64,000 nucleotides of DNA from a virus, in IMG/VR virus record IMGVR_UViG_3300027996_000014, positions 24,209 through 88,208 of that record. One strand, given 5' to 3'. The first letter of the stretch is position 1, and the number at the start of each line of letters is the position of its first letter. Shown one piece after another: positions 1-64,000 of the stretch. Both the position numbers and the translations under genes were made by a program. The notes under the pieces are model-generated. The model was not told the origin of the DNA. It did no database searches and was given only the letters and a program-made list of their open reading frames with translations.

Positions 1-121
1 TTTATTATTTAAAAATACTTAGCGAGTATTTAAGCTGAGACCACCTATAATTTAACCCCTACTAAAAATGGGCAAGGGGAAAGTAGTCCCCCGTAAAAAA
101 TAACCCTTAAAAACTTAGGAC
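1..121 (+). promoter_or_regulatory. Leader region before the first small gene, with two hairpins
   Basis: No gene is visible. There is a 7-bp hairpin at 13-31 (AAATACT / AGTATTT) and a short GGGG/CCCC hairpin at 76-91. The sequence TAACCCTTAAAAACTTA at 101-117 lies just before the start codon at 122 and resembles the leaders of the genes at 1977 and 2184 (TTAACCCTTTAAA plus ACTTAT). The left hairpin may belong to a gene outside the window. A regulatory role is inferred. Confidence 0.35.
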
Positions 122-430
122 ATGAAAAATTTAAAATTAGACAGGTTAGCAAATCTGGTACAGACTTACGGAGCTAAGTTGTACAAGCAAGGAGAATCAT
201 TGGGTACCGTTGTCGTAGGACAAGAAGGCGTTACCATTGACGGAGAAGCATTAGTAATACCTAACGGTGAAGAAGGTACAATGTATATACCATTCAGACG
301 AGGTATAGTAGGTGAAGAAGGTAAGACGTACGAACTTCACGTATTCACAGCAGAACGTGATGCCAATGGTACGTACAACGGTGAAGCATGGTCAGTAACC
401 AAAGGTCACGAGAAGGTATTTGCGTCATAA
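122..430 (+). CDS. Small protein of unknown function (102 aa)
   Basis: I do not recognise this protein. It is soluble, rich in Gly, Glu and Val, and looks like an all-beta fold, with alternating hydrophobic strands such as TVVVGQEGVTIDG and EGTMYIPFRRGIV. It has no signal peptide or membrane segment. It stands alone, with its own leader (TAACCCTT element) and a strong terminator directly downstream at 438-469, so it is probably a monocistronic, well-expressed gene. Its codon use is less A/T-biased than that of its neighbours, for example many GGT, GTA and CGT codons. Confidence 0.75.
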   Translation: MKNLKLDRLANLVQTYGAKLYKQGESLGTVVVGQEGVTIDGEALVIPNGEEGTMYIPFRRGIVGEEGKTYELHVFTAERDANGTYNGEAWSVTKGHEKVFAS

Positions 431-437
431 TAGTACA

Positions 438-469
438 CCCACAATGTCGAAAGATGTTGTGGGTTTTTT
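438..469 (+). terminator. Rho-independent terminator with GAAA tetraloop
   Basis: An 11-bp stem (CCCACAATGTC / GATGTTGTGGG, including two G-T wobbles) is capped by a GAAA tetraloop and followed by TTTTTT. It begins 8 nt after the stop codon of the gene ending at 430. Confidence 0.9.
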
Positions 470-600
470 ATAACTATGTAATATACTTACAACTTACAGT
501 TATTTGGTCCTATTCTAACACTAATTAACTGAACTCTCAGTACTCAAGTAGTACTTGCATATGAACACGCTAAGATATTCATTATTAATACCTTATAATC

Positions 601-675
601 ATGAAAAATGATGACAATGTTGTTGTTAACGGTTGTTGTACTACACTCGCATGGCTTCTAAATCCTAATGGATAA
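601..675 (+). CDS. Possible 24-aa mini-protein
   Basis: ATG at 601 follows TATAATC. The peptide begins MKNDDNVVVNG and ends WLLNPNG. It uses GC-containing codons unlike random A/T-rich background. The stop codon is followed closely by small inverted repeats (TGGCTT/AAGCCA spans the end of the ORF). It could be a real mini-protein, an upstream peptide or chance. Confidence 0.25.
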   Translation: MKNDDNVVVNGCCTTLAWLLNPNG

Positions 676-805
676 AGCCACAATATCAATTTGATATAAT
701 ATTTATAGCTCAATATTAATTACACAGGATATGTAGAGACTTCCACGTACTCGAACGGCTTATGTAACAATAATCTATAATATACAGTACAACACCTTAA
801 CTCAT

Positions 806-840
806 AAGAACTCAGTGAATAATAGTAGCTGAGTTCTTTA
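806..840 (+). terminator. Strong 10-bp hairpin, probable terminator
   Basis: AAGAACTCAG (806-815) pairs perfectly with CTGAGTTCTT (829-838) around a 13-nt loop, followed by TATTATTA. The downstream T-run is imperfect. It would end any transcript from 480-800. Confidence 0.55.
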
Positions 841-1060
841 TTATTAACATTAAACTCTCATACAATAGTAGCATTACCCTTGGTAGATTGACCTCTCATA
901 TTAGAATTAAACAGTCAATCCACACGGAAAATCCCTTTAATTATCTATTTAATCATTAAAAGATTAATAAGATAACAGGATATGCATCAAGGATTAGAAC
1001 CTTGTGAGAGCTTATTATTTAATGACAAAAACATAAGTTTTAACCATTAAATATATTAAA

Positions 1061-1183
1061 ATGATAGTAGTAAAAACAGGAAAAGAGCTTGATAAACTCT
1101 GGAACGAATTAATGCAAAAATCAAGGTGCAACCTTGTAGAGAAGATATTGATATATACTCACGAGGTATATATTATAGAGTAA
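1061..1183 (+). pseudogene. Possible 5' part of a frame-disrupted or interrupted gene
   Basis: ATG at 1061 opens a 40-codon frame starting MIVVKTGKELDKLWNELMQK, which looks like a genuine N-terminus. After about residue 22 the more protein-like reading moves to another frame (…CREDIDIYSRGIYYRVIGT…), which runs to about 1224. A third stretch in yet another frame (TEYEEVLFYLYLLK…) covers 1215-1376. This could be frameshift decay, or exons of a gene interrupted by a self-splicing element. The intact 40-aa ORF could also be a small gene by itself. Confidence 0.3.
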
Positions 1184-1189
1184 TAGGTA

Positions 1190-1830
1190 CTGCAGTACTG
1201 ATAAGTGAGACTAGCGACAGCCCTTAGCCCTTGTTACAACAAGGTGGTCTAAGACGGAATATGAAGAAGTTTTATTTTACTTGTACTTATTAAAAACATT
1301 ACCTTCTGAAGAGTTACCTCAAGCACATAGAAGATGTAAAACTGCGCAGGATGAACCTGCTGAGTTAGCTCACTCTTAGAGGTGGGCAGGTAATAATATT
1401 GGTCAAACCTATGACCATGTGACTATAACCGTATCCTGTGAAATTCAGTATAAATATAGAAAACCGACTTTAATCACAAAAGAAAGGTAAGGGAAAGTGT
1501 GACCTCTGTTAGATACAAGTTAAGATGCATATAACCTTATCCAGTGTACCCTTGAAATGCCATTTGAGAGGGAATCGTAAGCGTTAACTATAACGTGCTT
1601 TAAGCAATATAATAGTACACTGAGGAGTTGGCGGCAAGAGATAAATCGGCTCATGGTCCAGTTGCCGAGTGCCTAATAAGAGAGTCTGGAGTACCAGTAG
1701 AAATAAGCACTTATTTATCTCGTGACCATTGAAAGATGGTACTAATACATAATAAAGCTAACCTCTTGACAATGTTAGGACTTGTAAAGTCAAGTATAAA
1801 AGCATACTAACAAGGTATGGTGGTGTATAT
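1190..1830 (+). ncRNA. Candidate structured RNA region with pseudoknot or alternative pairings
   Basis: The segment contains AGACTA (1208-1213) pairing with TGGTCT (1245-1250) around a CCTTGT/ACAAGG hairpin, the topology of a group I intron P7-P8 element. It also contains CGGCAA/TTGCCG (1632-1637/1662-1667), GAGATAAAT/ATTTATCTC (1638-1646/1713-1721) and ATGGTC/GACCAT (1653-1658/1724-1729). The second pairing crosses the first. GACCAT can instead form a local hairpin with ATGGT at 1736-1740. Part of the same stretch also has coding-like frames, so this is tentative. Confidence 0.3.
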
Positions 1831-1892
1831 AACACGTAATAAACTCCTACTAAGATGAAAGCACCTTGTTTATTTATTAATAAATTACTTTA

Positions 1893-1951
1893 TATAATAA
1901 TGTGGTTTCACCCTATTGGCTTAGCTCTGTGTAAATCCCACATTTATTATA
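1893..1951 (+). promoter_or_regulatory. Long stem-loop upstream of the lipoprotein gene
   Basis: TATAATAATGTGG (1893-1905) pairs with CCACATTTATTATA (1938-1951) with one bulge, enclosing a 32-nt loop. It lies 25 nt before the ATG at 1977. It may be a 5'-UTR element or the end of the preceding RNA. Confidence 0.4.
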
Positions 1952-1976
1952 TTATTAACCCTTTAAACTTATAACA

Positions 1977-2144
1977 ATGAAAAATTTAATAACATTTATA
2001 TTGATGATTACATTAGTATCATGCGGTACTTCTAAACATAAATCATGTACTAAAACAAAAACTTATCGAGTTAAAACTAATAAACAAAAGTTTAACTCAA
2101 ATAAAAATAATAGTTCTTTTAATAAAAAAAGACATAACTTATAA
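1977..2144 (+). CDS. Small predicted lipoprotein (55 aa)
   Basis: The N-terminus MKNLITFILMITLVSCGTS is a typical lipoprotein signal peptide with the lipobox LVSC, so Cys16 would be lipidated after cleavage. The mature part is about 40 residues, very basic and rich in Lys, Asn and Thr. It is too short to assign a fold. The start follows the conserved leader TTAACCCTTTAAA (1954-1966). Such small phage lipoproteins can act in superinfection exclusion or lysis control; that is speculation here. Confidence 0.6.
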   Translation: MKNLITFILMITLVSCGTSKHKSCTKTKTYRVKTNKQKFNSNKNNSSFNKKRHNL

Positions 2145-2157
2145 TAAATTATGTCTT
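2129..2157 (-). terminator. Hairpin overlapping the lipoprotein stop codon
   Basis: AAGACATAA (2129-2137) pairs with TTATGTCTT (2149-2157). Read on the minus strand the stem is followed by a T-run (TTTTTTT), so it would terminate leftward transcripts. It also sits at the end of the plus-strand gene and may stabilise that mRNA. Confidence 0.5.
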
Positions 2158-2183
2158 AAATTAACCCTTTAAATACTTATATT

Positions 2184-2510
2184 ATGAACAGATTTAACCT
2201 CATTTGCAAGTTCTTACGTGGTAAAAACATGCTATCAATCGAAACAATTAATCATTATTTAGATAATCCACATTTAATGGATGATATTGAATTAATGCTA
2301 TATCCTACTATACAAAAGAAAATTAAAGATTTCATTAAGCTTAACATGAAGCTTAATAAACATATTGATGTTATGTCAATAGTAAATTGTATAGATTTTA
2401 GACCAGATATAGTTGTTGAAAATCTTACTTACTTAATTAATACAGGTCAAGTTAAAAAAGAAATAATTGGATTTAATAGTTCTTACAAGTTAATTAATCA
2501 CTCACTTTAG
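2184..2510 (+). CDS. Small winged-helix-like protein (108 aa)
   Basis: Residues from about 45 onward (KKIKDFIKLNMKLNKH, then SIVNCIDFRPDIVVENLTYL, then GQVKKE and FNSSYKL) follow the helix-helix-recognition helix-wing pattern of a winged helix DNA-binding domain. No closer family is recognised. The start at 2184 follows TTAACCCTTTAAATACTTAT, the same leader as the gene at 1977. An internal ATG at 2229 is an alternative. It may be an early transcription regulator; this is inferred from the fold pattern only. Confidence 0.6.
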   Translation: MNRFNLICKFLRGKNMLSIETINHYLDNPHLMDDIELMLYPTIQKKIKDFIKLNMKLNKHIDVMSIVNCIDFRPDIVVENLTYLINTGQVKKEIIGFNSSYKLINHSL

Positions 2511-2538
2511 AGTAATTTATAGCTTTAACTTAATTATA

Positions 2539-2571
2539 ATCATTTGTAATATCATATTATTACAAATGATT
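2539..2571. terminator. Perfect 14-bp hairpin between small genes
   Basis: AATCATTTGTAATA (2539-2552) pairs with TATTACAAATGATT (2558-2571) around a 5-nt loop. It is followed by TATTATTA rather than a clean T-run. It could be a terminator or an mRNA end-stabilising hairpin in either direction. Confidence 0.6.
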
Positions 2572-2593
2572 ATATTATTAAAACAATAGAAAT

Positions 2594-2782
2594 ATGAATT
2601 GGAAACATTTAATATTCAGTATTATTATGGTAATAATATGGATAATAATCTTTTTATGGATGATATTTAAATTTGCTGATAATAATAAGAAAAAAAGATA
2701 TCAGTTTTTAAGAGAATCATTCTCACCAATGTCTAATAATATTGAAATTCAAAAAGCTTACGATATAATAAGAAATAAATAG
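2594..2782 (+). CDS. Small single-span membrane protein (62 aa)
   Basis: Residues 5-26 form a strongly hydrophobic helix (IFSIIMVIIWIIIFLWMIFKF), followed by a basic cytoplasmic-like tail (NNKKKRYQF). No family is recognised. It is preceded by AAACAATAGAAATATGA at 2581-2597, a one-base variant of the junction cassette repeated at 5.9-7.1 kb. It probably forms one transcript with the next ORF at 2787. Confidence 0.55.
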   Translation: MNWKHLIFSIIMVIIWIIIFLWMIFKFADNNKKKRYQFLRESFSPMSNNIEIQKAYDIIRNK

Positions 2783-2786
2783 TACT

Positions 2787-2939
2787 ATGAAAGAAATAAT
2801 GGACGAAATTAGAAATAAATTTAATAAAGAAATACAAGAGTATCATTCTTTAGAAAATGCTGCAATAATAATAATTTATGATCGTATTGCATCAGAAGTA
2901 TACTTAGAAAAACTATCACAAATGATGGATAGGAATTAA
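2787..2939 (+). CDS. Short acidic helical protein (50 aa)
   Basis: The ATG at 2787 lies 4 nt after the upstream stop. The peptide (MKEIMDEIRNKFNKEIQEYH…) looks fully alpha-helical, amphipathic and charged. No function is recognised. Its tight spacing to the membrane gene upstream suggests translation from the same mRNA. Confidence 0.45.
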   Translation: MKEIMDEIRNKFNKEIQEYHSLENAAIIIIYDRIASEVYLEKLSQMMDRN

Positions 2940-2963
2940 TCACATTTAAAAACCATTTACATT

Positions 2964-3413
2964 ATGAAAAATATTTTATTAATAATTACCTTATTTGTAA
3001 GCCTAGTAGGGTTTACACAAAACACTAATAACTTTAGTAATACAGATTTTGTTATAAATGGTCAAATTGAAAATGCAACTAACTGTAACTATATCATATA
3101 TGACATAGATAAAAATGGACTATGGAGATTTCTTGAAAAAGTATCTATTAGTTCAAAATTTAAAATTACTGTTAAAGCTTATAAAAGTTATTTTATAATT
3201 TTTAAGACTAAAAATAAAGCAAAACATTTGTATTTAAATTTAGCAAGTGCTTCAACTGAAAATTCAATTATAGACTTTGAATATGATTCTCATATTGTAA
3301 TGTATTATGATGTGAAATATAGTAAATATTCATTTTACTTAGTTGATGATAATAATCCTACAATACTTAGAAATAAAATGTATGAACAGGATAATTTATA
3401 TAAAAATAATTAA
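2964..3413 (+). CDS. Secreted protein of unknown function (149 aa)
   Basis: The N-terminus (MKNILLIITLFVSLVGFTQ) is a signal peptide with a cleavage-like FTQ site common in Bacteroidota exported proteins. The mature part looks beta-rich, with many Tyr, Phe and Asn residues (FVINGQIENATNCNYIIYDI…), and may adopt a small periplasmic beta-sandwich. No homologue is recognised. Together with the genes at 1977 and 3664 it is one of three exported small proteins in this arm, which suggests a set acting on the host envelope (inference). Confidence 0.6.
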   Translation: MKNILLIITLFVSLVGFTQNTNNFSNTDFVINGQIENATNCNYIIYDIDKNGLWRFLEKVSISSKFKITVKAYKSYFIIFKTKNKAKHLYLNLASASTENSIIDFEYDSHIVMYYDVKYSKYSFYLVDDNNPTILRNKMYEQDNLYKNN

Positions 3414-3663
3414 AAAAATGGTGCTTGGCAGAGTACTATACCCAAAAAGAATAGTTTTAGACTTGGGGAAGTCACATAAACTAAGTTAAAATCTTTTACC
3501 GTTGTATATTGTTAAATTATATATAATAGGTTTTTCGTTAGCTTATCGTGTTGTATAGTAATAGCGGCAGTTAGAACTATGCAATATAAAAATGTTATGG
3601 GGGGAGTATGAGAATTTACTTAGAAACCCCCACAACTTTATCAATCTTTTAATCACACATATT
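3414..3663 (+). other. 250-nt intergenic stretch with hairpins
   Basis: No gene is visible. It contains GACTT-GGGG-AAGTC near 3470, a 9-bp stem TTGTATAGT/ACTATGCAA (3551-3559/3576-3584) and a long hairpin TGGGGG…CCCCCA (3598-3632) with an inner AGTA/TACT pairing. The last ends 31 nt before the ATG at 3664 and may control that gene. It could be a small RNA or a 5' leader. Confidence 0.4.
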
Positions 3664-4017
3664 ATGAAAATATTATACACATGCCTTATCATGTTATTGA
3701 CAACAACTATGGTAAAAGCTCAGATAGCAGACTTTGAACTGCAAGAATTAAAAATAGATATGAAACAACGTGTATTCAAATGTGAACTTACATTAATCGT
3801 TGATGATATTTATTACCCTATTACTCCACCAAATTTTAGTGGAGATATTATTACTTTTTTGTTAGCAGAAAATCAAGACTATCATATAATAGTAAATAAT
3901 GAAATCTATATAAACATCTCTCAATTATCGAGAGAAGTAATAGATGAACGAGACTTAGATATATCATCTGATGTTTTGTATAAATTTGAAAAAGGAATAT
4001 TAGTGTTTAACTATTAA
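3664..4017 (+). CDS. Secreted protein of unknown function (117 aa)
   Basis: I place the start at 3664 rather than the upstream ATG at 3592. From 3664 the protein begins with a signal peptide (MKILYTCLIMLLTTTMVKAQ) with an AxA-like KAQ cleavage site. The upstream extension would cover a GGGGG/CCCCC hairpin. The mature 97 residues look beta-rich and acidic (ELQELKIDMKQRVFKCELTLIVDD…). No family is recognised. A terminator follows at 4091. Confidence 0.55.
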   Translation: MKILYTCLIMLLTTTMVKAQIADFELQELKIDMKQRVFKCELTLIVDDIYYPITPPNFSGDIITFLLAENQDYHIIVNNEIYINISQLSREVIDERDLDISSDVLYKFEKGILVFNY

Positions 4018-4090
4018 ATACTTAACATTCATGAAATTTCCACAATAAAACATTATAGAGGGGGAGCCCTCCTTATGTTTAAAGGGAGAG

Positions 4091-4118
4091 AGGCTGGTAG
4101 AAGTACCAGCCTTTCGTT
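4091..4118 (+). terminator. Rho-independent terminator
   Basis: A perfect 9-bp stem AGGCTGGTA (4091-4099) / TACCAGCCT (4104-4112) has the loop GAAG and is followed by TTCGTTTATTT. It ends the unit of the exported protein gene. Confidence 0.8.
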
Positions 4119-4285
4119 TATTTAAAATAATACAATTACTATAAAACCTTGGTAATTGTACAAACTTATAATCTATCTATAGATTCGTCAGAATTAAATT
4201 CAGTACGCAATTGTTATACATATTAAAGTTTAAATAAAAAAAAGGTAAAATTTAAATCATATAAAAATCTAAAAATTAAATTATT

Positions 4286-4834
4286 ATGAAAAAAGTAGAT
4301 GAATTACAAGCAGGAGAATTACTATTGGTAAGTGCTAAAAGAGTAAGCGGAGATAAAGTTTCGTTATGTTTTGCACAACAAGTAGTTAATCCTAATTCTC
4401 GTCCTCAAGCGATTACGAGTTTATTAAATAAATCAGATGATCGATTTACACAAACTGCAAATGCCCGTTATGCGTGGATTACTGGTGCAGAGGCTGATAT
4501 TTTAGCACAGTTTGAAATAGATTGTTCTGACATCCCTGAAAAAGGAGATGAAAAAGAAGTTGGTATGCTTAACCCAAAAGTTAATGGAGAATACTGTAAT
4601 ATTCAAATTACAGAAACAACTGATGGAAATAAATATGAAGTTGAAAACAGTGAGAAAACTGCAAAACGTGCAGGTAAAGATGGAGATTTCATCTATTCTG
4701 CTGATGGTAAACATATTTTTACTAGAGCTACTGTAGTATTAGGAAAAGCACAACATGTATTTATGAAAGATACACAACGTGGTCAATTAGCATCTTCAGA
4801 TGTTGATTCAGCAATTGATGATGCAATTGCATAA
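4286..4834 (+). CDS. Soluble protein of unknown function (182 aa)
   Basis: This gene is monocistronic, with a terminator at 4857 and a roughly 165-nt A/T-rich upstream region. The N-terminal half (DELQAGELLLVSAKRVSGDKVSLCFAQQVV…) suggests a small beta-barrel. The middle (TGAEADILAQFEIDCSDIP) and an acidic C-terminus (SSDVDSAIDDAIA) follow. The acidic tail and isolated strong expression signals would fit an abundant nucleic-acid-associated protein, but this is a guess. No homologue is recognised. Confidence 0.7.
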   Translation: MKKVDELQAGELLLVSAKRVSGDKVSLCFAQQVVNPNSRPQAITSLLNKSDDRFTQTANARYAWITGAEADILAQFEIDCSDIPEKGDEKEVGMLNPKVNGEYCNIQITETTDGNKYEVENSEKTAKRAGKDGDFIYSADGKHIFTRATVVLGKAQHVFMKDTQRGQLASSDVDSAIDDAIA

Positions 4835-4856
4835 TTTATAAGCTGAGAATATTAAG

Positions 4857-4889
4857 AAAAAGGGGGAAGTTTTACTTTCTCCTTTTTTT
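4857..4889 (+). terminator. Rho-independent terminator
   Basis: AAAAAGGGGGAAGT (4857-4870) pairs with ACTTTCTCCTTTTT (4874-4887, two G-T pairs) across a 3-nt loop, and a T-run follows. It lies 23 nt after the stop codon at 4834. Confidence 0.85.
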
Positions 4890-4963
4890 ATACTTTAAAA
4901 CAAATTAAAATATAAGTTATTTAAAAATAATAATAATTTATAATTATATTTATAAAACAAGAT

Positions 4964-5077
4964 ATGAAAAAATTAAATTTAGTAGTAATAGGTACACGAT
5001 TTGGGTGTCTAGGAATAATATTAGTTGCTATCATTTGGACAGCTTTATTGGTAAAACTATTTATATCATTAATATAA
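4964..5077 (+). CDS. Tiny membrane protein (37 aa)
   Basis: The ATG at 4964 follows an A-rich leader. The peptide is mostly one hydrophobic span (VVIGTRFGCLGIILVAIIWTA). It is too short for a family assignment and is the first member of the small-gene train that runs to 8488. Confidence 0.45.
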   Translation: MKKLNLVVIGTRFGCLGIILVAIIWTALLVKLFISLI

Positions 5078-5096
5078 ACAATCAAAAGCTAAACAA

Positions 5097-5279
5097 ATGA
5101 AAGCAAATAGAAAATTTAATGAAGAACATTGGAGGTTAAAGAGACATTTACGTTCTATACAAGCAGAACTGCTTAATTGCTACGCTATTAATCATAAGTT
5201 CAGCTATGGTAGAAATCCTCACTATTTCCGTGAACAAATAAAAATAACTACACAAAAACTTAAGCCTTATGGAAAATAG
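5097..5279 (+). CDS. Small basic protein (60 aa)
   Basis: A basic, helical protein (MKANRKFNEEHWRLKRHLRSIQAELLN…) with an aromatic middle (KFSYGRNPHYFREQ). It may bind nucleic acid. Its last codons overlap the start of the next gene by 11 nt (ATG at 5269 lies inside LKPYGK-stop), implying translational coupling. Confidence 0.55.
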   Translation: MKANRKFNEEHWRLKRHLRSIQAELLNCYAINHKFSYGRNPHYFREQIKITTQKLKPYGK

Positions 5280-5949
5280 AAAAAGACATCAGGTACACAT
5301 GTTACCTACAGAAGATAAGAGTCAGATAGGCTTATGTAAGTACAATGAAAGGAAAGGTATATTTTATGGTGAGACACCAACAATTGAAGACAGTTTAATT
5401 GACCAACACCTCTACTTCACAAATGATGAAGAGATTAAGGAAGGTGATTGGGTGTTATGGTTTTGGGATGGTGGTCAAATAGGAGTTACTGAGCCTCAAC
5501 AGTACTTAGGAGGGGAACAGGTGTTGAATAATGGACATAGAAAAATCACAGCATCAACAGACCCTTATCTGATTAATCAGATTAAACCTTATGACACAAG
5601 TAAACCTTATGGGATTGAGTTTCCTCAACCATCTCAAGCATTCATCAAAGCTTATTGTGAACAAGGTGGAATAGATGAGGTTGATGTTGAGTATGTTAAA
5701 TTTACCAACAGCATTCCTGAGTGTGACTATGACCCAACACTAGGAATGTGTTCAGTATGTAGTGATGTAGCTGATTGTATTCACGACACATATACATACA
5801 AACTCAAACTAAACCCAGACAACACTGTAATCACTCACTTGATTGAGGAGAAGATGTATAGCATAGATGATATTGAGTCTTATTGTGAGAAGTATCCAAA
5901 TGATACTGAGTTAGGTAGAGAGATTAGAAAGCTTAAATATAAACAATAG
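5269..5949 (+). CDS. Hypothetical protein of a family common in Bacteroidota phages (226 aa)
   Basis: It has the composition of a recurring Bacteroidota phage/prophage hypothetical family: an N-terminal HMLPTEDKSQIGLCKY block, EEIKEGDWVLWFWDGGQIG (about residues 55-75), the central QPSQAFIKAYCEQGGIDEVDVEYV (about 124-147) and a C-terminal short helix. A CxxC-like cluster (CDYDPTLGMCSVCSDVADC) may bind metal. The last 22 residues (YCEKYPNDTELGREIRKLKYKQ) recur almost unchanged at the end of the protein at 8156-8488. The biochemical role is unknown. Confidence 0.7.
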   Translation: MENRKRHQVHMLPTEDKSQIGLCKYNERKGIFYGETPTIEDSLIDQHLYFTNDEEIKEGDWVLWFWDGGQIGVTEPQQYLGGEQVLNNGHRKITASTDPYLINQIKPYDTSKPYGIEFPQPSQAFIKAYCEQGGIDEVDVEYVKFTNSIPECDYDPTLGMCSVCSDVADCIHDTYTYKLKLNPDNTVITHLIEEKMYSIDDIESYCEKYPNDTELGREIRKLKYKQ

Positions 5950-5953
5950 AGAT

Positions 5954-6115
5954 ATGATATTAGATATAATAAGTGTGACAATGTACAAAGACCATAGAGA
6001 ATACGCCCTAAAGAATTACCTAGAGGTTATTGATTGGTATAGAATGCCATTCTATAAGCGTTGGTTCATTAAGAAACCTATATGTGAATATGTCAAGTTA
6101 ACCCCTAAACAATAG
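5954..6115 (+). CDS. Small basic/aromatic protein (53 aa)
   Basis: The start at 5954 is set by the junction cassette AAACAATAGAGATATGA (5941-5957). The protein (MILDIISVTMYKDHREYALK…) is rich in Tyr, Trp and Lys, and it ends PKQ, where the next copy of the cassette supplies the last codons and TAG stop. No function is recognised. Confidence 0.5.
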   Translation: MILDIISVTMYKDHREYALKNYLEVIDWYRMPFYKRWFIKKPICEYVKLTPKQ

Positions 6116-6119
6116 AGAT

Positions 6120-6311
6120 ATGAAAGCACAATATTTTAAAAGAGCTGAAGATGTATTACATCTATTTAATCCAATAACAAGGTTTTTGATTAAGCATAAT
6201 ATAGTTTCTGCTGAAACAACTGTAATTAAATGTAAAGAATGTAAACGAATACCTACCGAAGTTTTTGGTAGTTATTGTTGGGATTGTTTACCTAGACCAA
6301 TTAAACAATAG
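6120..6311 (+). CDS. Small zinc-ribbon protein (63 aa)
   Basis: Two CxxC pairs (CKEC about residues 39-42 and CWDC about 55-58) form a treble-clef or zinc-ribbon knuckle after a helical N-terminus. It starts from junction cassette copy 6107-6123 and ends IKQ in copy 6303-6319. It is likely a nucleic-acid or protein adaptor; the partner is unknown. Confidence 0.6.
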   Translation: MKAQYFKRAEDVLHLFNPITRFLIKHNIVSAETTVIKCKECKRIPTEVFGSYCWDCLPRPIKQ

Positions 6312-6315
6312 AGAT

Positions 6316-6444
6316 ATGAAAAAGAAAATAAAAGAATGGTTAGAGAATGACCATTATCAAGTATTTAACTCCTTAATGTCTGTAATATTGGGAAGTATAA
6401 TAGCTTTTGTTATTCTTTATTTATGGGGTACTAAGGGGTATTAA
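6316..6444 (+). CDS. Tiny membrane protein (42 aa)
   Basis: The ATG is supplied by junction copy 6303-6319. A charged N-terminus (KKKIKEWLENDH) precedes one transmembrane span (SLMSVILGSIIAFVILYLW). No family is recognised. Confidence 0.5.
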   Translation: MKKKIKEWLENDHYQVFNSLMSVILGSIIAFVILYLWGTKGY

Positions 6445-6455
6445 ACAATAGAGAT

Positions 6456-6548
6456 ATGACTGAATTATTCTACTGGATTTGTAGTATAGGATTTATGACA
6501 ACAGTTATAGTTATAGTATTTAACGATAACATATTTAAAGATGATTAA
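6456..6548 (+). CDS. Tiny membrane protein (30 aa)
   Basis: The ATG is supplied by junction copy 6443-6459. It is almost entirely one hydrophobic span (FYWICSIGFMTTVIVIVF) with an acidic tail (NDNIFKDD). It overlaps the next start (ATG at 6541) by 8 nt. Confidence 0.45.
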   Translation: MTELFYWICSIGFMTTVIVIVFNDNIFKDD

Positions 6549-6723
6549 TAGTACTAAAGAATGGGATTTTATGGATGATAAAGAAAAAAAGAGGAGTATG
6601 TTTGACGATATAGAAGAAGGTAAAAACCGATTCACATTAGATGACCCTATGGGTAAACTAGTTAAAGAAGCTTTTGATATTATAAAAGTTGTTAAGAAAT
6701 TAAACAAAAATAAAGATGAGTAA
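6541..6723 (+). CDS. Small charged protein (60 aa)
   Basis: A highly charged, probably helical protein (DDKEKKRSMFDDIEEGKNRF…) with no recognised family. A later ATG (MDDKEKK) is an alternative start. It ends KLNKNKDE, a variant of the LNQNKDE tail that the second junction cassette imposes on several neighbours. It overlaps the next ATG at 6716. Confidence 0.5.
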   Translation: MINSTKEWDFMDDKEKKRSMFDDIEEGKNRFTLDDPMGKLVKEAFDIIKVVKKLNKNKDE

Positions 6724-6907
6724 AGAAGATAACATAACAGTACAATGGGAAAAGGAATATGAAAAATGCAAAGACCCTGTATATTTCTATTCTCATTATC
6801 TTATGATAAAAAATACAGATGGTACTATGTCTGTACCACCACCTCTTAGTGATAAAGCTAAAGAAAATATGAGAAAATGGATAGGATTTAAACCAAAACA
6901 AAGATGA
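6716..6907 (+). CDS. Small protein (63 aa)
   Basis: A soluble protein (MSKEDNITVQWEKEYEKCKDP…) with a proline-rich middle (SVPPPLSDKAKENM). It ends FKPKQR, the TTAAACCAAAACAAAGATGA cassette read in a different frame from neighbours that end LNQNKDE. Its TGA overlaps the ATG at 6904 (ATGA). The function is unknown. Confidence 0.5.
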   Translation: MSKEDNITVQWEKEYEKCKDPVYFYSHYLMIKNTDGTMSVPPPLSDKAKENMRKWIGFKPKQR

Positions 6908-7125
6908 AAAGAAATAAAAAGCTATTAATTGCTTTGTTATTACTAACACCAGCAATTATATACATAATATATTTTACAGATAGTTTATCTGTAAAATATT
7001 CATATGTAAGATTAAAGAATAGAACTGAATTTAGAGATGTTCCTGTAAAACGTGTTGACGATATAGGATTTAGAATAAATGGAACCTATTATACAGAATT
7101 TGATATTGATAGTTTAGCATATTAA
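6904..7125 (+). CDS. Small membrane-anchored protein (73 aa)
   Basis: An uncleaved signal-anchor-like N-terminus (KKLLIALLLLTPAIIYIIYF) is followed by about 48 residues that look like a small beta domain outside the membrane (VRLKNRTEFRDVPVKRVDDIGFRINGTYYTEF). The start overlaps the previous stop by 4 nt. The function is unknown. Confidence 0.55.
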   Translation: MKRNKKLLIALLLLTPAIIYIIYFTDSLSVKYSYVRLKNRTEFRDVPVKRVDDIGFRINGTYYTEFDIDSLAY

Positions 7126-7137
7126 AACAATAGAGAT

Positions 7138-7407
7138 ATGAAAAAGATAATGTTAGGTCTAGGTTATTTAACCTGGACAATGTGCAACATTTTGTGCATT
7201 TATGGATTTGGGGTAGGGTTATATAAGTTATTCCAATTAGAGAGTGTAGGAACTATACTTACTTTTTTAGCTTTAGGATTATTTTTCCTATTAATGGCTG
7301 CAATATTAAGCATGTTATGCTTAGGGTTAGTATCTATTGCATTTGGTGATGAAAAGTTAGCAGAAAAAGTAAATAAAGCGCTTCCTTCTTTTATGAGAGA
7401 ACTTTAA
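7138..7407 (+). CDS. Membrane protein with two or three spans (89 aa)
   Basis: Hydrophobic segments lie at about residues 4-28, 38-62 and possibly a continuation to 70 (FLALGLFFLLMAAILSMLCLGLVSIAF). The start codon is supplied by junction copy 7125-7141. The size and topology could fit a holin-like or membrane-modifying small phage protein, but it lies far from the amidase gene and there is no direct evidence. Confidence 0.5.
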   Translation: MKKIMLGLGYLTWTMCNILCIYGFGVGLYKLFQLESVGTILTFLALGLFFLLMAAILSMLCLGLVSIAFGDEKLAEKVNKALPSFMREL

Positions 7408-7422
7408 ACCAAAACAAAGAAG

Positions 7423-7602
7423 ATGAAAAAAGCTGAAGAAATTTTTGTAAGAATAGGGTTTGAAGATATTATAGTACCAATTAAAGATGCTGATGCTGTA
7501 ATAGAAACACCTACACCACAATACTTGGTAGGATATGAAGATGCAGAAGGTAATGAATGTGAAGAAGATGGTACTTATTTAAACCAAAACAAAGATGAGT
7601 GA
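7423..7602 (+). CDS. Small acidic protein (59 aa)
   Basis: An acidic soluble protein (MKKAEEIFVRIGFEDIIVPIKDADAV…) ending GTYLNQNKDE, where the LNQNKDE tail is encoded by the junction cassette at 7578-7600. Its TGA overlaps the start of the next gene. The segment encoding GTYLN reappears inside the gene at 8156. The function is unknown. Confidence 0.5.
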   Translation: MKKAEEIFVRIGFEDIIVPIKDADAVIETPTPQYLVGYEDAEGNECEEDGTYLNQNKDE

Positions 7603-7774
7603 TAAGAAACTATGTTGGTTTTGTAGCTCAACTTTAATAGACAACAAGGATAGAAGAAACTGTCCAAAATGTTTATGGGAAGAACGTGTTTACAAAAAGC
7701 TTACTAAATCAGATTTTGATAATTTTATTAAAGAAACTAACAAGATATTAAACCAAAACAAAGAAGATGAGTAA
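7595..7774 (+). CDS. Small zinc-ribbon protein (59 aa)
   Basis: CWFC (about residues 7-10) and CPKC (about 23-26) form a compact zinc ribbon, followed by a helical tail and the cassette-encoded end ILNQNKEDE. It overlaps the upstream gene by 8 nt. It is the second small zinc-ribbon protein in the train. Confidence 0.55.
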   Translation: MSDKKLCWFCSSTLIDNKDRRNCPKCLWEERVYKKLTKSDFDNFIKETNKILNQNKEDE

Positions 7775-8015
7775 AATAATTTTCACAACAAAAGATGGGT
7801 ATGATATAACAGAAGGAATAAAATACTATTCTGTTAGAGTAAAAGAATATAAAACAACTAAATCACCATTATGGAGTATGTGTGGACCTTATATTAATCC
7901 TAAAGCACATGAACCAACAGGTGAGATTGAATACTTTTACAAGAAAGAAAATGCAATAGAATTTATAAACCAAAACAAAGATGATGAAGGAATACTACGT
8001 AAAAGAAATACTTGA
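7767..8015 (+). CDS. Small protein of unknown function (82 aa)
   Basis: It contains FTTKDGYDITEGIKYYSVRVKEYK and ends beyond the cassette-encoded FINQNKD with DEGILRKRNT. The cassette here (7965-7986) therefore lies inside the reading frame, and the next gene starts inside this one (ATG 7981, 35-nt overlap). The function is unknown. Confidence 0.5.
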   Translation: MSKIIFTTKDGYDITEGIKYYSVRVKEYKTTKSPLWSMCGPYINPKAHEPTGEIEYFYKKENAIEFINQNKDDEGILRKRNT

Positions 8016-8163
8016 AGCTACAAAAACTCAAGTTAAAGGTTTTGATAATTCAAGATTAATCATGGCTATTTTAGATAAATTTGAAGCAGAGGTTAGAGTT
8101 GACCAATGTGATAAAGATAAAGAGATGGCTATGAACATATTAAACCAAAACAAAGATGAGTAA
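7981..8163 (+). CDS. Small helical protein (60 aa)
   Basis: It begins MMKEYYVKEILEATKTQV and ends MNILNQNKDE, the cassette-encoded tail. The second Met at 7984 may be the true start. It is mostly helical and amphipathic. It overlaps both neighbours, consistent with coupled translation. Confidence 0.5.
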   Translation: MMKEYYVKEILEATKTQVKGFDNSRLIMAILDKFEAEVRVDQCDKDKEMAMNILNQNKDE

Positions 8164-8488
8164 GAGAAAAGAAATAACAACTATGTTGATTGATATTTTT
8201 GATAGAATCAATATAGATACTCCAAATAACTTTGATAACATTTTAGAATTTGTTGTTGAAGATGTAGAAGAAACCGCTGATAAAGAAAATTGGCATGATG
8301 GAGATGTAGCAATAGCATTTAGAAGATGGATAGAATTAAACCAAAACAAAAAAGTAAGTATAATCCACGATTGCTATGGTACTTATTTAAACAGAAATAA
8401 CAATAATATAATTGAATTTTATTGTAAAAAATATTCAAATGATACTGAATTAGGTAAAGCAATAAGAAAATTTAAATATAAACAATAA
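8156..8488 (+). CDS. Mosaic small protein carrying pieces of neighbouring cassettes (110 aa)
   Basis: Residues 1-60 are unique (MSKRKEITTMLIDIFDRINI…). Then come LNQNK (degenerate junction cassette at 8336-8352), SIIHDC (from a 21-bp stretch at 8355-8375 identical to 26495-26515 in the uracil-DNA glycosylase-like gene), GTYLN (as in the gene at 7423) and a C-terminal CKKYSNDTELG…FKYKQ block shared with the gene at 5269. It looks assembled by recombination between short repeats. A 4-nt gap separates it from the DNA polymerase gene. Confidence 0.55.
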   Translation: MSKRKEITTMLIDIFDRINIDTPNNFDNILEFVVEDVEETADKENWHDGDVAIAFRRWIELNQNKKVSIIHDCYGTYLNRNNNNIIEFYCKKYSNDTELGKAIRKFKYKQ

Positions 8489-8492
8489 AAAT

Positions 8493-10352
8493 ATGGATAG
8501 AGTAGTATATGATTTGGAACAATTTCCAAATTTTCATTCAGGTGTTTTTTATGACATAGACCTAAAAACTAAAAAAGTATTTGCACTTCATCAAGAAAGA
8601 GATGAACGAATAGAATATTTTAATTATTTAATAGAGGCAAGTAAAACCATTGGAATGATAGGATTTAATAATCTTGATTATGACTATCCAATGCTTCATT
8701 ATATCCTCACTAACACAAAGAAATTATTATCTATTCCAATTGAAGAATGTCTTACTTTAATGTATGCAAAAAGTCAATGTATAATAGATTCAGAATATCC
8801 TGCAATATCACATTGGAATGTACGTATTAAACAATTAGATTTATTTAGAATACATCATTTTAATAATGTTGCAAGATATACATCATTAAAACATCTTCAA
8901 ATGGCTATGCATTGGCATAATTTACAAGAAATGCCTTTTCATTATACTCATATGGTAACTAAAAAAGAAATTTCTGAAGTATTAGAATATAATGATAATG
9001 ATGTAATGAGTACTTATCAGTTTTATCTTGAATCTTCTAAAGAAATACAATTTAGGAAAAGAATTAGTAAACAATACAATATTAATTGTATGAATTATCC
9101 TGATGTAAAAATTGGAGAAGAGATATTAATTATTGAAAATGCTAAAGCATTAAATATTCCAATAAAAGAATTTAGAAAATTACGTACAGAAAGAGATTTT
9201 ATTAAATTAAAAGAATGCGTATTACCATCTATAAAATTTAAATCTAAAGAATTTAATAAAGCGTTAGATTATTTTAAATCTAAGACTGTTCATGCGATGA
9301 ATACTAAAGGTGTATTAGATCATACTATTATTTATGGTGGTGTAAAATATGACTTTGGAGGAGGAGGTATTCACGGAACATGTGGTTCTGGAGTATTTAG
9401 AACTGATGATGAAGGAGAATTAATCCTTGTTGATGTAAGTTCATACTATCCTAATTTAGCAATTAAAAATAAATTTTACCCTAAGCATCTTTCAGTGAAG
9501 TTTTGTGAAGTTGGTGATAATCTTTATCAACAAAGAATGAAAGCTAAAGAAGAAGGTGATAAACAAATGGTAGATGCTATTAAATTAGCATTAAATGGTG
9601 CATTATTTGGAAAAAGTAATGATGAATATAGCCCTATGTATGATACTAAATTTATGTTTGATATTACTATTAATGGACAATTGTTATTATGCATGTTAGC
9701 AGAAAGAATTACAGATGCTGGCATTAAAATAATACAAATTAATACTGATGGTATATTAGTAAAAGTTAGTAAAACTATGCAAACAAAACTAAAAGAAATG
9801 TGTAAAAAATGGGAAAACTTAACAAAATTGAAATTAGATTATGATTTATTTAAAGTAATCATTCAACGTGATGTTAATAATTATTCAGGCACATTTACTG
9901 ATAATACAACTAAAGAAAAAGGAGCATTTGCTATTGATAAACCTTGGAATAAAAATCATTCAATGAAGGTAGTATCTATAGCTGTTGCAAAATATTTTGT
10001 AAATGGAATACCTGTAGAAGATACTATTAAAAATCATAATGAAATATTTGATTTTTGTATTAGTCAAAAAGTAGGTAAACAATATACAGTAGAACATCAT
10101 TATCTTAAAGATAACAATTTAATAAAAGAAAAAGTTCAACAATTGAATAGATTTTTTATCACCAATACTGGTGGAGCACTTGTTAAAGTTAAAGAAGATA
10201 GTTCAGTAAGTAGATTAACAGCAGGTCACAGTATTGGTCTGTTTAACAAATTTTATAAATCTGACAATTACGATTTAAAGTATAATTATTATATAGCTGA
10301 AGCTAATAAATTAATTAATGCTGTCGATAATGGTCAAATATCAATGTTTTAA
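8493..10352 (+). CDS. Family B DNA polymerase with 3'-5' exonuclease domain (619 aa)
   Basis: This is the replicative DNA polymerase. The exonuclease motifs are DLE (residues 7-9), FNNLDYDYP (about 58-66) and YNDNDV (about 165). The polymerase motifs are A DVSSYYPNL (about 313), B KLALNGALFGK (about 364) and C NTDG (about 417, where most family B enzymes have DTDS). At 619 residues it is compact, and no TPR insertion typical of protein-primed enzymes is evident. It starts 4 nt after the small-gene train and is the first gene of the replication module. crAss-like phages carry either PolA or PolB; this one has PolB. Confidence 0.93.
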   Translation: MDRVVYDLEQFPNFHSGVFYDIDLKTKKVFALHQERDERIEYFNYLIEASKTIGMIGFNNLDYDYPMLHYILTNTKKLLSIPIEECLTLMYAKSQCIIDSEYPAISHWNVRIKQLDLFRIHHFNNVARYTSLKHLQMAMHWHNLQEMPFHYTHMVTKKEISEVLEYNDNDVMSTYQFYLESSKEIQFRKRISKQYNINCMNYPDVKIGEEILIIENAKALNIPIKEFRKLRTERDFIKLKECVLPSIKFKSKEFNKALDYFKSKTVHAMNTKGVLDHTIIYGGVKYDFGGGGIHGTCGSGVFRTDDEGELILVDVSSYYPNLAIKNKFYPKHLSVKFCEVGDNLYQQRMKAKEEGDKQMVDAIKLALNGALFGKSNDEYSPMYDTKFMFDITINGQLLLCMLAERITDAGIKIIQINTDGILVKVSKTMQTKLKEMCKKWENLTKLKLDYDLFKVIIQRDVNNYSGTFTDNTTKEKGAFAIDKPWNKNHSMKVVSIAVAKYFVNGIPVEDTIKNHNEIFDFCISQKVGKQYTVEHHYLKDNNLIKEKVQQLNRFFITNTGGALVKVKEDSSVSRLTAGHSIGLFNKFYKSDNYDLKYNYYIAEANKLINAVDNGQISMF

Positions 10353-10362
10353 TAATAATAAT

Positions 10363-10629
10363 ATGAAGTTTAAACCATTAGCAACAAGAGTAATAGTATT
10401 AGTTAATCCTGATGAGGTAGAACTAGTAAAAGGAGTTATGTCATTTATACCTGAAAAAGTATTAAGAGGTGTAGTACAAGCAGTTGGACCAGGTACTAAA
10501 AAAGAACCAATGGAAATTAAAATTGGAGATGAAATATCTTATGGTAAAAATTCAGGAACAGAAGTTGAAATTGAAGGTGGAAAATACCTAATAATGAGAC
10601 AATCTGCAATTGATGGAATTATTCGATGA
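10363..10629 (+). CDS. GroES-like co-chaperonin (88 aa)
   Basis: The ATG at 10363 is preferred over one at 10318 inside the polymerase gene, because the protein then begins MKFKPLATRVIVLVNP, matching the GroES start (…RPLxDRVIV…). Further hallmarks are RGVVQAVGPGTKKEP (about 42-56), IKIGDEISYGKNSGTEV (about 60-76) and YLIMRQSAIDGII at the end. A mobile-loop segment (about 17-32, VELVKGVMSFIPEKVL) would contact host GroEL. There is no GroEL gene in the window, so it would work like T4 gp31 with host chaperonin. Its stop overlaps the next start (ATGA). Confidence 0.85.
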   Translation: MKFKPLATRVIVLVNPDEVELVKGVMSFIPEKVLRGVVQAVGPGTKKEPMEIKIGDEISYGKNSGTEVEIEGGKYLIMRQSAIDGIIR

Positions 10630-10931
10630 AAGATTTATCCAAGTATCATTATAGCGATTTTAGTAATGTAGTTACTATTTATGATAATAAAAAAAGAGCA
10701 ATTATTAATGCTTTATGTATAACTATTACTTTAAAACATGCATCACTTGAATTAGGAATATCAGAAAGATGTTTACGTGATTTTATGAGTGAATGTAATA
10801 TTACAACTGAAGATGTACATGTAATGCGTAAGAGATTCGTATTATCTAAAATAAAAATAAAATTACAATATAAATTTATATTAAATGGCAAAAAAACAAA
10901 TTACTGTAAAAATTCTAAAATCAAAAACTGA
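10626..10931 (+). CDS. Small helix-turn-helix protein (101 aa)
   Basis: Residues about 33-62 (ITLKHASLELGISERCLRDF…) match a FIS/NtrC-type helix-turn-helix: helix, LGIS turn, recognition helix. The C-terminus is basic (KKTNYCKNSKIKN). It is translated with the GroES gene (4-nt overlap) and overlaps the next ORF by 47 nt. It probably binds DNA as a regulator or replication accessory; the target is unknown. Confidence 0.6.
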   Translation: MKDLSKYHYSDFSNVVTIYDNKKRAIINALCITITLKHASLELGISERCLRDFMSECNITTEDVHVMRKRFVLSKIKIKLQYKFILNGKKTNYCKNSKIKN

Positions 10932-11067
10932 TGTAATGTGGTATAGAGATAGAATAGGTAATACTTTTAAAGTTATGAAAATTGAAGGTAAAGATTATTA
11001 TGAAATATCTACAGGAAAAAGTAGTAGTAAAATAATTTTTAAAGAAGATTGTAAAGAACTAAAATAA
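10885..11067 (+). CDS. Small basic beta-rich protein (60 aa)
   Basis: A basic protein (MAKKQITVKILKSKTDVMWYRDRIG…) with strand-like alternation and a conserved-looking GKDYYEISTGKSS. It could be an SH3-like or OB-like small domain. It overlaps the upstream frame by 47 nt, so one of the two ends may be annotated too long, but it has good codon use and stops 14 nt before the ligase. Confidence 0.5.
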   Translation: MAKKQITVKILKSKTDVMWYRDRIGNTFKVMKIEGKDYYEISTGKSSSKIIFKEDCKELK

Positions 11068-11081
11068 ATAAATAAATAAAT

Positions 11082-12155
11082 ATGAGTTATTCAGAGAGAA
11101 TTTATAAAAAAGATTCTAAAAATAGAGTACGTTTATTACACGTATATGTTGAAGGGGCTGATCTAATTTCATTATCAGGTTTAATTGATGGAAAATTAAA
11201 AGAAGATAGAAGTACATGTATTTCTAAAAATATTGGAAAATCTAATGAAACTAGTCCTAATACACAAGCTGAATTTGAAGCAAGAGCAAAAATTCAATCT
11301 AAAATGTCTGAAGGATATTTTAAAACAATTAAAGAAGCTGAGAATAATGAGGTGATTCTACCTATGTTGGCAAAAGACTATAATAAAGAAAAAAAGAAAG
11401 TAATCTTTCCTTGTTTTATACAACCTAAATTAGATGGACAACGTGCATTAGGAAACAAAATGGTACCAATGATTTCTCGTAAAGGAAAAATAATTGATAC
11501 TATGAGTCATATTCAAAAAGAATTAGATATTCTTGATAAAGAAAATGAAGTTTATCTTGATGGAGAATTATATGCTCATGGAAAAACATTTCAAGAAAAT
11601 ATGAGACTTATTAAAAAATATCGTCCAAGAGAATCTGAAACAGTTAAATATCATGTATATGATTTAATTATGGATGCTCCATTTGAAATAAGATATGCAG
11701 AATTAAAAGCATTAGTAGTAAGTATGACTGAAATTAAAATAGTTCCTACTTATAAAATAGAAAATGAAGAACAATTAAAAAAATTTCATCTACAGTTTAT
11801 AGCTAGTGGTTATGAAGGAACAATTATAAGACACAGTAACGCAGGATACAGTATTAATAAAAGAGATAGTCAATTATTAAAGTATAAAGATTTTATTGAT
11901 GAAGCGTATGAAGTTATAGATATCTTGCCTAGTGATAAGAATCCAGATCAAGGTGTTGTACGCTGTACTATTGGTGGTGGATATGCAAATGTGACTTTTG
12001 GTTGTGGAATGAAGTTTTCTCATAAAGAACGTGAAGAAATGTTAATTAATAAATCTGATTACATAGGTAAAATAGCAGAAATACGTTTCTTTGAATATAC
12101 TGATGATGGTATACCAAGATTTCCTGTATGTCACGGATTTAGAAACGATAAATAA
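11082..12155 (+). CDS. ATP-dependent DNA ligase with N-terminal WGR-like domain (357 aa)
   Basis: Seals nicks during replication and recombination. Residues 1-85 form the WGR-like module found in many phage ligases (ERIYKKDSKNRVRLLHVYVEG … LIDGKL … NIGKSNETSPNTQAEFEA). The nucleotidyltransferase core has the adenylation motif I KLDG (about 117-120, Lys is the AMP acceptor), DGE (about 160), EGTIIRH (about 245) and LLKYKDF (about 265). An OB-fold follows (VIDILPSD…GKIAEIRFFEYTDDGIPRFPV). It lies within the plus-strand replication operon. Confidence 0.93.
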   Translation: MSYSERIYKKDSKNRVRLLHVYVEGADLISLSGLIDGKLKEDRSTCISKNIGKSNETSPNTQAEFEARAKIQSKMSEGYFKTIKEAENNEVILPMLAKDYNKEKKKVIFPCFIQPKLDGQRALGNKMVPMISRKGKIIDTMSHIQKELDILDKENEVYLDGELYAHGKTFQENMRLIKKYRPRESETVKYHVYDLIMDAPFEIRYAELKALVVSMTEIKIVPTYKIENEEQLKKFHLQFIASGYEGTIIRHSNAGYSINKRDSQLLKYKDFIDEAYEVIDILPSDKNPDQGVVRCTIGGGYANVTFGCGMKFSHKEREEMLINKSDYIGKIAEIRFFEYTDDGIPRFPVCHGFRNDK

Positions 12156-12219
12156 TTAAAAATTAGAAATAATGGCCAAACCTACAGCCAGAAAAGTAGG
12201 TAACAATTAAACTATTATT

Positions 12220-12342
12220 ATGTCAGAAAAAGACAACAAAAACAACAAAGAAGAAGAGCCTATGGGTACAGTACAAATGTTATTAGGTATTGCATCATTT
12301 GTAGCAGCAATCTATGTATTGTATGTAGTATTTGCAGGGTAG
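12220..12342 (+). CDS. Tiny tail-anchored membrane protein (40 aa)
   Basis: A charged N-terminus (MSEKDNKNNKEEEP) is followed by one hydrophobic span (VQMLLGIASFVAAIYVLYVVFAG) at the extreme C-terminus. The ATG at 12220 follows ACTATTATT. It ends 8 nt before the candidate structured RNA begins. The function is unknown. Confidence 0.5.
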   Translation: MSEKDNKNNKEEEPMGTVQMLLGIASFVAAIYVLYVVFAG

Positions 12343-12350
12343 TATTATTA

Positions 12351-12769
12351 AATTCTTAATACAAAGTAACGCCAGTGATTATGGTTCTGGATCCAGGTCT
12401 GCAATGCGAACAGTAAAGAGTAAACCCTGGGAGGAGTAGCTATGAAGACATTAAATAAAGTGAGAGCTTTTGCTGAAAAGTGGTCAATATGAACATGAAA
12501 CGGAGCAATCCCTGACATGAGAAGGCGGTCCATAAAGTTAGGTTACTATATTAAGAATTAAATTTTGAAGTCTTAGTATGTGGTAGGGCAATGTTACTTG
12601 TTAGCAACCCACCAGTCACAATCATACGGGAAAACGTACTTAGATTTTGCTGTTAATAGGCAAGACATGGGGCTTGGTACGAAGTCTTAAACTAATCAAG
12701 GAAGCAAGGAGTACCTTGGAATAGGGAAACGGAGGTAGATGCTCTGGTTTAGGATTACTTCAATTTTTT
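12351..12769 (+). ncRNA. Candidate large structured RNA (about 420 nt) ending in a T-run
   Basis: This is the only large gene-free gap in the replication module. Two domains can be drawn. Domain 1 is closed by AATTCTTAATA (12351-12361) with TATTAAGAATT (12549-12559) plus GTAAC (12366-12370) with GTTAC (12542-12546). Domain 2 is closed by TTGAAGT (12565-12571) with ACTTCAA (12757-12763), immediately followed by TTTTTT like a terminator. Inner hairpins include GGT(A)GGG/CCCACC, CAAGG/CCTTG and AAGAC/GTCTT. Base composition is more G-rich than the surrounding genes. I do not recognise a known RNA family. Confidence 0.6.
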
Positions 12770-12795
12770 ATTAACAATCTAAAACTAAACAAAAG

Positions 12796-13041
12796 ATGAG
12801 TAAATATCAAACTGAAAAACGTAAAAATAAAGAACTTCGTATAATAATATTATCTAAAGAAGAAGCAATGAAATTACAAATTAAAGAGTATACTATTATT
12901 AAAAGAAAGTTAGATATGATAATTCATTGGTTAGGGAATCATACAGGTATTGCACCTGCTTCTTTAGAAAGTCACATGAAAAATATAGATAGAGTATTAA
13001 TTAAAACATTTAAAAATGAGAAGTCTAATATTATTAATTAG
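12796..13041 (+). CDS. Small basic helical protein (81 aa)
   Basis: A Lys-rich helical protein (MSKYQTEKRKNKELRIIILSKEEAMKLQIKEYTIIKRKLDMIIHWL…). No family is recognised. It is the first gene after the candidate RNA and overlaps the next start by 26 nt. Confidence 0.5.
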   Translation: MSKYQTEKRKNKELRIIILSKEEAMKLQIKEYTIIKRKLDMIIHWLGNHTGIAPASLESHMKNIDRVLIKTFKNEKSNIIN

Positions 13042-13453
13042 AGGTTTAGCAGTTCGTACATCATTTAATGATTGGGACTGGGCCACATTACAACTTATTC
13101 AAATTAATAAAACAAGTGAACCATTTAATAAATGGGTGCTTATGGAAATTACATTTGAAGGAGAAATAAATAAAGGAATTCCTGCTGATATAGAAGTTAC
13201 TCATGAAGGAGAAGAATTAATATTAACGTGTTATGAAAAAGAAGTATTTGGTGAAATTAAACTAAAAGCTACTTATGATGAAGAAATGTTTCATGAAGCT
13301 CATTCACCTAAATATATTCCTACATATGAAATTTTAGAAATAACTATATGTGGTGAAAATGTAAAAAAACTTAATTTATCAAAAGAATTAAAAACTAATA
13401 TTCAATCAGTAGCAGAATCTTATAGAGATAAAATGATTGAAGAACTTATATAA
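13016..13453 (+). CDS. Protein of unknown function (145 aa)
   Basis: The central part is beta-rich and acidic (MEITFEGEINKGIPADIEVTHEGEELILTCYEKEVFGEIKLKATYDEE…). The first 40 residues include NDWDWATLQLIQINKT. A later ATG at 13142 (MEITFEG) is an alternative start that would remove the overlap with the upstream gene. No function is recognised. Confidence 0.55.
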   Translation: MRSLILLIRGLAVRTSFNDWDWATLQLIQINKTSEPFNKWVLMEITFEGEINKGIPADIEVTHEGEELILTCYEKEVFGEIKLKATYDEEMFHEAHSPKYIPTYEILEITICGENVKKLNLSKELKTNIQSVAESYRDKMIEELI

Positions 13454-13456
13454 ATT

Positions 13457-13822
13457 ATGAAATGGACTAATAAAGATATGCTTGAATTTGCTAGAGTAGC
13501 AAGTGAAGGTGCTTATGGAAATTACAGAGGTTGTAAAACTCTTATAAGTAAATTAAATAAATATAAAGAATTAAATGAAATGAGTAGATATGTAAAAGAA
13601 TTGGAAGATGGTAATTATATAAGTTATGGTTTTGACAATGCATTGGGTTATTTTTTTGATTTATGTACAGCTTCTGATGAAGATGGTGATAGTGAACTTT
13701 TAATAGAAGAATCTAGCATATTATCTGGAATGAATAATGGCAAAATGATAGGATTAATGAGTATCTTTAAGCTACCTGAATCACACATTGAAATGGTAGC
13801 TATGGATGTTCCAATAGTATAA
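13457..13822 (+). CDS. Protein of unknown function (121 aa)
   Basis: A soluble alpha/beta protein starting 3 nt after the previous stop (MKWTNKDMLEFARVASEGAYGNYRG…). The C-terminal half is acidic (DEDGDSELLIEESS) and ends hydrophobic (PESHIEMVAMDVPIV). No family is recognised. Confidence 0.6.
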   Translation: MKWTNKDMLEFARVASEGAYGNYRGCKTLISKLNKYKELNEMSRYVKELEDGNYISYGFDNALGYFFDLCTASDEDGDSELLIEESSILSGMNNGKMIGLMSIFKLPESHIEMVAMDVPIV

Positions 13823-13833
13823 AATAAATTAAT

Positions 13834-14022
13834 ATGGTAGATGACTGGGAAGATCAAAAGTTTAAAGGAACTATTTATGGTTCAAGTAAACCTATTGATA
13901 AAAATGATAAACTAGCTATTAAAAAACGTAAATTATATATAAAATTTAATTTATGTACTAGTAATGAAGAAAGGAAAAGATTAATTGAAAAAGAAATTAA
14001 ACTTAATAAGAGGAGTAAGTAG
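13834..14022 (+). CDS. Small basic protein (62 aa)
   Basis: A Lys/Asp-rich protein (MVDDWEDQKFKGTIYGSSKPIDKNDKLAIKKRKLY…) with a very basic C-terminal helix (ERKRLIEKEIKLNKRSK). Its TAG stop falls in the loop of the terminator at 14008-14033. The function is unknown. Confidence 0.5.
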   Translation: MVDDWEDQKFKGTIYGSSKPIDKNDKLAIKKRKLYIKFNLCTSNEERKRLIEKEIKLNKRSK

Positions 14023-14033
14023 CTCCTCTTTTT
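14008..14033 (+). terminator. Rho-independent terminator
   Basis: AAGAGGAG (14008-14015) pairs with CTCCTCTT (14023-14030), followed by TTT. It overlaps the stop codon of the small gene ending at 14022 and separates the ligase-side genes from the HTH/helicase genes. Confidence 0.75.
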
Positions 14034-14059
14034 CACATATAAAATTAACACATTTAATT

Positions 14060-14491
14060 ATGTATACTACAGAACAAAGATTAGTTATTTATATAAAAAG
14101 AATGAGGTTAGATAAACCTAATAGAAGACCATTTGTTTCAGATCAACGTTTTTATGCAATAGGTTTATTATATTATAAATTTGGATGGACAGAATCAAAA
14201 ATAGCAAGATTACTTGATAAAAATCGTACTTCAATATGGTATGCTAAAGTAAAACCTTATGAATTTTTAAGTATGAATGATGAAAAATTTAAATTTCATT
14301 GTAAAAAAATAATGAATATTTTTCCATACACTTTTCCAAAACCATTACATTATAATCAACCTAATCATCGAAGAGTTTATCATAATTTAAATAAAGAAAG
14401 AGAAAATAAATTATTAGAATTTAAATCGTTGTATCCTAGATTACAAGATTTAAATGAAACAATGAATCTTTTAATAGATACATTTTTATAA
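14060..14491 (+). CDS. DnaA-like or homeodomain-like HTH protein (143 aa)
   Basis: I use the ATG at 14060 because the upstream start at 13985 lies inside the preceding gene and terminator. Residues about 30-65 (RFYAIGLLYYKFGWTESKIARLLDKNRTSIWYAK) form a helix-turn-helix resembling the C-terminal DNA-binding domain of DnaA (…IA…G..RDHTTV…A). The rest is basic and aromatic. It may mark the replication origin or regulate the downstream helicase genes; both are inference. Confidence 0.65.
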   Translation: MYTTEQRLVIYIKRMRLDKPNRRPFVSDQRFYAIGLLYYKFGWTESKIARLLDKNRTSIWYAKVKPYEFLSMNDEKFKFHCKKIMNIFPYTFPKPLHYNQPNHRRVYHNLNKERENKLLEFKSLYPRLQDLNETMNLLIDTFL

Positions 14492-14499
14492 CATTAACT

Positions 14500-15609
14500 A
14501 TGGATAAGAGAAAGAAAATACAAACACTTGGAACAAAAAGTATTATTGATAATAAATTTAAAGGTATATTATTTGTTGCACCAAGAGTTGGAAAGTGTAA
14601 AATTGTAATTGATGCTCTTAATACTAAATCAATGGTTTCAAGAGATATTTCAATATTAGTGCTAGCACCAAAAAAAGAAATATTTAAAGGTTGGAAAACT
14701 GATATTAAGAAATGGAATTTACATGATGGATTTGAAATTGAATACGTTTGGAGCAATAGTTTAAAAAAGATTGATAAAAAATATGATCTAATAATAGCTG
14801 ATGAAATTCACGAATATAATTTAAAAGTACTTGAATTACTTGCTTTACATAAAGCAAAAGGTTCACGTATACTTGGACTTACTGGTACGTTAGATAGTGA
14901 TTCAAAATTCCTAATACAACATGTTGTAGGTATTTCACCAATTTATACGTATACAGTTGATGAAGCAATTACAGATAAAATTGTTGCTGATTACCGTATT
15001 TATTGTGTCGAATGTGATCTTGACGATAAAGATAAATATGTTGAAGCTGGAAGTGAAGAAAAACCTTTTATGCAAACAGAAGCTGAAGCTTATAAATATT
15101 GGAATAATAAATATAACACTGCTGTATCTAATATGAGGTATTCTCAAATGAGATTTCCTATGATGCGTAGAAAAAATATTATTTATAATTCAAAAACTAA
15201 AATTAATCTTACTAAAAAAATAGTAGCTAATATTGATAGATGTTTAATATTTACAGGTTTTCAAAAAATAGCTGATTCTATTGGCGATGCATCATTTCAT
15301 TCAAAGTCTAGTAAAGATACTCTTGAACAATTAAAATTAGGAGCTATAAACAAGTGTTCTGTGGTATCAATGGTATCAATGGGAGTAACTATACCAAATT
15401 TAAAAGTAACTGTCTTTAATCAACTAAAAAGTGGTGAAAATACAGCAGTTCAACAAGCAATGAGAGCTATGAACTTAGATGGTGATAAAATAGCTACAAT
15501 AATCATTGTGTATTTAAAAAATACTCGTGATGAAATATGGATGAAATCTGCACTTAAAGGATTTAATTCTAATAAAATTACATTTTGTAAATTTAAAGAT
15601 TTGCCTTAA
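14500..15609 (+). CDS. Superfamily 2 DNA helicase/ATPase (369 aa)
   Basis: A compact SF2 helicase. Motif I is PRVGKCK (about 29-35; Cys replaces the usual Ser/Thr after the Walker Lys), motif II DEIHEY (about 101-106) and motif III GLTGT (about 127-131). Motif IV is LIFTGFQKIADS (about 248), motif V SMVSMGVTIPNLKVTVFNQ and motif VI QQAMRAMN (about 318, RecA-like lobe 2). The order matches helicases in other crAss-like replication modules. Likely roles are fork restart, recombination or primosome work. It sits 8 nt after the HTH gene. Confidence 0.88.
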   Translation: MDKRKKIQTLGTKSIIDNKFKGILFVAPRVGKCKIVIDALNTKSMVSRDISILVLAPKKEIFKGWKTDIKKWNLHDGFEIEYVWSNSLKKIDKKYDLIIADEIHEYNLKVLELLALHKAKGSRILGLTGTLDSDSKFLIQHVVGISPIYTYTVDEAITDKIVADYRIYCVECDLDDKDKYVEAGSEEKPFMQTEAEAYKYWNNKYNTAVSNMRYSQMRFPMMRRKNIIYNSKTKINLTKKIVANIDRCLIFTGFQKIADSIGDASFHSKSSKDTLEQLKLGAINKCSVVSMVSMGVTIPNLKVTVFNQLKSGENTAVQQAMRAMNLDGDKIATIIIVYLKNTRDEIWMKSALKGFNSNKITFCKFKDLP

Positions 15610-15631
15610 AAATAAATAAAATTTAAATAAT

Positions 15632-16198
15632 ATGAATGCTGAAATTGATTTAAATCGATTAGTTAGATCAAAGTTAGATGCAAATCAATATATAATTTTG
15701 TATTTGATATATCATAAAAACTTTAAGCTAGCAAAAGAATTATTTGGTGCTGAAAAAGCATTAAATATTCGTAATTCTTTGATAAATACTAAATATATTT
15801 TAGATAAATCGAATACTCAATTGTTTACACAAACTACTATTAGTACAGCTAATGTGTCTAAACTATTAGGTATTCGTTCTGATAAAATAAATTTTTTAGA
15901 ATTCTATAGTAGCTATCCTATTAGAGTGCAAAATAGAATTTTAAGAGCATCTAATATAGATACTGTACAAGGAAATAAGCACGAAAAAAAGTATTTACTT
16001 AAAATAAAAACTTATGCTGACCATAAAGCAGCAGTCAAAGCAATAAAAGCATTTGTTGAAAAACAAAAAGTAGCAGGTCAATTAGAATTTTTACCTAATA
16101 TAGAAACTGTACTTAATAATGCTTTATGGGAAACATGGTCTGAATTCGTTAGTGAATTTGGACAAGAAGGTGCTAAGTGGCAAGAAGATTCAATATAA
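15632..16198 (+). CDS. Protein of unknown function just upstream of the replicative helicase (188 aa)
   Basis: An all-alpha N-terminus (RLVRSKLDANQYIILYLIYHKNFKLAKELFG…) has winged-helix-like character, followed by a basic middle (NKHEKKYLLKIKTYADHKAA) and an aromatic acidic end (WETWSEFVSEFGQEGAKWQEDSI). Its position directly before the DnaB-like gene and its wHTH-like start would suit a helicase loader or initiator accessory; this is inference from context. Confidence 0.6.
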   Translation: MNAEIDLNRLVRSKLDANQYIILYLIYHKNFKLAKELFGAEKALNIRNSLINTKYILDKSNTQLFTQTTISTANVSKLLGIRSDKINFLEFYSSYPIRVQNRILRASNIDTVQGNKHEKKYLLKIKTYADHKAAVKAIKAFVEKQKVAGQLEFLPNIETVLNNALWETWSEFVSEFGQEGAKWQEDSI

Positions 16199-16203
16199 AA
16201 ACT

Positions 16204-17265
16204 ATGGCAAAAATTGATTATTGGGGACAACTCCAAAATAACATTCAACGTGGAATTGATGGGTATAACGCAGGTTTACCTACAGGTTTTAAACGATTGA
16301 ACGCTCACATTAGTAATATACAGCAAAAACGATATACTACTATTGGAGGAGCAACTGGTACTGGTAAAACTGCTTATGTAGATTCTGCATATTTGTTTAA
16401 CCCTTACGAATATTTAATGGCTAATCCAGATTATCATCATTCACTTGAAATAATCTATTATTCATTAGAGATACCACCTGAAGAGAAATTAGCAAAGTTT
16501 GCTTGTTTTAAATTATGGGAAAATCATGGAATTAATATTGACATTAAAGTATTATATAGTGAAGGTGAATTTAAAATTCCTCCTGAAATAATTCCTCTTA
16601 TTGATAAAATGGGTCCGTATTTTAGTAAATTACAAGAAAAGGTATTGACTTTTAGAAGTTCAATGAGTCCTAATTTTATGTATAAGGATATAATGAGCTA
16701 TGCTGAGAAAAGAGGTAAGGTTATACGTAAAGATGGAATAATCGTTGATTATATACCTAATGATCCAAATTTGATTACTGAAATCATTATTGATCATGCT
16801 AATCTTATTACTCCTAATGCAGAAGATAAGAATCAAAAAGCAGCAATTGATAGAGCGTCTAAGATGCTTGTGTTCTTTAGAAATATGTTTAAGTTTAGTC
16901 CTATTGTAGTATCTCAATTTAATAGAGGTATTGAAGGAATGGACAGAAAACAAATGGATTCTCAAGAACCATTACTATCAGATTTTAAAGAAACTGGTGC
17001 TACTCAAGAAGATGCTAATGTTGTAATTGGATTATTTAATCCTTTTAGATATGGTATTAAAGAGCATAGAGGTTACCCAGTAAGTAAATTAAAACGTAGA
17101 TATCGTTCTGCTCATGTTCTTAAAAATAGAGGTGGTGCTGATGGATTACAAGTAGGTCTTCATTTTATGGGAGAAATTGGTAAGTTTAGAGAACTTCCTA
17201 GTGCTAAAGATTTACAAAATAACCCTACACTATTAGATAAAATCTTAAAAATAGGAATGATATGA
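16204..17265 (+). CDS. DnaB-like replicative helicase, SF4 (353 aa)
   Basis: This is the RecA-fold ATPase core of a hexameric replicative helicase without a long N-terminal domain. Walker A is GATGTGKT (about 49-56), H1a YYSLEIPPEEKLAKF, Walker B/H2 IIIDHANLI (about 195) and H3 PIVVSQFNRG (about 234). H4 is SDFKETGATQEDANVVIGL, and the arginine-containing LKNRGGADG comes near the end. I start at 16204 (MAKIDYWG) because the 16177 ATG lies inside the upstream gene. It should unwind the fork for PolB with the DnaG-like primase at 19534. Confidence 0.92.
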   Translation: MAKIDYWGQLQNNIQRGIDGYNAGLPTGFKRLNAHISNIQQKRYTTIGGATGTGKTAYVDSAYLFNPYEYLMANPDYHHSLEIIYYSLEIPPEEKLAKFACFKLWENHGINIDIKVLYSEGEFKIPPEIIPLIDKMGPYFSKLQEKVLTFRSSMSPNFMYKDIMSYAEKRGKVIRKDGIIVDYIPNDPNLITEIIIDHANLITPNAEDKNQKAAIDRASKMLVFFRNMFKFSPIVVSQFNRGIEGMDRKQMDSQEPLLSDFKETGATQEDANVVIGLFNPFRYGIKEHRGYPVSKLKRRYRSAHVLKNRGGADGLQVGLHFMGEIGKFRELPSAKDLQNNPTLLDKILKIGMI

Positions 17266-17561
17266 TAGTAGAATTAAAAGATTGGGTAAAAGAAAAATTA
17301 ATTTCTAATTCAAAATTACGTGATAGTAATGAGAAACTTTATTATTTATACCTTAAAGATGTTCTTAAATATGACATAAATAATAAGTCAATTAAAGATT
17401 TCCTTCAAGATATGAGTAAACGTAAAATTCCTTATTTAGATTCTGTGGCTAGAGCGTCAAGATTAATACAATCTGATAATCCTTATTTAAGAGGAAAATA
17501 TTGGGGAAAAAGAAAGAGTAAAAGTGTAGAAGTTAAGCATGAAATTCTTGCTAATAAGTAA
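17262..17561 (+). CDS. Small basic helical protein (99 aa)
   Basis: It overlaps the helicase stop by 4 nt (ATGA). Helical and basic (MIVELKDWVKEKLISNSKLRDSNEKLYYLYLKDVL…, ending GKRKSKSVEVKHEILANK). Translational coupling suggests a partner or regulator of the DnaB-like helicase, but no family is recognised. Confidence 0.6.
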   Translation: MIVELKDWVKEKLISNSKLRDSNEKLYYLYLKDVLKYDINNKSIKDFLQDMSKRKIPYLDSVARASRLIQSDNPYLRGKYWGKRKSKSVEVKHEILANK

Positions 17562-17579
17562 GCAATTTCGTATATTTAG
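17548..17579 (+). promoter_or_regulatory. Bacteroidota-type promoter before the recombination operon
   Basis: TTG at 17548-17550 is followed by a 20-nt spacer and TATATTTAG at 17571-17579, close to the Bacteroidota sigma consensus TTTG…TAnnTTTG. It lies about 45 nt before the ATG at 17623, in one of the few intergenic gaps of the module. Confidence 0.45.
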
Positions 17580-17622
17580 TACTTCTAACGAGAGAAAAAT
17601 AAATCAATAAATCAATAAATAT

Positions 17623-18291
17623 ATGGGACAATTAATTTTTGTCGTTGCCAAATCTGGTATGGGTAAAAGTACGTCATTACGTAACTTAAACCCTGACGAA
17701 ACTGTGATAGTGAACACAGATCAAAAACCACTACCTTTTCCTAAGTCAAAAGAACTTTATAGTGAAGAAAAGGGTAATTATATAAAAAGTTCAGATACCA
17801 CTAAAGTACTTAATAGACTTAAGCAAGCACACAAAGAACCAAAGATTAAAACTTTTGTCATTGATACTTGGTCAAGAGTTATGACTGATTTTATAATGAG
17901 TGGAGCTTTTAGATCTAGTACAGGATTTGATAAGTGGAATAACCTTAGTGGTTCACAGTATGATTTACTTAATACCATTAATGAAAAAGTAAGAGATGAT
18001 TTAAATGTATATCTATTTGCTCATCCTGAAACTATTCAAGATGAAAATGGATTTTTACGTGAAAGAATAGCTGTTCAAGGTAAACAATTAGAAAAGTTTG
18101 CACCTGAAAGTTTTAGTTCAGTAGTATTATATGCTGAAATTAAAGCTTCTCCTGGTAAACCTAATGAACATATATTTAGAACTAGAAATTCTGGAGCTGA
18201 TACATGTAAAACGCCTATGGGAATGTTTGAAGATGCTGAAATTTCTAATGACTTAGTACTTGTTAACGAAGCAGTTAACGCATATTTTTAA
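17623..18291 (+). CDS. Sak4-like RecA-fold ATPase, single-strand annealing (222 aa)
   Basis: Walker A AKSGMGKST (about 9-17) and Walker B TFVIDTWSR (about 77-85) lie in a minimal RecA core, with the short length typical of Sak4-type phage recombinases (AAA_24-like). Further family-like features are LNVYLFAHPET (about 128-138) and the positively charged GKQLEKFAPES. Sak4 proteins anneal single strands, usually with a cognate SSB. The SSB-like gene follows one gene downstream and an Exo-type nuclease lies at 24554, which supports a recombination role. Confidence 0.82.
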   Translation: MGQLIFVVAKSGMGKSTSLRNLNPDETVIVNTDQKPLPFPKSKELYSEEKGNYIKSSDTTKVLNRLKQAHKEPKIKTFVIDTWSRVMTDFIMSGAFRSSTGFDKWNNLSGSQYDLLNTINEKVRDDLNVYLFAHPETIQDENGFLRERIAVQGKQLEKFAPESFSSVVLYAEIKASPGKPNEHIFRTRNSGADTCKTPMGMFEDAEISNDLVLVNEAVNAYF

Positions 18292-18327
18292 TAAGAGTAA
18301 TAATTAGTATAAATAAAAATCACAAAA

Positions 18328-18864
18328 ATGAGTGAAGTAACATGGGGAGTGCCAACCCAACAAAAAAGAGCAAAAGTAGAAATGTTTACAACTCCAGTTG
18401 TAACAATGGGAGCATTAAATAAACCAGGAGCAGGACGTAAGTTAAGTTTTAATCAAGCTGCTCAAAAAATGATGGGACTTGAAAAAGGAGAATCTTATGT
18501 AGCAATTGGTTTTGGTGATGATAATAGTATCTTTATTCAAGCTTTCGCAAAAGAAGTAGATCACGGATTTGCACTTACTAAAACTTGTAGTTTTAGTAAT
18601 AAAAGAGTATTTGAATACATTGCTAAAATTCAAAAATTAGATGTTAATTTAGAAAACTATTTACATTTAGAAGAAGTTGAAGGAGCTGGATTAGTAACTG
18701 TTAATAAAATTACTACAAGTGTAAGTACAGATACAGATCCTAAAATTTCTGAAGAAATGGTAAGTGAACAAGTATTTTCTTCTTCTGAAGAAGTAGAAGA
18801 AATATTAGATGAAGTATTAGATGTAAAAAAGACTGAAGAAGGAGAGCAGTCAGCTGAATGGTAA
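18328..18864 (+). CDS. SSB-neighbour protein with acidic C-terminal tail (178 aa)
   Basis: A beta-rich core of about 115 residues (KVEMFTTPVVTMGALNKPGAGRKLSFNQAAQKMMGL…YVAIGFGDDNSIFIQAF) is followed by a strongly acidic tail (SSSEEVEEILDEVLDVKKTEEGEQSAEW). It ends EW like the SSB-like protein next to it (DDEW). No family is recognised. It may cooperate with Sak4 and SSB, or mimic DNA; the tail similarity suggests a shared binding partner. Confidence 0.65.
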   Translation: MSEVTWGVPTQQKRAKVEMFTTPVVTMGALNKPGAGRKLSFNQAAQKMMGLEKGESYVAIGFGDDNSIFIQAFAKEVDHGFALTKTCSFSNKRVFEYIAKIQKLDVNLENYLHLEEVEGAGLVTVNKITTSVSTDTDPKISEEMVSEQVFSSSEEVEEILDEVLDVKKTEEGEQSAEW

Positions 18865-18887
18865 AAATAATAAAATAAAAGTAAATT

Positions 18888-19472
18888 ATGAGTATAAATT
18901 TAAATGATGATTCGTACAACATCAAGGAAGGTGTTGCGATTTTTAACAGTGGTACAGCTGGTATTTCAGAAAATGTAACTTTAAGTGTTGAGAAGCGTAA
19001 AGCTGATGACAAAGATACAGCTCCTGATTATAAACTAATGTTTACCGATGAAACTGGGGCAACTTGTAATACTGCTTTTTGGCATATTACTAAAGATACT
19101 CAGTATGATACAATAGATGAACAAACAGTAAAGAAAGGTAAAGTGTTTAAGCACCTTATTCATGCAATGTATGGAGCAGATTTTCAAATTCCTAATTTTA
19201 AAGATGCAGAGGAAATGTTAAATGGTACTATGAAGCTTCTTCGTGAAGGTTCAGCTAGTGCAGGTAAGTTTAGAATTTTTGCTAATTATGGTACATCAAG
19301 TAAGCCTAGAGCTTATATTCAACCACGTTCTTGGGTTCCATTTATAGAACCAATGACTGTTGATATTGATAATACTAGACTTATAAAAGGTGATTTTGAT
19401 GCAATGGAAAGATTGCAAGCAGATAAACCTACTATGGCATCGACATCTGATAATGGTGATGATGAATGGTAG
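18888..19472 (+). CDS. Single-stranded DNA-binding protein-like (194 aa)
   Basis: It has the layout of phage SSBs: a beta-rich OB-fold region of about 110 residues (GTAGISENVTLSVEKRKADDKDTAPDYKLMFTD…NTAFWHIT), a helical segment and an acidic flexible C-terminus (STSDNGDDEW) of the kind that recruits replication and recombination partners. It is located between Sak4-like ATPase and primase genes. It is probably the most abundant replication protein, consistent with its own terminator at 19493. Confidence 0.75.
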   Translation: MSINLNDDSYNIKEGVAIFNSGTAGISENVTLSVEKRKADDKDTAPDYKLMFTDETGATCNTAFWHITKDTQYDTIDEQTVKKGKVFKHLIHAMYGADFQIPNFKDAEEMLNGTMKLLREGSASAGKFRIFANYGTSSKPRAYIQPRSWVPFIEPMTVDIDNTRLIKGDFDAMERLQADKPTMASTSDNGDDEW

Positions 19473-19492
19473 ATAGTAATTATTAACTAATT

Positions 19493-19522
19493 AAAAGGGA
19501 AGTTTAACGGCTTCCCTTTTTT
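19493..19522 (+). terminator. Rho-independent terminator
   Basis: AAAAGGGAAG (19493-19502) pairs with CTTCCCTTTT (19511-19520) around an 8-nt loop, followed by more T. It closes the Sak4-SSB unit 20 nt after the SSB-like stop and 14 nt before the primase start. Confidence 0.88.
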
Positions 19523-19533
19523 AATTTTTTTAT

Positions 19534-20538
19534 ATGAGAGAAATTAATTTAAATTCATTTGTTTATAATGAACAAATTACTAGAGATGATATACTTAATG
19601 TATTGATACAAGAAGATATTTATTCTCATTATATAGGAGAACCAATACGACAAGGAATCAGAATAAATAGTCCTTTAAGAGATGATAATGTTCCTTCTTT
19701 TTCATTTTATTATCATAAAAGTGGAAATGGAAGCTTAATGTTTTTTGATTATGCTACTAAGGAGAGTGGAGATTGTATAGTGTTTGTATGTAAATTATTT
19801 GGTATAGATTATAAAAAAGCATTATTTAAAATTACTTATGATTTTAATTTATCAATTGTAAAAATTACAGAAGAACGTAAAAAAATTATAAAAAGTAAAA
19901 AAATTATAACAAAAGAACAAGTTAAAATTGAAATTAAACGCAGATCGTGGAAAAAACGTGATGCTAATTTCTGGAAAGCTTTTGGTATTACTAAAAATAC
20001 ATTAATTAAATATAATGTAATACCTGTAAAGTATGTATTCTTTAATGAAAATTCTACAGAGTTAGCTGCTTTAGCCTATGCATATCTTGAATTTAAAGAT
20101 GATTTAATATCTTATAAAATATATCAACCTTTAAGTTCACAATATAAATGGATTAATAATGCTAATTATAGTGTACATCAAGGATATACCCAGTTGCCTA
20201 AAAATGGAGAATTATTAATTATTACTAAATCATTAAAAGATGTAATGAGTATCAGGGATGTTATGAATATTCCTAGTGTTGGATTACAATCAGAGTCTGT
20301 TATGATGAAACAATCAGTAATGGATGAATATAAAAAACGTTTTAAGAAAGTAATATGTTTATTTGATAATGATAAAGCTGGTAAAAGTTTGTCTATTCAA
20401 TTTACAAAAGAATATTCTATACCTCATTTTTTCGTATCTGAATTAGAAGGAGTCACTGACTTTTCTGATTTAGTTAAGAAAGTAGGTAAAATTAAAGCTA
20501 AAGAAGAATTTATAAATAAAATAAAAAAATATGAATAA
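19534..20538 (+). CDS. DnaG-like primase with Toprim domain (334 aa)
   Basis: The N-terminus matches the CHC2 zinc-finger fold of DnaG (NSPLRDDNVPSFSFYYH … MFFDYATKESGDCIVFVCKLFGIDYKKAL), but the zinc ligand Cys/His positions are lost. The Toprim core has ITKSLKDVMSI (about 230, with Lys where DnaG has the catalytic Glu) and LFDNDKAGKS (about 275, DxD). This variant Toprim is widespread in phages. It should prime synthesis for PolB with the DnaB-like helicase. It overlaps the next gene by 8 nt. Confidence 0.85.
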   Translation: MREINLNSFVYNEQITRDDILNVLIQEDIYSHYIGEPIRQGIRINSPLRDDNVPSFSFYYHKSGNGSLMFFDYATKESGDCIVFVCKLFGIDYKKALFKITYDFNLSIVKITEERKKIIKSKKIITKEQVKIEIKRRSWKKRDANFWKAFGITKNTLIKYNVIPVKYVFFNENSTELAALAYAYLEFKDDLISYKIYQPLSSQYKWINNANYSVHQGYTQLPKNGELLIITKSLKDVMSIRDVMNIPSVGLQSESVMMKQSVMDEYKKRFKKVICLFDNDKAGKSLSIQFTKEYSIPHFFVSELEGVTDFSDLVKKVGKIKAKEEFINKIKKYE

Positions 20539-21697
20539 AGTAGAATCATTAGCTAAAGTAAGCAAAGAGCTTATGTTAAAAGAACCATATTATGGATTCT
20601 TTTTAATTATGTTAAATAAATTATGGAGCGATAAGATATCAACTGCATGTGTAGGTAAACAAGGTATTAATTATCAGTTACTTATTAATACTGAATTTTG
20701 GGAAAATTTGAATCATTTAAAACAAATGGGTCTTTTAAAACATGAGTTATTACACATAGCATTCAAGCATTTAAGTATTGTATTTAAATTTGCTGATAGA
20801 AAGCTTGCTAATATAGCAATGGATATGGAAATCAATCAATATATAGAAAAAGATTGGTTACCTGAAGGCGGTATAGATATAGATGATTATTCAGAGTTAA
20901 ATCTTGATCGTAAAGCAGGATGTACATATTATTATAATAAACTACAAGAAGCTAAAGAAGAAAAAGAAGAAAAAGGTACTTGTGGATGTCCTAATATGGA
21001 TAAAGTATTAGATGGTATTGGAAATCCAGATCATTCAGGATGGGACGAATTTGAAGAAATATCAGAAATTGAACATAATCTTATTGAACGTCAAACTAAT
21101 AGATTATTAAAAGAAGCTCGTGATCAAACATTAAAGAAAAGAGGTACGATACCTGGTGAGATTACAAGTATAATTGAAATGGCTGAAATTACAAAACCTA
21201 AATTTAATTGGAAGAAATATATTAGAAGATTTACAGGAGCTTCAACAAAAGTTTTTACAAAAAAACAAAGAAGAAAAGAAAATCGTAGATATGAAGATAA
21301 TCCAGGATTAAAGGTTAAAATGAGACAAAAAATGCTATTAGCAATTGATACATCAGGTTCAGTAAACGATACTGAATTACTTGAATTTATGAATGAAATT
21401 TATCATATTTATAAAGCAGGTGTAGAAGTTGTAATTATACAATGTGATACTGTAATCAATAGTATATTAGAATATAAAGGAAAGTTTGAATTAGAAATTA
21501 CAGGTAGAGGAGGAACAGAATTTGATCCTGTCTTAGAATATTATGCTAAACATCCTGAATATACAAGTCTTGTATATTTTACAGATGGAGAATGCAGTGC
21601 TTCAGTAAAACCAAAGAAAAAGGTTTTATGGGTCTTATCAGAAAGATCACAAATAAATGATTCCTTACCTGGAAAAGTTATTAAGTTAGAAATTTAA
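20531..21697 (+). CDS. Metallopeptidase-like/VWA protein, DUF2201 type (388 aa)
   Basis: The N-terminal half has a zinc-peptidase motif HELLHIAFKH (about 72-81) followed by MDMEINQYI, as in the VWA-like metallopeptidase family. The C-terminal half is a von Willebrand A domain with a complete MIDAS: DTSGS (about 274-278), GGTEFDP (about 327) and TDGE (about 352). In cellular genomes such proteins pair with MoxR-type AAA ATPases, and the next gene is one. The pair may remodel or process a phage or host complex. The substrate is unknown. Confidence 0.85.
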   Translation: MNKVESLAKVSKELMLKEPYYGFFLIMLNKLWSDKISTACVGKQGINYQLLINTEFWENLNHLKQMGLLKHELLHIAFKHLSIVFKFADRKLANIAMDMEINQYIEKDWLPEGGIDIDDYSELNLDRKAGCTYYYNKLQEAKEEKEEKGTCGCPNMDKVLDGIGNPDHSGWDEFEEISEIEHNLIERQTNRLLKEARDQTLKKRGTIPGEITSIIEMAEITKPKFNWKKYIRRFTGASTKVFTKKQRRKENRRYEDNPGLKVKMRQKMLLAIDTSGSVNDTELLEFMNEIYHIYKAGVEVVIIQCDTVINSILEYKGKFELEITGRGGTEFDPVLEYYAKHPEYTSLVYFTDGECSASVKPKKKVLWVLSERSQINDSLPGKVIKLEI

Positions 21698-21709
21698 AAA
21701 TTAAATAAA

Positions 21710-22879
21710 ATGGGACAAGTTAAATTAAATGTTGAAGAATTAAGTGATTTTATTAAGCATATGATTACTAATAATCAACATATTCAAAAGAAAGGAATGG
21801 TTCCTGTAACTATAAATGTAGAAGGTGAAGCTGGACTAGGTAAAACTTCATCTATCATACAACTTGGTGAAGAATTAGGACTACAAGTAGAAAAATTAAA
21901 TCTATCACAATTTGAAGAATTAGGAGATCTAATAGGTTTTCCTGTTAAAGAATATAAAATTAAAAATACTGAAGGTAAAGTATTATGGATAACTGAGCAT
22001 GAAATTACAAAAGCTAGTGAAAAAGGATATAGAGTTGTAGATAAAAGAATGGCTCATGCTAAACCTGCTTGGATTCAAGATAAGGAAGATGGAGGTATTT
22101 TAATACTTGATGATTTTACAAGAGCTGATACTAGATTTATGCAAGCTGTAATGGAAATTTGCGATAGACAAGAATATGTTTCGTGGAAACTTCCTAAGAA
22201 CTGGCATGTAATTCTTACTACTAATCCTGATAATGGCGATTATAATGTAACAAGTTTAGATGTTGCACAACAAACTCGTTTTATTTCTGTTGATTTAAAG
22301 TTTGATGAAAAAGTGTGGGCAAAGTGGGCAGAATCTGTAAATATAGATAGTAGATGTATTAATTTTCTACTTATGCATCCAGAATTAGTAACGCAAAAAG
22401 TTAATCCTAGAAGTTTTACTACATTTTTTAATTCAATAAGTTCAATAGAAAAGTTTGATGAAAATTTACCAATTATTCAAATGATTGGTGAAGGGTCAGT
22501 TGGATTAGATTTTTCAAGTATGTTTACAATGTTTATTAATAACAAACTTGATAAGATTATATCACCAGAAGCTATCATTAATAAAGATAAAGGATATGTA
22601 TTTGGTCAATTAACAGATATAATTGGAACAGCTGATGATTTTAGAGCTGATATATCAAGTGTTATTTCAACAAGAATTGTAAATTACTTATTGAATTTTG
22701 CAAAAACTAATCCTATTTCAGGAGAAATATTAACAAGAATTGAAGATTTATTTATTGATTGTGAATCGTTTACTACTGATTTAAAATACTACATTATTAA
22801 AGAAGTACTAAATGGTAATAAACAAAAATTTAGTAAATTAATGATGAATCCAAAAATTGCTAAACTAATAATAAAATAA
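21710..22879 (+). CDS. MoxR-like AAA+ ATPase (389 aa)
   Basis: Walker A GEAGLGKTSS (about 41-50), Walker B ILILDDFTRAD (about 128-138), sensor 1 HVILTTNPDNG (about 165-175) and an arginine-finger-like QQTRFISVDL (about 185) place it in the MoxR/AAA_5 group. MoxR ATPases act as chaperones for VWA-domain partners, and the VWA metallopeptidase gene is immediately upstream (12-nt gap). The C-terminal 150 residues are helical. It is likely part of a two- or three-component machine with 20531 and perhaps 22881. Confidence 0.85.
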   Translation: MGQVKLNVEELSDFIKHMITNNQHIQKKGMVPVTINVEGEAGLGKTSSIIQLGEELGLQVEKLNLSQFEELGDLIGFPVKEYKIKNTEGKVLWITEHEITKASEKGYRVVDKRMAHAKPAWIQDKEDGGILILDDFTRADTRFMQAVMEICDRQEYVSWKLPKNWHVILTTNPDNGDYNVTSLDVAQQTRFISVDLKFDEKVWAKWAESVNIDSRCINFLLMHPELVTQKVNPRSFTTFFNSISSIEKFDENLPIIQMIGEGSVGLDFSSMFTMFINNKLDKIISPEAIINKDKGYVFGQLTDIIGTADDFRADISSVISTRIVNYLLNFAKTNPISGEILTRIEDLFIDCESFTTDLKYYIIKEVLNGNKQKFSKLMMNPKIAKLIIK

Positions 22880-22880
22880 T

Positions 22881-24020
22881 ATGGAAAATTACTTACACCT
22901 TACTGTAGATATAAGAAGAAATAATAATACAATATTAGATATTGATTTATATTTTGAAAATAAATTTATTGTTGAGGCAGAAGATTTTTTAATCTCTAAA
23001 AACAAATATAAATTAAAAAAAAATGATAAAATTTTCTTTTTACCTGGGGTTAATATACCAAGAGTAAAAATTAAAAATTTAACATTTACTCAAGGGATTA
23101 AAAGTATACGTGATGTTAAAAAAGCAGATGCTGTTTTTATGAGTGATTTAACTTTTGGTAAAATGGTAGAAAATGATTTTACTTATACTATGCCAGTAAC
23201 TATATTTAAAAATTATATTGAAATTATAGAAAATGAATTAAGTTCTGAACAAATAGAATATGTAATAAAATCATTAGAGTCTTATAAATTTGATAATATA
23301 ATTATGACTGGAAATACTTATAGAAGTATGGCAAATGATAATTTAAATGTTATTAAAAATAATCCTAAAATTTATAATGAAATTGTAGATAATGTTAGTT
23401 CATCATATCTTAAAATTTTAAAAGAAGAACATATTGACACATATAATTATTTAATTGGTAAAGAAATATTTGATGAATCATGTATAATTGAAATGTTAAA
23501 TGGAAATGACGCATTAACTATTGATAAAAAAGTATTTCAACAATTAGAGTCTATGCTTGATAGTGATGATTCTGAAAATCATACAATTGCTATGGAAATA
23601 ATGGCAAATTGTGAATATAAAAGTAGTCTTTTACATTTAATGATTTTGTTTGAAAAATTTAATGATATTTTTTCTAGAAGTAAATTTAAAAATCACATTA
23701 ATTTTAAATCATTGTTATCGTATTTAGATATGACACCTAGTAATATACATGTTCGTTTAGATACTGTAATTGAATTATTTATTAAAAGAGAAGCATTAAC
23801 TGAAGAATGGGCAGATGTAATATTAAAAAATTATGATTATAGAATCAGAATGGGAGAATCTAAATATTTTAAATGTCATACAGTAACTCTTGATAATGAA
23901 GCATTAAAATTTTTAAATATTAATTATAAAAGACAATTAACAGATGATTTTGTTCCTGTTGTTGTAGAAAAAGTAGAAGAAGTAGAAGAAACCGTTTCTT
24001 CTAGTATAGTATGGATATAA
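22881..24020 (+). CDS. Unknown protein linked to the MoxR/VWA pair (379 aa)
   Basis: The start lies 1 nt after the ATPase stop. The N-terminal third is beta-rich (LHLTVDIRRNNNTILDIDLYFENKFIVEAED…); the rest is helical and acidic and ends with VEKVEEVEETVSSSIVWI. No motifs are recognised. The tight spacing and position suggest it is a substrate, adaptor or third subunit of the MoxR/VWA machine (inference). Confidence 0.6.
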   Translation: MENYLHLTVDIRRNNNTILDIDLYFENKFIVEAEDFLISKNKYKLKKNDKIFFLPGVNIPRVKIKNLTFTQGIKSIRDVKKADAVFMSDLTFGKMVENDFTYTMPVTIFKNYIEIIENELSSEQIEYVIKSLESYKFDNIIMTGNTYRSMANDNLNVIKNNPKIYNEIVDNVSSSYLKILKEEHIDTYNYLIGKEIFDESCIIEMLNGNDALTIDKKVFQQLESMLDSDDSENHTIAMEIMANCEYKSSLLHLMILFEKFNDIFSRSKFKNHINFKSLLSYLDMTPSNIHVRLDTVIELFIKREALTEEWADVILKNYDYRIRMGESKYFKCHTVTLDNEALKFLNINYKRQLTDDFVPVVVEKVEEVEETVSSSIVWI

Positions 24021-24030
24021 ATTAAATAAA

Positions 24031-24552
24031 ATGGAAATAAAATGGATTTTTAGCAGGAGTTTGTCTAATGAACTTAAATTAGAATTTCCTGAATTTATTA
24101 CACATATTCCTCAAACTAAAAAAAAATGGATAAAAATTGGATATAATAAATTATATGCAAGTGGTCATTTCTCTATGCGAGCAGCATTAGTTGCTACAAT
24201 GCATAGATATATAGAAAAGAATATTCCAGACAATTTAATAATTAGATCACCTATTGAAACATCATTAATCGTTTACGCTCCCATTAATTTTGGGAATGTA
24301 AAACGATTAACTGATAAAAAAACAGGTAATAAGTATATAAGTTGGAAACCTGCTAGAGATGATTATGAACCTAATTGGGACATTGGAAACTTAGCACTAG
24401 TTTGGTTAAAGTGTTTAGATGATGTAGTTGTAAAAAAGAATATTATTAAAGATGATAGTATTGCATATTTAACAAAAACATCATATGAATTTAGAGAAGT
24501 AAAAACGATGAAAGAAAGAAAATTAGTATACACTTTAAAAACTATAAAATAA
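24031..24552 (+). CDS. RusA-like Holliday junction resolvase (173 aa)
   Basis: The C-terminal half carries the RusA signature: WDIGNLALVWLKCLDDVVVKK (about 114-134; Asp, Asn, Leu and the Lys/Asp spacing) followed by IIKDDSIAYLTKTSYEF (about 136-152; the DD pair is catalytic in RusA). The N-terminal part has strands and a basic ITHIPQTKKKW segment. RusA dimers cut four-way junctions made by replication and recombination. Between the MoxR machine and the exonuclease gene it fits the recombination module. Confidence 0.72.
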   Translation: MEIKWIFSRSLSNELKLEFPEFITHIPQTKKKWIKIGYNKLYASGHFSMRAALVATMHRYIEKNIPDNLIIRSPIETSLIVYAPINFGNVKRLTDKKTGNKYISWKPARDDYEPNWDIGNLALVWLKCLDDVVVKKNIIKDDSIAYLTKTSYEFREVKTMKERKLVYTLKTIK

Positions 24553-24553
24553 T

Positions 24554-25570
24554 ATGGAAGAAAATTATAGAAAAATTAAAAAAGTTAACCAGAGTACTTT
24601 AAAAAAAATACTGGTTAGTCCTCAAGCATATATTAGAGCTAGAGATAAAGTCGATGAGGAGGGAGTAACACCTGAACATTTTGTATTTGGTAGAATGGTG
24701 GATGATATGTTGCTGAATCCCTCTGAAATTGACAATCTTTATTATGTAATGGATGATGTAGGAACAAGTAATGCAATTAAAGAGATTATTAGAAATGTTT
24801 ATGATTTTGCAAAACTAGAAAATAATATTACATTAATTGTTGATCCAAAATTAGAAGATGCTATTTTAAACGCATGTGAAATGTATAATTATCAACCTAG
24901 GTATAAACCAGAAACTAAAATTAGTAAGATTCAAGAATTAGGAGGAACTTATTTTAATTCATTAAATAACGCAGGAAAAAAAACTATTGTTTCTAAAGAA
25001 GATTATAATAGTGCAACTATTTGCGTAGCTGCTTTAAAAACTGATAAATATATAAGTAAGTATTTTTCAAAAGCAAAAGAAGTTGAAAATTTAGATAGAT
25101 TTATTATGGAATTTGAACTAAAAGGAATACCTTGTAAAGGAGAACTTGATAGAATACATATTAATCATTCAGAAAAGATTATTCGACCTATTGATTTTAA
25201 ATATACTGGTAAATCAGTTCTAGGGTTTAAATTTGATTTCTGGAAATATAGATATGATTTCCAAGGTGCATTTTATACAATGGGTATATTAAGGAATGAT
25301 AAAATTAAAGCTTTAGTATTAGAAGGTTATAAATTATTACCCTTTCAATATATTGTTGTAGAAAAAGATATGAATAATTTGCCGATGATTTTTGAATTTA
25401 CAGATAGCATTATTAGTATGGGTCAACTTGGCGGAACATTTCCTAATGGTAAAGTCATAGAAGGTATTTCTCAAGCATTAGAAAAATATGTATATCATAA
25501 TAAAACTGATAATTGGGATTATTCAAAAGAGTATATTGATAGTGGAGGAAAAGTAATGCTAACTTTATAA
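24554..25570 (+). CDS. PD-(D/E)XK exonuclease, RecE/Exo VIII-like (338 aa)
   Basis: The N-terminus has the family entry motif QSTLKKILVSPQAYIRA (about 13-29). The catalytic core is EFELKGIPCKGELDRIHI (about 186-203; Glu and the GELD Asp), then RPIDFKYTG (about 212-220; D and the Lys of the (D/E)xK motif) and YDFQGAFYT (about 235). Such enzymes resect double-strand ends to feed single-strand annealing by Sak4/SSB. All catalytic positions appear present. Confidence 0.85.
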   Translation: MEENYRKIKKVNQSTLKKILVSPQAYIRARDKVDEEGVTPEHFVFGRMVDDMLLNPSEIDNLYYVMDDVGTSNAIKEIIRNVYDFAKLENNITLIVDPKLEDAILNACEMYNYQPRYKPETKISKIQELGGTYFNSLNNAGKKTIVSKEDYNSATICVAALKTDKYISKYFSKAKEVENLDRFIMEFELKGIPCKGELDRIHINHSEKIIRPIDFKYTGKSVLGFKFDFWKYRYDFQGAFYTMGILRNDKIKALVLEGYKLLPFQYIVVEKDMNNLPMIFEFTDSIISMGQLGGTFPNGKVIEGISQALEKYVYHNKTDNWDYSKEYIDSGGKVMLTL

Positions 25571-25584
25571 AATGATAATTAAAA

Positions 25585-26202
25585 ATGAGCTATGTAAAAT
25601 ATACAAAAACCTCTACTTTCTTATTTCCTTTATTGGACATAAGTAAATCATTATTTAAATGTGACATTAAAAAGAATGATAAGCAAATAATGACTACTAG
25701 GTTTTTAAATGCTTTTTTAAATGATAAAGATTTAAATAATACTTTATACAATGATGGACCATTTGTTTTCATTGTAATTAAACCATATCAAGATATAGAT
25801 TTTGATAAATTTCATTCAGATCTTATAGTTTTAGACAACTATGTAGATGAATATATTAAAAACAATTACCTAGTCATGTTATTTAAAATTAAAGATAAAT
25901 ACATGAAAGACTATGAATTAATTCTTAAAGGAAAATATTCAAAAGTTTCAAAAGCTGGTAAAAAAATAATAAACAATAATTCTTATTTTTCTGGACAATC
26001 GCATATTGTTCCATTAATCTTACGAAAAGCAGAAGAACTAAAAGAAAGTTGGCAAAGACGCTTAACTGCAGACAATAAAATAATAGATCTTGGCGATCAA
26101 GAGGTATGGGGAATATTAGATATGGAAAAAGAGAATTTGACAAAAGAAATAATAATGGAATACTCTTATTCAAAAATAAGTACTGTAGCTATTAAATTAT
26201 AA
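25585..26202 (+). CDS. Protein of unknown function (205 aa)
   Basis: A soluble alpha/beta protein (TSTFLFPLLDISKSLFKCDIKKND … GPFVFIVIKPYQDIDFDKFHSDLIVLDNYV … LGDQEVWGILDME) with a basic middle (KGKYSKVSKAGKKIINNN). It lies between the exonuclease and the glycosylase genes and is probably part of the same transcript. No family is recognised. Confidence 0.65.
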   Translation: MSYVKYTKTSTFLFPLLDISKSLFKCDIKKNDKQIMTTRFLNAFLNDKDLNNTLYNDGPFVFIVIKPYQDIDFDKFHSDLIVLDNYVDEYIKNNYLVMLFKIKDKYMKDYELILKGKYSKVSKAGKKIINNNSYFSGQSHIVPLILRKAEELKESWQRRLTADNKIIDLGDQEVWGILDMEKENLTKEIIMEYSYSKISTVAIKL

Positions 26203-26205
26203 TCT

Positions 26206-26892
26206 ATGGCTAATAAGAAAGAATTTTGGATAGAAAAACTAGGTAAAAAATGGACTATGCAACTAAAAAATATGTTGCGTAGTCCTTACTCTACTAAATT
26301 AATGAACTTTATTACTATAGAATATGCAATGAATGATATTGAACCTTATAAGGTAGATATGTTTAATGCTTATAAATTATGTAAATGGGAAGATTTAAAA
26401 ATTGTAATCATTGGTGATAAACCTTATACTACTACAACATCTAATGGATTAGCGTATAGTAATAAGTTTCTTTCTCAGTTTTATTCTGCAGAAATAAGTA
26501 TAATCCACGATTGCTTAGAAAAAGAGTATTATAAAGATGGGTTTTATTTAGATTTTGATTTTAGTTTAGAAAATTGGGCAAAACAAGGAGTATTTCTCAT
26601 TAATAAACAATTGACTACTAGAATTAAAGATGATGAAAACATTCATAAAAAACCTTGGAGTAAATTTATATCTGCAACATTAAATGCAATAGTAGAATAT
26701 AAACCAGGTACTATTTTTATATTATGGGGAAAAGAAGCTCAATTATTAGAACCACATTTAAAAAATATGTATATTCTAAAATATGATCATCCTTCTAAAT
26801 ATGTAGATAGTAATAAAGATTGGAATTGTCCAAACTTTAAAGAAGCTGATAAAATCTTAATAGATTTATACGGAGAAACAGTTAAATGGTAA
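26206..26892 (+). CDS. Uracil-DNA glycosylase-like protein with altered catalytic motif (228 aa)
   Basis: The layout follows family 1 UDG: motif I at VIIGDKPYTTTTSNGLAYS (about 66-84; E. coli Ung has GQDPYH…GLAFS), a LINKQLTTR-like segment (about 131, Ung LLLNTVLTVR), W-K-FI…GTIFILWG and KYDHPSK (about 193, Ung GHPSP). In motif I the catalytic Asp position is Lys and the Asp is shifted by one, so glycosylase activity is uncertain. UDG-like genes are conserved in crAss-like phages. It is the last plus-strand gene. Confidence 0.8.
   Translation: MANKKEFWIEKLGKKWTMQLKNMLRSPYSTKLMNFITIEYAMNDIEPYKVDMFNAYKLCKWEDLKIVIIGDKPYTTTTSNGLAYSNKFLSQFYSAEISIIHDCLEKEYYKDGFYLDFDFSLENWAKQGVFLINKQLTTRIKDDENIHKKPWSKFISATLNAIVEYKPGTIFILWGKEAQLLEPHLKNMYILKYDHPSKYVDSNKDWNCPNFKEADKILIDLYGETVKW
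26495..26515 (+). repeat. 21-bp repeat shared with 8355-8375
   Basis: This 21-bp stretch inside the glycosylase-like gene is identical to 8355-8375 in the mosaic small gene, and in both it encodes SIIHDC. It contains several G/C bases, so chance identity is unlikely even in A/T-rich DNA. Confidence 0.8.
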
Positions 26893-26920
26893 AAAAAGGA
26901 ACACTTAAGTTCCTTTTTTT
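26891..26920. terminator. Bidirectional terminator between convergent gene arms
   Basis: AAAAAAAGGAAC (26891-26902) pairs with GTTCCTTTTTTT (26909-26920) around a 6-nt loop. It gives a T-run on both strands, just after the plus-strand stop at 26892 and just after the minus-strand stop at 26924. Confidence 0.92.
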
Positions 26921-26923
26921 TAT

Positions 26924-29900
26924 TTACCATACTTTATCTCCAGTTCTATATAATCTAATTGCTTGTGAAACACCAGGAATTGCTTCTCCTGTATGTACAA
27001 GTGCTTTATTACGTCCTTTAAAAGGTCCTGATATAAAATCTTCATTATCAATATCATCATCATAAAACTTTTGTACATCACCACCTATTTTATATACATC
27101 AGTTACTATTTGAAATACAGGTAACATTGTTTGACTAATTTTATCAAACTGCATAGGGTTAGTATAAAAACTAATATCAGTTTGTAATCTATTTATTTGA
27201 TTCATCAAAAAGTTTGATACAAAATTCTTCTTTTCATCATCATCTCCTCCAGATATTGCTCTTAGTAATAAACCAAAACCTGCTAATGCTAACATTAAAT
27301 AAAGTTCAGTCATATTCTTACGCATATTTGCTGCATCAGTTTTAGTAAATTTATTTGTACCAACATATTTGTCATCAAACTGAGTTTTTTGAAATAATGC
27401 TTTTCTTGCTAATTGTTTAATTGTAAATAATGTATCATTAATTACACTACCTTCAGTCTGCATACCAAAAATTTTACCCCCCAGATAACCAGCTCCAGCT
27501 CCAATAGCAGTTCCTATTCCAGGAAGAAACATTGTACCCACAGTAGCTCCTGTAGCTACTAGTTGTCCTTTTGTATAACTTTTATATCTACCTTTACGTA
27601 TAAATGGTTCATCCATACCGTAACTAAGTGCCCAATCTGTTTTTTCAGTTTCAAATCTATTTGCAAATCCTTCAAACATCCATGTACGGAATTGAGAAAT
27701 AGCTCTTCCAAAAACAGTAGCTTTTATTTGTAATGCATTATTATAATCACCGTGATTCATTTCAATGACTCTTTTTATCTTTTGAATAAGCTTAAGTTCA
27801 TTAAAAGATTTACCTTTAACATCTTTAGCAGTAAATCCTTCTTTTAATTGTCCATCTATACCATAAGCATCCCATAAACTTACTTCTTTACCATCTGGAT
27901 CAGATGCTTTAGATTCAAGCATTAATGCAATCATCACAGGAGCATAATTAAGGTACTCTGAACGTTCTTGCATTGCATATGGTCCAAATCTACTTAATGG
28001 GTTTTTTTTACCTGGAATACCTTTAAAAAGTTCTTTATTAGTAGTTTGAAGTAAATCCCATTGATCCATCATTGTTCTAATCTTAAGAGCATTACCGTTA
28101 ATGCCTTCCCAAGTGTTAAAAGATGCATTTCTACCAATTGAATTATTAGTCAACATATAAGCTTTTCTTAAAGTAGCCATTGAATAAAGTCTTCCATCAG
28201 ATCCTTCTATGATATTTGATATTACACCAAATCCAATATTAGAAAATGCTGAAAATGTATTCCAACCTAATCCTTTTAATGTCATATATTTAAGAAGCGT
28301 ATCACCTACACCACTAACTGTAACAACAGCTCCTAGTTTTTCTAATTCTTGTTTAAGAATTTCTTCGTCTTCTTCCGTAATTTCTCCTGCTAATAAATTT
28401 TCTATTTCTTTTTTACGTGCTGTTTCTTTACTATTATAAACTTTTTTTGTACTAGCACCTTCTACTTTTCTACTTGCAATACCATAAAATGATTCATTAA
28501 CAAAGAAATCAAGTGCAGATTTTAAATTACCTCCACTTTTTTTATCTTCTACAACTTTTCCATCTTTTGTTAATATTTCACCTTTACTATTAACTTCACC
28601 TGGAGATAATTGATTAAATTTATCAACTGCCATTTCAACTGAAGCTTGAATAGCAGATTTATGTTTATGTGCTAATGTACTTAATGTAAAAGCTTTCATT
28701 AATTTAGCAATATCCCAAGATCTTTCGTTAGATAATGAATTTCTAATTTCATTTTTAAACTTTGAAACTTGTTCTCTACTAGGATTTTCTCCGTTTTCTT
28801 GTTTATATTTAATTATTCGTACTTTAACTAAGTTTGAAACTTTAGATTCTATATCTTCAACAAATGGTACAGCTACATTTTTAGATATTTGTTTACTATT
28901 AGGATTTATATCAGCTTTAACTTCTGTAGCAAAATCAGTTGTAGTAAAAGATTCTTTCATCTTATCCCAAAAAGGAACAACTCCCATCATTACACCTTTT
29001 TCTGAAAAAGTTTCCATTAAACTTTTTTCAATATACGGAAGTACTCCTACTCCTAATTTAGCTCGTACATCTTTAGGTAATGAATATTTCAAAGTATTCA
29101 TTGTTTCAGTAATGTAATTATACCAATTTAAAATATCTTCATTTGCTTCTATTTTTGCAAAATTTGTATCATACCAACCTGTTTCATTATTATTAATATC
29201 AAATTTCTTAGGTATTTGTACTGAATATTCTCTAATTCCTTTAGGAGCATAAAAACTATCTTTTCTTCCTTCATTTTTTTTCTTACGAAGAGCAGGATTT
29301 TCTTGCATTGCTAATCCATAATAAGGAGAAAATTCTTTTTGTTGTTCTGCAAAAAACTCATCTCTTTCAGCTTGAGATTGATTAGATAAATCAGTTTGCA
29401 TTGCTTCATAATATACATCTCGCATCGTTCTATACTTCTCTATCTTCTTCTCTTGTTGTTCCATATAAAACTTAAACCCTTTTTCACCAAGATGTGCTTT
29501 AAGTTCTTCTATATGTGCTGCTTTTCTTTTTTTTATAACTTCAGCACTTTCATCGTTTTTAAATAGGAATTTATCTGGTAAATTTGATCCGTCAGCATGA
29601 GAGTCTTCAAATAATAATCTAACATCAAAAGTTATAGTATTTTTAGTTACCCAATTAAAAAAAGCATCTACATCTTTTTTATCTTTTTTTGGTAATCCAT
29701 TTGGTCCTAATTCTTTAAAAGCTTTTTGTATTAAATTATTACGAGTAGCATAAAATTCATGAGCAAATCTATGAGTCATTCTACTAGTTTCTAGGCCATC
29801 TTTAGTAAGTTGTTTTAATATATCATTACTATTACCTGTAGCTTGATTAAACTTTTTAGATAGCTTATCTATTTTATCCCATTCTACATTTGCTTCTTCT

Positions 29901-32251
29901 TGAGCTTTTGTATTAGCTTCTTGTACACCTAAGAATATAGCTTGTAATAGATTATTATCATGTCTTGCAATGTTTAATACTCTAGAACTTATTCCATTTA
30001 CATCGCTTACTAATTTAAATATTTCTTCGTCAGTTAAATTTTCATCGGTGTATTCTCTTACAAACTCTCCAATATATTTTTTCTGTAAAATATTTAATTT
30101 TCGTTGAAGATCTTCAGCATTTGATTTTCTAAGTCTAAATGCTGCACGAATAGATTCTGTATTAAATTCATCTTGATCTAACATTAAATGCTCATTAGGA
30201 GCCATTGAAAAATCACCTGCTTTTAACCATAAATCTACTATTCGTTGACCATATTGAACATTGTCAGCACTAATTGCAGAATCATCTAACATTCTTCTTA
30301 CTTCTTCTAATTGTCTATCTGCTATTTTTAAAACACCTTCATGTGAGGAAAGTTCACTACTTAATTTTATAAAACGATCAGCTCCTGTACGTTCATCATC
30401 ACGTATATTTTTTAAGTTTACCAATTTACGAGTAATTTTAGCTGACTCTTCTAGATTACCTATATTGTCATTTAATTCTCGTCTTAAACTAATAATTTCA
30501 CTATCAATTTTACGTTTTCTTATAGTCTCAGCATTTACTAATTGACTATTAGCAGTAGGTAATAAAAAATCTATATCATCACTTATATCTTGAGTCTTTT
30601 GATCTAAAGTAACTTCATTCCAAGTATTACCGTGTTCATCAGTAACTTGTTTAGTATCATATAACTTATTAAGAATATTAGTAACTCTATTAGAATAGAA
30701 AGCTTCAATAGGTTTAAGTTTTTCTAAACCCTGAGTTTTCATTTCTGCTTTTCTTGCTTCATCTTTTTTAATTTCTGACTCTAATTCTTTTAAAGATTGT
30801 GTTGGTTCATTAGAACCTTCTTCTTTATACTGTCCCTTTTCTATTCTCTCTTTACCTGCTTTTATAGAATTATCAATTCTAATAATCTCATCAGCAATAG
30901 TTTCATGCCCTTCTACCTTAGCAGCAGTATCACCAGTAGGAAATAGTACTTTTTCATATCCTTTTTTAATACTATCTTGAACAATAGATTCTATAAAGAA
31001 GTTAACCCAGTTACCTTTTTTGTTTAATAGTTGTAGGAATTGGTTTTGTTGTGAATTAGAATCTTGTGTTTTACCCCATCTTTCTGATTCTTCCCATTCT
31101 CCTGTTTGTTGATTAAAAACACCATCAGATATATCACCTCCAATCAAATCTTTCTTATCCCTCCCTTTCTGAAATAAATCAGATTGTACTTCTAGTATTC
31201 TACGAGTTTTAGTAGGAGTACCCCCCTTAGTAATAGGTCTACCTCTATATACAGGCTCTGGTCTTCCCTCATCATCAAAAGTTAGTTCTTCCTCTATAAG
31301 TTCTCCTTGAACTGTTTTTACAGTTCCCCCTTCAACTTCTTCATCACTTCTAAACCAACCTATACCTTTATCTGTACTAAAACCAGCATGTCCTTTGATA
31401 TTAGGAGTAATTCCTGGTGTAGCTATTTCATTTTCTGTATAGTTAGTACCTCCTGGAACTGTTAGATTAGCGTAGTATTTAGCACTTCCTGTAGGCACTT
31501 CCAGCTCATTGTCATCAGCGTAAAAATCATAAGGTTTATCGCTTTTATCTTTAGCAACATTAACCTCAACAACAAAACTATTTTCAGCTAATAAAGAAGT
31601 AATTATTTCTTCTCTATTGGTTAACTTTTTATCTAAAATAATTTGTTTTTGTGCTTTGGGTATTTGTAGTTCTGTAAGAATTTTATTTAAATCCCAACCA
31701 GCTTTTTTGCCTTTATTAAATATTTGTATAGCCTTATCAGATGATAAAATATTAGTAGATTTTAAATTATAACTAATAGGTAAATAATCAATATTATCTG
31801 CATTTGGTTTAAAATCACCATTTTCATCAAAGTATCCAGATTGTTGTTCAGACAATGATGGCGTAAATGAATCGTAATTTATTTGTGCATCATACCCCTC
31901 TACTCTAAGAATAGGGTTTTTTCTAGCAAGCTTTTGTCTAGATGCTTCATTTCCTCTTGAAAGATAATTAGGATTAAGTGTTACATCAAAAGTATTTCCG
32001 TAAATACGAGTATGTACGAATGAATGAGCAGTTCCATTCTTAGAATTATATTTAGCTAATCTATCTGCCATTGAGCTAAAATCTTCAGTCTTTGACTTAA
32101 AACCTATAGCTTTTTTAATTTCTGTAATAGTTTTAACATTAGGAATAGTATAATTATTGGCTACAAATGCCATTTTTGCTAATCTTTCTCCTGATTGAGA
32201 AACTAAAATTTTCCATTCTTTACTATTTTTGTTTGGACAATTTGCTGCCAT
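26924..32251 (-). CDS. Giant polyvalent virion/ejection-type protein (1775 aa)
   Basis: The last gene of the virion arm. Residues about 240-460 (KYYANLTVPGGTNYTENEIATPG … GHAGFSTDKGIGWFRSDEE … RRILEVQSDLFQKGRDKK … WVNFFIESIVQDSIKKGYEKVLFPTG) match the style of domains found in large phage polyvalent proteins. The middle 1000 residues are charged and coiled-coil-like. At about 1560-1600 a glycine-zipper hydrophobic segment (TGATVGTMFLPGIGTAIGAGAG) and at about 1680 another (LALAGFGLLLRAI) could insert into the host membrane. It is likely injected cargo near the RNA polymerase; the exact role is unknown. Confidence 0.72.
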   Translation of the reverse strand: MAANCPNKNSKEWKILVSQSGERLAKMAFVANNYTIPNVKTITEIKKAIGFKSKTEDFSSMADRLAKYNSKNGTAHSFVHTRIYGNTFDVTLNPNYLSRGNEASRQKLARKNPILRVEGYDAQINYDSFTPSLSEQQSGYFDENGDFKPNADNIDYLPISYNLKSTNILSSDKAIQIFNKGKKAGWDLNKILTELQIPKAQKQIILDKKLTNREEIITSLLAENSFVVEVNVAKDKSDKPYDFYADDNELEVPTGSAKYYANLTVPGGTNYTENEIATPGITPNIKGHAGFSTDKGIGWFRSDEEVEGGTVKTVQGELIEEELTFDDEGRPEPVYRGRPITKGGTPTKTRRILEVQSDLFQKGRDKKDLIGGDISDGVFNQQTGEWEESERWGKTQDSNSQQNQFLQLLNKKGNWVNFFIESIVQDSIKKGYEKVLFPTGDTAAKVEGHETIADEIIRIDNSIKAGKERIEKGQYKEEGSNEPTQSLKELESEIKKDEARKAEMKTQGLEKLKPIEAFYSNRVTNILNKLYDTKQVTDEHGNTWNEVTLDQKTQDISDDIDFLLPTANSQLVNAETIRKRKIDSEIISLRRELNDNIGNLEESAKITRKLVNLKNIRDDERTGADRFIKLSSELSSHEGVLKIADRQLEEVRRMLDDSAISADNVQYGQRIVDLWLKAGDFSMAPNEHLMLDQDEFNTESIRAAFRLRKSNAEDLQRKLNILQKKYIGEFVREYTDENLTDEEIFKLVSDVNGISSRVLNIARHDNNLLQAIFLGVQEANTKAQEEANVEWDKIDKLSKKFNQATGNSNDILKQLTKDGLETSRMTHRFAHEFYATRNNLIQKAFKELGPNGLPKKDKKDVDAFFNWVTKNTITFDVRLLFEDSHADGSNLPDKFLFKNDESAEVIKKRKAAHIEELKAHLGEKGFKFYMEQQEKKIEKYRTMRDVYYEAMQTDLSNQSQAERDEFFAEQQKEFSPYYGLAMQENPALRKKKNEGRKDSFYAPKGIREYSVQIPKKFDINNNETGWYDTNFAKIEANEDILNWYNYITETMNTLKYSLPKDVRAKLGVGVLPYIEKSLMETFSEKGVMMGVVPFWDKMKESFTTTDFATEVKADINPNSKQISKNVAVPFVEDIESKVSNLVKVRIIKYKQENGENPSREQVSKFKNEIRNSLSNERSWDIAKLMKAFTLSTLAHKHKSAIQASVEMAVDKFNQLSPGEVNSKGEILTKDGKVVEDKKSGGNLKSALDFFVNESFYGIASRKVEGASTKKVYNSKETARKKEIENLLAGEITEEDEEILKQELEKLGAVVTVSGVGDTLLKYMTLKGLGWNTFSAFSNIGFGVISNIIEGSDGRLYSMATLRKAYMLTNNSIGRNASFNTWEGINGNALKIRTMMDQWDLLQTTNKELFKGIPGKKNPLSRFGPYAMQERSEYLNYAPVMIALMLESKASDPDGKEVSLWDAYGIDGQLKEGFTAKDVKGKSFNELKLIQKIKRVIEMNHGDYNNALQIKATVFGRAISQFRTWMFEGFANRFETEKTDWALSYGMDEPFIRKGRYKSYTKGQLVATGATVGTMFLPGIGTAIGAGAGYLGGKIFGMQTEGSVINDTLFTIKQLARKALFQKTQFDDKYVGTNKFTKTDAANMRKNMTELYLMLALAGFGLLLRAISGGDDDEKKNFVSNFLMNQINRLQTDISFYTNPMQFDKISQTMLPVFQIVTDVYKIGGDVQKFYDDDIDNEDFISGPFKGRNKALVHTGEAIPGVSQAIRLYRTGDKVW

Positions 32252-32262
32252 ATTTTATTTTT

Positions 32263-35200
32263 TTAACAAGTTAATAAAAATTCTTCAAACTGTCTTTCAA
32301 ATTCCATATCTTGTACTGAAATTAAGTCGTCTGCTCCTAAATTAGTAGGAGTATTATCATTCTTTTTAATTTCGTTAAGTCTTTCTAAATTTAATGGTTT
32401 AATACTTGTTGGTTTAAAAGTAGGAGAGCTAAAATGTTCAGGATTTGAAGTATTAATTACTAATAATTTTGAAGCTCTTGATAATGCTACATAAATTAAA
32501 GAATGTTTTTCACTTCCTATTATTTTTGCATCTTGTTTTAATATTGAAGAATTTCCTCTAGGTAATGTATCAGTTTCAAAAAATACATTTTTAATAGTAC
32601 TACCTTGAGCTTTATGAATAGTTACAGCATGCCCAAAGTCAATAGCTTTACTTACTCGTAATTCATTTGCTATACCTTTATGTATTAAATAATTATATTT
32701 TTCCATTTTTTTAGTAGAAGGATTATATATGTAATCACCTCCTATTAATGTATTTTCAAAATATTTAGAAGTAGATTCTACTGCACTATAATAAGCTCCC
32801 CACATTCTATTATTAGCTAATGCTGCTTGTTTAGCAGAATGTAATTTACTCATTACATTAGATATTTCTTTATTGTTATTTTGAAAATCTTCTTCATTTA
32901 ATTCATCAAATATAAAAGAATCATTTTCAGATAATTGCAAATATTTACCACTTGCATATTTACTTACTTTTTTAATACCTAATTTTTCTAATTCTTCTAA
33001 TTTCTTAGAAGTAGCTTCTATTGAATAAGCTGATCCTATTTTTTCTGTTTTAGTAATAGTATATTTCATACTATTTGCAATATTTTGTTTTTCTATTTGC
33101 TTTGAATTATATCCAGCATATCCTACAATTATATCACCAGGTATTAAATCACCAACTCTACCTAAAGTTTTACGAATTCTTAAATTAGATGCAGTAACAC
33201 CTTTATTAGTATAACTAATAAGAGTAGATTCTTCTGGTTCTGCTTTAAATGTTTCTACTAATAAATTATTAAATTCAGTTGAAGCTAAATATTTTAATTT
33301 ATTAGAATTTTCTAATCTTGGTATTTTACCATTAGTATTTTTTCTAAGTTCAGTTAATAATTGTAATATTTTATCATCGTCAGTTCTTTTAACTTCAGTT
33401 AATAATATTTGTTCTGGTGTGCTAAATGATTTAGAAACTTGTTTTACAACAGGATTTGAAACATCTACTTCAGGGATTTGTAAAATATCTCCCATAAATA
33501 TAACTTTAACATTATAATTTTTAATAGCATCTTGAAGAATTTTATAATCTTTATTACTTAACATAGATACTTCATCTATTACCATAATATTATCACTATA
33601 TCCAAATTTATCAGTTAATTTTTTTCTTAATACTGATTCTTTTACTCCAGTTATTCTATTTTTAGATTCTCCTATTGCAGACGCTATAGTCATAGGTAAT
33701 TCTTTATTACCTGCTTTTACTGTTGCAGAAGCTAATTCAGTAGTTGCAGCATGTGTAGGAGCAAGATAAACAAATGTTGTATTTGGTAATAATTTTTGTA
33801 AATATCCTATTACTGCAGTCTTACCTGTTCCAGCAGCTCCTTGTAAAGTAATTGCTTTTTTAGAATTACTATTTTCTACAAATTCAGCTAATCTAGTTAA
33901 TGCTTTATCTTGACCTTCAGTTAATGTAAAATCAGTATCAATAGTTCTATTTTTATAAGTAAATTTATTTTCTTTAACTTCAGGATTAGTCTCATTACTT
34001 GGCTGTGTAGATGGTTGTGTAGAAATAGCACCTGTATCATTATTAAAACCAAATTCTTCTTGTAGTCTTTGTTTTAAATAAGTATACGTCTGTGGAGCTT
34101 TTTCTTTAAGTTTTGCTAAACCAGTACCAAACCCATCTTTAGGGAATACTAATGATCTACCATCAGCTTTTATTTTAGCTATGTCAGAATCAATAACGTT
34201 TTTGTTTGATTGTAAATCATTGTCAGACATAAATGCAGAAGCATTATTATTAGGTTGAAGCTTAGTAGCTATTCCAAAAGCATTTTCATTATTTCTAATT
34301 TGAGCTTGTCCACCAGTACCTTTTCTTTGTGTGTTATCTCCAAATACATATATCTTATCAGGGTTAGCTTTTAAGTCAGCACTCGTATATCTATTAACTA
34401 CTTCTATTTTAGGTGTAGAAATTAAATTTGATTTTATAACCTCATTAGCTGGTTGAGAGAATGTTTTTTTATACACATCTCTAATAGCTTGGTCAGATTT
34501 TTTCCATACTTCAGTTGAAGATAAACTTCTTGAACCAATGCCTGCAAAGTTTTTAGTTAATGTAGGAGTATTAGCTGGTACAAAACCCCCTAACAAAGAA
34601 TTTGTTTCTGGATCAAGATGTACTTCTTTAACCCATTCAAACCAAGAATCTTTAGTACCATCATATACATAAACAGTCTTGCCTTCATTAATAGCCATCT
34701 GTACCGCATACCCTGTACCTCCTTTTACTTGAGGAATTTTAGCTATTTTACCATGATTCATTACTGAATCTTTGTCAATAATTGTACCTACAGCATATAC
34801 AGCATCTGAATATTTAACTTGTGCCCAATTTCTAATCATATAATTAGATCTAACTTGGTGAGTAGGAGCAATTCTTCCCATTTGTCTGGCAGCTATAGTA
34901 ACTTTTTTCTGACCTTCATCATAATCTTTTTGAGATAGGTTAACAGGCTTGACACCCTTAAGTTCTGGACTGTCTAATTCAGTAGCTCCAGGTTCTCTAT
35001 AATGGTTATGCTTTACAACTCTATATTCTCTTCCTATCTTATCCCAAGCTGTATCTCCCCCCTTAGCCCCACCTGAATGATTAGTAAATTCTGAAGGGCT
35101 ATTAATCTCACTAACTGGTTGAGTAGATGTTACATCTGATTCTTTATTATTAGATTTAATTAAATTTAAAGATTCTTCAATTGCTGCTGGTAATAAAGAA

Positions 35201-38200
35201 TCAGGATTAATATTGAATCCCATTGTTTCTAAAAGTTCAATTAACATATCTACTAACTTAGTCCAAAAAGGTTTAGCATTTACATCAGTAATTTCATTAA
35301 GTCTTTCTTGAAATCCTTTATCTGTAAGAGCCATTGTTACAAACTCTTGTAATTTAACAGTACCATAGTATTTACTAAGGTTTTTAGAATCACTAAAATC
35401 AACAGATGGTAAATTAATGCCAATATCAAGATTATGCTTATCTAAATAATTAGCTAATGATGTTTGTTCGTCTACATTAAGAACTTTATCACTACCATCT
35501 ACATTATCTTTTCTCCATTTCCAAGTCCAATATTTTCTAGTCCAAGAATCTATTCCATCTTTTCCTTCTTTTTTTATTAATGCATCTATATATTGTTTTT
35601 GTAAATTTTTTAAATTTTCAATAATAGTTATTTGAGCTTTTGTAAGTTGATCTAAATTTCCTTCTTCATACTTATAAATTAAATCAGAAGTATAACCATG
35701 AATTGTTTCATGTGCAAATGCTGATGCAATAATACTATTATTACTATTATCTAAAGCTACTCCTAATCCTGATTTTTTATTTAAATTTAAAGTAATTTTA
35801 CCATTAACATATTGAGCAACTCCCGCATTAACTTCATTTATAAAATTTAATTCTAACTTATCATTACCTTCAATTTGATTAAGCATATCTAATAATTCTC
35901 TATTGTATGAATTAACATTATCATTAGTGATTAATTTATTCATTAATGATTTAAATGCTTTATTACCTGTTTCTTTTGTAGTAATTTTAATTTTGTTAAC
36001 AGCTTTATCATTTTCATTATTAATTATATTAGGAGTAAATTTTTCTACTGGAGTAACTTTTATTGGTGATTTTTTATGAGCAGGATGTACTATTGAATTA
36101 TTATTATCAAAAGATTGAGAATTATATTGAACAAATCCATATTCACCTTTTAACATAGGTATCATTTCATATTTATTTGTTTCATCATTATATTCATAAA
36201 TTGCAAACCCTGCTTTTGATCTTGATAATTTTATACTTAAAAATTTAATAGGACTAACTGTATCAAATTCTTCATAAGTATACATTGATTTCTTAGTATC
36301 TTTAATTGTAAATGAACTAGGTATATCTTCTTTACTATCTATTTCATCTATTTTAATTGTACGAAGTAAATCTGGATTATTTTGAAAAAACTGTTTAGTA
36401 AACCCAGATGGTATACTATAAGAAGGTTCACCATTTTCATCAAGATGTCCATTAAATGTATTAGTAAAACTAAGAGAAGATTCACTTAAAGATTTACCAA
36501 AGTTCATATTTTGCAAATATACAACAGGAATATATTTAAGATATTGTTTAGCTCCTTGATTACCTCCTTCAAGATAAGCAGCTAATATTAACTCTTGAGC
36601 TAACATTCTCATAGTATAATCAATTCCATTAAATACACCTATTTTACTTTCTGATTTTAATAAGTAAAGAAATCCATCATAAATATTACTTTCATCATAA
36701 TTCTCTGCAGTAGCTGCATCAAAATTAATTCTAGAAATTGTACCATCAATTTTTGGATCAGGTTCTAATTTATTTAAAAAATTATTTTCTCTATACCATT
36801 GTTCACCTGATAATTGATTTAATATTGTAGCAAGACTTAAATTAGTTCCTGGAACATCTACAAATAACCTATTTCTTTCAATATTTGGATCATAGGTCAT
36901 TAAATTTGTATTAGTATTATTAAACATAAAAGAACGAATTCCTTTAAATATTTTATTAAATATTTCCATTTGTTTAACTGAAGATAAATCACTGCCTCTT
37001 GGTATATGATTTTGTATTTCTTGATTTACTAAACTTACACCTAATTGTTGATAAGGAAAATATTTCTCATAAATAGTATTCGCAAACATTGCTCCATATT
37101 TTGCAGCAAAACCATTAATAGTAGTAGGTGTAACTAAACCATTTTTGTCATACTCTCCCATTAATTTATCAGCATTATAAATGCTATGGTTACTAAGATT
37201 ATTTACTTGTTTTACTTTAAAATTATTTTCAGTAAGTGAAGTAGGTAAACCTTTTGCTTCTGTATTAACAGCTGATTGAATTTTTTTAATTTCTTTACCT
37301 ATTTCAGTAAGATTTCTAAATTTTTCTACTAATAATAATTGTTTAATATTAAAATCACTAGTAGTATTTTTAGAAATTACTAATTTACTTTTTAAGTTTT
37401 CTAGTAATTCTTCTCCTGATTGATTTTCTAAATGAGATAAATCATGCTCATTTACAAGTCTATTAGATTTATCATATTTAAGTAATAAATTATCATAAAT
37501 TACACTTTCAACATCTTGTACAAAAGGAGCTAATGAAGATCTACTATTTGTTAATTCTTCAATATATTCCCATATAATAGGTTGAGTAATTAATCCTGAA
37601 ATCTCAGTTTCTTCAAACCCTAATGAAACCATTGCCCGAATAGCATCAAAAGTTTCATTATTAATATTTAATTTATCTAAAATTTGTGCTTTTTCATTAT
37701 CTACTGCAGTTGATTGTAAAGATTTAACAATATTAGACTTAAGTTTTAATGAACTTTTTTCATCTTTTGTTAATTCTCTTTTAGCAATTTTTGCATTTTG
37801 AATAATTTGCTGAGAACGTAAAGTATATTTATTTGATAAATCTCCTTTTGAAGTAATATTCCCAAAAGTAGCAATGTTATTATTATAAGTTAATATAGAT
37901 GATTGTGATGGCTTAGCTCCTTTTTTGAATAAAAATTTAGTATCTTCTTCTGAAAGATTTAAAATAGTTAATTCTTTACCTTGTGTAATTGTTACAAAAG
38001 AGGAATCTAATGAGAATGCACCTACTCCATTTTTACCTGAAGTTGCGTTAATAAATTTATTTCTTTGGTATGCATCAGAAAGAATTGTAACTCTTTCTTC
38101 TAATTCACCATTATCTTTTCTTATTTTATTAACTTTGTCTGCAATGTTTTTGAATTCACCAAATGAATCAATATCCATATTCATAGCAATAATCTCTGGA

Positions 38201-41200
38201 TTATTACTAGTCATAATTTTAATATGAATATCTATAATAGCATTTTGTCTATGTGCTACGTAAGAACGCTTTAACATTTTTAATTCAGCAACAGCATCAT
38301 TGTATTCTTTTTGAACAGTATTATTTAAATTTTTAAATAAATCAGCTATAAAGTCACTTACTTCTTTCTCATATATATCACTATTTTCAAAGCTTTCTAA
38401 TAAATCTCTTTCCTCTTTATTAAACCCTAAATCTTTTTTAATATCTAAAATAGTTTCTACTACTTCTTTTATTTTCCCGTCAATTACTTTTTTACTTTTT
38501 AAGAAAGTAGTACTAAGTTTTCCATTTGTATAATGAGTATTGTACATGTACGTGTACAATTTATCAACATCAAAATCAGATCCCATTTGAGCAACCCAAT
38601 CTCTTGGCGTTAATAGTAAATCTCCAGATGCTTCTGGTAAAAATCCTACTACTTCAATTGCAGCCATAGAACTCTTTGCTTGATTAGGAATACGGAAACC
38701 AAATAAAGTTAATACTTTTTGAGGTATTTTTTTAAAATCTAATTTACCATCTGTTATAAAATCATTTATATTTAAAATTTGTCCTTTCTCGTCACGTATT
38801 TTAAACGGCAGCATAATTTGAGCAGGTAACATTTTACCTGTAAGCTTACCTTTTGCATCATATTCTGGACGCAAAGGCTGTAATCCTTTAGCAGCATCAT
38901 AATTAGAAGAAAATACTACACCTGATTTAGCTAATTCTGCATCAGCTTCTGCCCCTTCTTTTCTTCTAAATCCTTCTTCAGACCCAAGTACTCCTGATTG
39001 ACCAGGGAATTTTTGTTTAATTACTTTTTTACTAACAATTGAAGTAAGAATGCTTTCAAATTTAGTACTATAAGGAGATGACCATAATGGTATTTTAAAA
39101 TCTGTACCCTCTTCGTTTAATTCTAGTGAATCTAACATATTTCTAGGATATCCCTGCCTAGTCTTTACTTCTTCAATTAATATTTCTTGTAATTTTTCAA
39201 TAGGAATTGATTTACGTGAAACTGGATTACCATCTTCATCATATGTAAGTAGTCCTAGCTTCTCAGCAAGCTTCTCTTGTGCATTACCAAAAAGTTCATG
39301 ATAATAGTTATCATATTCTTTTTTAAGTTGCTCTCCTGTAACTCCTGGCTCTATTTGTAAATCTAAAATATCTGAAAATAAAAGTTTACGAGCTTGTGTT
39401 CCTATATTAACAGAACTTTTACTACGGTCATAAGGTACATCTTGCTGTATTCTAAAGTTAGTTCTTGGTATAAATAATGCGTTGTCTGTTGTAATTTCAA
39501 GGTTATCTAATACGTTCCCATTATTATCAAATACATCTATAGAGCTTTCAATAGCACCTACTTTAGTTGCTGTACCAAAACTAGCTCTAACTGTAATGTT
39601 ACTTTGGCCATTACCCGCATTCTTACTTTCTTTAGTTTCAAATTTTTCTAAAGCTATTCTAATTTTATCAATTTCAAGTTCAGTTGTTAATTGTGGAATT
39701 AATGGAAAACTAGAAGATTTAATATATAATCTTTTATCAATATTTTGTTCAACTGATAAAATATTACCAACATAAACTGGTTTCATCGGCTGAAGTACCA
39801 TTCCTAACTCTTCATGCGATAATTTATTACTTTCTGTAATTCCATTCTTATTTTGAGAATTTATTTTATCTGTAAAATCATTATAATTTTTTTCAGATAA
39901 TCTACCTAGTTGCATAAGTACATATAAATGTTCTTTCCATGTAGTATATTCTTGAGCATCAGCTCCTTCAATATTAGAATAATTCTTCTTAAAATCTTTC
40001 ATTATTCTAGAGAAGTACTTCAACCTAACTGAATCGTCTACATTACTACTATTTAATTTTTTATCATTAAAAAATACTTGATAATATTTATTATTACTAC
40101 TATCAGCTAATTCTAACCCTGGTGCAATATCACCTGCTAATCTTTTACCTAGATTAATAAATGTATCTTCTAAATTTAATTTAAGTATTTGATTACTGTC
40201 CATTTCTGCTACTAATGCAGCTTCTTCAGTAAGTCCTTCTTTTAATAAAGAATCAACTCTATTTTCTTTTGATGTAAATTTAGCATATTGAGCAGGATCA
40301 CCAATAAACAATTTATGTGCTTCAGCGTTTGCTATTAAACTATTAAATACATAATCCATTGCTGCCCACTTAACAGGATTAGTTCCTTTAGCAACATTTT
40401 TCATATATTCTTTGTCCAAGAAACTATTTTTCTCATCTTTATTATTAAGACCAATATTTAATTTATCCCAGTCTTCTAATTTTTTATTAGTTAACTTTTC
40501 AATTATATCATTTAAATGTTCTTTAATGTCACTTTCAACTTCACCTTTATTAATATTATCAGGATTATCTGCTAAAATATCTAATAAATTTCTAGTTTCT
40601 CCATTAAATTCAATTTCTAAAAAGTTTAATGATTCTAATAAATAAAAATAATTTGGTTTGTAACCTTTCACATTAGTAGCTTGATTGTTACTAGTTATTC
40701 TAGCGATCTCAGGCTTTACTAAAGAGTCATATAATGTATCTATATTCTTTTTTGATATTTCTCCTCCTTCTAAATTAAGTTCATGAGATAATGCTTGTAT
40801 AGTAAGCATTGTAGTTTTATCTGACATAGTAGGATAGAAGAAAGAGACTTTTCTTCTTACACTATTATTAAGAATAGTTTTAGAATTATTAAAAAATAAT
40901 CCAAGTTTAGTTACTTCGTGTTCTGCTGCAGTTAAGTTATTTAATTTACGATTATCTTTACTATCAGTATATTGTTTCTTTAATGCTTCTAATGATAAGT
41001 AACCTACACTAAAGTGTTCTCTTGCTAAATCTTTAGATTCTTCATCAGTAATATCATCTAACCATAAACTATATTTAGAAAAAGATATTTTTCTAAGATC
41101 AGCAATTATATCAGCATTTACAAATGTTCCATCTTCATTGTAACTAGTGATATCACGCATTCTATTTATTAATGAATTATTATTACCATAAGAATAAATA

Positions 41201-44200
41201 GTTTTACCACCTGCTTGAAAAGAATTACTAGTAATACTTTTATTATTTGTAGCTTCAATTTTAGCTAATTCTTTAATTACAGTATCTGTAATTATTTTAA
41301 AATTATCTAATAAAATATCTTTATCATTTTTTACACTATCAACTGTTCCTTTTAATTGTTTAGCTATTACATTTACTAATCCATTACTATGTGTAAATAA
41401 TTCTATCCATGTTTTACTTTTACCTTTAGCTTTAAACTTTCCATTTTTTAAATCTTTATATGTTTCATCAGAAACAACAATTCCAAAGTTACCTAACCAT
41501 ATTGCTAAATCATTGAATGAAATATCATTAGGATTATTTTTCCATTCTGTAGCTTGATTAATCAAATTGTTTGCTACTTCTCTATTGACTATATATTCTT
41601 TATCATTATTTACAGTAACTAAATTACTTTGTGTAAATGTACCTTTGAGATTAGAATTCCATATTGTTCTTAATTTATTTTCAATCGATGAAGCATTAGA
41701 TGACCAATTTTGAAGAGTATAGTTTCCTTTTCCATCTCTACTCCACATTACAAATGACATATTTATATTATGCTTAGTCATATCTGAAGTAAATTCATTT
41801 TTGATTTTTTGTGAAGCATTTTCTAGTTTATCAATAACTGATTTTAATGATAAATTCTTTTTAGCATGAACTTTTAATATTTTAATAAGTAATTTAAAAT
41901 CAGAAGGTTTATTTGCTAATATTCTATGTAATTCATTATATAACTCATCAAAATTAATCATTTCTGGTAAACCTATTAAGTTCACTACTGGACCTTTTTC
42001 GTTAACTGCTTGAATAGCACTAAAAAACTTTTTAAATTCTGCAGAAGCATTATTTTTAGAATCAATTGTATATTTCCATTCATCAGAATGAATAACATCT
42101 CCTAATCCTGATTCATCTTCTTGTTCAGTTGTAGGTAATTCTTGAACTATACCTGTATTTAATAATGATAAGTTTTGGTTAACTAATCTACTAACTTTTG
42201 AAAATTGTTTTACTACAGCTTCAATTTTAGCAGCAGTATTTACTAATCCATTATCTTTATAAAACTGAGCTGTTTTACTTAAAGCATCTAATTCTTTTTT
42301 TAATATTTGCTTAGTGTTAATTTTACCTTTTTTATTTTTCTTTTTTGCTTCAATTCCAGCATTAATAATTACTGATGAAAGATATGTAATTGTAGATTGT
42401 TGAGTTCTAGGATCAAGACCAATAATAAGATTTTTATTAATAGCTCTTTTTTGAGCTTTTATTTGAGCATCACGATCTTCTTGAGTTTGTCCTTCAGCTA
42501 ATTGATCTTTATTTAAATAATTAGGAACTAAGTCATCTGATTCATTTTCATCTTCATCATTTAAGTCATTTAAAGCATCTAAATCATCATCAGTCATTTC
42601 TGCTGAATCAGTTGTAGTACCATCAATAATTATATCTTTATTATTTATTGTAGTACTTTTAATATCTCTTAATAATTCAAGAGCACCATTAACTAATTTT
42701 TTACCTTTTTCAGTTATATCTGGAGAAGTAAGTTGTTCTTCTAATTCAGAAATAGTGCTATTTTTTGCTAATAACATACTTGAAACTTCTTCACTTATTT
42801 CATTTTCTACATCAATTTCTGTTTCAACTTCACTAGTTTGTTTTGCTGGTTTTGTTTGCTGTAATGGGTCTAAAGATTCTTTCTTTTCAAGAGGAGTGTT
42901 TGGTTTATTAGCAATCTTACTTACTTTCTTACCTTTTGCAAATGCATCATCAAATGTAATTGAAGGTTGAATAGTATATCCCCATTTAGGTTCTGCTTCA
43001 GTTCCTATATTAACAGATATAAGTTTAGTTTGATAAGATTTTTTAAGATATTCAGAATATGTTTCAGATACTACTTCATTATCATCGTTGATAAGAACAG
43101 CTACTCCAGCACTTGCTAGTGTTAAAGTCTCTTTATCAGCATTAACTAGCATTTTTTTTAATATCTCTTCTAATTGTAATAAAGATTTTCTATTTGATTC
43201 AGGTTGATTTTTGTTAAAATTAGGAGAAATTACGGCTGCACTTTTACCTTTCGGAGCAGAAGTCATATCAACTCCTGGTCTACCAAACTCAATACCACTA
43301 CCAGTAACCGTTAACAAAGGAATACTACTGTTACCCTCAGCATAATTACTAAGCATTGAATCTAATCCATCTTCACCTTTAGTATTTACTATATGTATAA
43401 ATTGAGAAAGATATTTTCTAATTCCTTTTGTTTCAGTAATATCTACACCTAAGTTACTTTCTAATATTTTTTTTACAATAGGATTAGTAGTATCTTTTGT
43501 CATATATATCTCAACTGCTTTCATTACAGAATCAATAGCTTCTTTACCCAACATAGTTCTTTCTAAAGGAATAGCCAGTCTTTCTTTGGGCCCTATTTGA
43601 ACAATTATATATAATCTTCCATCTTTAGGTTTATTATTGTTAATAATATTATCCTTATCTACTTTATTAGTACCAGCTTGAAAATTATACGCACCATCTT
43701 TACCAATAGCTAATTTTAAATTAGGATCAGGCATTGCTTCGGCAACACTCATTGATTTTCCAGTATGGTTTCTAATTAATCTACCAAAACTTTTATATGT
43801 AATTTGAGTATTAACTTTTCCTTTTTCTATTACTTTATTTCTAATTGCTTCTAAGGCAGCTTTATCTTCAGCTATACCTTCTTGAGTATTGTCAATATTT
43901 TCACTTCTTATCCAAGCTGTATCATGAACATACGCAACATATTCTCCACCTTTAGTCTTAATAACTATTGGAACTTCAGCTCTATATTCAGGAGAGTTCT
44001 TATAAGTATCAATAGTATATTTTGCTATTATTTCTTTTAATCTATCTTGCCATAAAACTTTTTCTCTAGTTGAAGAAGTAGGGTCAAATACTTCACCTTC
44101 ATAATCTTCTTCAACTTCTAATACTATTTTAGTACCTTTTGTAAATTTGTTAGGATCTAATAAATGTACATTATCAACATCATCAGTAAATTCTTCTCTA

Positions 44201-46863
44201 TTTACAATACCAGCTTCTTCACTTTGATCAAATTCTCTTGAAGTAAAAGCAAATTTATTACTACCAGTATCACTTTTTTCATAATTATATACAAGATTTC
44301 CATTTTCATCTATATCAATAGATAATTCAGTATCACCAGTAGAAACATCATTAATAGCATCACCTACTTCTTTTTCTACATCACTTTTTTCAGTTTTATT
44401 ATTAGGAATTTCTTTTGAAAGATTAGAAGTAGTACTATCAAATTCATCAGAAGTAGGATCTCCTGGAGTAAATGCACTCAATCCATCATTATTCCCTATT
44501 GTTTCACCTCTCTCTAATTTTCCAGCTTGATCTATAATTTTATCTTTTAATCTAGCTATTGCTTTTTGAGAAATTTTTGAAACATCTTGATTTTCTATTT
44601 TTTTTTTAAGAGCTTCTAATTTTTCAGTTGAATCAGCATTATTAATTTTATTAGCAAATTTAGTTTCAATTGCATCTTTTTTTTCTTGTATTTTATTTTT
44701 TTGATTTTCAGTTTTTAATTGCTTAATTTTTGCATAAGCTTTTTTAATAAATGCTTCATCTTTAGTTTCAGCAATCATATTGTTTATTTCAGATATAGAA
44801 GTACTTTCTTTTAATTTCTCTGTATACTCTTTAACAATTGCTTTCTTTTCATTTTCTGCTTTAACAGTAGCTTGATACTTTTTACTAGTTATTTTTTCAA
44901 ATTCAGTAGATATTTTATTTAATGCAGCATCAGTAGCTTCTTTAATAATTTCATTATTAAGACTTTCTTTATATTCTTTAGTAGCTTGTAATTCTTTTAA
45001 AAATTTATCGTAAGTAGCTTTATTTTCAGTTGATTCATAAGGATTAACTTCAATATTAGATGAATCAAAAGTTAATGGAGCATCATCATAAAAAGTCTCA
45101 GTAGATTTTTCTCCATTTTTTGTTATTAATACATCTCTTTTTTTACTAATTCTATATTTATTAGCTAAGTTCTTTCTTACTTCAGATAATTTATTATCAT
45201 TTTCAAACTTTTCTGCTTCATATATAGCAGCTTGTCTACTAGTTCTAATATTATTAGCACGATTAAAGAAAACTTCATTTACATTTTCAAGTTCTTCATA
45301 ATTATTATAAACATCTTCTAATTGTTTAAGATCTTTTAATGCTTTTTTAGCATTATCAATATGCTCTTGACCTACTTCATCAACATTTTTACGAGATTCT
45401 TCTTTATATAGATCTTCTAAGATTGAACTAATTCCTGTAGAAAATGCTGTGAATGCTTGATTTTCAAACATTTCGTCTTTTAATGTATCATATGCAGCTT
45501 GATCTCCATTAATAATAGCTTCTTTTAATTTTTCTTCAAAAATTATTCTATCTTTTATAGACTTCATTGCATCAGTAATATTAACACCTTCTTTTGTTAA
45601 TGTTTCAATTGCTTTTTGTTGTTTATTATATTTATTTTTTTGATCAGTAGCGTAACTAATTTTATTACCATCAGCATCTGTAGTAGAACCTACACCACCT
45701 TTAATATTTTGTAATATTTTTGTACCTCCAGTCTGAGCAATACCACCTAATGCACCTAAAAAGGCTGCTTCAAAGCCTTCCATTGTACCCATATCATTCA
45801 TAGCATCATTGAAAGAATAATCTTCATCTTTACCTGCAGCTAAACCTGCTTTAGATGCAACATGATTAATTAATTCTTCCATTGCTTCTTGACCACCTTC
45901 AAGTGCTAATTCTTTAAATGTTTTTCCTAGAGTAGGATTTTGTATGAGTCTATTGCTAAAACTTCTTGGTCTAAGAAAAGCTTTTGCAGAAGTAAGATTT
46001 AATAATATATTAATTCTATTAAGATTCATTGTAGTACTAGCAGCAGTTGCAGCTTTAGATCTAGCTTCTTTTTCACTAATACCAGTTGTATTTATTGCAT
46101 TTTCATAAGTAGTATTATATACATCAGTAGCTTCCATTACAGCTTCTGCTTGATTAAGCATTGTAGCAGTCATTAATGTTTCAGCTCCACCTATAACACC
46201 TTTAGCTACTTTTGCGCTACTAATAGCTTTTACTAATTTTTGAGCTCTAGCAGCTTTAAGTGCCCACGGTACTACTTTACCAACACCTGCACCTAACGCT
46301 AAAAATGAACCAATTGAAGTAACTAATCCTTCACCTCTTGACATCCACCATGCCCAATCTTGCATTTGCATTGATGCGTTTGGATTTTCTTCATAAATAG
46401 GCATTGCTTCTTGAGACCATTCTTGTACACTATTAGCCCAATTAACAATCTCATTTTGAGCAGCATGTTCTGCATCCCAATAACCTGGAATATCTAACAT
46501 TGAAGCTGCACCAGACATAATCTGAGGAATAATATTAGTACCTACTCTTTTAATAGCATTTCCTGCTTGTTCCCAATTATATTGGTTATTTGCACGTATA
46601 TCATTTAATTCACTAAATGTATACTGTCCTCCTCTTAAAGTACGATCATTTACATAATCTTCATACGGATCAAATGTAGATGTTAGAACAGGACTGTAAT
46701 TACTTGTGAGAGTATTTTGTTCAACATCTGTAAATGAAGGTTTTACATCTGAAGTATAGTATTTATTTTCAGCTATTCTTTTATCAGAAACTTTTTTATT
46801 ATTTTTTGCAAAAGATGATAATTCTTCATCATTATTAACAGTACTAATTCTTTTTTTACTCAT
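32263..46863 (-). CDS. Giant multidomain virion RNA-polymerase/helicase protein (4866 aa)
   Basis: Order: hydrophobic helices at about 170-380; long charged coiled coil at about 400-850; RNA polymerase core with FGFRIPNQAKSSMAAIEV, then GSDFDVDKLY (DFDVDK at 2763-2768). The last two resemble the beta-prime RAPTLHR and NADFDGD elements of the double-psi barrel that holds catalytic Mg. Further on are a metallopeptidase-like HETIH (3718-3722), a SLOG-like HSGGAKGGDTAWD domain (about 3925) and an IYVFGDNTQRKGTGGQAQIR domain (about 4160-4270). An SF1 helicase ends it: GAAGTGKT about 4340, VIDEVSM about 4428, VTIHKAQGST about 4790. crAss-like phages inject a virion RNA polymerase for early transcription; this protein is its likely equivalent, enlarged by fusion. 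Confidence 0.85.
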   Translation of the reverse strand: MSKKRISTVNNDEELSSFAKNNKKVSDKRIAENKYYTSDVKPSFTDVEQNTLTSNYSPVLTSTFDPYEDYVNDRTLRGGQYTFSELNDIRANNQYNWEQAGNAIKRVGTNIIPQIMSGAASMLDIPGYWDAEHAAQNEIVNWANSVQEWSQEAMPIYEENPNASMQMQDWAWWMSRGEGLVTSIGSFLALGAGVGKVVPWALKAARAQKLVKAISSAKVAKGVIGGAETLMTATMLNQAEAVMEATDVYNTTYENAINTTGISEKEARSKAATAASTTMNLNRINILLNLTSAKAFLRPRSFSNRLIQNPTLGKTFKELALEGGQEAMEELINHVASKAGLAAGKDEDYSFNDAMNDMGTMEGFEAAFLGALGGIAQTGGTKILQNIKGGVGSTTDADGNKISYATDQKNKYNKQQKAIETLTKEGVNITDAMKSIKDRIIFEEKLKEAIINGDQAAYDTLKDEMFENQAFTAFSTGISSILEDLYKEESRKNVDEVGQEHIDNAKKALKDLKQLEDVYNNYEELENVNEVFFNRANNIRTSRQAAIYEAEKFENDNKLSEVRKNLANKYRISKKRDVLITKNGEKSTETFYDDAPLTFDSSNIEVNPYESTENKATYDKFLKELQATKEYKESLNNEIIKEATDAALNKISTEFEKITSKKYQATVKAENEKKAIVKEYTEKLKESTSISEINNMIAETKDEAFIKKAYAKIKQLKTENQKNKIQEKKDAIETKFANKINNADSTEKLEALKKKIENQDVSKISQKAIARLKDKIIDQAGKLERGETIGNNDGLSAFTPGDPTSDEFDSTTSNLSKEIPNNKTEKSDVEKEVGDAINDVSTGDTELSIDIDENGNLVYNYEKSDTGSNKFAFTSREFDQSEEAGIVNREEFTDDVDNVHLLDPNKFTKGTKIVLEVEEDYEGEVFDPTSSTREKVLWQDRLKEIIAKYTIDTYKNSPEYRAEVPIVIKTKGGEYVAYVHDTAWIRSENIDNTQEGIAEDKAALEAIRNKVIEKGKVNTQITYKSFGRLIRNHTGKSMSVAEAMPDPNLKLAIGKDGAYNFQAGTNKVDKDNIINNNKPKDGRLYIIVQIGPKERLAIPLERTMLGKEAIDSVMKAVEIYMTKDTTNPIVKKILESNLGVDITETKGIRKYLSQFIHIVNTKGEDGLDSMLSNYAEGNSSIPLLTVTGSGIEFGRPGVDMTSAPKGKSAAVISPNFNKNQPESNRKSLLQLEEILKKMLVNADKETLTLASAGVAVLINDDNEVVSETYSEYLKKSYQTKLISVNIGTEAEPKWGYTIQPSITFDDAFAKGKKVSKIANKPNTPLEKKESLDPLQQTKPAKQTSEVETEIDVENEISEEVSSMLLAKNSTISELEEQLTSPDITEKGKKLVNGALELLRDIKSTTINNKDIIIDGTTTDSAEMTDDDLDALNDLNDEDENESDDLVPNYLNKDQLAEGQTQEDRDAQIKAQKRAINKNLIIGLDPRTQQSTITYLSSVIINAGIEAKKKNKKGKINTKQILKKELDALSKTAQFYKDNGLVNTAAKIEAVVKQFSKVSRLVNQNLSLLNTGIVQELPTTEQEDESGLGDVIHSDEWKYTIDSKNNASAEFKKFFSAIQAVNEKGPVVNLIGLPEMINFDELYNELHRILANKPSDFKLLIKILKVHAKKNLSLKSVIDKLENASQKIKNEFTSDMTKHNINMSFVMWSRDGKGNYTLQNWSSNASSIENKLRTIWNSNLKGTFTQSNLVTVNNDKEYIVNREVANNLINQATEWKNNPNDISFNDLAIWLGNFGIVVSDETYKDLKNGKFKAKGKSKTWIELFTHSNGLVNVIAKQLKGTVDSVKNDKDILLDNFKIITDTVIKELAKIEATNNKSITSNSFQAGGKTIYSYGNNNSLINRMRDITSYNEDGTFVNADIIADLRKISFSKYSLWLDDITDEESKDLAREHFSVGYLSLEALKKQYTDSKDNRKLNNLTAAEHEVTKLGLFFNNSKTILNNSVRRKVSFFYPTMSDKTTMLTIQALSHELNLEGGEISKKNIDTLYDSLVKPEIARITSNNQATNVKGYKPNYFYLLESLNFLEIEFNGETRNLLDILADNPDNINKGEVESDIKEHLNDIIEKLTNKKLEDWDKLNIGLNNKDEKNSFLDKEYMKNVAKGTNPVKWAAMDYVFNSLIANAEAHKLFIGDPAQYAKFTSKENRVDSLLKEGLTEEAALVAEMDSNQILKLNLEDTFINLGKRLAGDIAPGLELADSSNNKYYQVFFNDKKLNSSNVDDSVRLKYFSRIMKDFKKNYSNIEGADAQEYTTWKEHLYVLMQLGRLSEKNYNDFTDKINSQNKNGITESNKLSHEELGMVLQPMKPVYVGNILSVEQNIDKRLYIKSSSFPLIPQLTTELEIDKIRIALEKFETKESKNAGNGQSNITVRASFGTATKVGAIESSIDVFDNNGNVLDNLEITTDNALFIPRTNFRIQQDVPYDRSKSSVNIGTQARKLLFSDILDLQIEPGVTGEQLKKEYDNYYHELFGNAQEKLAEKLGLLTYDEDGNPVSRKSIPIEKLQEILIEEVKTRQGYPRNMLDSLELNEEGTDFKIPLWSSPYSTKFESILTSIVSKKVIKQKFPGQSGVLGSEEGFRRKEGAEADAELAKSGVVFSSNYDAAKGLQPLRPEYDAKGKLTGKMLPAQIMLPFKIRDEKGQILNINDFITDGKLDFKKIPQKVLTLFGFRIPNQAKSSMAAIEVVGFLPEASGDLLLTPRDWVAQMGSDFDVDKLYTYMYNTHYTNGKLSTTFLKSKKVIDGKIKEVVETILDIKKDLGFNKEERDLLESFENSDIYEKEVSDFIADLFKNLNNTVQKEYNDAVAELKMLKRSYVAHRQNAIIDIHIKIMTSNNPEIIAMNMDIDSFGEFKNIADKVNKIRKDNGELEERVTILSDAYQRNKFINATSGKNGVGAFSLDSSFVTITQGKELTILNLSEEDTKFLFKKGAKPSQSSILTYNNNIATFGNITSKGDLSNKYTLRSQQIIQNAKIAKRELTKDEKSSLKLKSNIVKSLQSTAVDNEKAQILDKLNINNETFDAIRAMVSLGFEETEISGLITQPIIWEYIEELTNSRSSLAPFVQDVESVIYDNLLLKYDKSNRLVNEHDLSHLENQSGEELLENLKSKLVISKNTTSDFNIKQLLLVEKFRNLTEIGKEIKKIQSAVNTEAKGLPTSLTENNFKVKQVNNLSNHSIYNADKLMGEYDKNGLVTPTTINGFAAKYGAMFANTIYEKYFPYQQLGVSLVNQEIQNHIPRGSDLSSVKQMEIFNKIFKGIRSFMFNNTNTNLMTYDPNIERNRLFVDVPGTNLSLATILNQLSGEQWYRENNFLNKLEPDPKIDGTISRINFDAATAENYDESNIYDGFLYLLKSESKIGVFNGIDYTMRMLAQELILAAYLEGGNQGAKQYLKYIPVVYLQNMNFGKSLSESSLSFTNTFNGHLDENGEPSYSIPSGFTKQFFQNNPDLLRTIKIDEIDSKEDIPSSFTIKDTKKSMYTYEEFDTVSPIKFLSIKLSRSKAGFAIYEYNDETNKYEMIPMLKGEYGFVQYNSQSFDNNNSIVHPAHKKSPIKVTPVEKFTPNIINNENDKAVNKIKITTKETGNKAFKSLMNKLITNDNVNSYNRELLDMLNQIEGNDKLELNFINEVNAGVAQYVNGKITLNLNKKSGLGVALDNSNNSIIASAFAHETIHGYTSDLIYKYEEGNLDQLTKAQITIIENLKNLQKQYIDALIKKEGKDGIDSWTRKYWTWKWRKDNVDGSDKVLNVDEQTSLANYLDKHNLDIGINLPSVDFSDSKNLSKYYGTVKLQEFVTMALTDKGFQERLNEITDVNAKPFWTKLVDMLIELLETMGFNINPDSLLPAAIEESLNLIKSNNKESDVTSTQPVSEINSPSEFTNHSGGAKGGDTAWDKIGREYRVVKHNHYREPGATELDSPELKGVKPVNLSQKDYDEGQKKVTIAARQMGRIAPTHQVRSNYMIRNWAQVKYSDAVYAVGTIIDKDSVMNHGKIAKIPQVKGGTGYAVQMAINEGKTVYVYDGTKDSWFEWVKEVHLDPETNSLLGGFVPANTPTLTKNFAGIGSRSLSSTEVWKKSDQAIRDVYKKTFSQPANEVIKSNLISTPKIEVVNRYTSADLKANPDKIYVFGDNTQRKGTGGQAQIRNNENAFGIATKLQPNNNASAFMSDNDLQSNKNVIDSDIAKIKADGRSLVFPKDGFGTGLAKLKEKAPQTYTYLKQRLQEEFGFNNDTGAISTQPSTQPSNETNPEVKENKFTYKNRTIDTDFTLTEGQDKALTRLAEFVENSNSKKAITLQGAAGTGKTAVIGYLQKLLPNTTFVYLAPTHAATTELASATVKAGNKELPMTIASAIGESKNRITGVKESVLRKKLTDKFGYSDNIMVIDEVSMLSNKDYKILQDAIKNYNVKVIFMGDILQIPEVDVSNPVVKQVSKSFSTPEQILLTEVKRTDDDKILQLLTELRKNTNGKIPRLENSNKLKYLASTEFNNLLVETFKAEPEESTLISYTNKGVTASNLRIRKTLGRVGDLIPGDIIVGYAGYNSKQIEKQNIANSMKYTITKTEKIGSAYSIEATSKKLEELEKLGIKKVSKYASGKYLQLSENDSFIFDELNEEDFQNNNKEISNVMSKLHSAKQAALANNRMWGAYYSAVESTSKYFENTLIGGDYIYNPSTKKMEKYNYLIHKGIANELRVSKAIDFGHAVTIHKAQGSTIKNVFFETDTLPRGNSSILKQDAKIIGSEKHSLIYVALSRASKLLVINTSNPEHFSSPTFKPTSIKPLNLERLNEIKKNDNTPTNLGADDLISVQDMEFERQFEEFLLTC

Positions 46864-46910
46864 ATTATAGATGTAAAATATTTACGAATTTACGAAAAAT
46901 ATATTAATTA

Positions 46911-49592
46911 TTATTGATCATCTTCTCCACCTTGAATAAACCCTTTCATATCAACAACATTAAATGCTCTATAAGGTTCTTTAGTTCTCTCGTCCATGAA
47001 ATATTTACCTTCTTGATCTTTTAATAATATAAATGGTCTAATATTAGGTAATTTTACTTTAACCATAGTAGTTCTATTAGCAGGAGCATTTTGAGGATCA
47101 AATTTAAAACTACCAAAAGGTACAGCACGTCCTCCTTCATACTCATATGTATTTGGAGCTGATTCTAAAGTTGATGCCGCATCAAATCCTACTTCATCTA
47201 TACTATTAGGGTGAAGTACATCAAACAACATTGAATTTGCAATTATTCTAGTTGTTTGGTCTAGTTCACTATTTCCACTAGCACCTTGTATAATATCATT
47301 TATTAAAACTTTAGTTGATGCTTTACCACCTTCTTTCATTTCTAAATATGCATATTTAGTAATACCATCTTTATCTGTTACTGGAACTTTGTATACTGGT
47401 CTGTTACCTATTTTAACTAAATGTGCAGTAGCACCATTTTCAGAACTAAACTTAGTTCCTTCTTCTATATTACCTTTATCATCAAATCCATGATGATTTA
47501 TAAAATTAGCACTAAAAGCAGGTTTAAATGCTTGTAAATCTTCTGCTACAGTAAAATATCTATTTAATTTTTCATCTACATAATCATTACCAAGAAGAGT
47601 ATACCCCATTTGTTCTTTATCTCCACCAATTACTTCGTCTATTGTATTATTAAGATGTTTTCTTATTTTTTTATCACCTGCTTCATATGCATCTTGTACT
47701 GATGCATATCCTTTCATTTTTGCATATTCTGCAATTGTTATACTTTGACTACTTCCTCCTTGTGTACTTATATTTTTTGGTCTTATACCTAATCTCTTCA
47801 ACATCAAATTATCTTCTGCAGAATTTACTAATTTAGTAGTTCCATATCCATAACTTGAATTAATATCTATACGAAATTCATTAGATGCTTTTTTAATTTC
47901 TGGACTATCAAAAGCTATAGCAGTTATATTAGAAAGTCTATTTTTATCAGTTTTTGCTTCATGATAAGAATTTTCCATATCATCAACTGTTTTAAAATAA
48001 TTATCTCTTTGATTTTCATTTTGCAAAGAATTATATAATTTTTCAGATTGTTTTTGAGTTGTAGAAAAACCTGCTTCAATTAATTGTATGTAAAAATCTG
48101 CTGGATGGTTACTTGTAGCAATTATTTTTTTAAGTTTAATGTGCCTAGCTCCTGCTTGAATAGGATCTTTTTGATAATATTTTCTTTCTTTAGAACCACT
48201 AGATCCCATTACCATATTATAAAGTGCCCATTTACCTTGTGCATTTTTCTTTGCTTCGCCTTTAAGATTACTGGCCTCGATTTCAGTATTAATGCCTATT
48301 TGACCTAAAATATTTAAGTTTTTTAATAATTTATTAGTACTTTGATTTGATTTATCTCTTATTCCTTGAGTAGTAACTTGAAACATATCAGGACTCCATT
48401 CTTGATCATTTTGTGCATCATGTGTCCCATTACTACGTTCAGGTACTTTACTATGGCTTCTAGATTTAGTAATGTTTTGATACTCTACTAATTCTCCAAC
48501 TGTATCTGAATTAAATTTTCTAGCTAATAAATTATTATGATGTAAATTTTGAATTAAATTTGAATCATATTCATTTTCTTTTTGACTTTCAAGTTTTTCT
48601 TTATGAGCATTTAAATTTTGATAATATTCACTATCTTTAATAGTTTTATCTTTCTTACTACGTTCATCTAAGTTTTCTAATGTAGCGTCTACCTTTTCTA
48701 ATTCTCTTTTAACAAGATTACCTGCAATTTCATTATAATTTTTATTTTTAAATTCATAATTAACATCACCTTCTTTATAGTTAGTTAATTTCCAATGGTC
48801 ATACTCTGCTTCTTCTGCTGCCCATTTTATAAAATCTGGTTGAGTTCTTAAAAAATCTTCAACTTTTTTAGCTACATCTTTTGCATTTTTTCCTTCTTTA
48901 GTATAAGTTACACTTTCAATATCTCCCCAATCAGTTATTCCTCTATCACCAAACCAAGTTGATTTTTGTGAATGAGTCATTCCAGCAATCTTTAAAGATA
49001 ATTCTCTAAGTTCTTTAGTTTTATCAGTTAATCTTCCAACTCTACCAATAGTATTATAAGTTCCATCTAAACCATCATCTTCAAAATTAGTACCTCCTCC
49101 ATCAGCTTCAAAATCTTGAATTGAACGTTGTTTCCAATCATAATACTGATCTCTAGTAATACCGTTACTAGCAGCTCCAATCCTATCTTTTTGTTCTTTA
49201 TCAAGAGCCATCCAATTAGTATAATTAGACTCTAATGCATTACGATTTTTATTATCAGTCCAACTGTTTTGAAGTTTTTTAATACCTCTTGACGCAGCTC
49301 TATAATCTTTAGATTTAGTTAGATTAGTAATTAATTCATCACGTTGAACAGACATTTCTTGAGCTAATTGTTTAGCTTTTGTTGGGTCAGTACCATATGG
49401 TAAATGTTTAATTTTAAAATCTAAATCATCAATTTGAGAAGTAGCATTATCATAATACCCTTGCATTCGCCTTAAAGGTTCTGCAAATTTTTCAAAACCT
49501 AATGGTTTATATTGAAATTTAGCATGAGACGAACCTGGTACTATTGTAAGAGCAGATCCGAATTGTGATTTATTATTTAAAATCTTTTTCAT
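46911..49592 (-). CDS. Virion/cargo-type protein of unknown function (893 aa)
   Basis: A charged, mostly helical protein with coiled-coil-like stretches (VEDFLRTQPDFIKWAAEEAEYDHW…) and a beta-rich C-terminal quarter (GNRPVYKVPVTDKDGITKYAYLEM…). It has no membrane segment. It lies between the Q-rich repeat protein and the polymerase giant, the position where crAss-like phages encode capsid cargo or RNA polymerase partner proteins, so an injected cargo role is inferred. No motifs are recognised. Confidence 0.65.
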   Translation of the reverse strand: MKKILNNKSQFGSALTIVPGSSHAKFQYKPLGFEKFAEPLRRMQGYYDNATSQIDDLDFKIKHLPYGTDPTKAKQLAQEMSVQRDELITNLTKSKDYRAASRGIKKLQNSWTDNKNRNALESNYTNWMALDKEQKDRIGAASNGITRDQYYDWKQRSIQDFEADGGGTNFEDDGLDGTYNTIGRVGRLTDKTKELRELSLKIAGMTHSQKSTWFGDRGITDWGDIESVTYTKEGKNAKDVAKKVEDFLRTQPDFIKWAAEEAEYDHWKLTNYKEGDVNYEFKNKNYNEIAGNLVKRELEKVDATLENLDERSKKDKTIKDSEYYQNLNAHKEKLESQKENEYDSNLIQNLHHNNLLARKFNSDTVGELVEYQNITKSRSHSKVPERSNGTHDAQNDQEWSPDMFQVTTQGIRDKSNQSTNKLLKNLNILGQIGINTEIEASNLKGEAKKNAQGKWALYNMVMGSSGSKERKYYQKDPIQAGARHIKLKKIIATSNHPADFYIQLIEAGFSTTQKQSEKLYNSLQNENQRDNYFKTVDDMENSYHEAKTDKNRLSNITAIAFDSPEIKKASNEFRIDINSSYGYGTTKLVNSAEDNLMLKRLGIRPKNISTQGGSSQSITIAEYAKMKGYASVQDAYEAGDKKIRKHLNNTIDEVIGGDKEQMGYTLLGNDYVDEKLNRYFTVAEDLQAFKPAFSANFINHHGFDDKGNIEEGTKFSSENGATAHLVKIGNRPVYKVPVTDKDGITKYAYLEMKEGGKASTKVLINDIIQGASGNSELDQTTRIIANSMLFDVLHPNSIDEVGFDAASTLESAPNTYEYEGGRAVPFGSFKFDPQNAPANRTTMVKVKLPNIRPFILLKDQEGKYFMDERTKEPYRAFNVVDMKGFIQGGEDDQ

Positions 49593-49598
49593 TATGCT

Positions 49599-52500
49599 TT
49601 ATTTTTTTTTAGCTTTTTTAGCTTTTTTATTCTTTCGGTTTTCTAGATATCTTTCATAAGGAGTACTGTACTCAAATCTATAGTCAGGAACTCCCATGTT
49701 GGCATACTGTAATGCGATTTCATCTTCTTGTTGAGCTCTATTGTATTCAGCTAACTGATCAATACCTCTCATCAATTGAGCACTTTTAGCAGCTTTAGCA
49801 GCTTTAGAATATTGTTTTTCAGTATTACCTTGTTGTAAGTTTTGCAACTCAAGTCTCATGTTAGTAAGTTTCTCTTGATTTTCAATTGCAGTATTTTGCT
49901 TATTTATTCTATCATATGAACCAGCTATAGCACTAGCTTCAGAATTAAATAATGCTTGTTTACCTGTTAAATAATTAGAAGCATTTGCATTTCCTTCTAA
50001 TCCTTTACTAGCTCTATTACCAGCCATTCCTATTCTGGCTATTTCATCTCTATTATTTAATTTATCAAAATTTACTTTAGTTGCTCTATCTAATTCTAAC
50101 TTATCTTCTTTACCAAATAAACCCATTGCTAAATTAGTAGCCATTGGTGCTAATTGACCTAGTTGATTTCCTAATGTTTGTTCAGATGAATATGTCTTTT
50201 GTGTGTTTTCTTTCTTTTCATCTTTTTTTGTAGATGCTCCATCAGTATTATCAAATTCAGATAATGAATGATCTCTTTCATAACTTCTAGATTTCCATAA
50301 TTCAGAATTGAACCCATTATCTTGTAGATAAGGATTATTTAAATAGTCACCATTTTGATACATATTTCCTCCGTTTGCTTTTTTTTCTAAAACTTCTGTA
50401 TCATATGCATTATCTACTTTAGCTCCAATAATATTTCCCGCTAAACTAGTAGCAGTATTTATTGCATTTACTCCTTTGTTAGAATTAGATTTATCTTCTT
50501 CTCTTTTAATTGTTTCATTATATTCAGGATGGGAAGGATCGTTTAAAATTTTTGTCCTTTCAACATTTGCTTTATCTGTTTTAGAATCAGTAAAATTATC
50601 GATTCCTGCTCCTGCAGCATTTGCTATAAGACTTCCAGTAGAACCTAATCCTCCTTTTGCGGCACCTTTACCAGTATCTAATGCAAGTTGTCCAAAATCT
50701 GTATCATTAAACGACAATTTACCATCATCTGATGCAGCTGCTTTATCACCATAGTATCCTGCCGCCCCTCCTAGTGCTCCTAAACTTGCACCAATCGCTG
50801 TACCTACACCTGGGATATTTCCTACAATATTTCCTGCGGTATTTAATACGTTTGATGCTATATTCATACCTGCACCATATTTAAATTGAGAATTATATTT
50901 ATTAATATTACCTCCGTAAGCCATCATAGGTGGTTGTCCTTGTCCACCTTGTTGTTGCATCATTGCCATTTCTTCAGGTGAAGGTTGTCCACCTTGTTGA
51001 GGCATTCCACCTTGAGGAGCACCTTGTTGCATTTGTTGTTGCATTTGCTGTTCCTGTTGTTGTTGCTGTTGCATCATCATCATTTCTTCTTCAGAAGGTT
51101 GTCCTTGTTCTTGAGGAGCTTGTTCTTGCTGTTGAGAAGCAAGTAACTGTTCCATTCTTTCTGGAAATGCTTCTTGCATCTTAGCCATTTCAGTATCAAA
51201 TGCTACTTGTTTTTTAGCATCTTCTTCAGCATTCTTTTTTTCACTTAATTCTTTATGTGCATCAATATAAGGACCTATTTCTAATTCTTTAGAATGTTCT
51301 TCAATAGAATCTCCTGTTCGTCTAGAATCTCTTCTTAAAAGGCTATTAAATACCTTAACCATATCTTTACCAATATAACGTTTATCTAGACCATATTCTT
51401 TTACAGCATCTTTAGTTAATCTAATTTTAGGAGAAATAATAAAACTTTCATCATCTCTTGGATCAATAATTTTTAATTCACCTTCTTCTACTAAGTTTGG
51501 TTTACCATTAGGATTCATTCCTTGAGGTATTCCTCCTAAAGGACTTTTATCATGTGAACCACCTGCATTAAACTCTGTAGTAGGAACTGAACCAGGATTT
51601 CCTGGAATTAATCCTCCATTTTCCATTCTTCCACCGTTAACATATTTTTTACCTCCATAACGGTTTTGATTTGGAAATGGAACTTGACCATTATTTTCTT
51701 TCCTTGAAATATTTATTTCTTCTTGCGTCATTCCTTCAAGTTGAGCTTTACGTGCAGCTAATGATGCAGCAGCTTGTTCACGTTTTGTAGTACCTTCAGG
51801 TGAATAATATCTTTTTGCATTAGCTTGATCAACATATTGAGAATATTGTCTATTTCCTATTTGTCCTTCTCCAGGTGGGTATTGATTAGGATCTAATATT
51901 GCTCCAGTATTAGCATCTAACATATGAGGTGTAGTAGGTACAGGTGGAGTAGGAACATTTACAGTAGGCGCAGGAATCATTCTATTTGGGTTACCATAAT
52001 AAGGATAACTTTGACCTGGATTATTAGGATCTATCCATACTTCAGTAGCATCAAACCCTATATATGGAGCGCCTCGTTTTGATATATTGGCATTATACGC
52101 TTTTAATTCTTCAGCGTTTAACTTTTTATTAAATATCTCATCATTGCGATATCCTGTTTGCCACTCTTGTCTTATTTTATTTTGTTGATCATAATTTGGA
52201 TTAGGGATCATTGTACCAGGTTTAGGAGCAGTAGCTCTAACTTCTTCAAGATCAATTGTTTGTAATCCATTTCCTTGACTATTTTGATGTATGTTTCCTC
52301 CATATGCGTTACTATATGCATTATCACCATAACCGTTCATTAAAGGCCATCCAGTTTTTTTAGTAATCCCTTGTCCTGTTTTTCTCCACGTTTCATTTTT
52401 TTGAGTAACAGGATTATATTTAGATACACCTGCACCAACTGTTTTATCAGGATTAGTTAAATTAGTTAAACTTCCATGTAAACCTGGATTTTTTACAAAT

Positions 52501-55007
52501 ACTGATTCACCACCTGCTCCAACTCCTCTTGTATAATCATAATTTTGATTTATAGTATTTTGATAACCTATAGGCATATCAGCATAAGATTGCATTTTTT
52601 TAGTCATTGGATTCATATACTCATTTTGAGTAAAAGCTGGTTTAACTCCTTGTCTATAAGAAGATGCTATTATACCTTCAGTATCAACATTTGGCATACC
52701 TCCAATATAACTTGGAGTAGTAGCACTTCTATCAATTTGTAATCCATCAGGGTCACTATTTTGATGTATGTTATTTTCTCCATAATTTAAATATCCTCCA
52801 TCTTTAAATTTATTACCTGCAGGAGTTTTCATAAACTGAGCATAAGTAAATTTTGAACGTTTGTTTGCTTTTTTCTTTTTCATATCATTATCCGTTAAGG
52901 GTATTTCTGTATTATTTATAGGAGTTTCTCTTACAATTCCATCTTTATTTACAGGAACTTTAGTCACTCCTGAATAAGCTTTTAATTTTACACCATTAGC
53001 ATCAATGTCTATACCTGTATTAGACATATCAATAAGTCCTTTACCTTGAGTGTCAATATCTATAAAAGGTTCATTGCGATATGAAGAATCATCTCTGTAT
53101 CCCATTTGAGATATATCTCCTCCGTACTTTAATTCTTCTTCATTACTGTGAGCACTTCTAATTAAAGGATTTTTAAGTCTTTGAAAAGCATTAGCTTCTT
53201 TTGCTACTAATGAAGATGGAACAAATGGAGCAGCAATATTTCTTACTTGCTGCATACTTGTTGGTTTAAATGTATTAGCATTAGTTCTAGGTAATAAATA
53301 TTCATTAGGATTATAAAATCCTTTATTTCCTAATGCGTCTTGTAAAAGTTTATCACTTTTATATAAGTCAGTATTCCAATATCCTTCAGGATTAGCTATT
53401 GCTTCATCCATCTTAGTTCTCATTGCACTAGATTGATTATCGTAATATTTTTTAAAAGCAGGATTACTAGCAACATCAGTTTTACTAGGTATTGTTCTTG
53501 ACAATGCTTCTTCAATACGTAACTTTTCAGTAGGATCTAATTTTGGATCTTTTAATTTTTTAGCTAAATTATCTAACCTGTAATTAGAATTAGCGGCTTT
53601 AGATCCAGGTATAATATCACCTAATACATCATCTCCATACTGCCTAGCATAATTTAAAGCTTCTTTATTTTCTTGCAATGATGCATACCATCCTCCATCT
53701 GTAAGATCAGCAGTACCATTAGCAATTCTTTCTTCTAAAGCTTTAATACCACCTTTATCTGTAAATCTACTAAGATCACCTTTTTTAAATAATGATTTAA
53801 ATTTTGCATTACCTTGAAGTACATTTCTGAAACCTGCGGGCATAGATTTTAATCTACTTGAATTTTTTAATAATTTAGCATTTTTAGCAGAAGCAGCAAA
53901 AGGAATCATACCAGCAACATCTAATGTTTTATCTACACCTGACCAATAAGGGTTCCCTGTTATTGGGTTTACATCTGGAGTATTATTAGCAAACTTATCG
54001 TAAGCCCAACCCATTGGGGTAGTCGTTACTGCTAAATCAGCTAATGTATTACCAACTCCTTTAGTTGTTCCTATAGGGTCATTCCAAATTCTATTTAATG
54101 CAGGTGCTCCTGTAAGTTCTAGTACAGCATCTGTAAGCCACATATTCTTCTCCTTTTCCTTTGTCTGCAATTCATCTCTTAGTTTCCACTCTCCGTTGTA
54201 TTTTTCTTTTACATTTTCTGAATCAAATCTTGCCCAGTCATTGTCTTCATATCTTTTATAAAAACCTGTAGCATCCATCTTCTTTTCCTTAAGTAGTCGT
54301 TTGGCTTTTTGATAATCAGTAGCATCTTTCTTATAACTTTTAACATCAGCAACAAATTGCGCCATAGTCTTAAAAGAAAAATCTTCGTATTTATTTTCCT
54401 TGTCTACAATTCTACCTTCGACAGTACTTGCAAGACCTCTTACTTTATCAAGTAAATTTTTATATTTACTTTGCTTAGCTTTATTAGCACTTACAAATGC
54501 TTCTGGTATTTCTTGATATTTTTCTTCAGGGTTACCACCATTTTGAAAAGAATTTGATACTGGTGGATTTGAAGAATAATTCCAAGTAGGGTTATTTGGA
54601 GCTAAAGTTCCTCCGTACTTTTTTTGTTGAAAAGCAGGAGATATTTTTTTATAATTGTCTGCTGCAAAATATTCTGCATCTCTATTATTATCAAATCTAA
54701 TAGCTTCATTAGAACGAGGTCCATAATTACCTAATTGTAATTGACCATTTTCATTTTGAATTTGAGGAACTGCATAATTATCCATGCTACTCATATAATG
54801 ACTACCATTATCTCCATTTGGAAATTGATAGTAGTTATCTACAGGTGCAACCATACGTTGTGCAGCAGGGTTGCCATGCATTTGAGCATAGGCTAATCTA
54901 GCTTTCATCATAGCTAACATAGCTTCATCGTCAATTACATCTGGATTACTAGTTGCTCTAGGTCCAGATGTATTTTCAATAACACTACGTTTCTTCTTCT
55001 TAGCCAT
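49599..55007 (-). CDS. Large repeat and Gln-rich virion cargo-type protein (1802 aa)
   Basis: Low-complexity segments are conspicuous: a Gln/Met/Pro/Gly-rich region at about 1280-1365 (runs such as MMMMQQQQQQEQQMQQQ), several (K/A/R)YGG-like repeats (KYGGTLAPNN, KYGGDISQMG, AYGGNIHQNSQGNG, RYGGKKYVNGG, AYGGNINKYN) and two NIHQNS copies. A hydrophobic Gly/Ala-rich segment (NIPGVGTAIGASLGALGGAAG, about 1400) follows. N- and C-termini are basic (AKKKKRS…, KNKKAKKAKKK). Next to the muzzle-type gene, it corresponds in position to the abundant cargo protein of crAss-like virions. Confidence 0.68.
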   Translation of the reverse strand: MAKKKKRSVIENTSGPRATSNPDVIDDEAMLAMMKARLAYAQMHGNPAAQRMVAPVDNYYQFPNGDNGSHYMSSMDNYAVPQIQNENGQLQLGNYGPRSNEAIRFDNNRDAEYFAADNYKKISPAFQQKKYGGTLAPNNPTWNYSSNPPVSNSFQNGGNPEEKYQEIPEAFVSANKAKQSKYKNLLDKVRGLASTVEGRIVDKENKYEDFSFKTMAQFVADVKSYKKDATDYQKAKRLLKEKKMDATGFYKRYEDNDWARFDSENVKEKYNGEWKLRDELQTKEKEKNMWLTDAVLELTGAPALNRIWNDPIGTTKGVGNTLADLAVTTTPMGWAYDKFANNTPDVNPITGNPYWSGVDKTLDVAGMIPFAASAKNAKLLKNSSRLKSMPAGFRNVLQGNAKFKSLFKKGDLSRFTDKGGIKALEERIANGTADLTDGGWYASLQENKEALNYARQYGDDVLGDIIPGSKAANSNYRLDNLAKKLKDPKLDPTEKLRIEEALSRTIPSKTDVASNPAFKKYYDNQSSAMRTKMDEAIANPEGYWNTDLYKSDKLLQDALGNKGFYNPNEYLLPRTNANTFKPTSMQQVRNIAAPFVPSSLVAKEANAFQRLKNPLIRSAHSNEEELKYGGDISQMGYRDDSSYRNEPFIDIDTQGKGLIDMSNTGIDIDANGVKLKAYSGVTKVPVNKDGIVRETPINNTEIPLTDNDMKKKKANKRSKFTYAQFMKTPAGNKFKDGGYLNYGENNIHQNSDPDGLQIDRSATTPSYIGGMPNVDTEGIIASSYRQGVKPAFTQNEYMNPMTKKMQSYADMPIGYQNTINQNYDYTRGVGAGGESVFVKNPGLHGSLTNLTNPDKTVGAGVSKYNPVTQKNETWRKTGQGITKKTGWPLMNGYGDNAYSNAYGGNIHQNSQGNGLQTIDLEEVRATAPKPGTMIPNPNYDQQNKIRQEWQTGYRNDEIFNKKLNAEELKAYNANISKRGAPYIGFDATEVWIDPNNPGQSYPYYGNPNRMIPAPTVNVPTPPVPTTPHMLDANTGAILDPNQYPPGEGQIGNRQYSQYVDQANAKRYYSPEGTTKREQAAASLAARKAQLEGMTQEEINISRKENNGQVPFPNQNRYGGKKYVNGGRMENGGLIPGNPGSVPTTEFNAGGSHDKSPLGGIPQGMNPNGKPNLVEEGELKIIDPRDDESFIISPKIRLTKDAVKEYGLDKRYIGKDMVKVFNSLLRRDSRRTGDSIEEHSKELEIGPYIDAHKELSEKKNAEEDAKKQVAFDTEMAKMQEAFPERMEQLLASQQQEQAPQEQGQPSEEEMMMMQQQQQQEQQMQQQMQQGAPQGGMPQQGGQPSPEEMAMMQQQGGQGQPPMMAYGGNINKYNSQFKYGAGMNIASNVLNTAGNIVGNIPGVGTAIGASLGALGGAAGYYGDKAAASDDGKLSFNDTDFGQLALDTGKGAAKGGLGSTGSLIANAAGAGIDNFTDSKTDKANVERTKILNDPSHPEYNETIKREEDKSNSNKGVNAINTATSLAGNIIGAKVDNAYDTEVLEKKANGGNMYQNGDYLNNPYLQDNGFNSELWKSRSYERDHSLSEFDNTDGASTKKDEKKENTQKTYSSEQTLGNQLGQLAPMATNLAMGLFGKEDKLELDRATKVNFDKLNNRDEIARIGMAGNRASKGLEGNANASNYLTGKQALFNSEASAIAGSYDRINKQNTAIENQEKLTNMRLELQNLQQGNTEKQYSKAAKAAKSAQLMRGIDQLAEYNRAQQEDEIALQYANMGVPDYRFEYSTPYERYLENRKNKKAKKAKKK

Positions 55008-55009
55008 GT

Positions 55010-58000
55010 TTAAAATGATTGTTCATCGTAATAATACATTATTCTATTAAGTATTAATTCTTTATTTTGAGTATTGTCAAAGTATAAAGTTAATATAAAA
55101 TGTGTACTTCTCAAACGTTGAGTGTTCATAACTCCTGTTGCATCACGAGGAATCTTTAATCTCCACTTATCAAATTTACGTTTTATTCTTCCAGTAGAAA
55201 AATCTATTTTATTAGTAGTCTGATATTCAGTTGTTACTTTAAATGCAGTTATAGTTACAAATCTATCAATAAGTTTATTATCATCTCTAACTATTGAATT
55301 AAATTCTATGAACCTAAGAACTTTATTAATATCAGAATTATCATTAAGTACTAATTTTATACTAGTTTCTGTAACGTTATTATAAAAATTACCCCATTGA
55401 CCTGTACCATTTTGATATATAACACCAGGGTTAAGAGGATCTGGTGATAGTATTATATCTTTATTTTCTACATAAATTGATGGAACTGCACTATATCTTG
55501 ATGAAAATTGATTAGCTACTTCGTCAAATACTAATGAGTCTGCTTTTAATGGATTATCTTTTAATCCTAAAAAAGTAAATATAATTTCATTATTAATTAA
55601 ATCTCTTGATGCATGTACTCCTTTACGTAATATTGGATTATCTCCATCATTTTCTTTACGTAATGAAATATCACCTTTTAAATTTTTTAAAAAACTATGA
55701 TTACCTTTCATTTCGGATATTGGTGCATTACTTTCTCCAATTTTAAATATTTTATTATGAATACCATCAAAATAATAAATACCTGTATCAGAATCAACTA
55801 CTGCCCATTGATGAATTGATCCATATTTATTTGAAATATAAGTATGATCTTGAAAACCTTTAGAAGAACCAAGTTCTGTTGGTATTCCATCATCAGTAGA
55901 TGTTACTGCCCTAGGGTTAATAGAGTATTTACCTACTGCAGTATCTTGAAAATAATAAACATTGTCTTTATAATTAATTATTTTATTAATTGGTCCATAA
56001 TCATCTATATCATAAAAATTAGCAATTCCAAATTTTGTCCAAGAATCTACAGTTTCAGAATTAATTTTTACATTTGAAAGATATGCACGAGTATCATTTA
56101 TATCACAATCTATTTCAAGATTAAGAGGTTTAACAAAAAATACAACATCATTATTTTCAATTGAATAAACATTATTATATGTATTAAAATACATAAATGA
56201 TGATTTACCAAAGTCAGTAGAACTATTATCTGATTCTTGTCTCCAATGTTCATGTATAATTCCATTAGGACCACCATTAGCAGTAAACTCTACTCCTGTT
56301 TTAAGTGTTGAACCATAAGCTAATTCTACATTGACTCTTGATTCCATAAACATTGCAGTAGTTACACTATAATTATGCCTATACTGTTGAAATGCGTTAC
56401 TTGAATTACCATTTAATCCTCCTGGATCATAATATTTTTGATTTATCCATGCTGCTTGTTCTTGAAATGTAAAAGATGTAATAAATATATCTCCTCCAAA
56501 AATAGTAGGATTAAGATTTTCTTTACTTATTATAGGAGAAGCTACTATAAATGTATTAGCTACTAATGCATTTGGAGTATATCCTCCATATACTTCTAAT
56601 CTAGGAACTAATATATCCATTATAGGAGTACTATTTAAATCTGCATTACGATAATTTTCATTAATTAAGTTAGAAGGTTGATTAGTTAAAGTTTTTTCTA
56701 ATTTAGATGTTACAAAATTTTCAGGAATAGATGTAGCACCATTACTGTTTTCTATAGGAAGTTCTAAATCTAATACTCGTCCAGATCTAAAATGATTTTT
56801 AGCAGATATTAATCCTGTTATTGCAATACCTGTATAAGGATCTATTGTTGGAATTTTAATACTTCCTGTTAATCCTGTAGCACCTTTAGCAATACTTGCA
56901 GGAGCTTTATTTCCATAATTAATAACACCAGGAAGACTTACATTAGTTCCTCTATTATTAGTTTCTAAATCATTAATTCCTTGATATTCATTATCTAAAT
57001 AAATATAAAAATTTCTTAAATGCCACGGTTCTGGAGCATCACTATTACCAGATTCATTAAATCCTTGATAAGGTCCTAGTTTAAATCCAATAGGTTCGTT
57101 ACTATTATTTGGTTTATTATTTGTAGTAAAATCAACAATATTAAAATCTTTTAATTGTTTTACATACTCAACTCCTCTTTGAAATGGTAAATTGTATCCT
57201 GCACCTGGTGCAATACTTTCTTTATCTACTTGAGAAACAGTTCTTAAAGTTCTTCTCATGTCTCGAATTTCTCCTAAACGTTCTTCATCACTTCCACTAG
57301 GTCCAGTTACTTTTGTAGAATACCCATACCATGCTTTATCATCACTATATATATTCATATTTGGAACAGGGTCATTACCTGGATATGTTGTTTGACTATT
57401 ACCAAATTTTAAATCTATACCATTAGTTTGAGTTGTAGAAAAAAAATCTCGATATCTACCTGTAATTAATAACATTGAATCTGCTGTAATAGAATTTCTT
57501 GTTTCAGCAAAATTATATGATATATCTGGAGAATACATACTCAAAAAACTTCCCATTATTTTTTGTTCTCCAGTAGCATCTTTAGCAGGATCATAAGGAT
57601 TAGGAATTTCAGGATTACTACGATATTCGTCATTAATAGTAAAAAAATTACCATTACATCCTGCTTTTGTTTTAGGTCCATCAGGAGATGTTCCACCTAA
57701 TATATATGAAGAATCATTATGCCTAGTCCAAGGAAATAAATGAAGAACATTTTCTTTGTCACCATTAGGTTTTAAATTAAACCCATTATCTGTGCTTTTA
57801 TTAGTTCTATTAGATTCTATATCATGTTTACCAAAAGTTTTCATTATACCAGTACATAGCCTTCTCGATTCATTAATTTTACGTTTTACACGTACTATTT
57901 GATAACTTTCTATTTTACTTTCTAAAATTGGACATGAGCTAAAATCAATATTAAATTTAATACCCATTGCATAAGCATCTGTTTTCCTATCATTAGAATT

Positions 58001-59668
58001 TGGAGTAATTGTTTGCCGTGAGATAGGAAAAAATTTAATATTAGAACCTGGAATTGTTTCATTATCATTTTCATCTGAAATATCAGGAAATTTAATATCT
58101 CCTATATATTCTACAAAAGATGATTCACCTTTTTTATTATAAAAAATTATTCCAAATCTATATGTTTCTCCACGTTTATATCCTCGCATCAATCCTGAAT
58201 AAAAGGGAGAAGCTAATGAATCTAAAGCAGTGTTTGCATATGTACCATATCCATCATTTAAATCATGAGAAGTATAAGGACCTGGGTAAAGATTGGCATA
58301 TCCAGGACCATTGCTTCCATCAATAATATAAGGTTCTAAATGAAATTCATATGAAATATTTGGTCCATCTCCACCTAATGTAGTACCATTACTTTTATAC
58401 TTATATTGTTTATCTGTATGCCAAGAAGCATCCCAATGAGCATCCATATTATATCCATCTAATGGATTTGAAAGTGTAGAATTTACAGTACTTACATTAA
58501 ATGCATTATTTAATTTTTTTTCATCTATTTCAGAAGGACTTCCTGTAAGCGGAAAAGGTAAAACGCTATTTGAATTATATCGTTCAGTACGTGATTCAAA
58601 TGATTCATTTTCTCCTAAAAGAGTTTGTATATCAAATTCAGAATTTTTAATATTAGCAATAACTAAAGAATTATCAAAATTAGTAGCAGTTTTATAAGTT
58701 TTAAAAGGATACTGTTTAACTGTATATTCAAATAAATCAAGTGGTATAATACTTTCTTCATCTCCACTATGTATAAAAACTATTTCAGCTAATCCACTTA
58801 TTGCTTTAATTTCTATAGAAAAAACTTCAGTAATTCCTGTATAATTACTATGAAAAATATTAATTAATTCAATATTTTCAAAATCATTATAATCAGAAGT
58901 ATTAATTAAAATTTCATGAGCTTTGTTAGTATTAACACCTTCGTTAGTTCCATTATATTCAGGACTTCTATTAATTTCTGAATCATCAGTAGTATGAATT
59001 AAATTACTAGGAGGAGAAATTAATGTTTCTTTACCATCTGATGTAATTAAACGATATGCGTATTGATGAGTTCCTGCTAAAAGTGATCCACCAGTTAATA
59101 CTTTTTTAAGTAAAGGTTGTTGATATTTAATATTTGGAAATCCATCAATGAGTCCTATTGGTAAGGTCCATAAATTAGGATCTAATAAATTAACTGATCT
59201 AAAATAATTATTATAATCTGTCCAATATGCACGTTGAATACAATCTGATTCAAATCTACCTATTGCTTCTATAGGATGTTTTTTACTAAAATTTAATTCA
59301 TTATTTTTATATCTAAAATCTAAACTTAAAAATGATTTATCTATTTCGTCATATTCTACAGTATATATCCAACCATTTGAATCAGAGTCATCTGTTAAAA
59401 ATAATATAATCATATTTCTAATAGAAGTTGCTCCAATAATTTCTATTGTACCATTAACTGTTAAAGGTTGCCAAGTTGTTGCTTCAGTAGCTGCAGTTGG
59501 AAGATCGAAATATCTTAAATTACCTTTAACATTAGAAATTGCACCTTGAGATTGTCCTGTATCAGTAGTAATTCTAATATCTAATGCATCAATATATAAA
59601 CCTTTTCCAATTGAATCATATGCTAAATCTGAAGATAATCCTTGATATGTATTAACAGCTCTTTTCAT
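55010..59668 (-). CDS. Tail stabilization/muzzle-type protein (1552 aa)
   Basis: The N-terminus (MKRAVNTYQGLSSDLAYDSIGKGLYIDALDIRI…GQSQGAISNVKGN) is the typical start of the crAss-like stabilization protein, one of the hallmark genes of the group. The rest is beta-rich with repeating Trp/Tyr/Gly strands (about 200-1500), suggestive of propeller-like or beta-sandwich domains, and ends THFILTLYFDNTQNKELILNRIMYYYDEQ. It would form the outer tail/muzzle assembly below the ring proteins. Flanking connector and cargo genes agree with this. Confidence 0.85.
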   Translation of the reverse strand: MKRAVNTYQGLSSDLAYDSIGKGLYIDALDIRITTDTGQSQGAISNVKGNLRYFDLPTAATEATTWQPLTVNGTIEIIGATSIRNMIILFLTDDSDSNGWIYTVEYDEIDKSFLSLDFRYKNNELNFSKKHPIEAIGRFESDCIQRAYWTDYNNYFRSVNLLDPNLWTLPIGLIDGFPNIKYQQPLLKKVLTGGSLLAGTHQYAYRLITSDGKETLISPPSNLIHTTDDSEINRSPEYNGTNEGVNTNKAHEILINTSDYNDFENIELINIFHSNYTGITEVFSIEIKAISGLAEIVFIHSGDEESIIPLDLFEYTVKQYPFKTYKTATNFDNSLVIANIKNSEFDIQTLLGENESFESRTERYNSNSVLPFPLTGSPSEIDEKKLNNAFNVSTVNSTLSNPLDGYNMDAHWDASWHTDKQYKYKSNGTTLGGDGPNISYEFHLEPYIIDGSNGPGYANLYPGPYTSHDLNDGYGTYANTALDSLASPFYSGLMRGYKRGETYRFGIIFYNKKGESSFVEYIGDIKFPDISDENDNETIPGSNIKFFPISRQTITPNSNDRKTDAYAMGIKFNIDFSSCPILESKIESYQIVRVKRKINESRRLCTGIMKTFGKHDIESNRTNKSTDNGFNLKPNGDKENVLHLFPWTRHNDSSYILGGTSPDGPKTKAGCNGNFFTINDEYRSNPEIPNPYDPAKDATGEQKIMGSFLSMYSPDISYNFAETRNSITADSMLLITGRYRDFFSTTQTNGIDLKFGNSQTTYPGNDPVPNMNIYSDDKAWYGYSTKVTGPSGSDEERLGEIRDMRRTLRTVSQVDKESIAPGAGYNLPFQRGVEYVKQLKDFNIVDFTTNNKPNNSNEPIGFKLGPYQGFNESGNSDAPEPWHLRNFYIYLDNEYQGINDLETNNRGTNVSLPGVINYGNKAPASIAKGATGLTGSIKIPTIDPYTGIAITGLISAKNHFRSGRVLDLELPIENSNGATSIPENFVTSKLEKTLTNQPSNLINENYRNADLNSTPIMDILVPRLEVYGGYTPNALVANTFIVASPIISKENLNPTIFGGDIFITSFTFQEQAAWINQKYYDPGGLNGNSSNAFQQYRHNYSVTTAMFMESRVNVELAYGSTLKTGVEFTANGGPNGIIHEHWRQESDNSSTDFGKSSFMYFNTYNNVYSIENNDVVFFVKPLNLEIDCDINDTRAYLSNVKINSETVDSWTKFGIANFYDIDDYGPINKIINYKDNVYYFQDTAVGKYSINPRAVTSTDDGIPTELGSSKGFQDHTYISNKYGSIHQWAVVDSDTGIYYFDGIHNKIFKIGESNAPISEMKGNHSFLKNLKGDISLRKENDGDNPILRKGVHASRDLINNEIIFTFLGLKDNPLKADSLVFDEVANQFSSRYSAVPSIYVENKDIILSPDPLNPGVIYQNGTGQWGNFYNNVTETSIKLVLNDNSDINKVLRFIEFNSIVRDDNKLIDRFVTITAFKVTTEYQTTNKIDFSTGRIKRKFDKWRLKIPRDATGVMNTQRLRSTHFILTLYFDNTQNKELILNRIMYYYDEQSF

Positions 59669-59669
59669 A

Positions 59670-60473
59670 TTAGGCTAAGTTATCTTTACTTTGAGTTGTT
59701 TTACTTGGTACACTTACAGTATTACCAATAGTATTTCTAAATTTACGTTTTTCAGGTAATTGAAAATTAGCAAAGAAAGAAGCATGTGCTTGTACATCAG
59801 GAATAGTTCTAAGTATAGAATTTTTTTCTGATTCAGCTTGATCAACGTTAGAAGGAAACTTAGTATTTACTGCTTGAGCAAAATACCATTCTTTATCTCT
59901 TTCTAATATTTGAAATTTCTTATCTGTTAATGAATCTTGAAACCATCTTTTTCTACCTATTTTATATGCAAGATAATGTGCTGCTGCTTCTAACCAAGAT
60001 TGTCCTGCTGGAATTAATGGTGCTCCTTCATCATCAGTAGGAATAGCTTCAATTGCCATTGCTACAAAACCTTTATTAAAAGAAGTAAAAATAAAACCTT
60101 GACCTATTGTATAAGTTTGATTAGATTGAGTTGTATAATCTCTATCATCTCTATGATAACGATCATGAAAATTATCAGTTGTCCATCGCATAGGAACTAT
60201 TGTACCTTTACTGCATTCAGCTTCTTCTAAGGTAGTAATACCATCAAGCTTAGCTGTTTGTACAACTTTATACATATCGTGTGGTAAATCACCTCTACCG
60301 TCACAAATAGGAATATAGCATGTTTTATTTTCCATAATTAAACCAACTTTAGTATGTGCTAAAAATTCAGCTAACCATTCGATTGCTTGAGCATCATCAA
60401 TATCAAATCCCCATTCAGAGATTTGTTTATCCATAATTGCTCTGTACGATACTACATTTCCTACATAACTCAT
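59670..60473 (-). CDS. Tail-tubular/connector-like structural protein (267 aa)
   Basis: A soluble protein (MSYVGNVVSYRAIMDKQISEWGFDIDDAQAIEWLAEFLAHTKVG…) with a helical middle (SWLEAAAHYLAYKIGRKRWFQDSLTDKKFQILERDKEWYFAQA) and a C-terminal disordered Ser/Thr tail. The helical core and location immediately upstream of the muzzle-type gene match tail-tubular or ring proteins of the P22 gp4-like group in crAss-like phages. The assignment rests mainly on position and pattern. Confidence 0.65.
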   Translation of the reverse strand: MSYVGNVVSYRAIMDKQISEWGFDIDDAQAIEWLAEFLAHTKVGLIMENKTCYIPICDGRGDLPHDMYKVVQTAKLDGITTLEEAECSKGTIVPMRWTTDNFHDRYHRDDRDYTTQSNQTYTIGQGFIFTSFNKGFVAMAIEAIPTDDEGAPLIPAGQSWLEAAAHYLAYKIGRKRWFQDSLTDKKFQILERDKEWYFAQAVNTKFPSNVDQAESEKNSILRTIPDVQAHASFFANFQLPEKRKFRNTIGNTVSVPSKTTQSKDNLA

Positions 60474-60479
60474 AACTTA

Positions 60480-60728
60480 TTATTTCATTGTACTCTCAAG
60501 CTTTTCAGCAAGAGTTTTTTTATCTAATGGATTTGCTATACTTACTGATTTTTTAGTATCATATTCCCAATCATCACCATCTTTATAACGTTTAATGACA
60601 GTTTTAATAAATCCACCTTCTACTTCTTCTACTCTAGTTTCTACTGAACTACCGTCTTTTTCTTCAGTTCTTTCAGTAACTGTTTTTGATTTTCCTTGTT
60701 CCATAATTTCTATTAATCCGTTATCCAT
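60480..60728 (-). CDS. Small acidic protein between connector genes (82 aa)
   Basis: An acidic, charged protein (MEQGKSKTVTERTEEKDGSSVETRVEEVEGGFIKTVIKRYKDGDDWEYDTKK…) with alternating strands. It overlaps the upstream gene by 8 nt and lies 6 nt before the connector-like gene, so it is co-translated with structural proteins. It may be a small decoration or assembly factor. No family is recognised. Confidence 0.6.
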   Translation of the reverse strand: MDNGLIEIMEQGKSKTVTERTEEKDGSSVETRVEEVEGGFIKTVIKRYKDGDDWEYDTKKSVSIANPLDKKTLAEKLESTMK

Positions 60729-61251
60729 AATAAAATATTTTTCTATTTTTATCTTTAACCGTTGTAGCTATTAATCTTGAATATTGTCTAGAAGGTTTAA
60801 ATTTATAAAACCTTTTATATTTTACAACTGCTGTTAAATTATCCCATAAATGACGATAAAATTCACCATTAGTATGTTCATTTTCGTGGTAAATAACTGT
60901 TTTATTTTGAATTTTTTTTAATTCATCTCTAGTTTTACCTTCGTATTTTTCTTCCCAGTATGCTAATGTTTTCTGCCAATCAACTTGTAAAGTTTTTGCT
61001 CTTTCTCCATTCTTAGTAAAATAATGTAGCTTTTTAGCTTGTATTCTAATTGTACCAAGTTTACCCATTTTTAATTGTAAATTTTCTTTTACAATTGCTT
61101 CACTGTATGCAATTAATAAATCTTTAGTAAAACTAGAATATTCTTTTCTTTCTATTTTATTTAATATAGTTTTTTCTCTGTAATAACTAAAAAAATTGTA
61201 TTTCTTAATACTAGCAATTGATTTACCTTTACCTCTTTTTAGTCCTTGCAT
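60721..61251 (-). CDS. HU/IHF-like protein in the tail module (176 aa)
   Basis: Residues about 41-72 (SFTKDLLIAYSEAIVKENLQLKMGKLGTIRIQAKK) follow the HU/IHF pattern of a helix pair then a strand entering the beta-arm (…GxGTI.I…). The protein is basic (many Lys, Arg, Tyr). An IHF-like gene next to tail genes is a known feature of crAss-like phages. It may bind DNA in the portal region or structure genome ends. HU proteins are usually about 90 residues, so the N- and C-terminal extensions are extra. Confidence 0.6.
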   Translation of the reverse strand: MQGLKRGKGKSIASIKKYNFFSYYREKTILNKIERKEYSSFTKDLLIAYSEAIVKENLQLKMGKLGTIRIQAKKLHYFTKNGERAKTLQVDWQKTLAYWEEKYEGKTRDELKKIQNKTVIYHENEHTNGEFYRHLWDNLTAVVKYKRFYKFKPSRQYSRLIATTVKDKNRKIFYYG

Positions 61252-61255
61252 TTAT

Positions 61256-61990
61256 TTAATTTTTAGTTTGAGCTTTAGCTTGAGGAGCTTGAGAAGAACG
61301 TTGAGCATCTATTGTATCATCATTTGCATTATTATTATCATCCATTGGAATACTTTTTTTACGTAGTAATTGTTGAACAATAGTTTCTTTCATGTATGCC
61401 CACATCCATTGATTTAATGGATACGGATCATTAGGTGTCCAACATTTACTGTTATCACTACAAGTATTAAAATCTGCTAATGAAGTAGGGTCTTCAAAAA
61501 TTCCTCTAATAGTAATAGCTTTTATTAAATTAACATCAGAATTTTTACTTATGATGTAAATATAATTATCATACACAAATGCATATATTGCATTTTTAGT
61601 AGTTCTTCCTTCACCAATATAAGGAACTCTACTGTAATCAATAATATTAAAACGTTTAGCAGTTATTATTACTGGACCAATAGATGTTAAACTTTTTGAA
61701 TGATGAAATTCTATTGTATTTGGAATTTGTTTTATAGTTCGTAATATTTTACAACCTATTGGTACAGTTACGCAACAATTATTAGGATCTACTAATTCCA
61801 TTGCTAAACAAGAAATTTCTTGTTGTAATGAATAATCAATAGTTCTTAATTTATTATACTCATTACGTATACCTATAGCACGTTGTTCATTTATTAAATC
61901 AGTATAATATAATGATGAAAAGACACTATCTGAATTATTAATATTTAGAGCTTCGTCTAATTGACTATGTAAATCTATTAATGGTAGCAT
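61256..61990 (-). CDS. Ring/head-tail adaptor-like structural protein (244 aa)
   Basis: An N-terminal helical part (SSLYYTDLINEQRAIGIRNEYNKLRTIDYSLQQEISCLAMELV), a beta-rich middle (CCVTVPIGCKILRTIKQIPNTIEFHHSKSLTSIGPVIIT…NAIYAFVYDNYIYIIS) and a flexible Gln/Ala-rich C-terminus. Its place between the exonuclease and the HU-like gene, followed by the muzzle gene set, fits the ring proteins of crAss-like tails. This is by position and general architecture. Confidence 0.6.
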   Translation of the reverse strand: MLPLIDLHSQLDEALNINNSDSVFSSLYYTDLINEQRAIGIRNEYNKLRTIDYSLQQEISCLAMELVDPNNCCVTVPIGCKILRTIKQIPNTIEFHHSKSLTSIGPVIITAKRFNIIDYSRVPYIGEGRTTKNAIYAFVYDNYIYIISKNSDVNLIKAITIRGIFEDPTSLADFNTCSDNSKCWTPNDPYPLNQWMWAYMKETIVQQLLRKKSIPMDDNNNANDDTIDAQRSSQAPQAKAQTKN

Positions 61991-62006
61991 TATACAAATA
62001 TATGAA

Positions 62007-62789
62007 TTATAATATATTATTTATCATTTTGTATTGTAAATAATCCATGTAAGTCTTATTATTTACTTTAAATGAACTTATGCAACTTTCTGTTCTACAT
62101 GCCATATAATGTTGAATTGTACCAGCTCTAGTTGTATAAGTTTTCTTTAATCGTCCTATACTTCCACATTCAGGACAATCAAATTTTGTTTTACCTTTTA
62201 ATACAGCATACTGCATATTAGGGTTTATATAAGGAAGTAATTTATTAAATACTGCTTCTAATGATGTAATATCTCCATCTCCATAAAAAAGCATATGTTC
62301 TAAAGCTTTTTTATCTTTTTTAAATACTACATCTTTCCAAGTATCTATTCCACCAGCATCTATTTTAGCAGGAAGTCCGTAATACTTACAAACTTCTTTT
62401 AATGAATTACTAGGAAGATTTAAATATTTTTTACAAAGTTTATAAGTATCAATTTCATTATAAGTATGACGCATTGGAATATTATGAAATAATGCTCTAG
62501 TTCTTACCCAAGGAGTATCAAATCGTTTTCCGTTATGAGTAATTATTTCATCAGCTTTATTAAACTCTTTAATTAATTTTTCAACAACTTTTTTATCACA
62601 TTGATTATTAATGCCCCAATTTATGTTATGTATTTTAGTTTGACCTTCCCATTTATAATGTCCTGAAATTATTTTAGCATAAGATGTTATTTGTTCAGGT
62701 CCTATTCTTTGATTATACCCTGGTCTCCAAAAATGACCTTTGCAAAATGATGTTTCAATATCATAAAATAATCTTTTTTTTATTAGCAT
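62007..62789 (-). CDS. DnaQ/YprB-like 3'-5' exonuclease with zinc ribbon (260 aa)
   Basis: An RNase H-fold exonuclease with motif I DIET (10-13), motif II THNGKRFD (about 84-91) and motif III YGDGDITS (about 170, with D for metal binding). A zinc ribbon follows (CPEC about 213 and C…C near 230). The fold matches YprB-type or ribonuclease H-like exonucleases. It is unusual in that it sits inside the structural/tail module rather than with the polymerase; it may be a virion protein acting on DNA ends. Confidence 0.8.
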   Translation of the reverse strand: MLIKKRLFYDIETSFCKGHFWRPGYNQRIGPEQITSYAKIISGHYKWEGQTKIHNINWGINNQCDKKVVEKLIKEFNKADEIITHNGKRFDTPWVRTRALFHNIPMRHTYNEIDTYKLCKKYLNLPSNSLKEVCKYYGLPAKIDAGGIDTWKDVVFKKDKKALEHMLFYGDGDITSLEAVFNKLLPYINPNMQYAVLKGKTKFDCPECGSIGRLKKTYTTRAGTIQHYMACRTESCISSFKVNNKTYMDYLQYKMINNIL

Positions 62790-62802
62790 ATAAAGTTTTT
62801 AA

Positions 62803-63465
62803 TTATTTAACAACTTTCCAAACAATTGTTCCACCTATTAAAGCTCCAACTGTTCCTAAAAACCAAGGACTTTCCCAAAATTTTCTATTTTTTTTAAACG
62901 TATATGATGAAATTCCATCTGTAATCATATATGGATTACTATTAGTTATAGATACTATTGATTCTTTACGTTTATACCACTTAGGACGTTTGCTAGCAAG
63001 TGTAATTCCTAATCTATTAGGAAATTGTAAAGTATTAAAAGTTAATCCTTTATTAGTAAGATTAATATCTATAAAATAATTACTATCAACTATTTGTATA
63101 GTTGTATCAAATTTACAATTAGTTAAATATACTGGTACTTCAAGAGTATCTATACGAAGTCTTTCTGTGATTATAGTGCTTGAATGTACATTTTTAATTT
63201 TTAATTTTAAATTTTCAATATACGACAACAGTGTATCCTGAACAATCTTCAAATCTTCAGGAGTCACTGCTATCGAATTGTTATATTTAACAATTGTACC
63301 GTCTTTGGCTTTATATTCTTTAGCAATATGTTTATATTTAAGAAGTGAACTAATACGTTTTTGATCTGCATTATGTTGATTACAACTTTTAATATAAAAA
63401 AATACAGTTATTAAAATAATTAATAGTAAAATAAATGTCTTATATTTTTTCCAAAGTTGTAACAT
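62803..63465 (-). CDS. Membrane-anchored protein next to the amidase (220 aa)
   Basis: An N-terminal transmembrane helix (TFILLLIILITVFFYIKSC, about 10-28) is followed by a coiled-coil-like stretch (ISSLLKYKHIAKEYKAKD…) and a beta-rich domain (STIITERLRIDTLEVPVYLTNC). A C-terminal Gly-rich hydrophobic segment (WFLGTVGALIGGTIVWKVV) could be a second span. Located directly downstream of the amidase gene, it could be a spanin- or holin-like lysis partner, or a tail-associated protein; I cannot decide. Confidence 0.6.
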   Translation of the reverse strand: MLQLWKKYKTFILLLIILITVFFYIKSCNQHNADQKRISSLLKYKHIAKEYKAKDGTIVKYNNSIAVTPEDLKIVQDTLLSYIENLKLKIKNVHSSTIITERLRIDTLEVPVYLTNCKFDTTIQIVDSNYFIDINLTNKGLTFNTLQFPNRLGITLASKRPKWYKRKESIVSITNSNPYMITDGISSYTFKKNRKFWESPWFLGTVGALIGGTIVWKVVK

Positions 63466-63487
63466 AAAATATTTTATTTTATTTTTA

Positions 63488-64000
63488 TTATATTATATTC
63501 TCCCGTTCTATTTGCTCAATCATTTCTAAATGGATCTTTGCAATTCGATCTCTGCCACTTTCACTTAATAAGTATTTATGACAATTATCTGAATTAGTCA
63601 TAAAGAAATTCTCACTTAATATTGCCGCCATTGACGTATTTCTAAGAACATAAAAATTAGATTCTTTTGTGCCTCTCATGTATTCTCCTTGAAACTCTGC
63701 CGTAGCTTTATTTAATAATATCTTTGCAATCTCATCTGACTTTGTTTTGCCCTCTGAGGTATAAACTGACCAACCGTTAGCGGATTCATCACTAAAGCCG
63801 TTAGCGTGTATTGAAACATAAATACAAGGTTTATCTGTGGCGTTTGCTATATTATTAGCTGAGGTTGTTCTATCTGATAAAGGTACGTCTTTTTGAGTGT
63901 CTACTAAATTGACGCATTCAATACCAAGATCGTTACATAATTTAACCAACCTATTTACAATACCTCTGTTAAATTCGCCTTCGTATAATATTTCTCCGTC
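63488..64000 (-). CDS. N-acetylmuramoyl-L-alanine amidase (Amidase_3), cut by the window edge
   Basis: The reading frame stays open to position 64000 on the minus strand; the apparent TTG start near 63949 is internal. The visible part begins DGEILYEGEFNRG, containing the Glu zinc ligand typical of Amidase_3. It continues with YVSIHANG (His ligand about codon 55) and LSENFFMTN (catalytic Glu near the end). It cleaves the bond between muramic acid and the stem peptide of peptidoglycan, for lysis or tail-driven entry. The beginning of the gene is missing. Confidence 0.88.
   Translation of the reverse strand, partial: DGEILYEGEFNRGIVNRLVKLCNDLGIECVNLVDTQKDVPLSDRTTSANNIANATDKPCIYVSIHANGFSDESANGWSVYTSEGKTKSDEIAKILLNKATAEFQGEYMRGTKESNFYVLRNTSMAAILSENFFMTNSDNCHKYLLSESGRDRIAKIHLEMIEQIERENII

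Follow-up and report, generated by a model that had tools for sequence, protein, structure and literature searches.

A giant crAss-like virion RNA polymerase chain with an apparently exchangeable set of tail domains

The locus and its polymerase core

The stretch of DNA analysed here (the window, 64,000 nucleotides) comprises bases 24209-88208 of an 88,208-base IMG/VR virus record of metagenomic origin. Judged by its terminase, gene order and cargo block, the record is crAss-like. The terminase is closest to that of phi14:2 (33% over 93%) and then to those of other crAss-like phages; terminase, portal and major capsid protein all match PHROG families; and the large minus-strand genes follow the order of crAss001, with a tail-tip protein, cargo proteins and RNA polymerase proteins. 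The plus strand of the record carries the DNA polymerase and nucleases. Within the cargo block lies a frame of 4,866 codons that begins with ATG and has no internal stops (Table 1). A preliminary description of this DNA had presented it as a single uninterrupted 4866-aa fusion gene, which it is, and we add that the gene is on the minus strand. Among its neighbors, the 1,552-aa protein matches PHROG 28748 (virion structural protein, E 4e-93) and is probably the muzzle, a name we give it from this match and its place in the gene order. Family matches were sought for the 1,802-aa protein and none were obtained. The 1,775-aa neighbor contains GHAGFSTDKGIGWFRSDE...RRILEVQSDLFQKGR, which may resemble large polyvalent-protein-associated domains.

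Table 1. Coordinates of the giant chain, its parts and the adjoining cargo-block genes in the window
Feature	Position	Strand	Basis
1,775-aa cargo-block protein, downstream, at the place of phi14:2 gp65	26924..32251	-	gene order
Virion RNA polymerase cargo chain, 4,866 aa	32263..46863	-	open frame
SF1 (RecD/Dda-like) helicase, aa 4297-4840, motifs intact	32344..33975	-	AAA_30, UvrD_C_2
DUF7831 module, aa 4155-4280, apparently mobile 378-bp unit	34024..34401	-	Pfam PF25176
SLOG (DprA-like) domain, aa 3918-4130	34474..35112	-	PHROG 768
Zincin-like domain, aa 3620-3900	35164..36006	-	alignments A4/A5, AlphaFold2, profile match
Glu3840, predicted third metal ligand, second conserved helix	35344..35346	-	alignment
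HETIH, aa 3718-3722, in predicted helix	35698..35712	-	AlphaFold2
RNA polymerase core, aa 2275-2949	38017..40041	-	aligned with phi14:2 gp66 (PDB 6vr4)
DFDVDK catalytic motif	38560..38577	-	aligned to DFDIDK of 6vr4
N-terminal segment, aa 64-375	45739..46674	-	tblastn, crAssphage KP06_gp45
893-aa cargo-block protein, positioned like the second cargo protein	46911..49592	-	gene order
1,802-aa cargo-block protein, at the place of cargo protein C1	49599..55007	-	gene order only
Probable muzzle (tail tip) protein, 1,552 aa	55010..59668	-	PHROG 28748, crAss001 gene order

The metagenomic source raises the possibility that so long a frame is an assembly chimera or an annotation artefact. We regard this as extremely improbable. 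Two related loci on independent contigs, L051 and L052 (L-numbers denote related loci from other phage contigs, of which about 100 were compared), are collinear with the window chain from polymerase through zincin to helicase, which argues that the frame is no chimera; the frame itself is uninterrupted, and many chains of 4,000-6,385 aa occur among the relatives. With relatives reaching 6,385 aa, size and fusion alone are ordinary, and lengths of up to about 6,000 aa have been published for crAss-like virion RNA polymerases (vRNAPs) (PMC10136315).

All the motifs named in the preliminary description are present, each within about 15 residues of where it had been placed: DFDVDK at residue 2763, HETIH at 3718, SGGAKGGDTAWD at 3930 and VFGDNTQRKGTGG at 4173, followed by the helicase motifs GAAGTGKT (Walker A, 4342), IDEVSML (4429), HKAQG (4750) and VALSRA (4792). 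In a protein of such composition HExxH would be expected 0.03 times by chance and DxDxD 1.2 times, so the latter motif carries little weight by itself without an alignment. The alignment is to the virion polymerase gp66 of phi14:2 (PDB 6vr4, phmmer E 6e-22); it covers residues 948-1563 of 6vr4 within one frame of the window chain and takes in a conserved RIPNQ...LPEA...GD stretch that precedes the catalytic motif. DFDxD is kept across a 9-row polymerase alignment, the core matches PHROG 16227 (E 2e-119), and the nearest named chains are those of Fpv1 and Fpv3 (29-30% identity, E about 1e-81). These matches confirm the earlier assignment, and by homology the core is a crAss-like vRNAP, probably of the two-barrel type. 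Polymerases of this kind are virion components that transcribe early genes (PMC7886860, PMC10172136, PMC10136315). Packaging and early transcription have been shown for the vRNAP of phi14:2 and the vRNAP has been detected in crAss001 virions (PMC7886860, PMC10172136), and by analogy with these two phages the window chain would likewise be packaged, injected and active. Its N-terminal segment resembles the N-terminus of KP06_gp45, an RNAP-associated cargo protein of crAssphage (tblastn E 2e-14). With a gp45-like N-terminus and an Fpv-like polymerase and zincin, the window chain joins parts that are encoded separately elsewhere.

A search for relatives with a single-sequence polymerase segment returned no loci; a scan with a polymerase profile (profile A3) returned 80. 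In one of the related loci, L013, an in-frame TGA at nt 6479 (on a contig shared with L007) breaks the vRNAP frame 58 codons before DFDVDT, which may mean that the codon is recoded or read through, or that this polymerase is naturally split. In another, L017, there is a weak GNAT acetyltransferase-like match at aa 1579-1653, between polymerase-profile pieces (L069 is the same chain, 6,385 aa), suggesting that domains may be inserted within the polymerase too.

The zincin-like domain and the helicase

Alignment and profile comparison assign HETIH to a conserved domain, with HExxH...E, that is found in ejected phage proteins. An alignment of 8 divergent sequences, phi14:2 gp65 and crAssphage gp45 among them, has just four invariant residues: the H, E and H of HExxH and a Glu further downstream. 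Because those 8 rows were centered on HExxH, it is the Glu, for which they were not selected, that is informative. In 28 rows picked for HExxH, the Glu position is occupied by E 24 times and by D 4 times. In the AlphaFold2 model (pLDDT 87) HETIH and the Glu lie in two different helices, as in the zincins of polyvalent proteins (PMC5512222), and the zincin profile matches solved podovirus ejection proteins (9sfn_G, E 2.6e-8; 8vb2_A, E 5e-4). The proposed HExxH domain is thus borne out, and a predicted metal site is likely. Predicting the structure of this segment, a check of the kind suggested at the outset, gave the two-helix arrangement, but Foldseek found no significant match to the fold in the PDB. 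A scan for zincin relatives with profile A1 yielded none that was confirmed; the zincin profile itself matches the same chain in 43 of the 80 polymerase-profile loci.

The C-terminal domain is, as first described, a complete SF1 helicase, with Walker A and B and the C-terminal motifs intact. It matches AAA_30 (E 2e-19), UvrD_C_2 (E 6e-6, slightly under the Pfam cut-off in HMMER) and a PHROG of Dda-like helicases (E 3e-64). The record has no AAA_30 helicase other than the fused copy. A second one above cut-off occurs in 1 of 11 records with a fused helicase and a free-standing one in 13 of 21 others (Fisher p 0.008, for records that are related and partly incomplete), which suggests that the phage's own helicase moved onto the polymerase, where it seems to stand in for a free-standing gene. 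In the helicase tree the copies of the window, L051, L052, L077 and L086 form one clade, and a single origin of all fused helicases is neither shown nor rejected (p-AU 0.42).

Exchangeable domains of the tail

Using local HMM searches and Pfam to locate domains in the related chains, we find zincin-like, SLOG, DUF7831 and SF1 helicase domains in at least 8 different orders among the about 100 related loci, with SLOG and the helicase present in several of the 80 polymerase-profile loci. The window reads RNAP-zincin-SLOG-DUF7831-helicase. Its relatives read RNAP-zincin-NADAR-SLOG-2OG-helicase (L051), the same without SLOG (L052), RNAP-zincin-DUF7831-helicase (L013), DUF7831-helicase-RNAP-zincin (L024), RNAP-SLOG-helicase (L046), RNAP-helicase (L047), RNAP-helicase-zincin (L077 and L086), RNAP-SLOG-helicase-zincin (L079 and L080), SLOG-RNAP-zincin (L065) and RNAP-cpYpsA-DUF7831 (L020). 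The orthologous chains of L051 and L052 are 91% identical from polymerase to zincin and 95% in the helicase, and differ in content between zincin and helicase; the NADAR and 2OG-Fe(II)-like matches in L051 are below Pfam cut-offs. Because the same kinds of domain recur in other combinations and orders, the polymerase chain seems to serve as a carrier on which tools for the first minutes of infection can be exchanged. By these comparisons the tail domains are exchangeable, a property that the preliminary description had not noticed.

The SLOG domain that had been suspected from its motif matches PHROG 768 (DprA-like, E 2.5e-7) and has the glycine-rich SGGAxGxD loop; the Pfam search of the window protein gave no SLOG match, and neither did a scan for relatives with the domain. 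SLOG is also found in the gut crAss chain cr113_1 gp38, and in the vRNAPs of the N4-type phages Pylas (Klebsiella) and PT15-A5, whose polymerase is unrelated (T7-like). Two giant cargo-block chains, NC_055901.1 gp79 (5,801 aa) and NC_055896.1 gp38 (4,328 aa), are annotated only as DprA-like recombination mediators, names that stem from a small C-terminal SLOG; gp38 of NC_055896.1 is clearly a vRNAP.

The domain next to SLOG is DUF7831 (E 6e-35, 120 bits against a Pfam cut-off of 27). A scan for this domain only found 15 loci from about 12 phages, always inside a giant chain, with the polymerase catalytic motif in the same chain in 11 of the 12 phages and in an adjoining gene in L027. In 12 chains the domain is 58-93% identical to the window copy, and the polymerases are about 20-30% identical to that of the window; for L013 the values are 93% and 30%. 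Over the 78 pairs of 13 phages, mean identity is 69% for DUF7831 and 25% for the polymerase catalytic region, and the two are uncorrelated (rho 0.11, p 0.35). DNA identity is 75-93% within the 378 bp and 24-51% beyond them, except in L020-L023, where the flanks are related. The similarity stops abruptly at the module edges, and the window's module has counterparts of 83-93% DNA identity in other phages.

Could DUF7831 nevertheless be an old, very slowly changing domain that is inherited with the polymerase and does not move? The domain is under strong purifying selection, with 42 invariant columns in 13 sequences, and in pairs that include the window its fourfold sites are only modestly more conserved than in shuffles (p 0.04-0.06; in the alignment with L013, 30 of 42 are identical). 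Against this stand the fourfold sites of L020-L023 and L015-L018, which are well conserved (p 0.0005 and 0.0015), and the lack of any correlation with polymerase identity. The domain's position in the chain also varies, even between L015 and L018, whose polymerases are 51% identical and where it precedes the polymerase in one and follows it in the other, and at the corresponding place in L051 and L052 it is absent. The DUF7831 tree is poorly resolved, and the groupings implied by its closest copies are rejected by the polymerase data (p-AU 0.006 and 0.011). We therefore think it improbable that the domain is immobile; the fourfold sites together with purifying selection suggest that DUF7831 moves between chains even though it is under strong constraint.

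The predicted DUF7831 fold (pLDDT 86) has no significant Foldseek match in the PDB. Matching predicted viral structures are free-standing DUF7831 proteins of phages and giant viruses, as well as parts of giant proteins of the gut crAss phages cr130_1, cr131_1 and cr272_1. A TARG1/ALC1-like macrodomain, prompted by GxGGQAxIR and PKDGFGTGLA, was rejected: no macrodomain is among the 50 best PDB matches, the best being dual-specificity phosphatases, which are non-significant. The sequence patterns we used found no DUF7831 in bacterial genomes, the genes next to it in two phages (Roseobacter phage DSS3P8, Caulobacter phage Seuss) offered no hint of function, and a literature search that took in few subscription journals found nothing on the domain. 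In L020 and L023 the stretch NEHFGNPFSEAGYG...YKNWL directly before DUF7831 may resemble DUF4326; Pfam makes no call on it. In a 635-kb phage (LR745206, L028), genes for SLOG, DUF7831 and NUDIX are clustered in about 7 kb (8357-14896), which weakly backs an action on host signals.

A probably injected chain with passengers, and its known relatives

The architecture, the homologies and the exchange of modules are evident at the level of sequence. We consider it probable that the chain is a virion-packaged, injected vRNAP built as polyvalent cargo with exchangeable early-acting domains. Such a chain would be packaged, threaded through the tail and refolded in the host, where the polymerase would start on the early genes immediately. 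The helicase, whose gene apparently once stood alone, could open or clear the DNA as it enters, for the benefit of transcription or of the first round of replication. SLOG and DUF7831, like the NADAR and 2OG-Fe(II)-like domains of relatives, might target the host's nucleotide signals or nucleic acids ahead of all phage gene expression. Passengers on the polymerase would be delivered along with it, and whole in-frame module exchange would alter the first-wave equipment and leave the polymerase untouched. Viral SLOG and NADAR domains have been predicted to counter NAD/ADP-ribose-based immunity (PMC9503650), and we infer a possible counter-immunity role for SLOG and DUF7831 from that prediction and from the company these domains keep. 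More tentatively, the tail may be a mobile, exchangeable bay of nucleotide-signal domains (SLOG, NADAR, DUF7831 and others) that is injected ready-made and blunts such immunity during the first minutes, with DUF7831 a new family of this kind jumping in frame.

Other readings give the individual domains different tasks. SLOG and helicase might form a DprA/Dda-like unit for recombination or replication priming on the entering DNA, unrelated to immunity: PHROG classes the SLOG domain as DprA-like, and between the window and L051 SLOG (59% identity) and the fused helicase (56%) are closer than the polymerase (38%). But the NADAR and cpYpsA neighbors in relatives fit the handling of nucleotide signals, and the unrelated T7-like vRNAPs of N4-type phages carry SLOG too, so that this alternative seems to us rather doubtful. 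The preliminary description had also proposed that transcription and unwinding are coupled in one molecule. Helicase and polymerase would then work as one unit, the former opening the double-stranded template for the latter. Physical coupling is possible, the helicase motifs are intact, the fusion recurs in about a dozen sampled chains and a free-standing helicase seems to have given way to the fused copy. Yet the helicase lies on either side of the polymerase or zincin, before the polymerase in L024, directly after it in L047 and L077, and beyond zincin and SLOG in the window, which counts against one fixed two-part machine; most relatives have no helicase, and in phi14:2 the polymerase core is in a separate, helicase-free gene. 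We keep such coupling as a tentative possibility.

The same description had raised the idea that the HETIH domain cuts the chain or helps refold it, which is unsupported by what we find. In its polyprotein form, the idea has the zincin free polymerase, SLOG/DUF7831 and helicase as separate proteins, by cleavage ahead of packaging, inside the head or once the chain has entered the host. HExxH and the downstream Glu are conserved in the divergent crAss-like sequences, the profile matches podovirus ejection proteins, phi14:2 and crAssphage devote a gene of its own to each of the corresponding functions, and DdrB of P1 is processed (PMC5512222). However, 6 of 53 zincin homologues (L045, L050, L053, L058, L085 and L106) have EExxH, with Glu in place of the first metal-binding His; the domain's position varies along the chains and its fold has no PDB match; and in phi14:2 and crAssphage it is in a gene apart from the polymerase core, so that gp66 and the zincin-bearing gp65 of phi14:2 are already encoded apart. 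The same cutting idea was published in 2017 for N4-like vRNAPs, in a paper that also notes that the vRNAP of N4 itself enters the virion without processing (PMC5512222). Self-cleavage, though possible, is unsupported by these comparisons, and we consider a polyprotein unlikely.

If crAss-like polymerase chains do carry exchangeable counter-defense and DNA-handling domains, this bears on how phages survive the minutes before any of their genes is expressed, in one of the commonest phage groups. It would help explain the great length and variability of crAss-like polymerases, and the domain lists of their chains would predict host defenses, with each domain testable singly. Already known or present in databases are the polymerase and its zincin neighbor, the fusion of SLOG to a gut crAss phage chain, and the idea of polyvalent proteins. 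The combinatorial bay and the mobility of DUF7831 appear to be undescribed in the literature searched, which took in few subscription journals: the paper on polyvalent proteins (PMC5512222) mentions neither crAss-like phages nor SLOG, and that on NAD-based immunity (PMC9503650) does not mention crAss phages.

Among known systems, phi14:2 gp66 shares with the window chain the polymerase core, DFDxDK, the gene block and an adjacent zincin-type domain with cargo proteins, but it is a protein of 2,180 aa with its own gene, has its zincin in gp65 and lacks SLOG, DUF7831 and helicase. The giant Fipvunavirus virion proteins Fpv1 gp33 and Fpv3 gp32 (4,401 and 4,287 aa), from Flavobacterium psychrophilum phages treated as crAss-related (PMC7886860, PMC10172136), are collinear with the window chain, at 26-30% identity, over a stretch that starts near aa 1600 and takes in RNAP and zincin, but stop after the zincin and lack the three further domains. 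cr113_1 gp38 (Suoliviridae), annotated as DprA-like and so misnamed for its SLOG domain, is a giant vRNAP chain with a C-terminal SLOG like that of the window; unlike the window frame it has many standard stop codons, presumably recoded, and no helicase or DUF7831 was detected in it. The polyvalent proteins of Iyer et al. 2017 (PMC5512222) are very large virion-borne multi-domain chains with a zincin hub and unrelated enzymes, and the window chain likewise combines several unrelated enzymatic domains and a zincin. The vRNAPs of N4-type phages (Schitoviridae), such as Klebsiella phage Pylas gp65, are giant injected polymerases that carry a zincin-like domain and, in Pylas, SLOG within the chain, although their T7-like core is unrelated to the two-barrel core. 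If our reading is right, the two groups are parallel cases, in which unrelated polymerases deliver the same sort of passengers.
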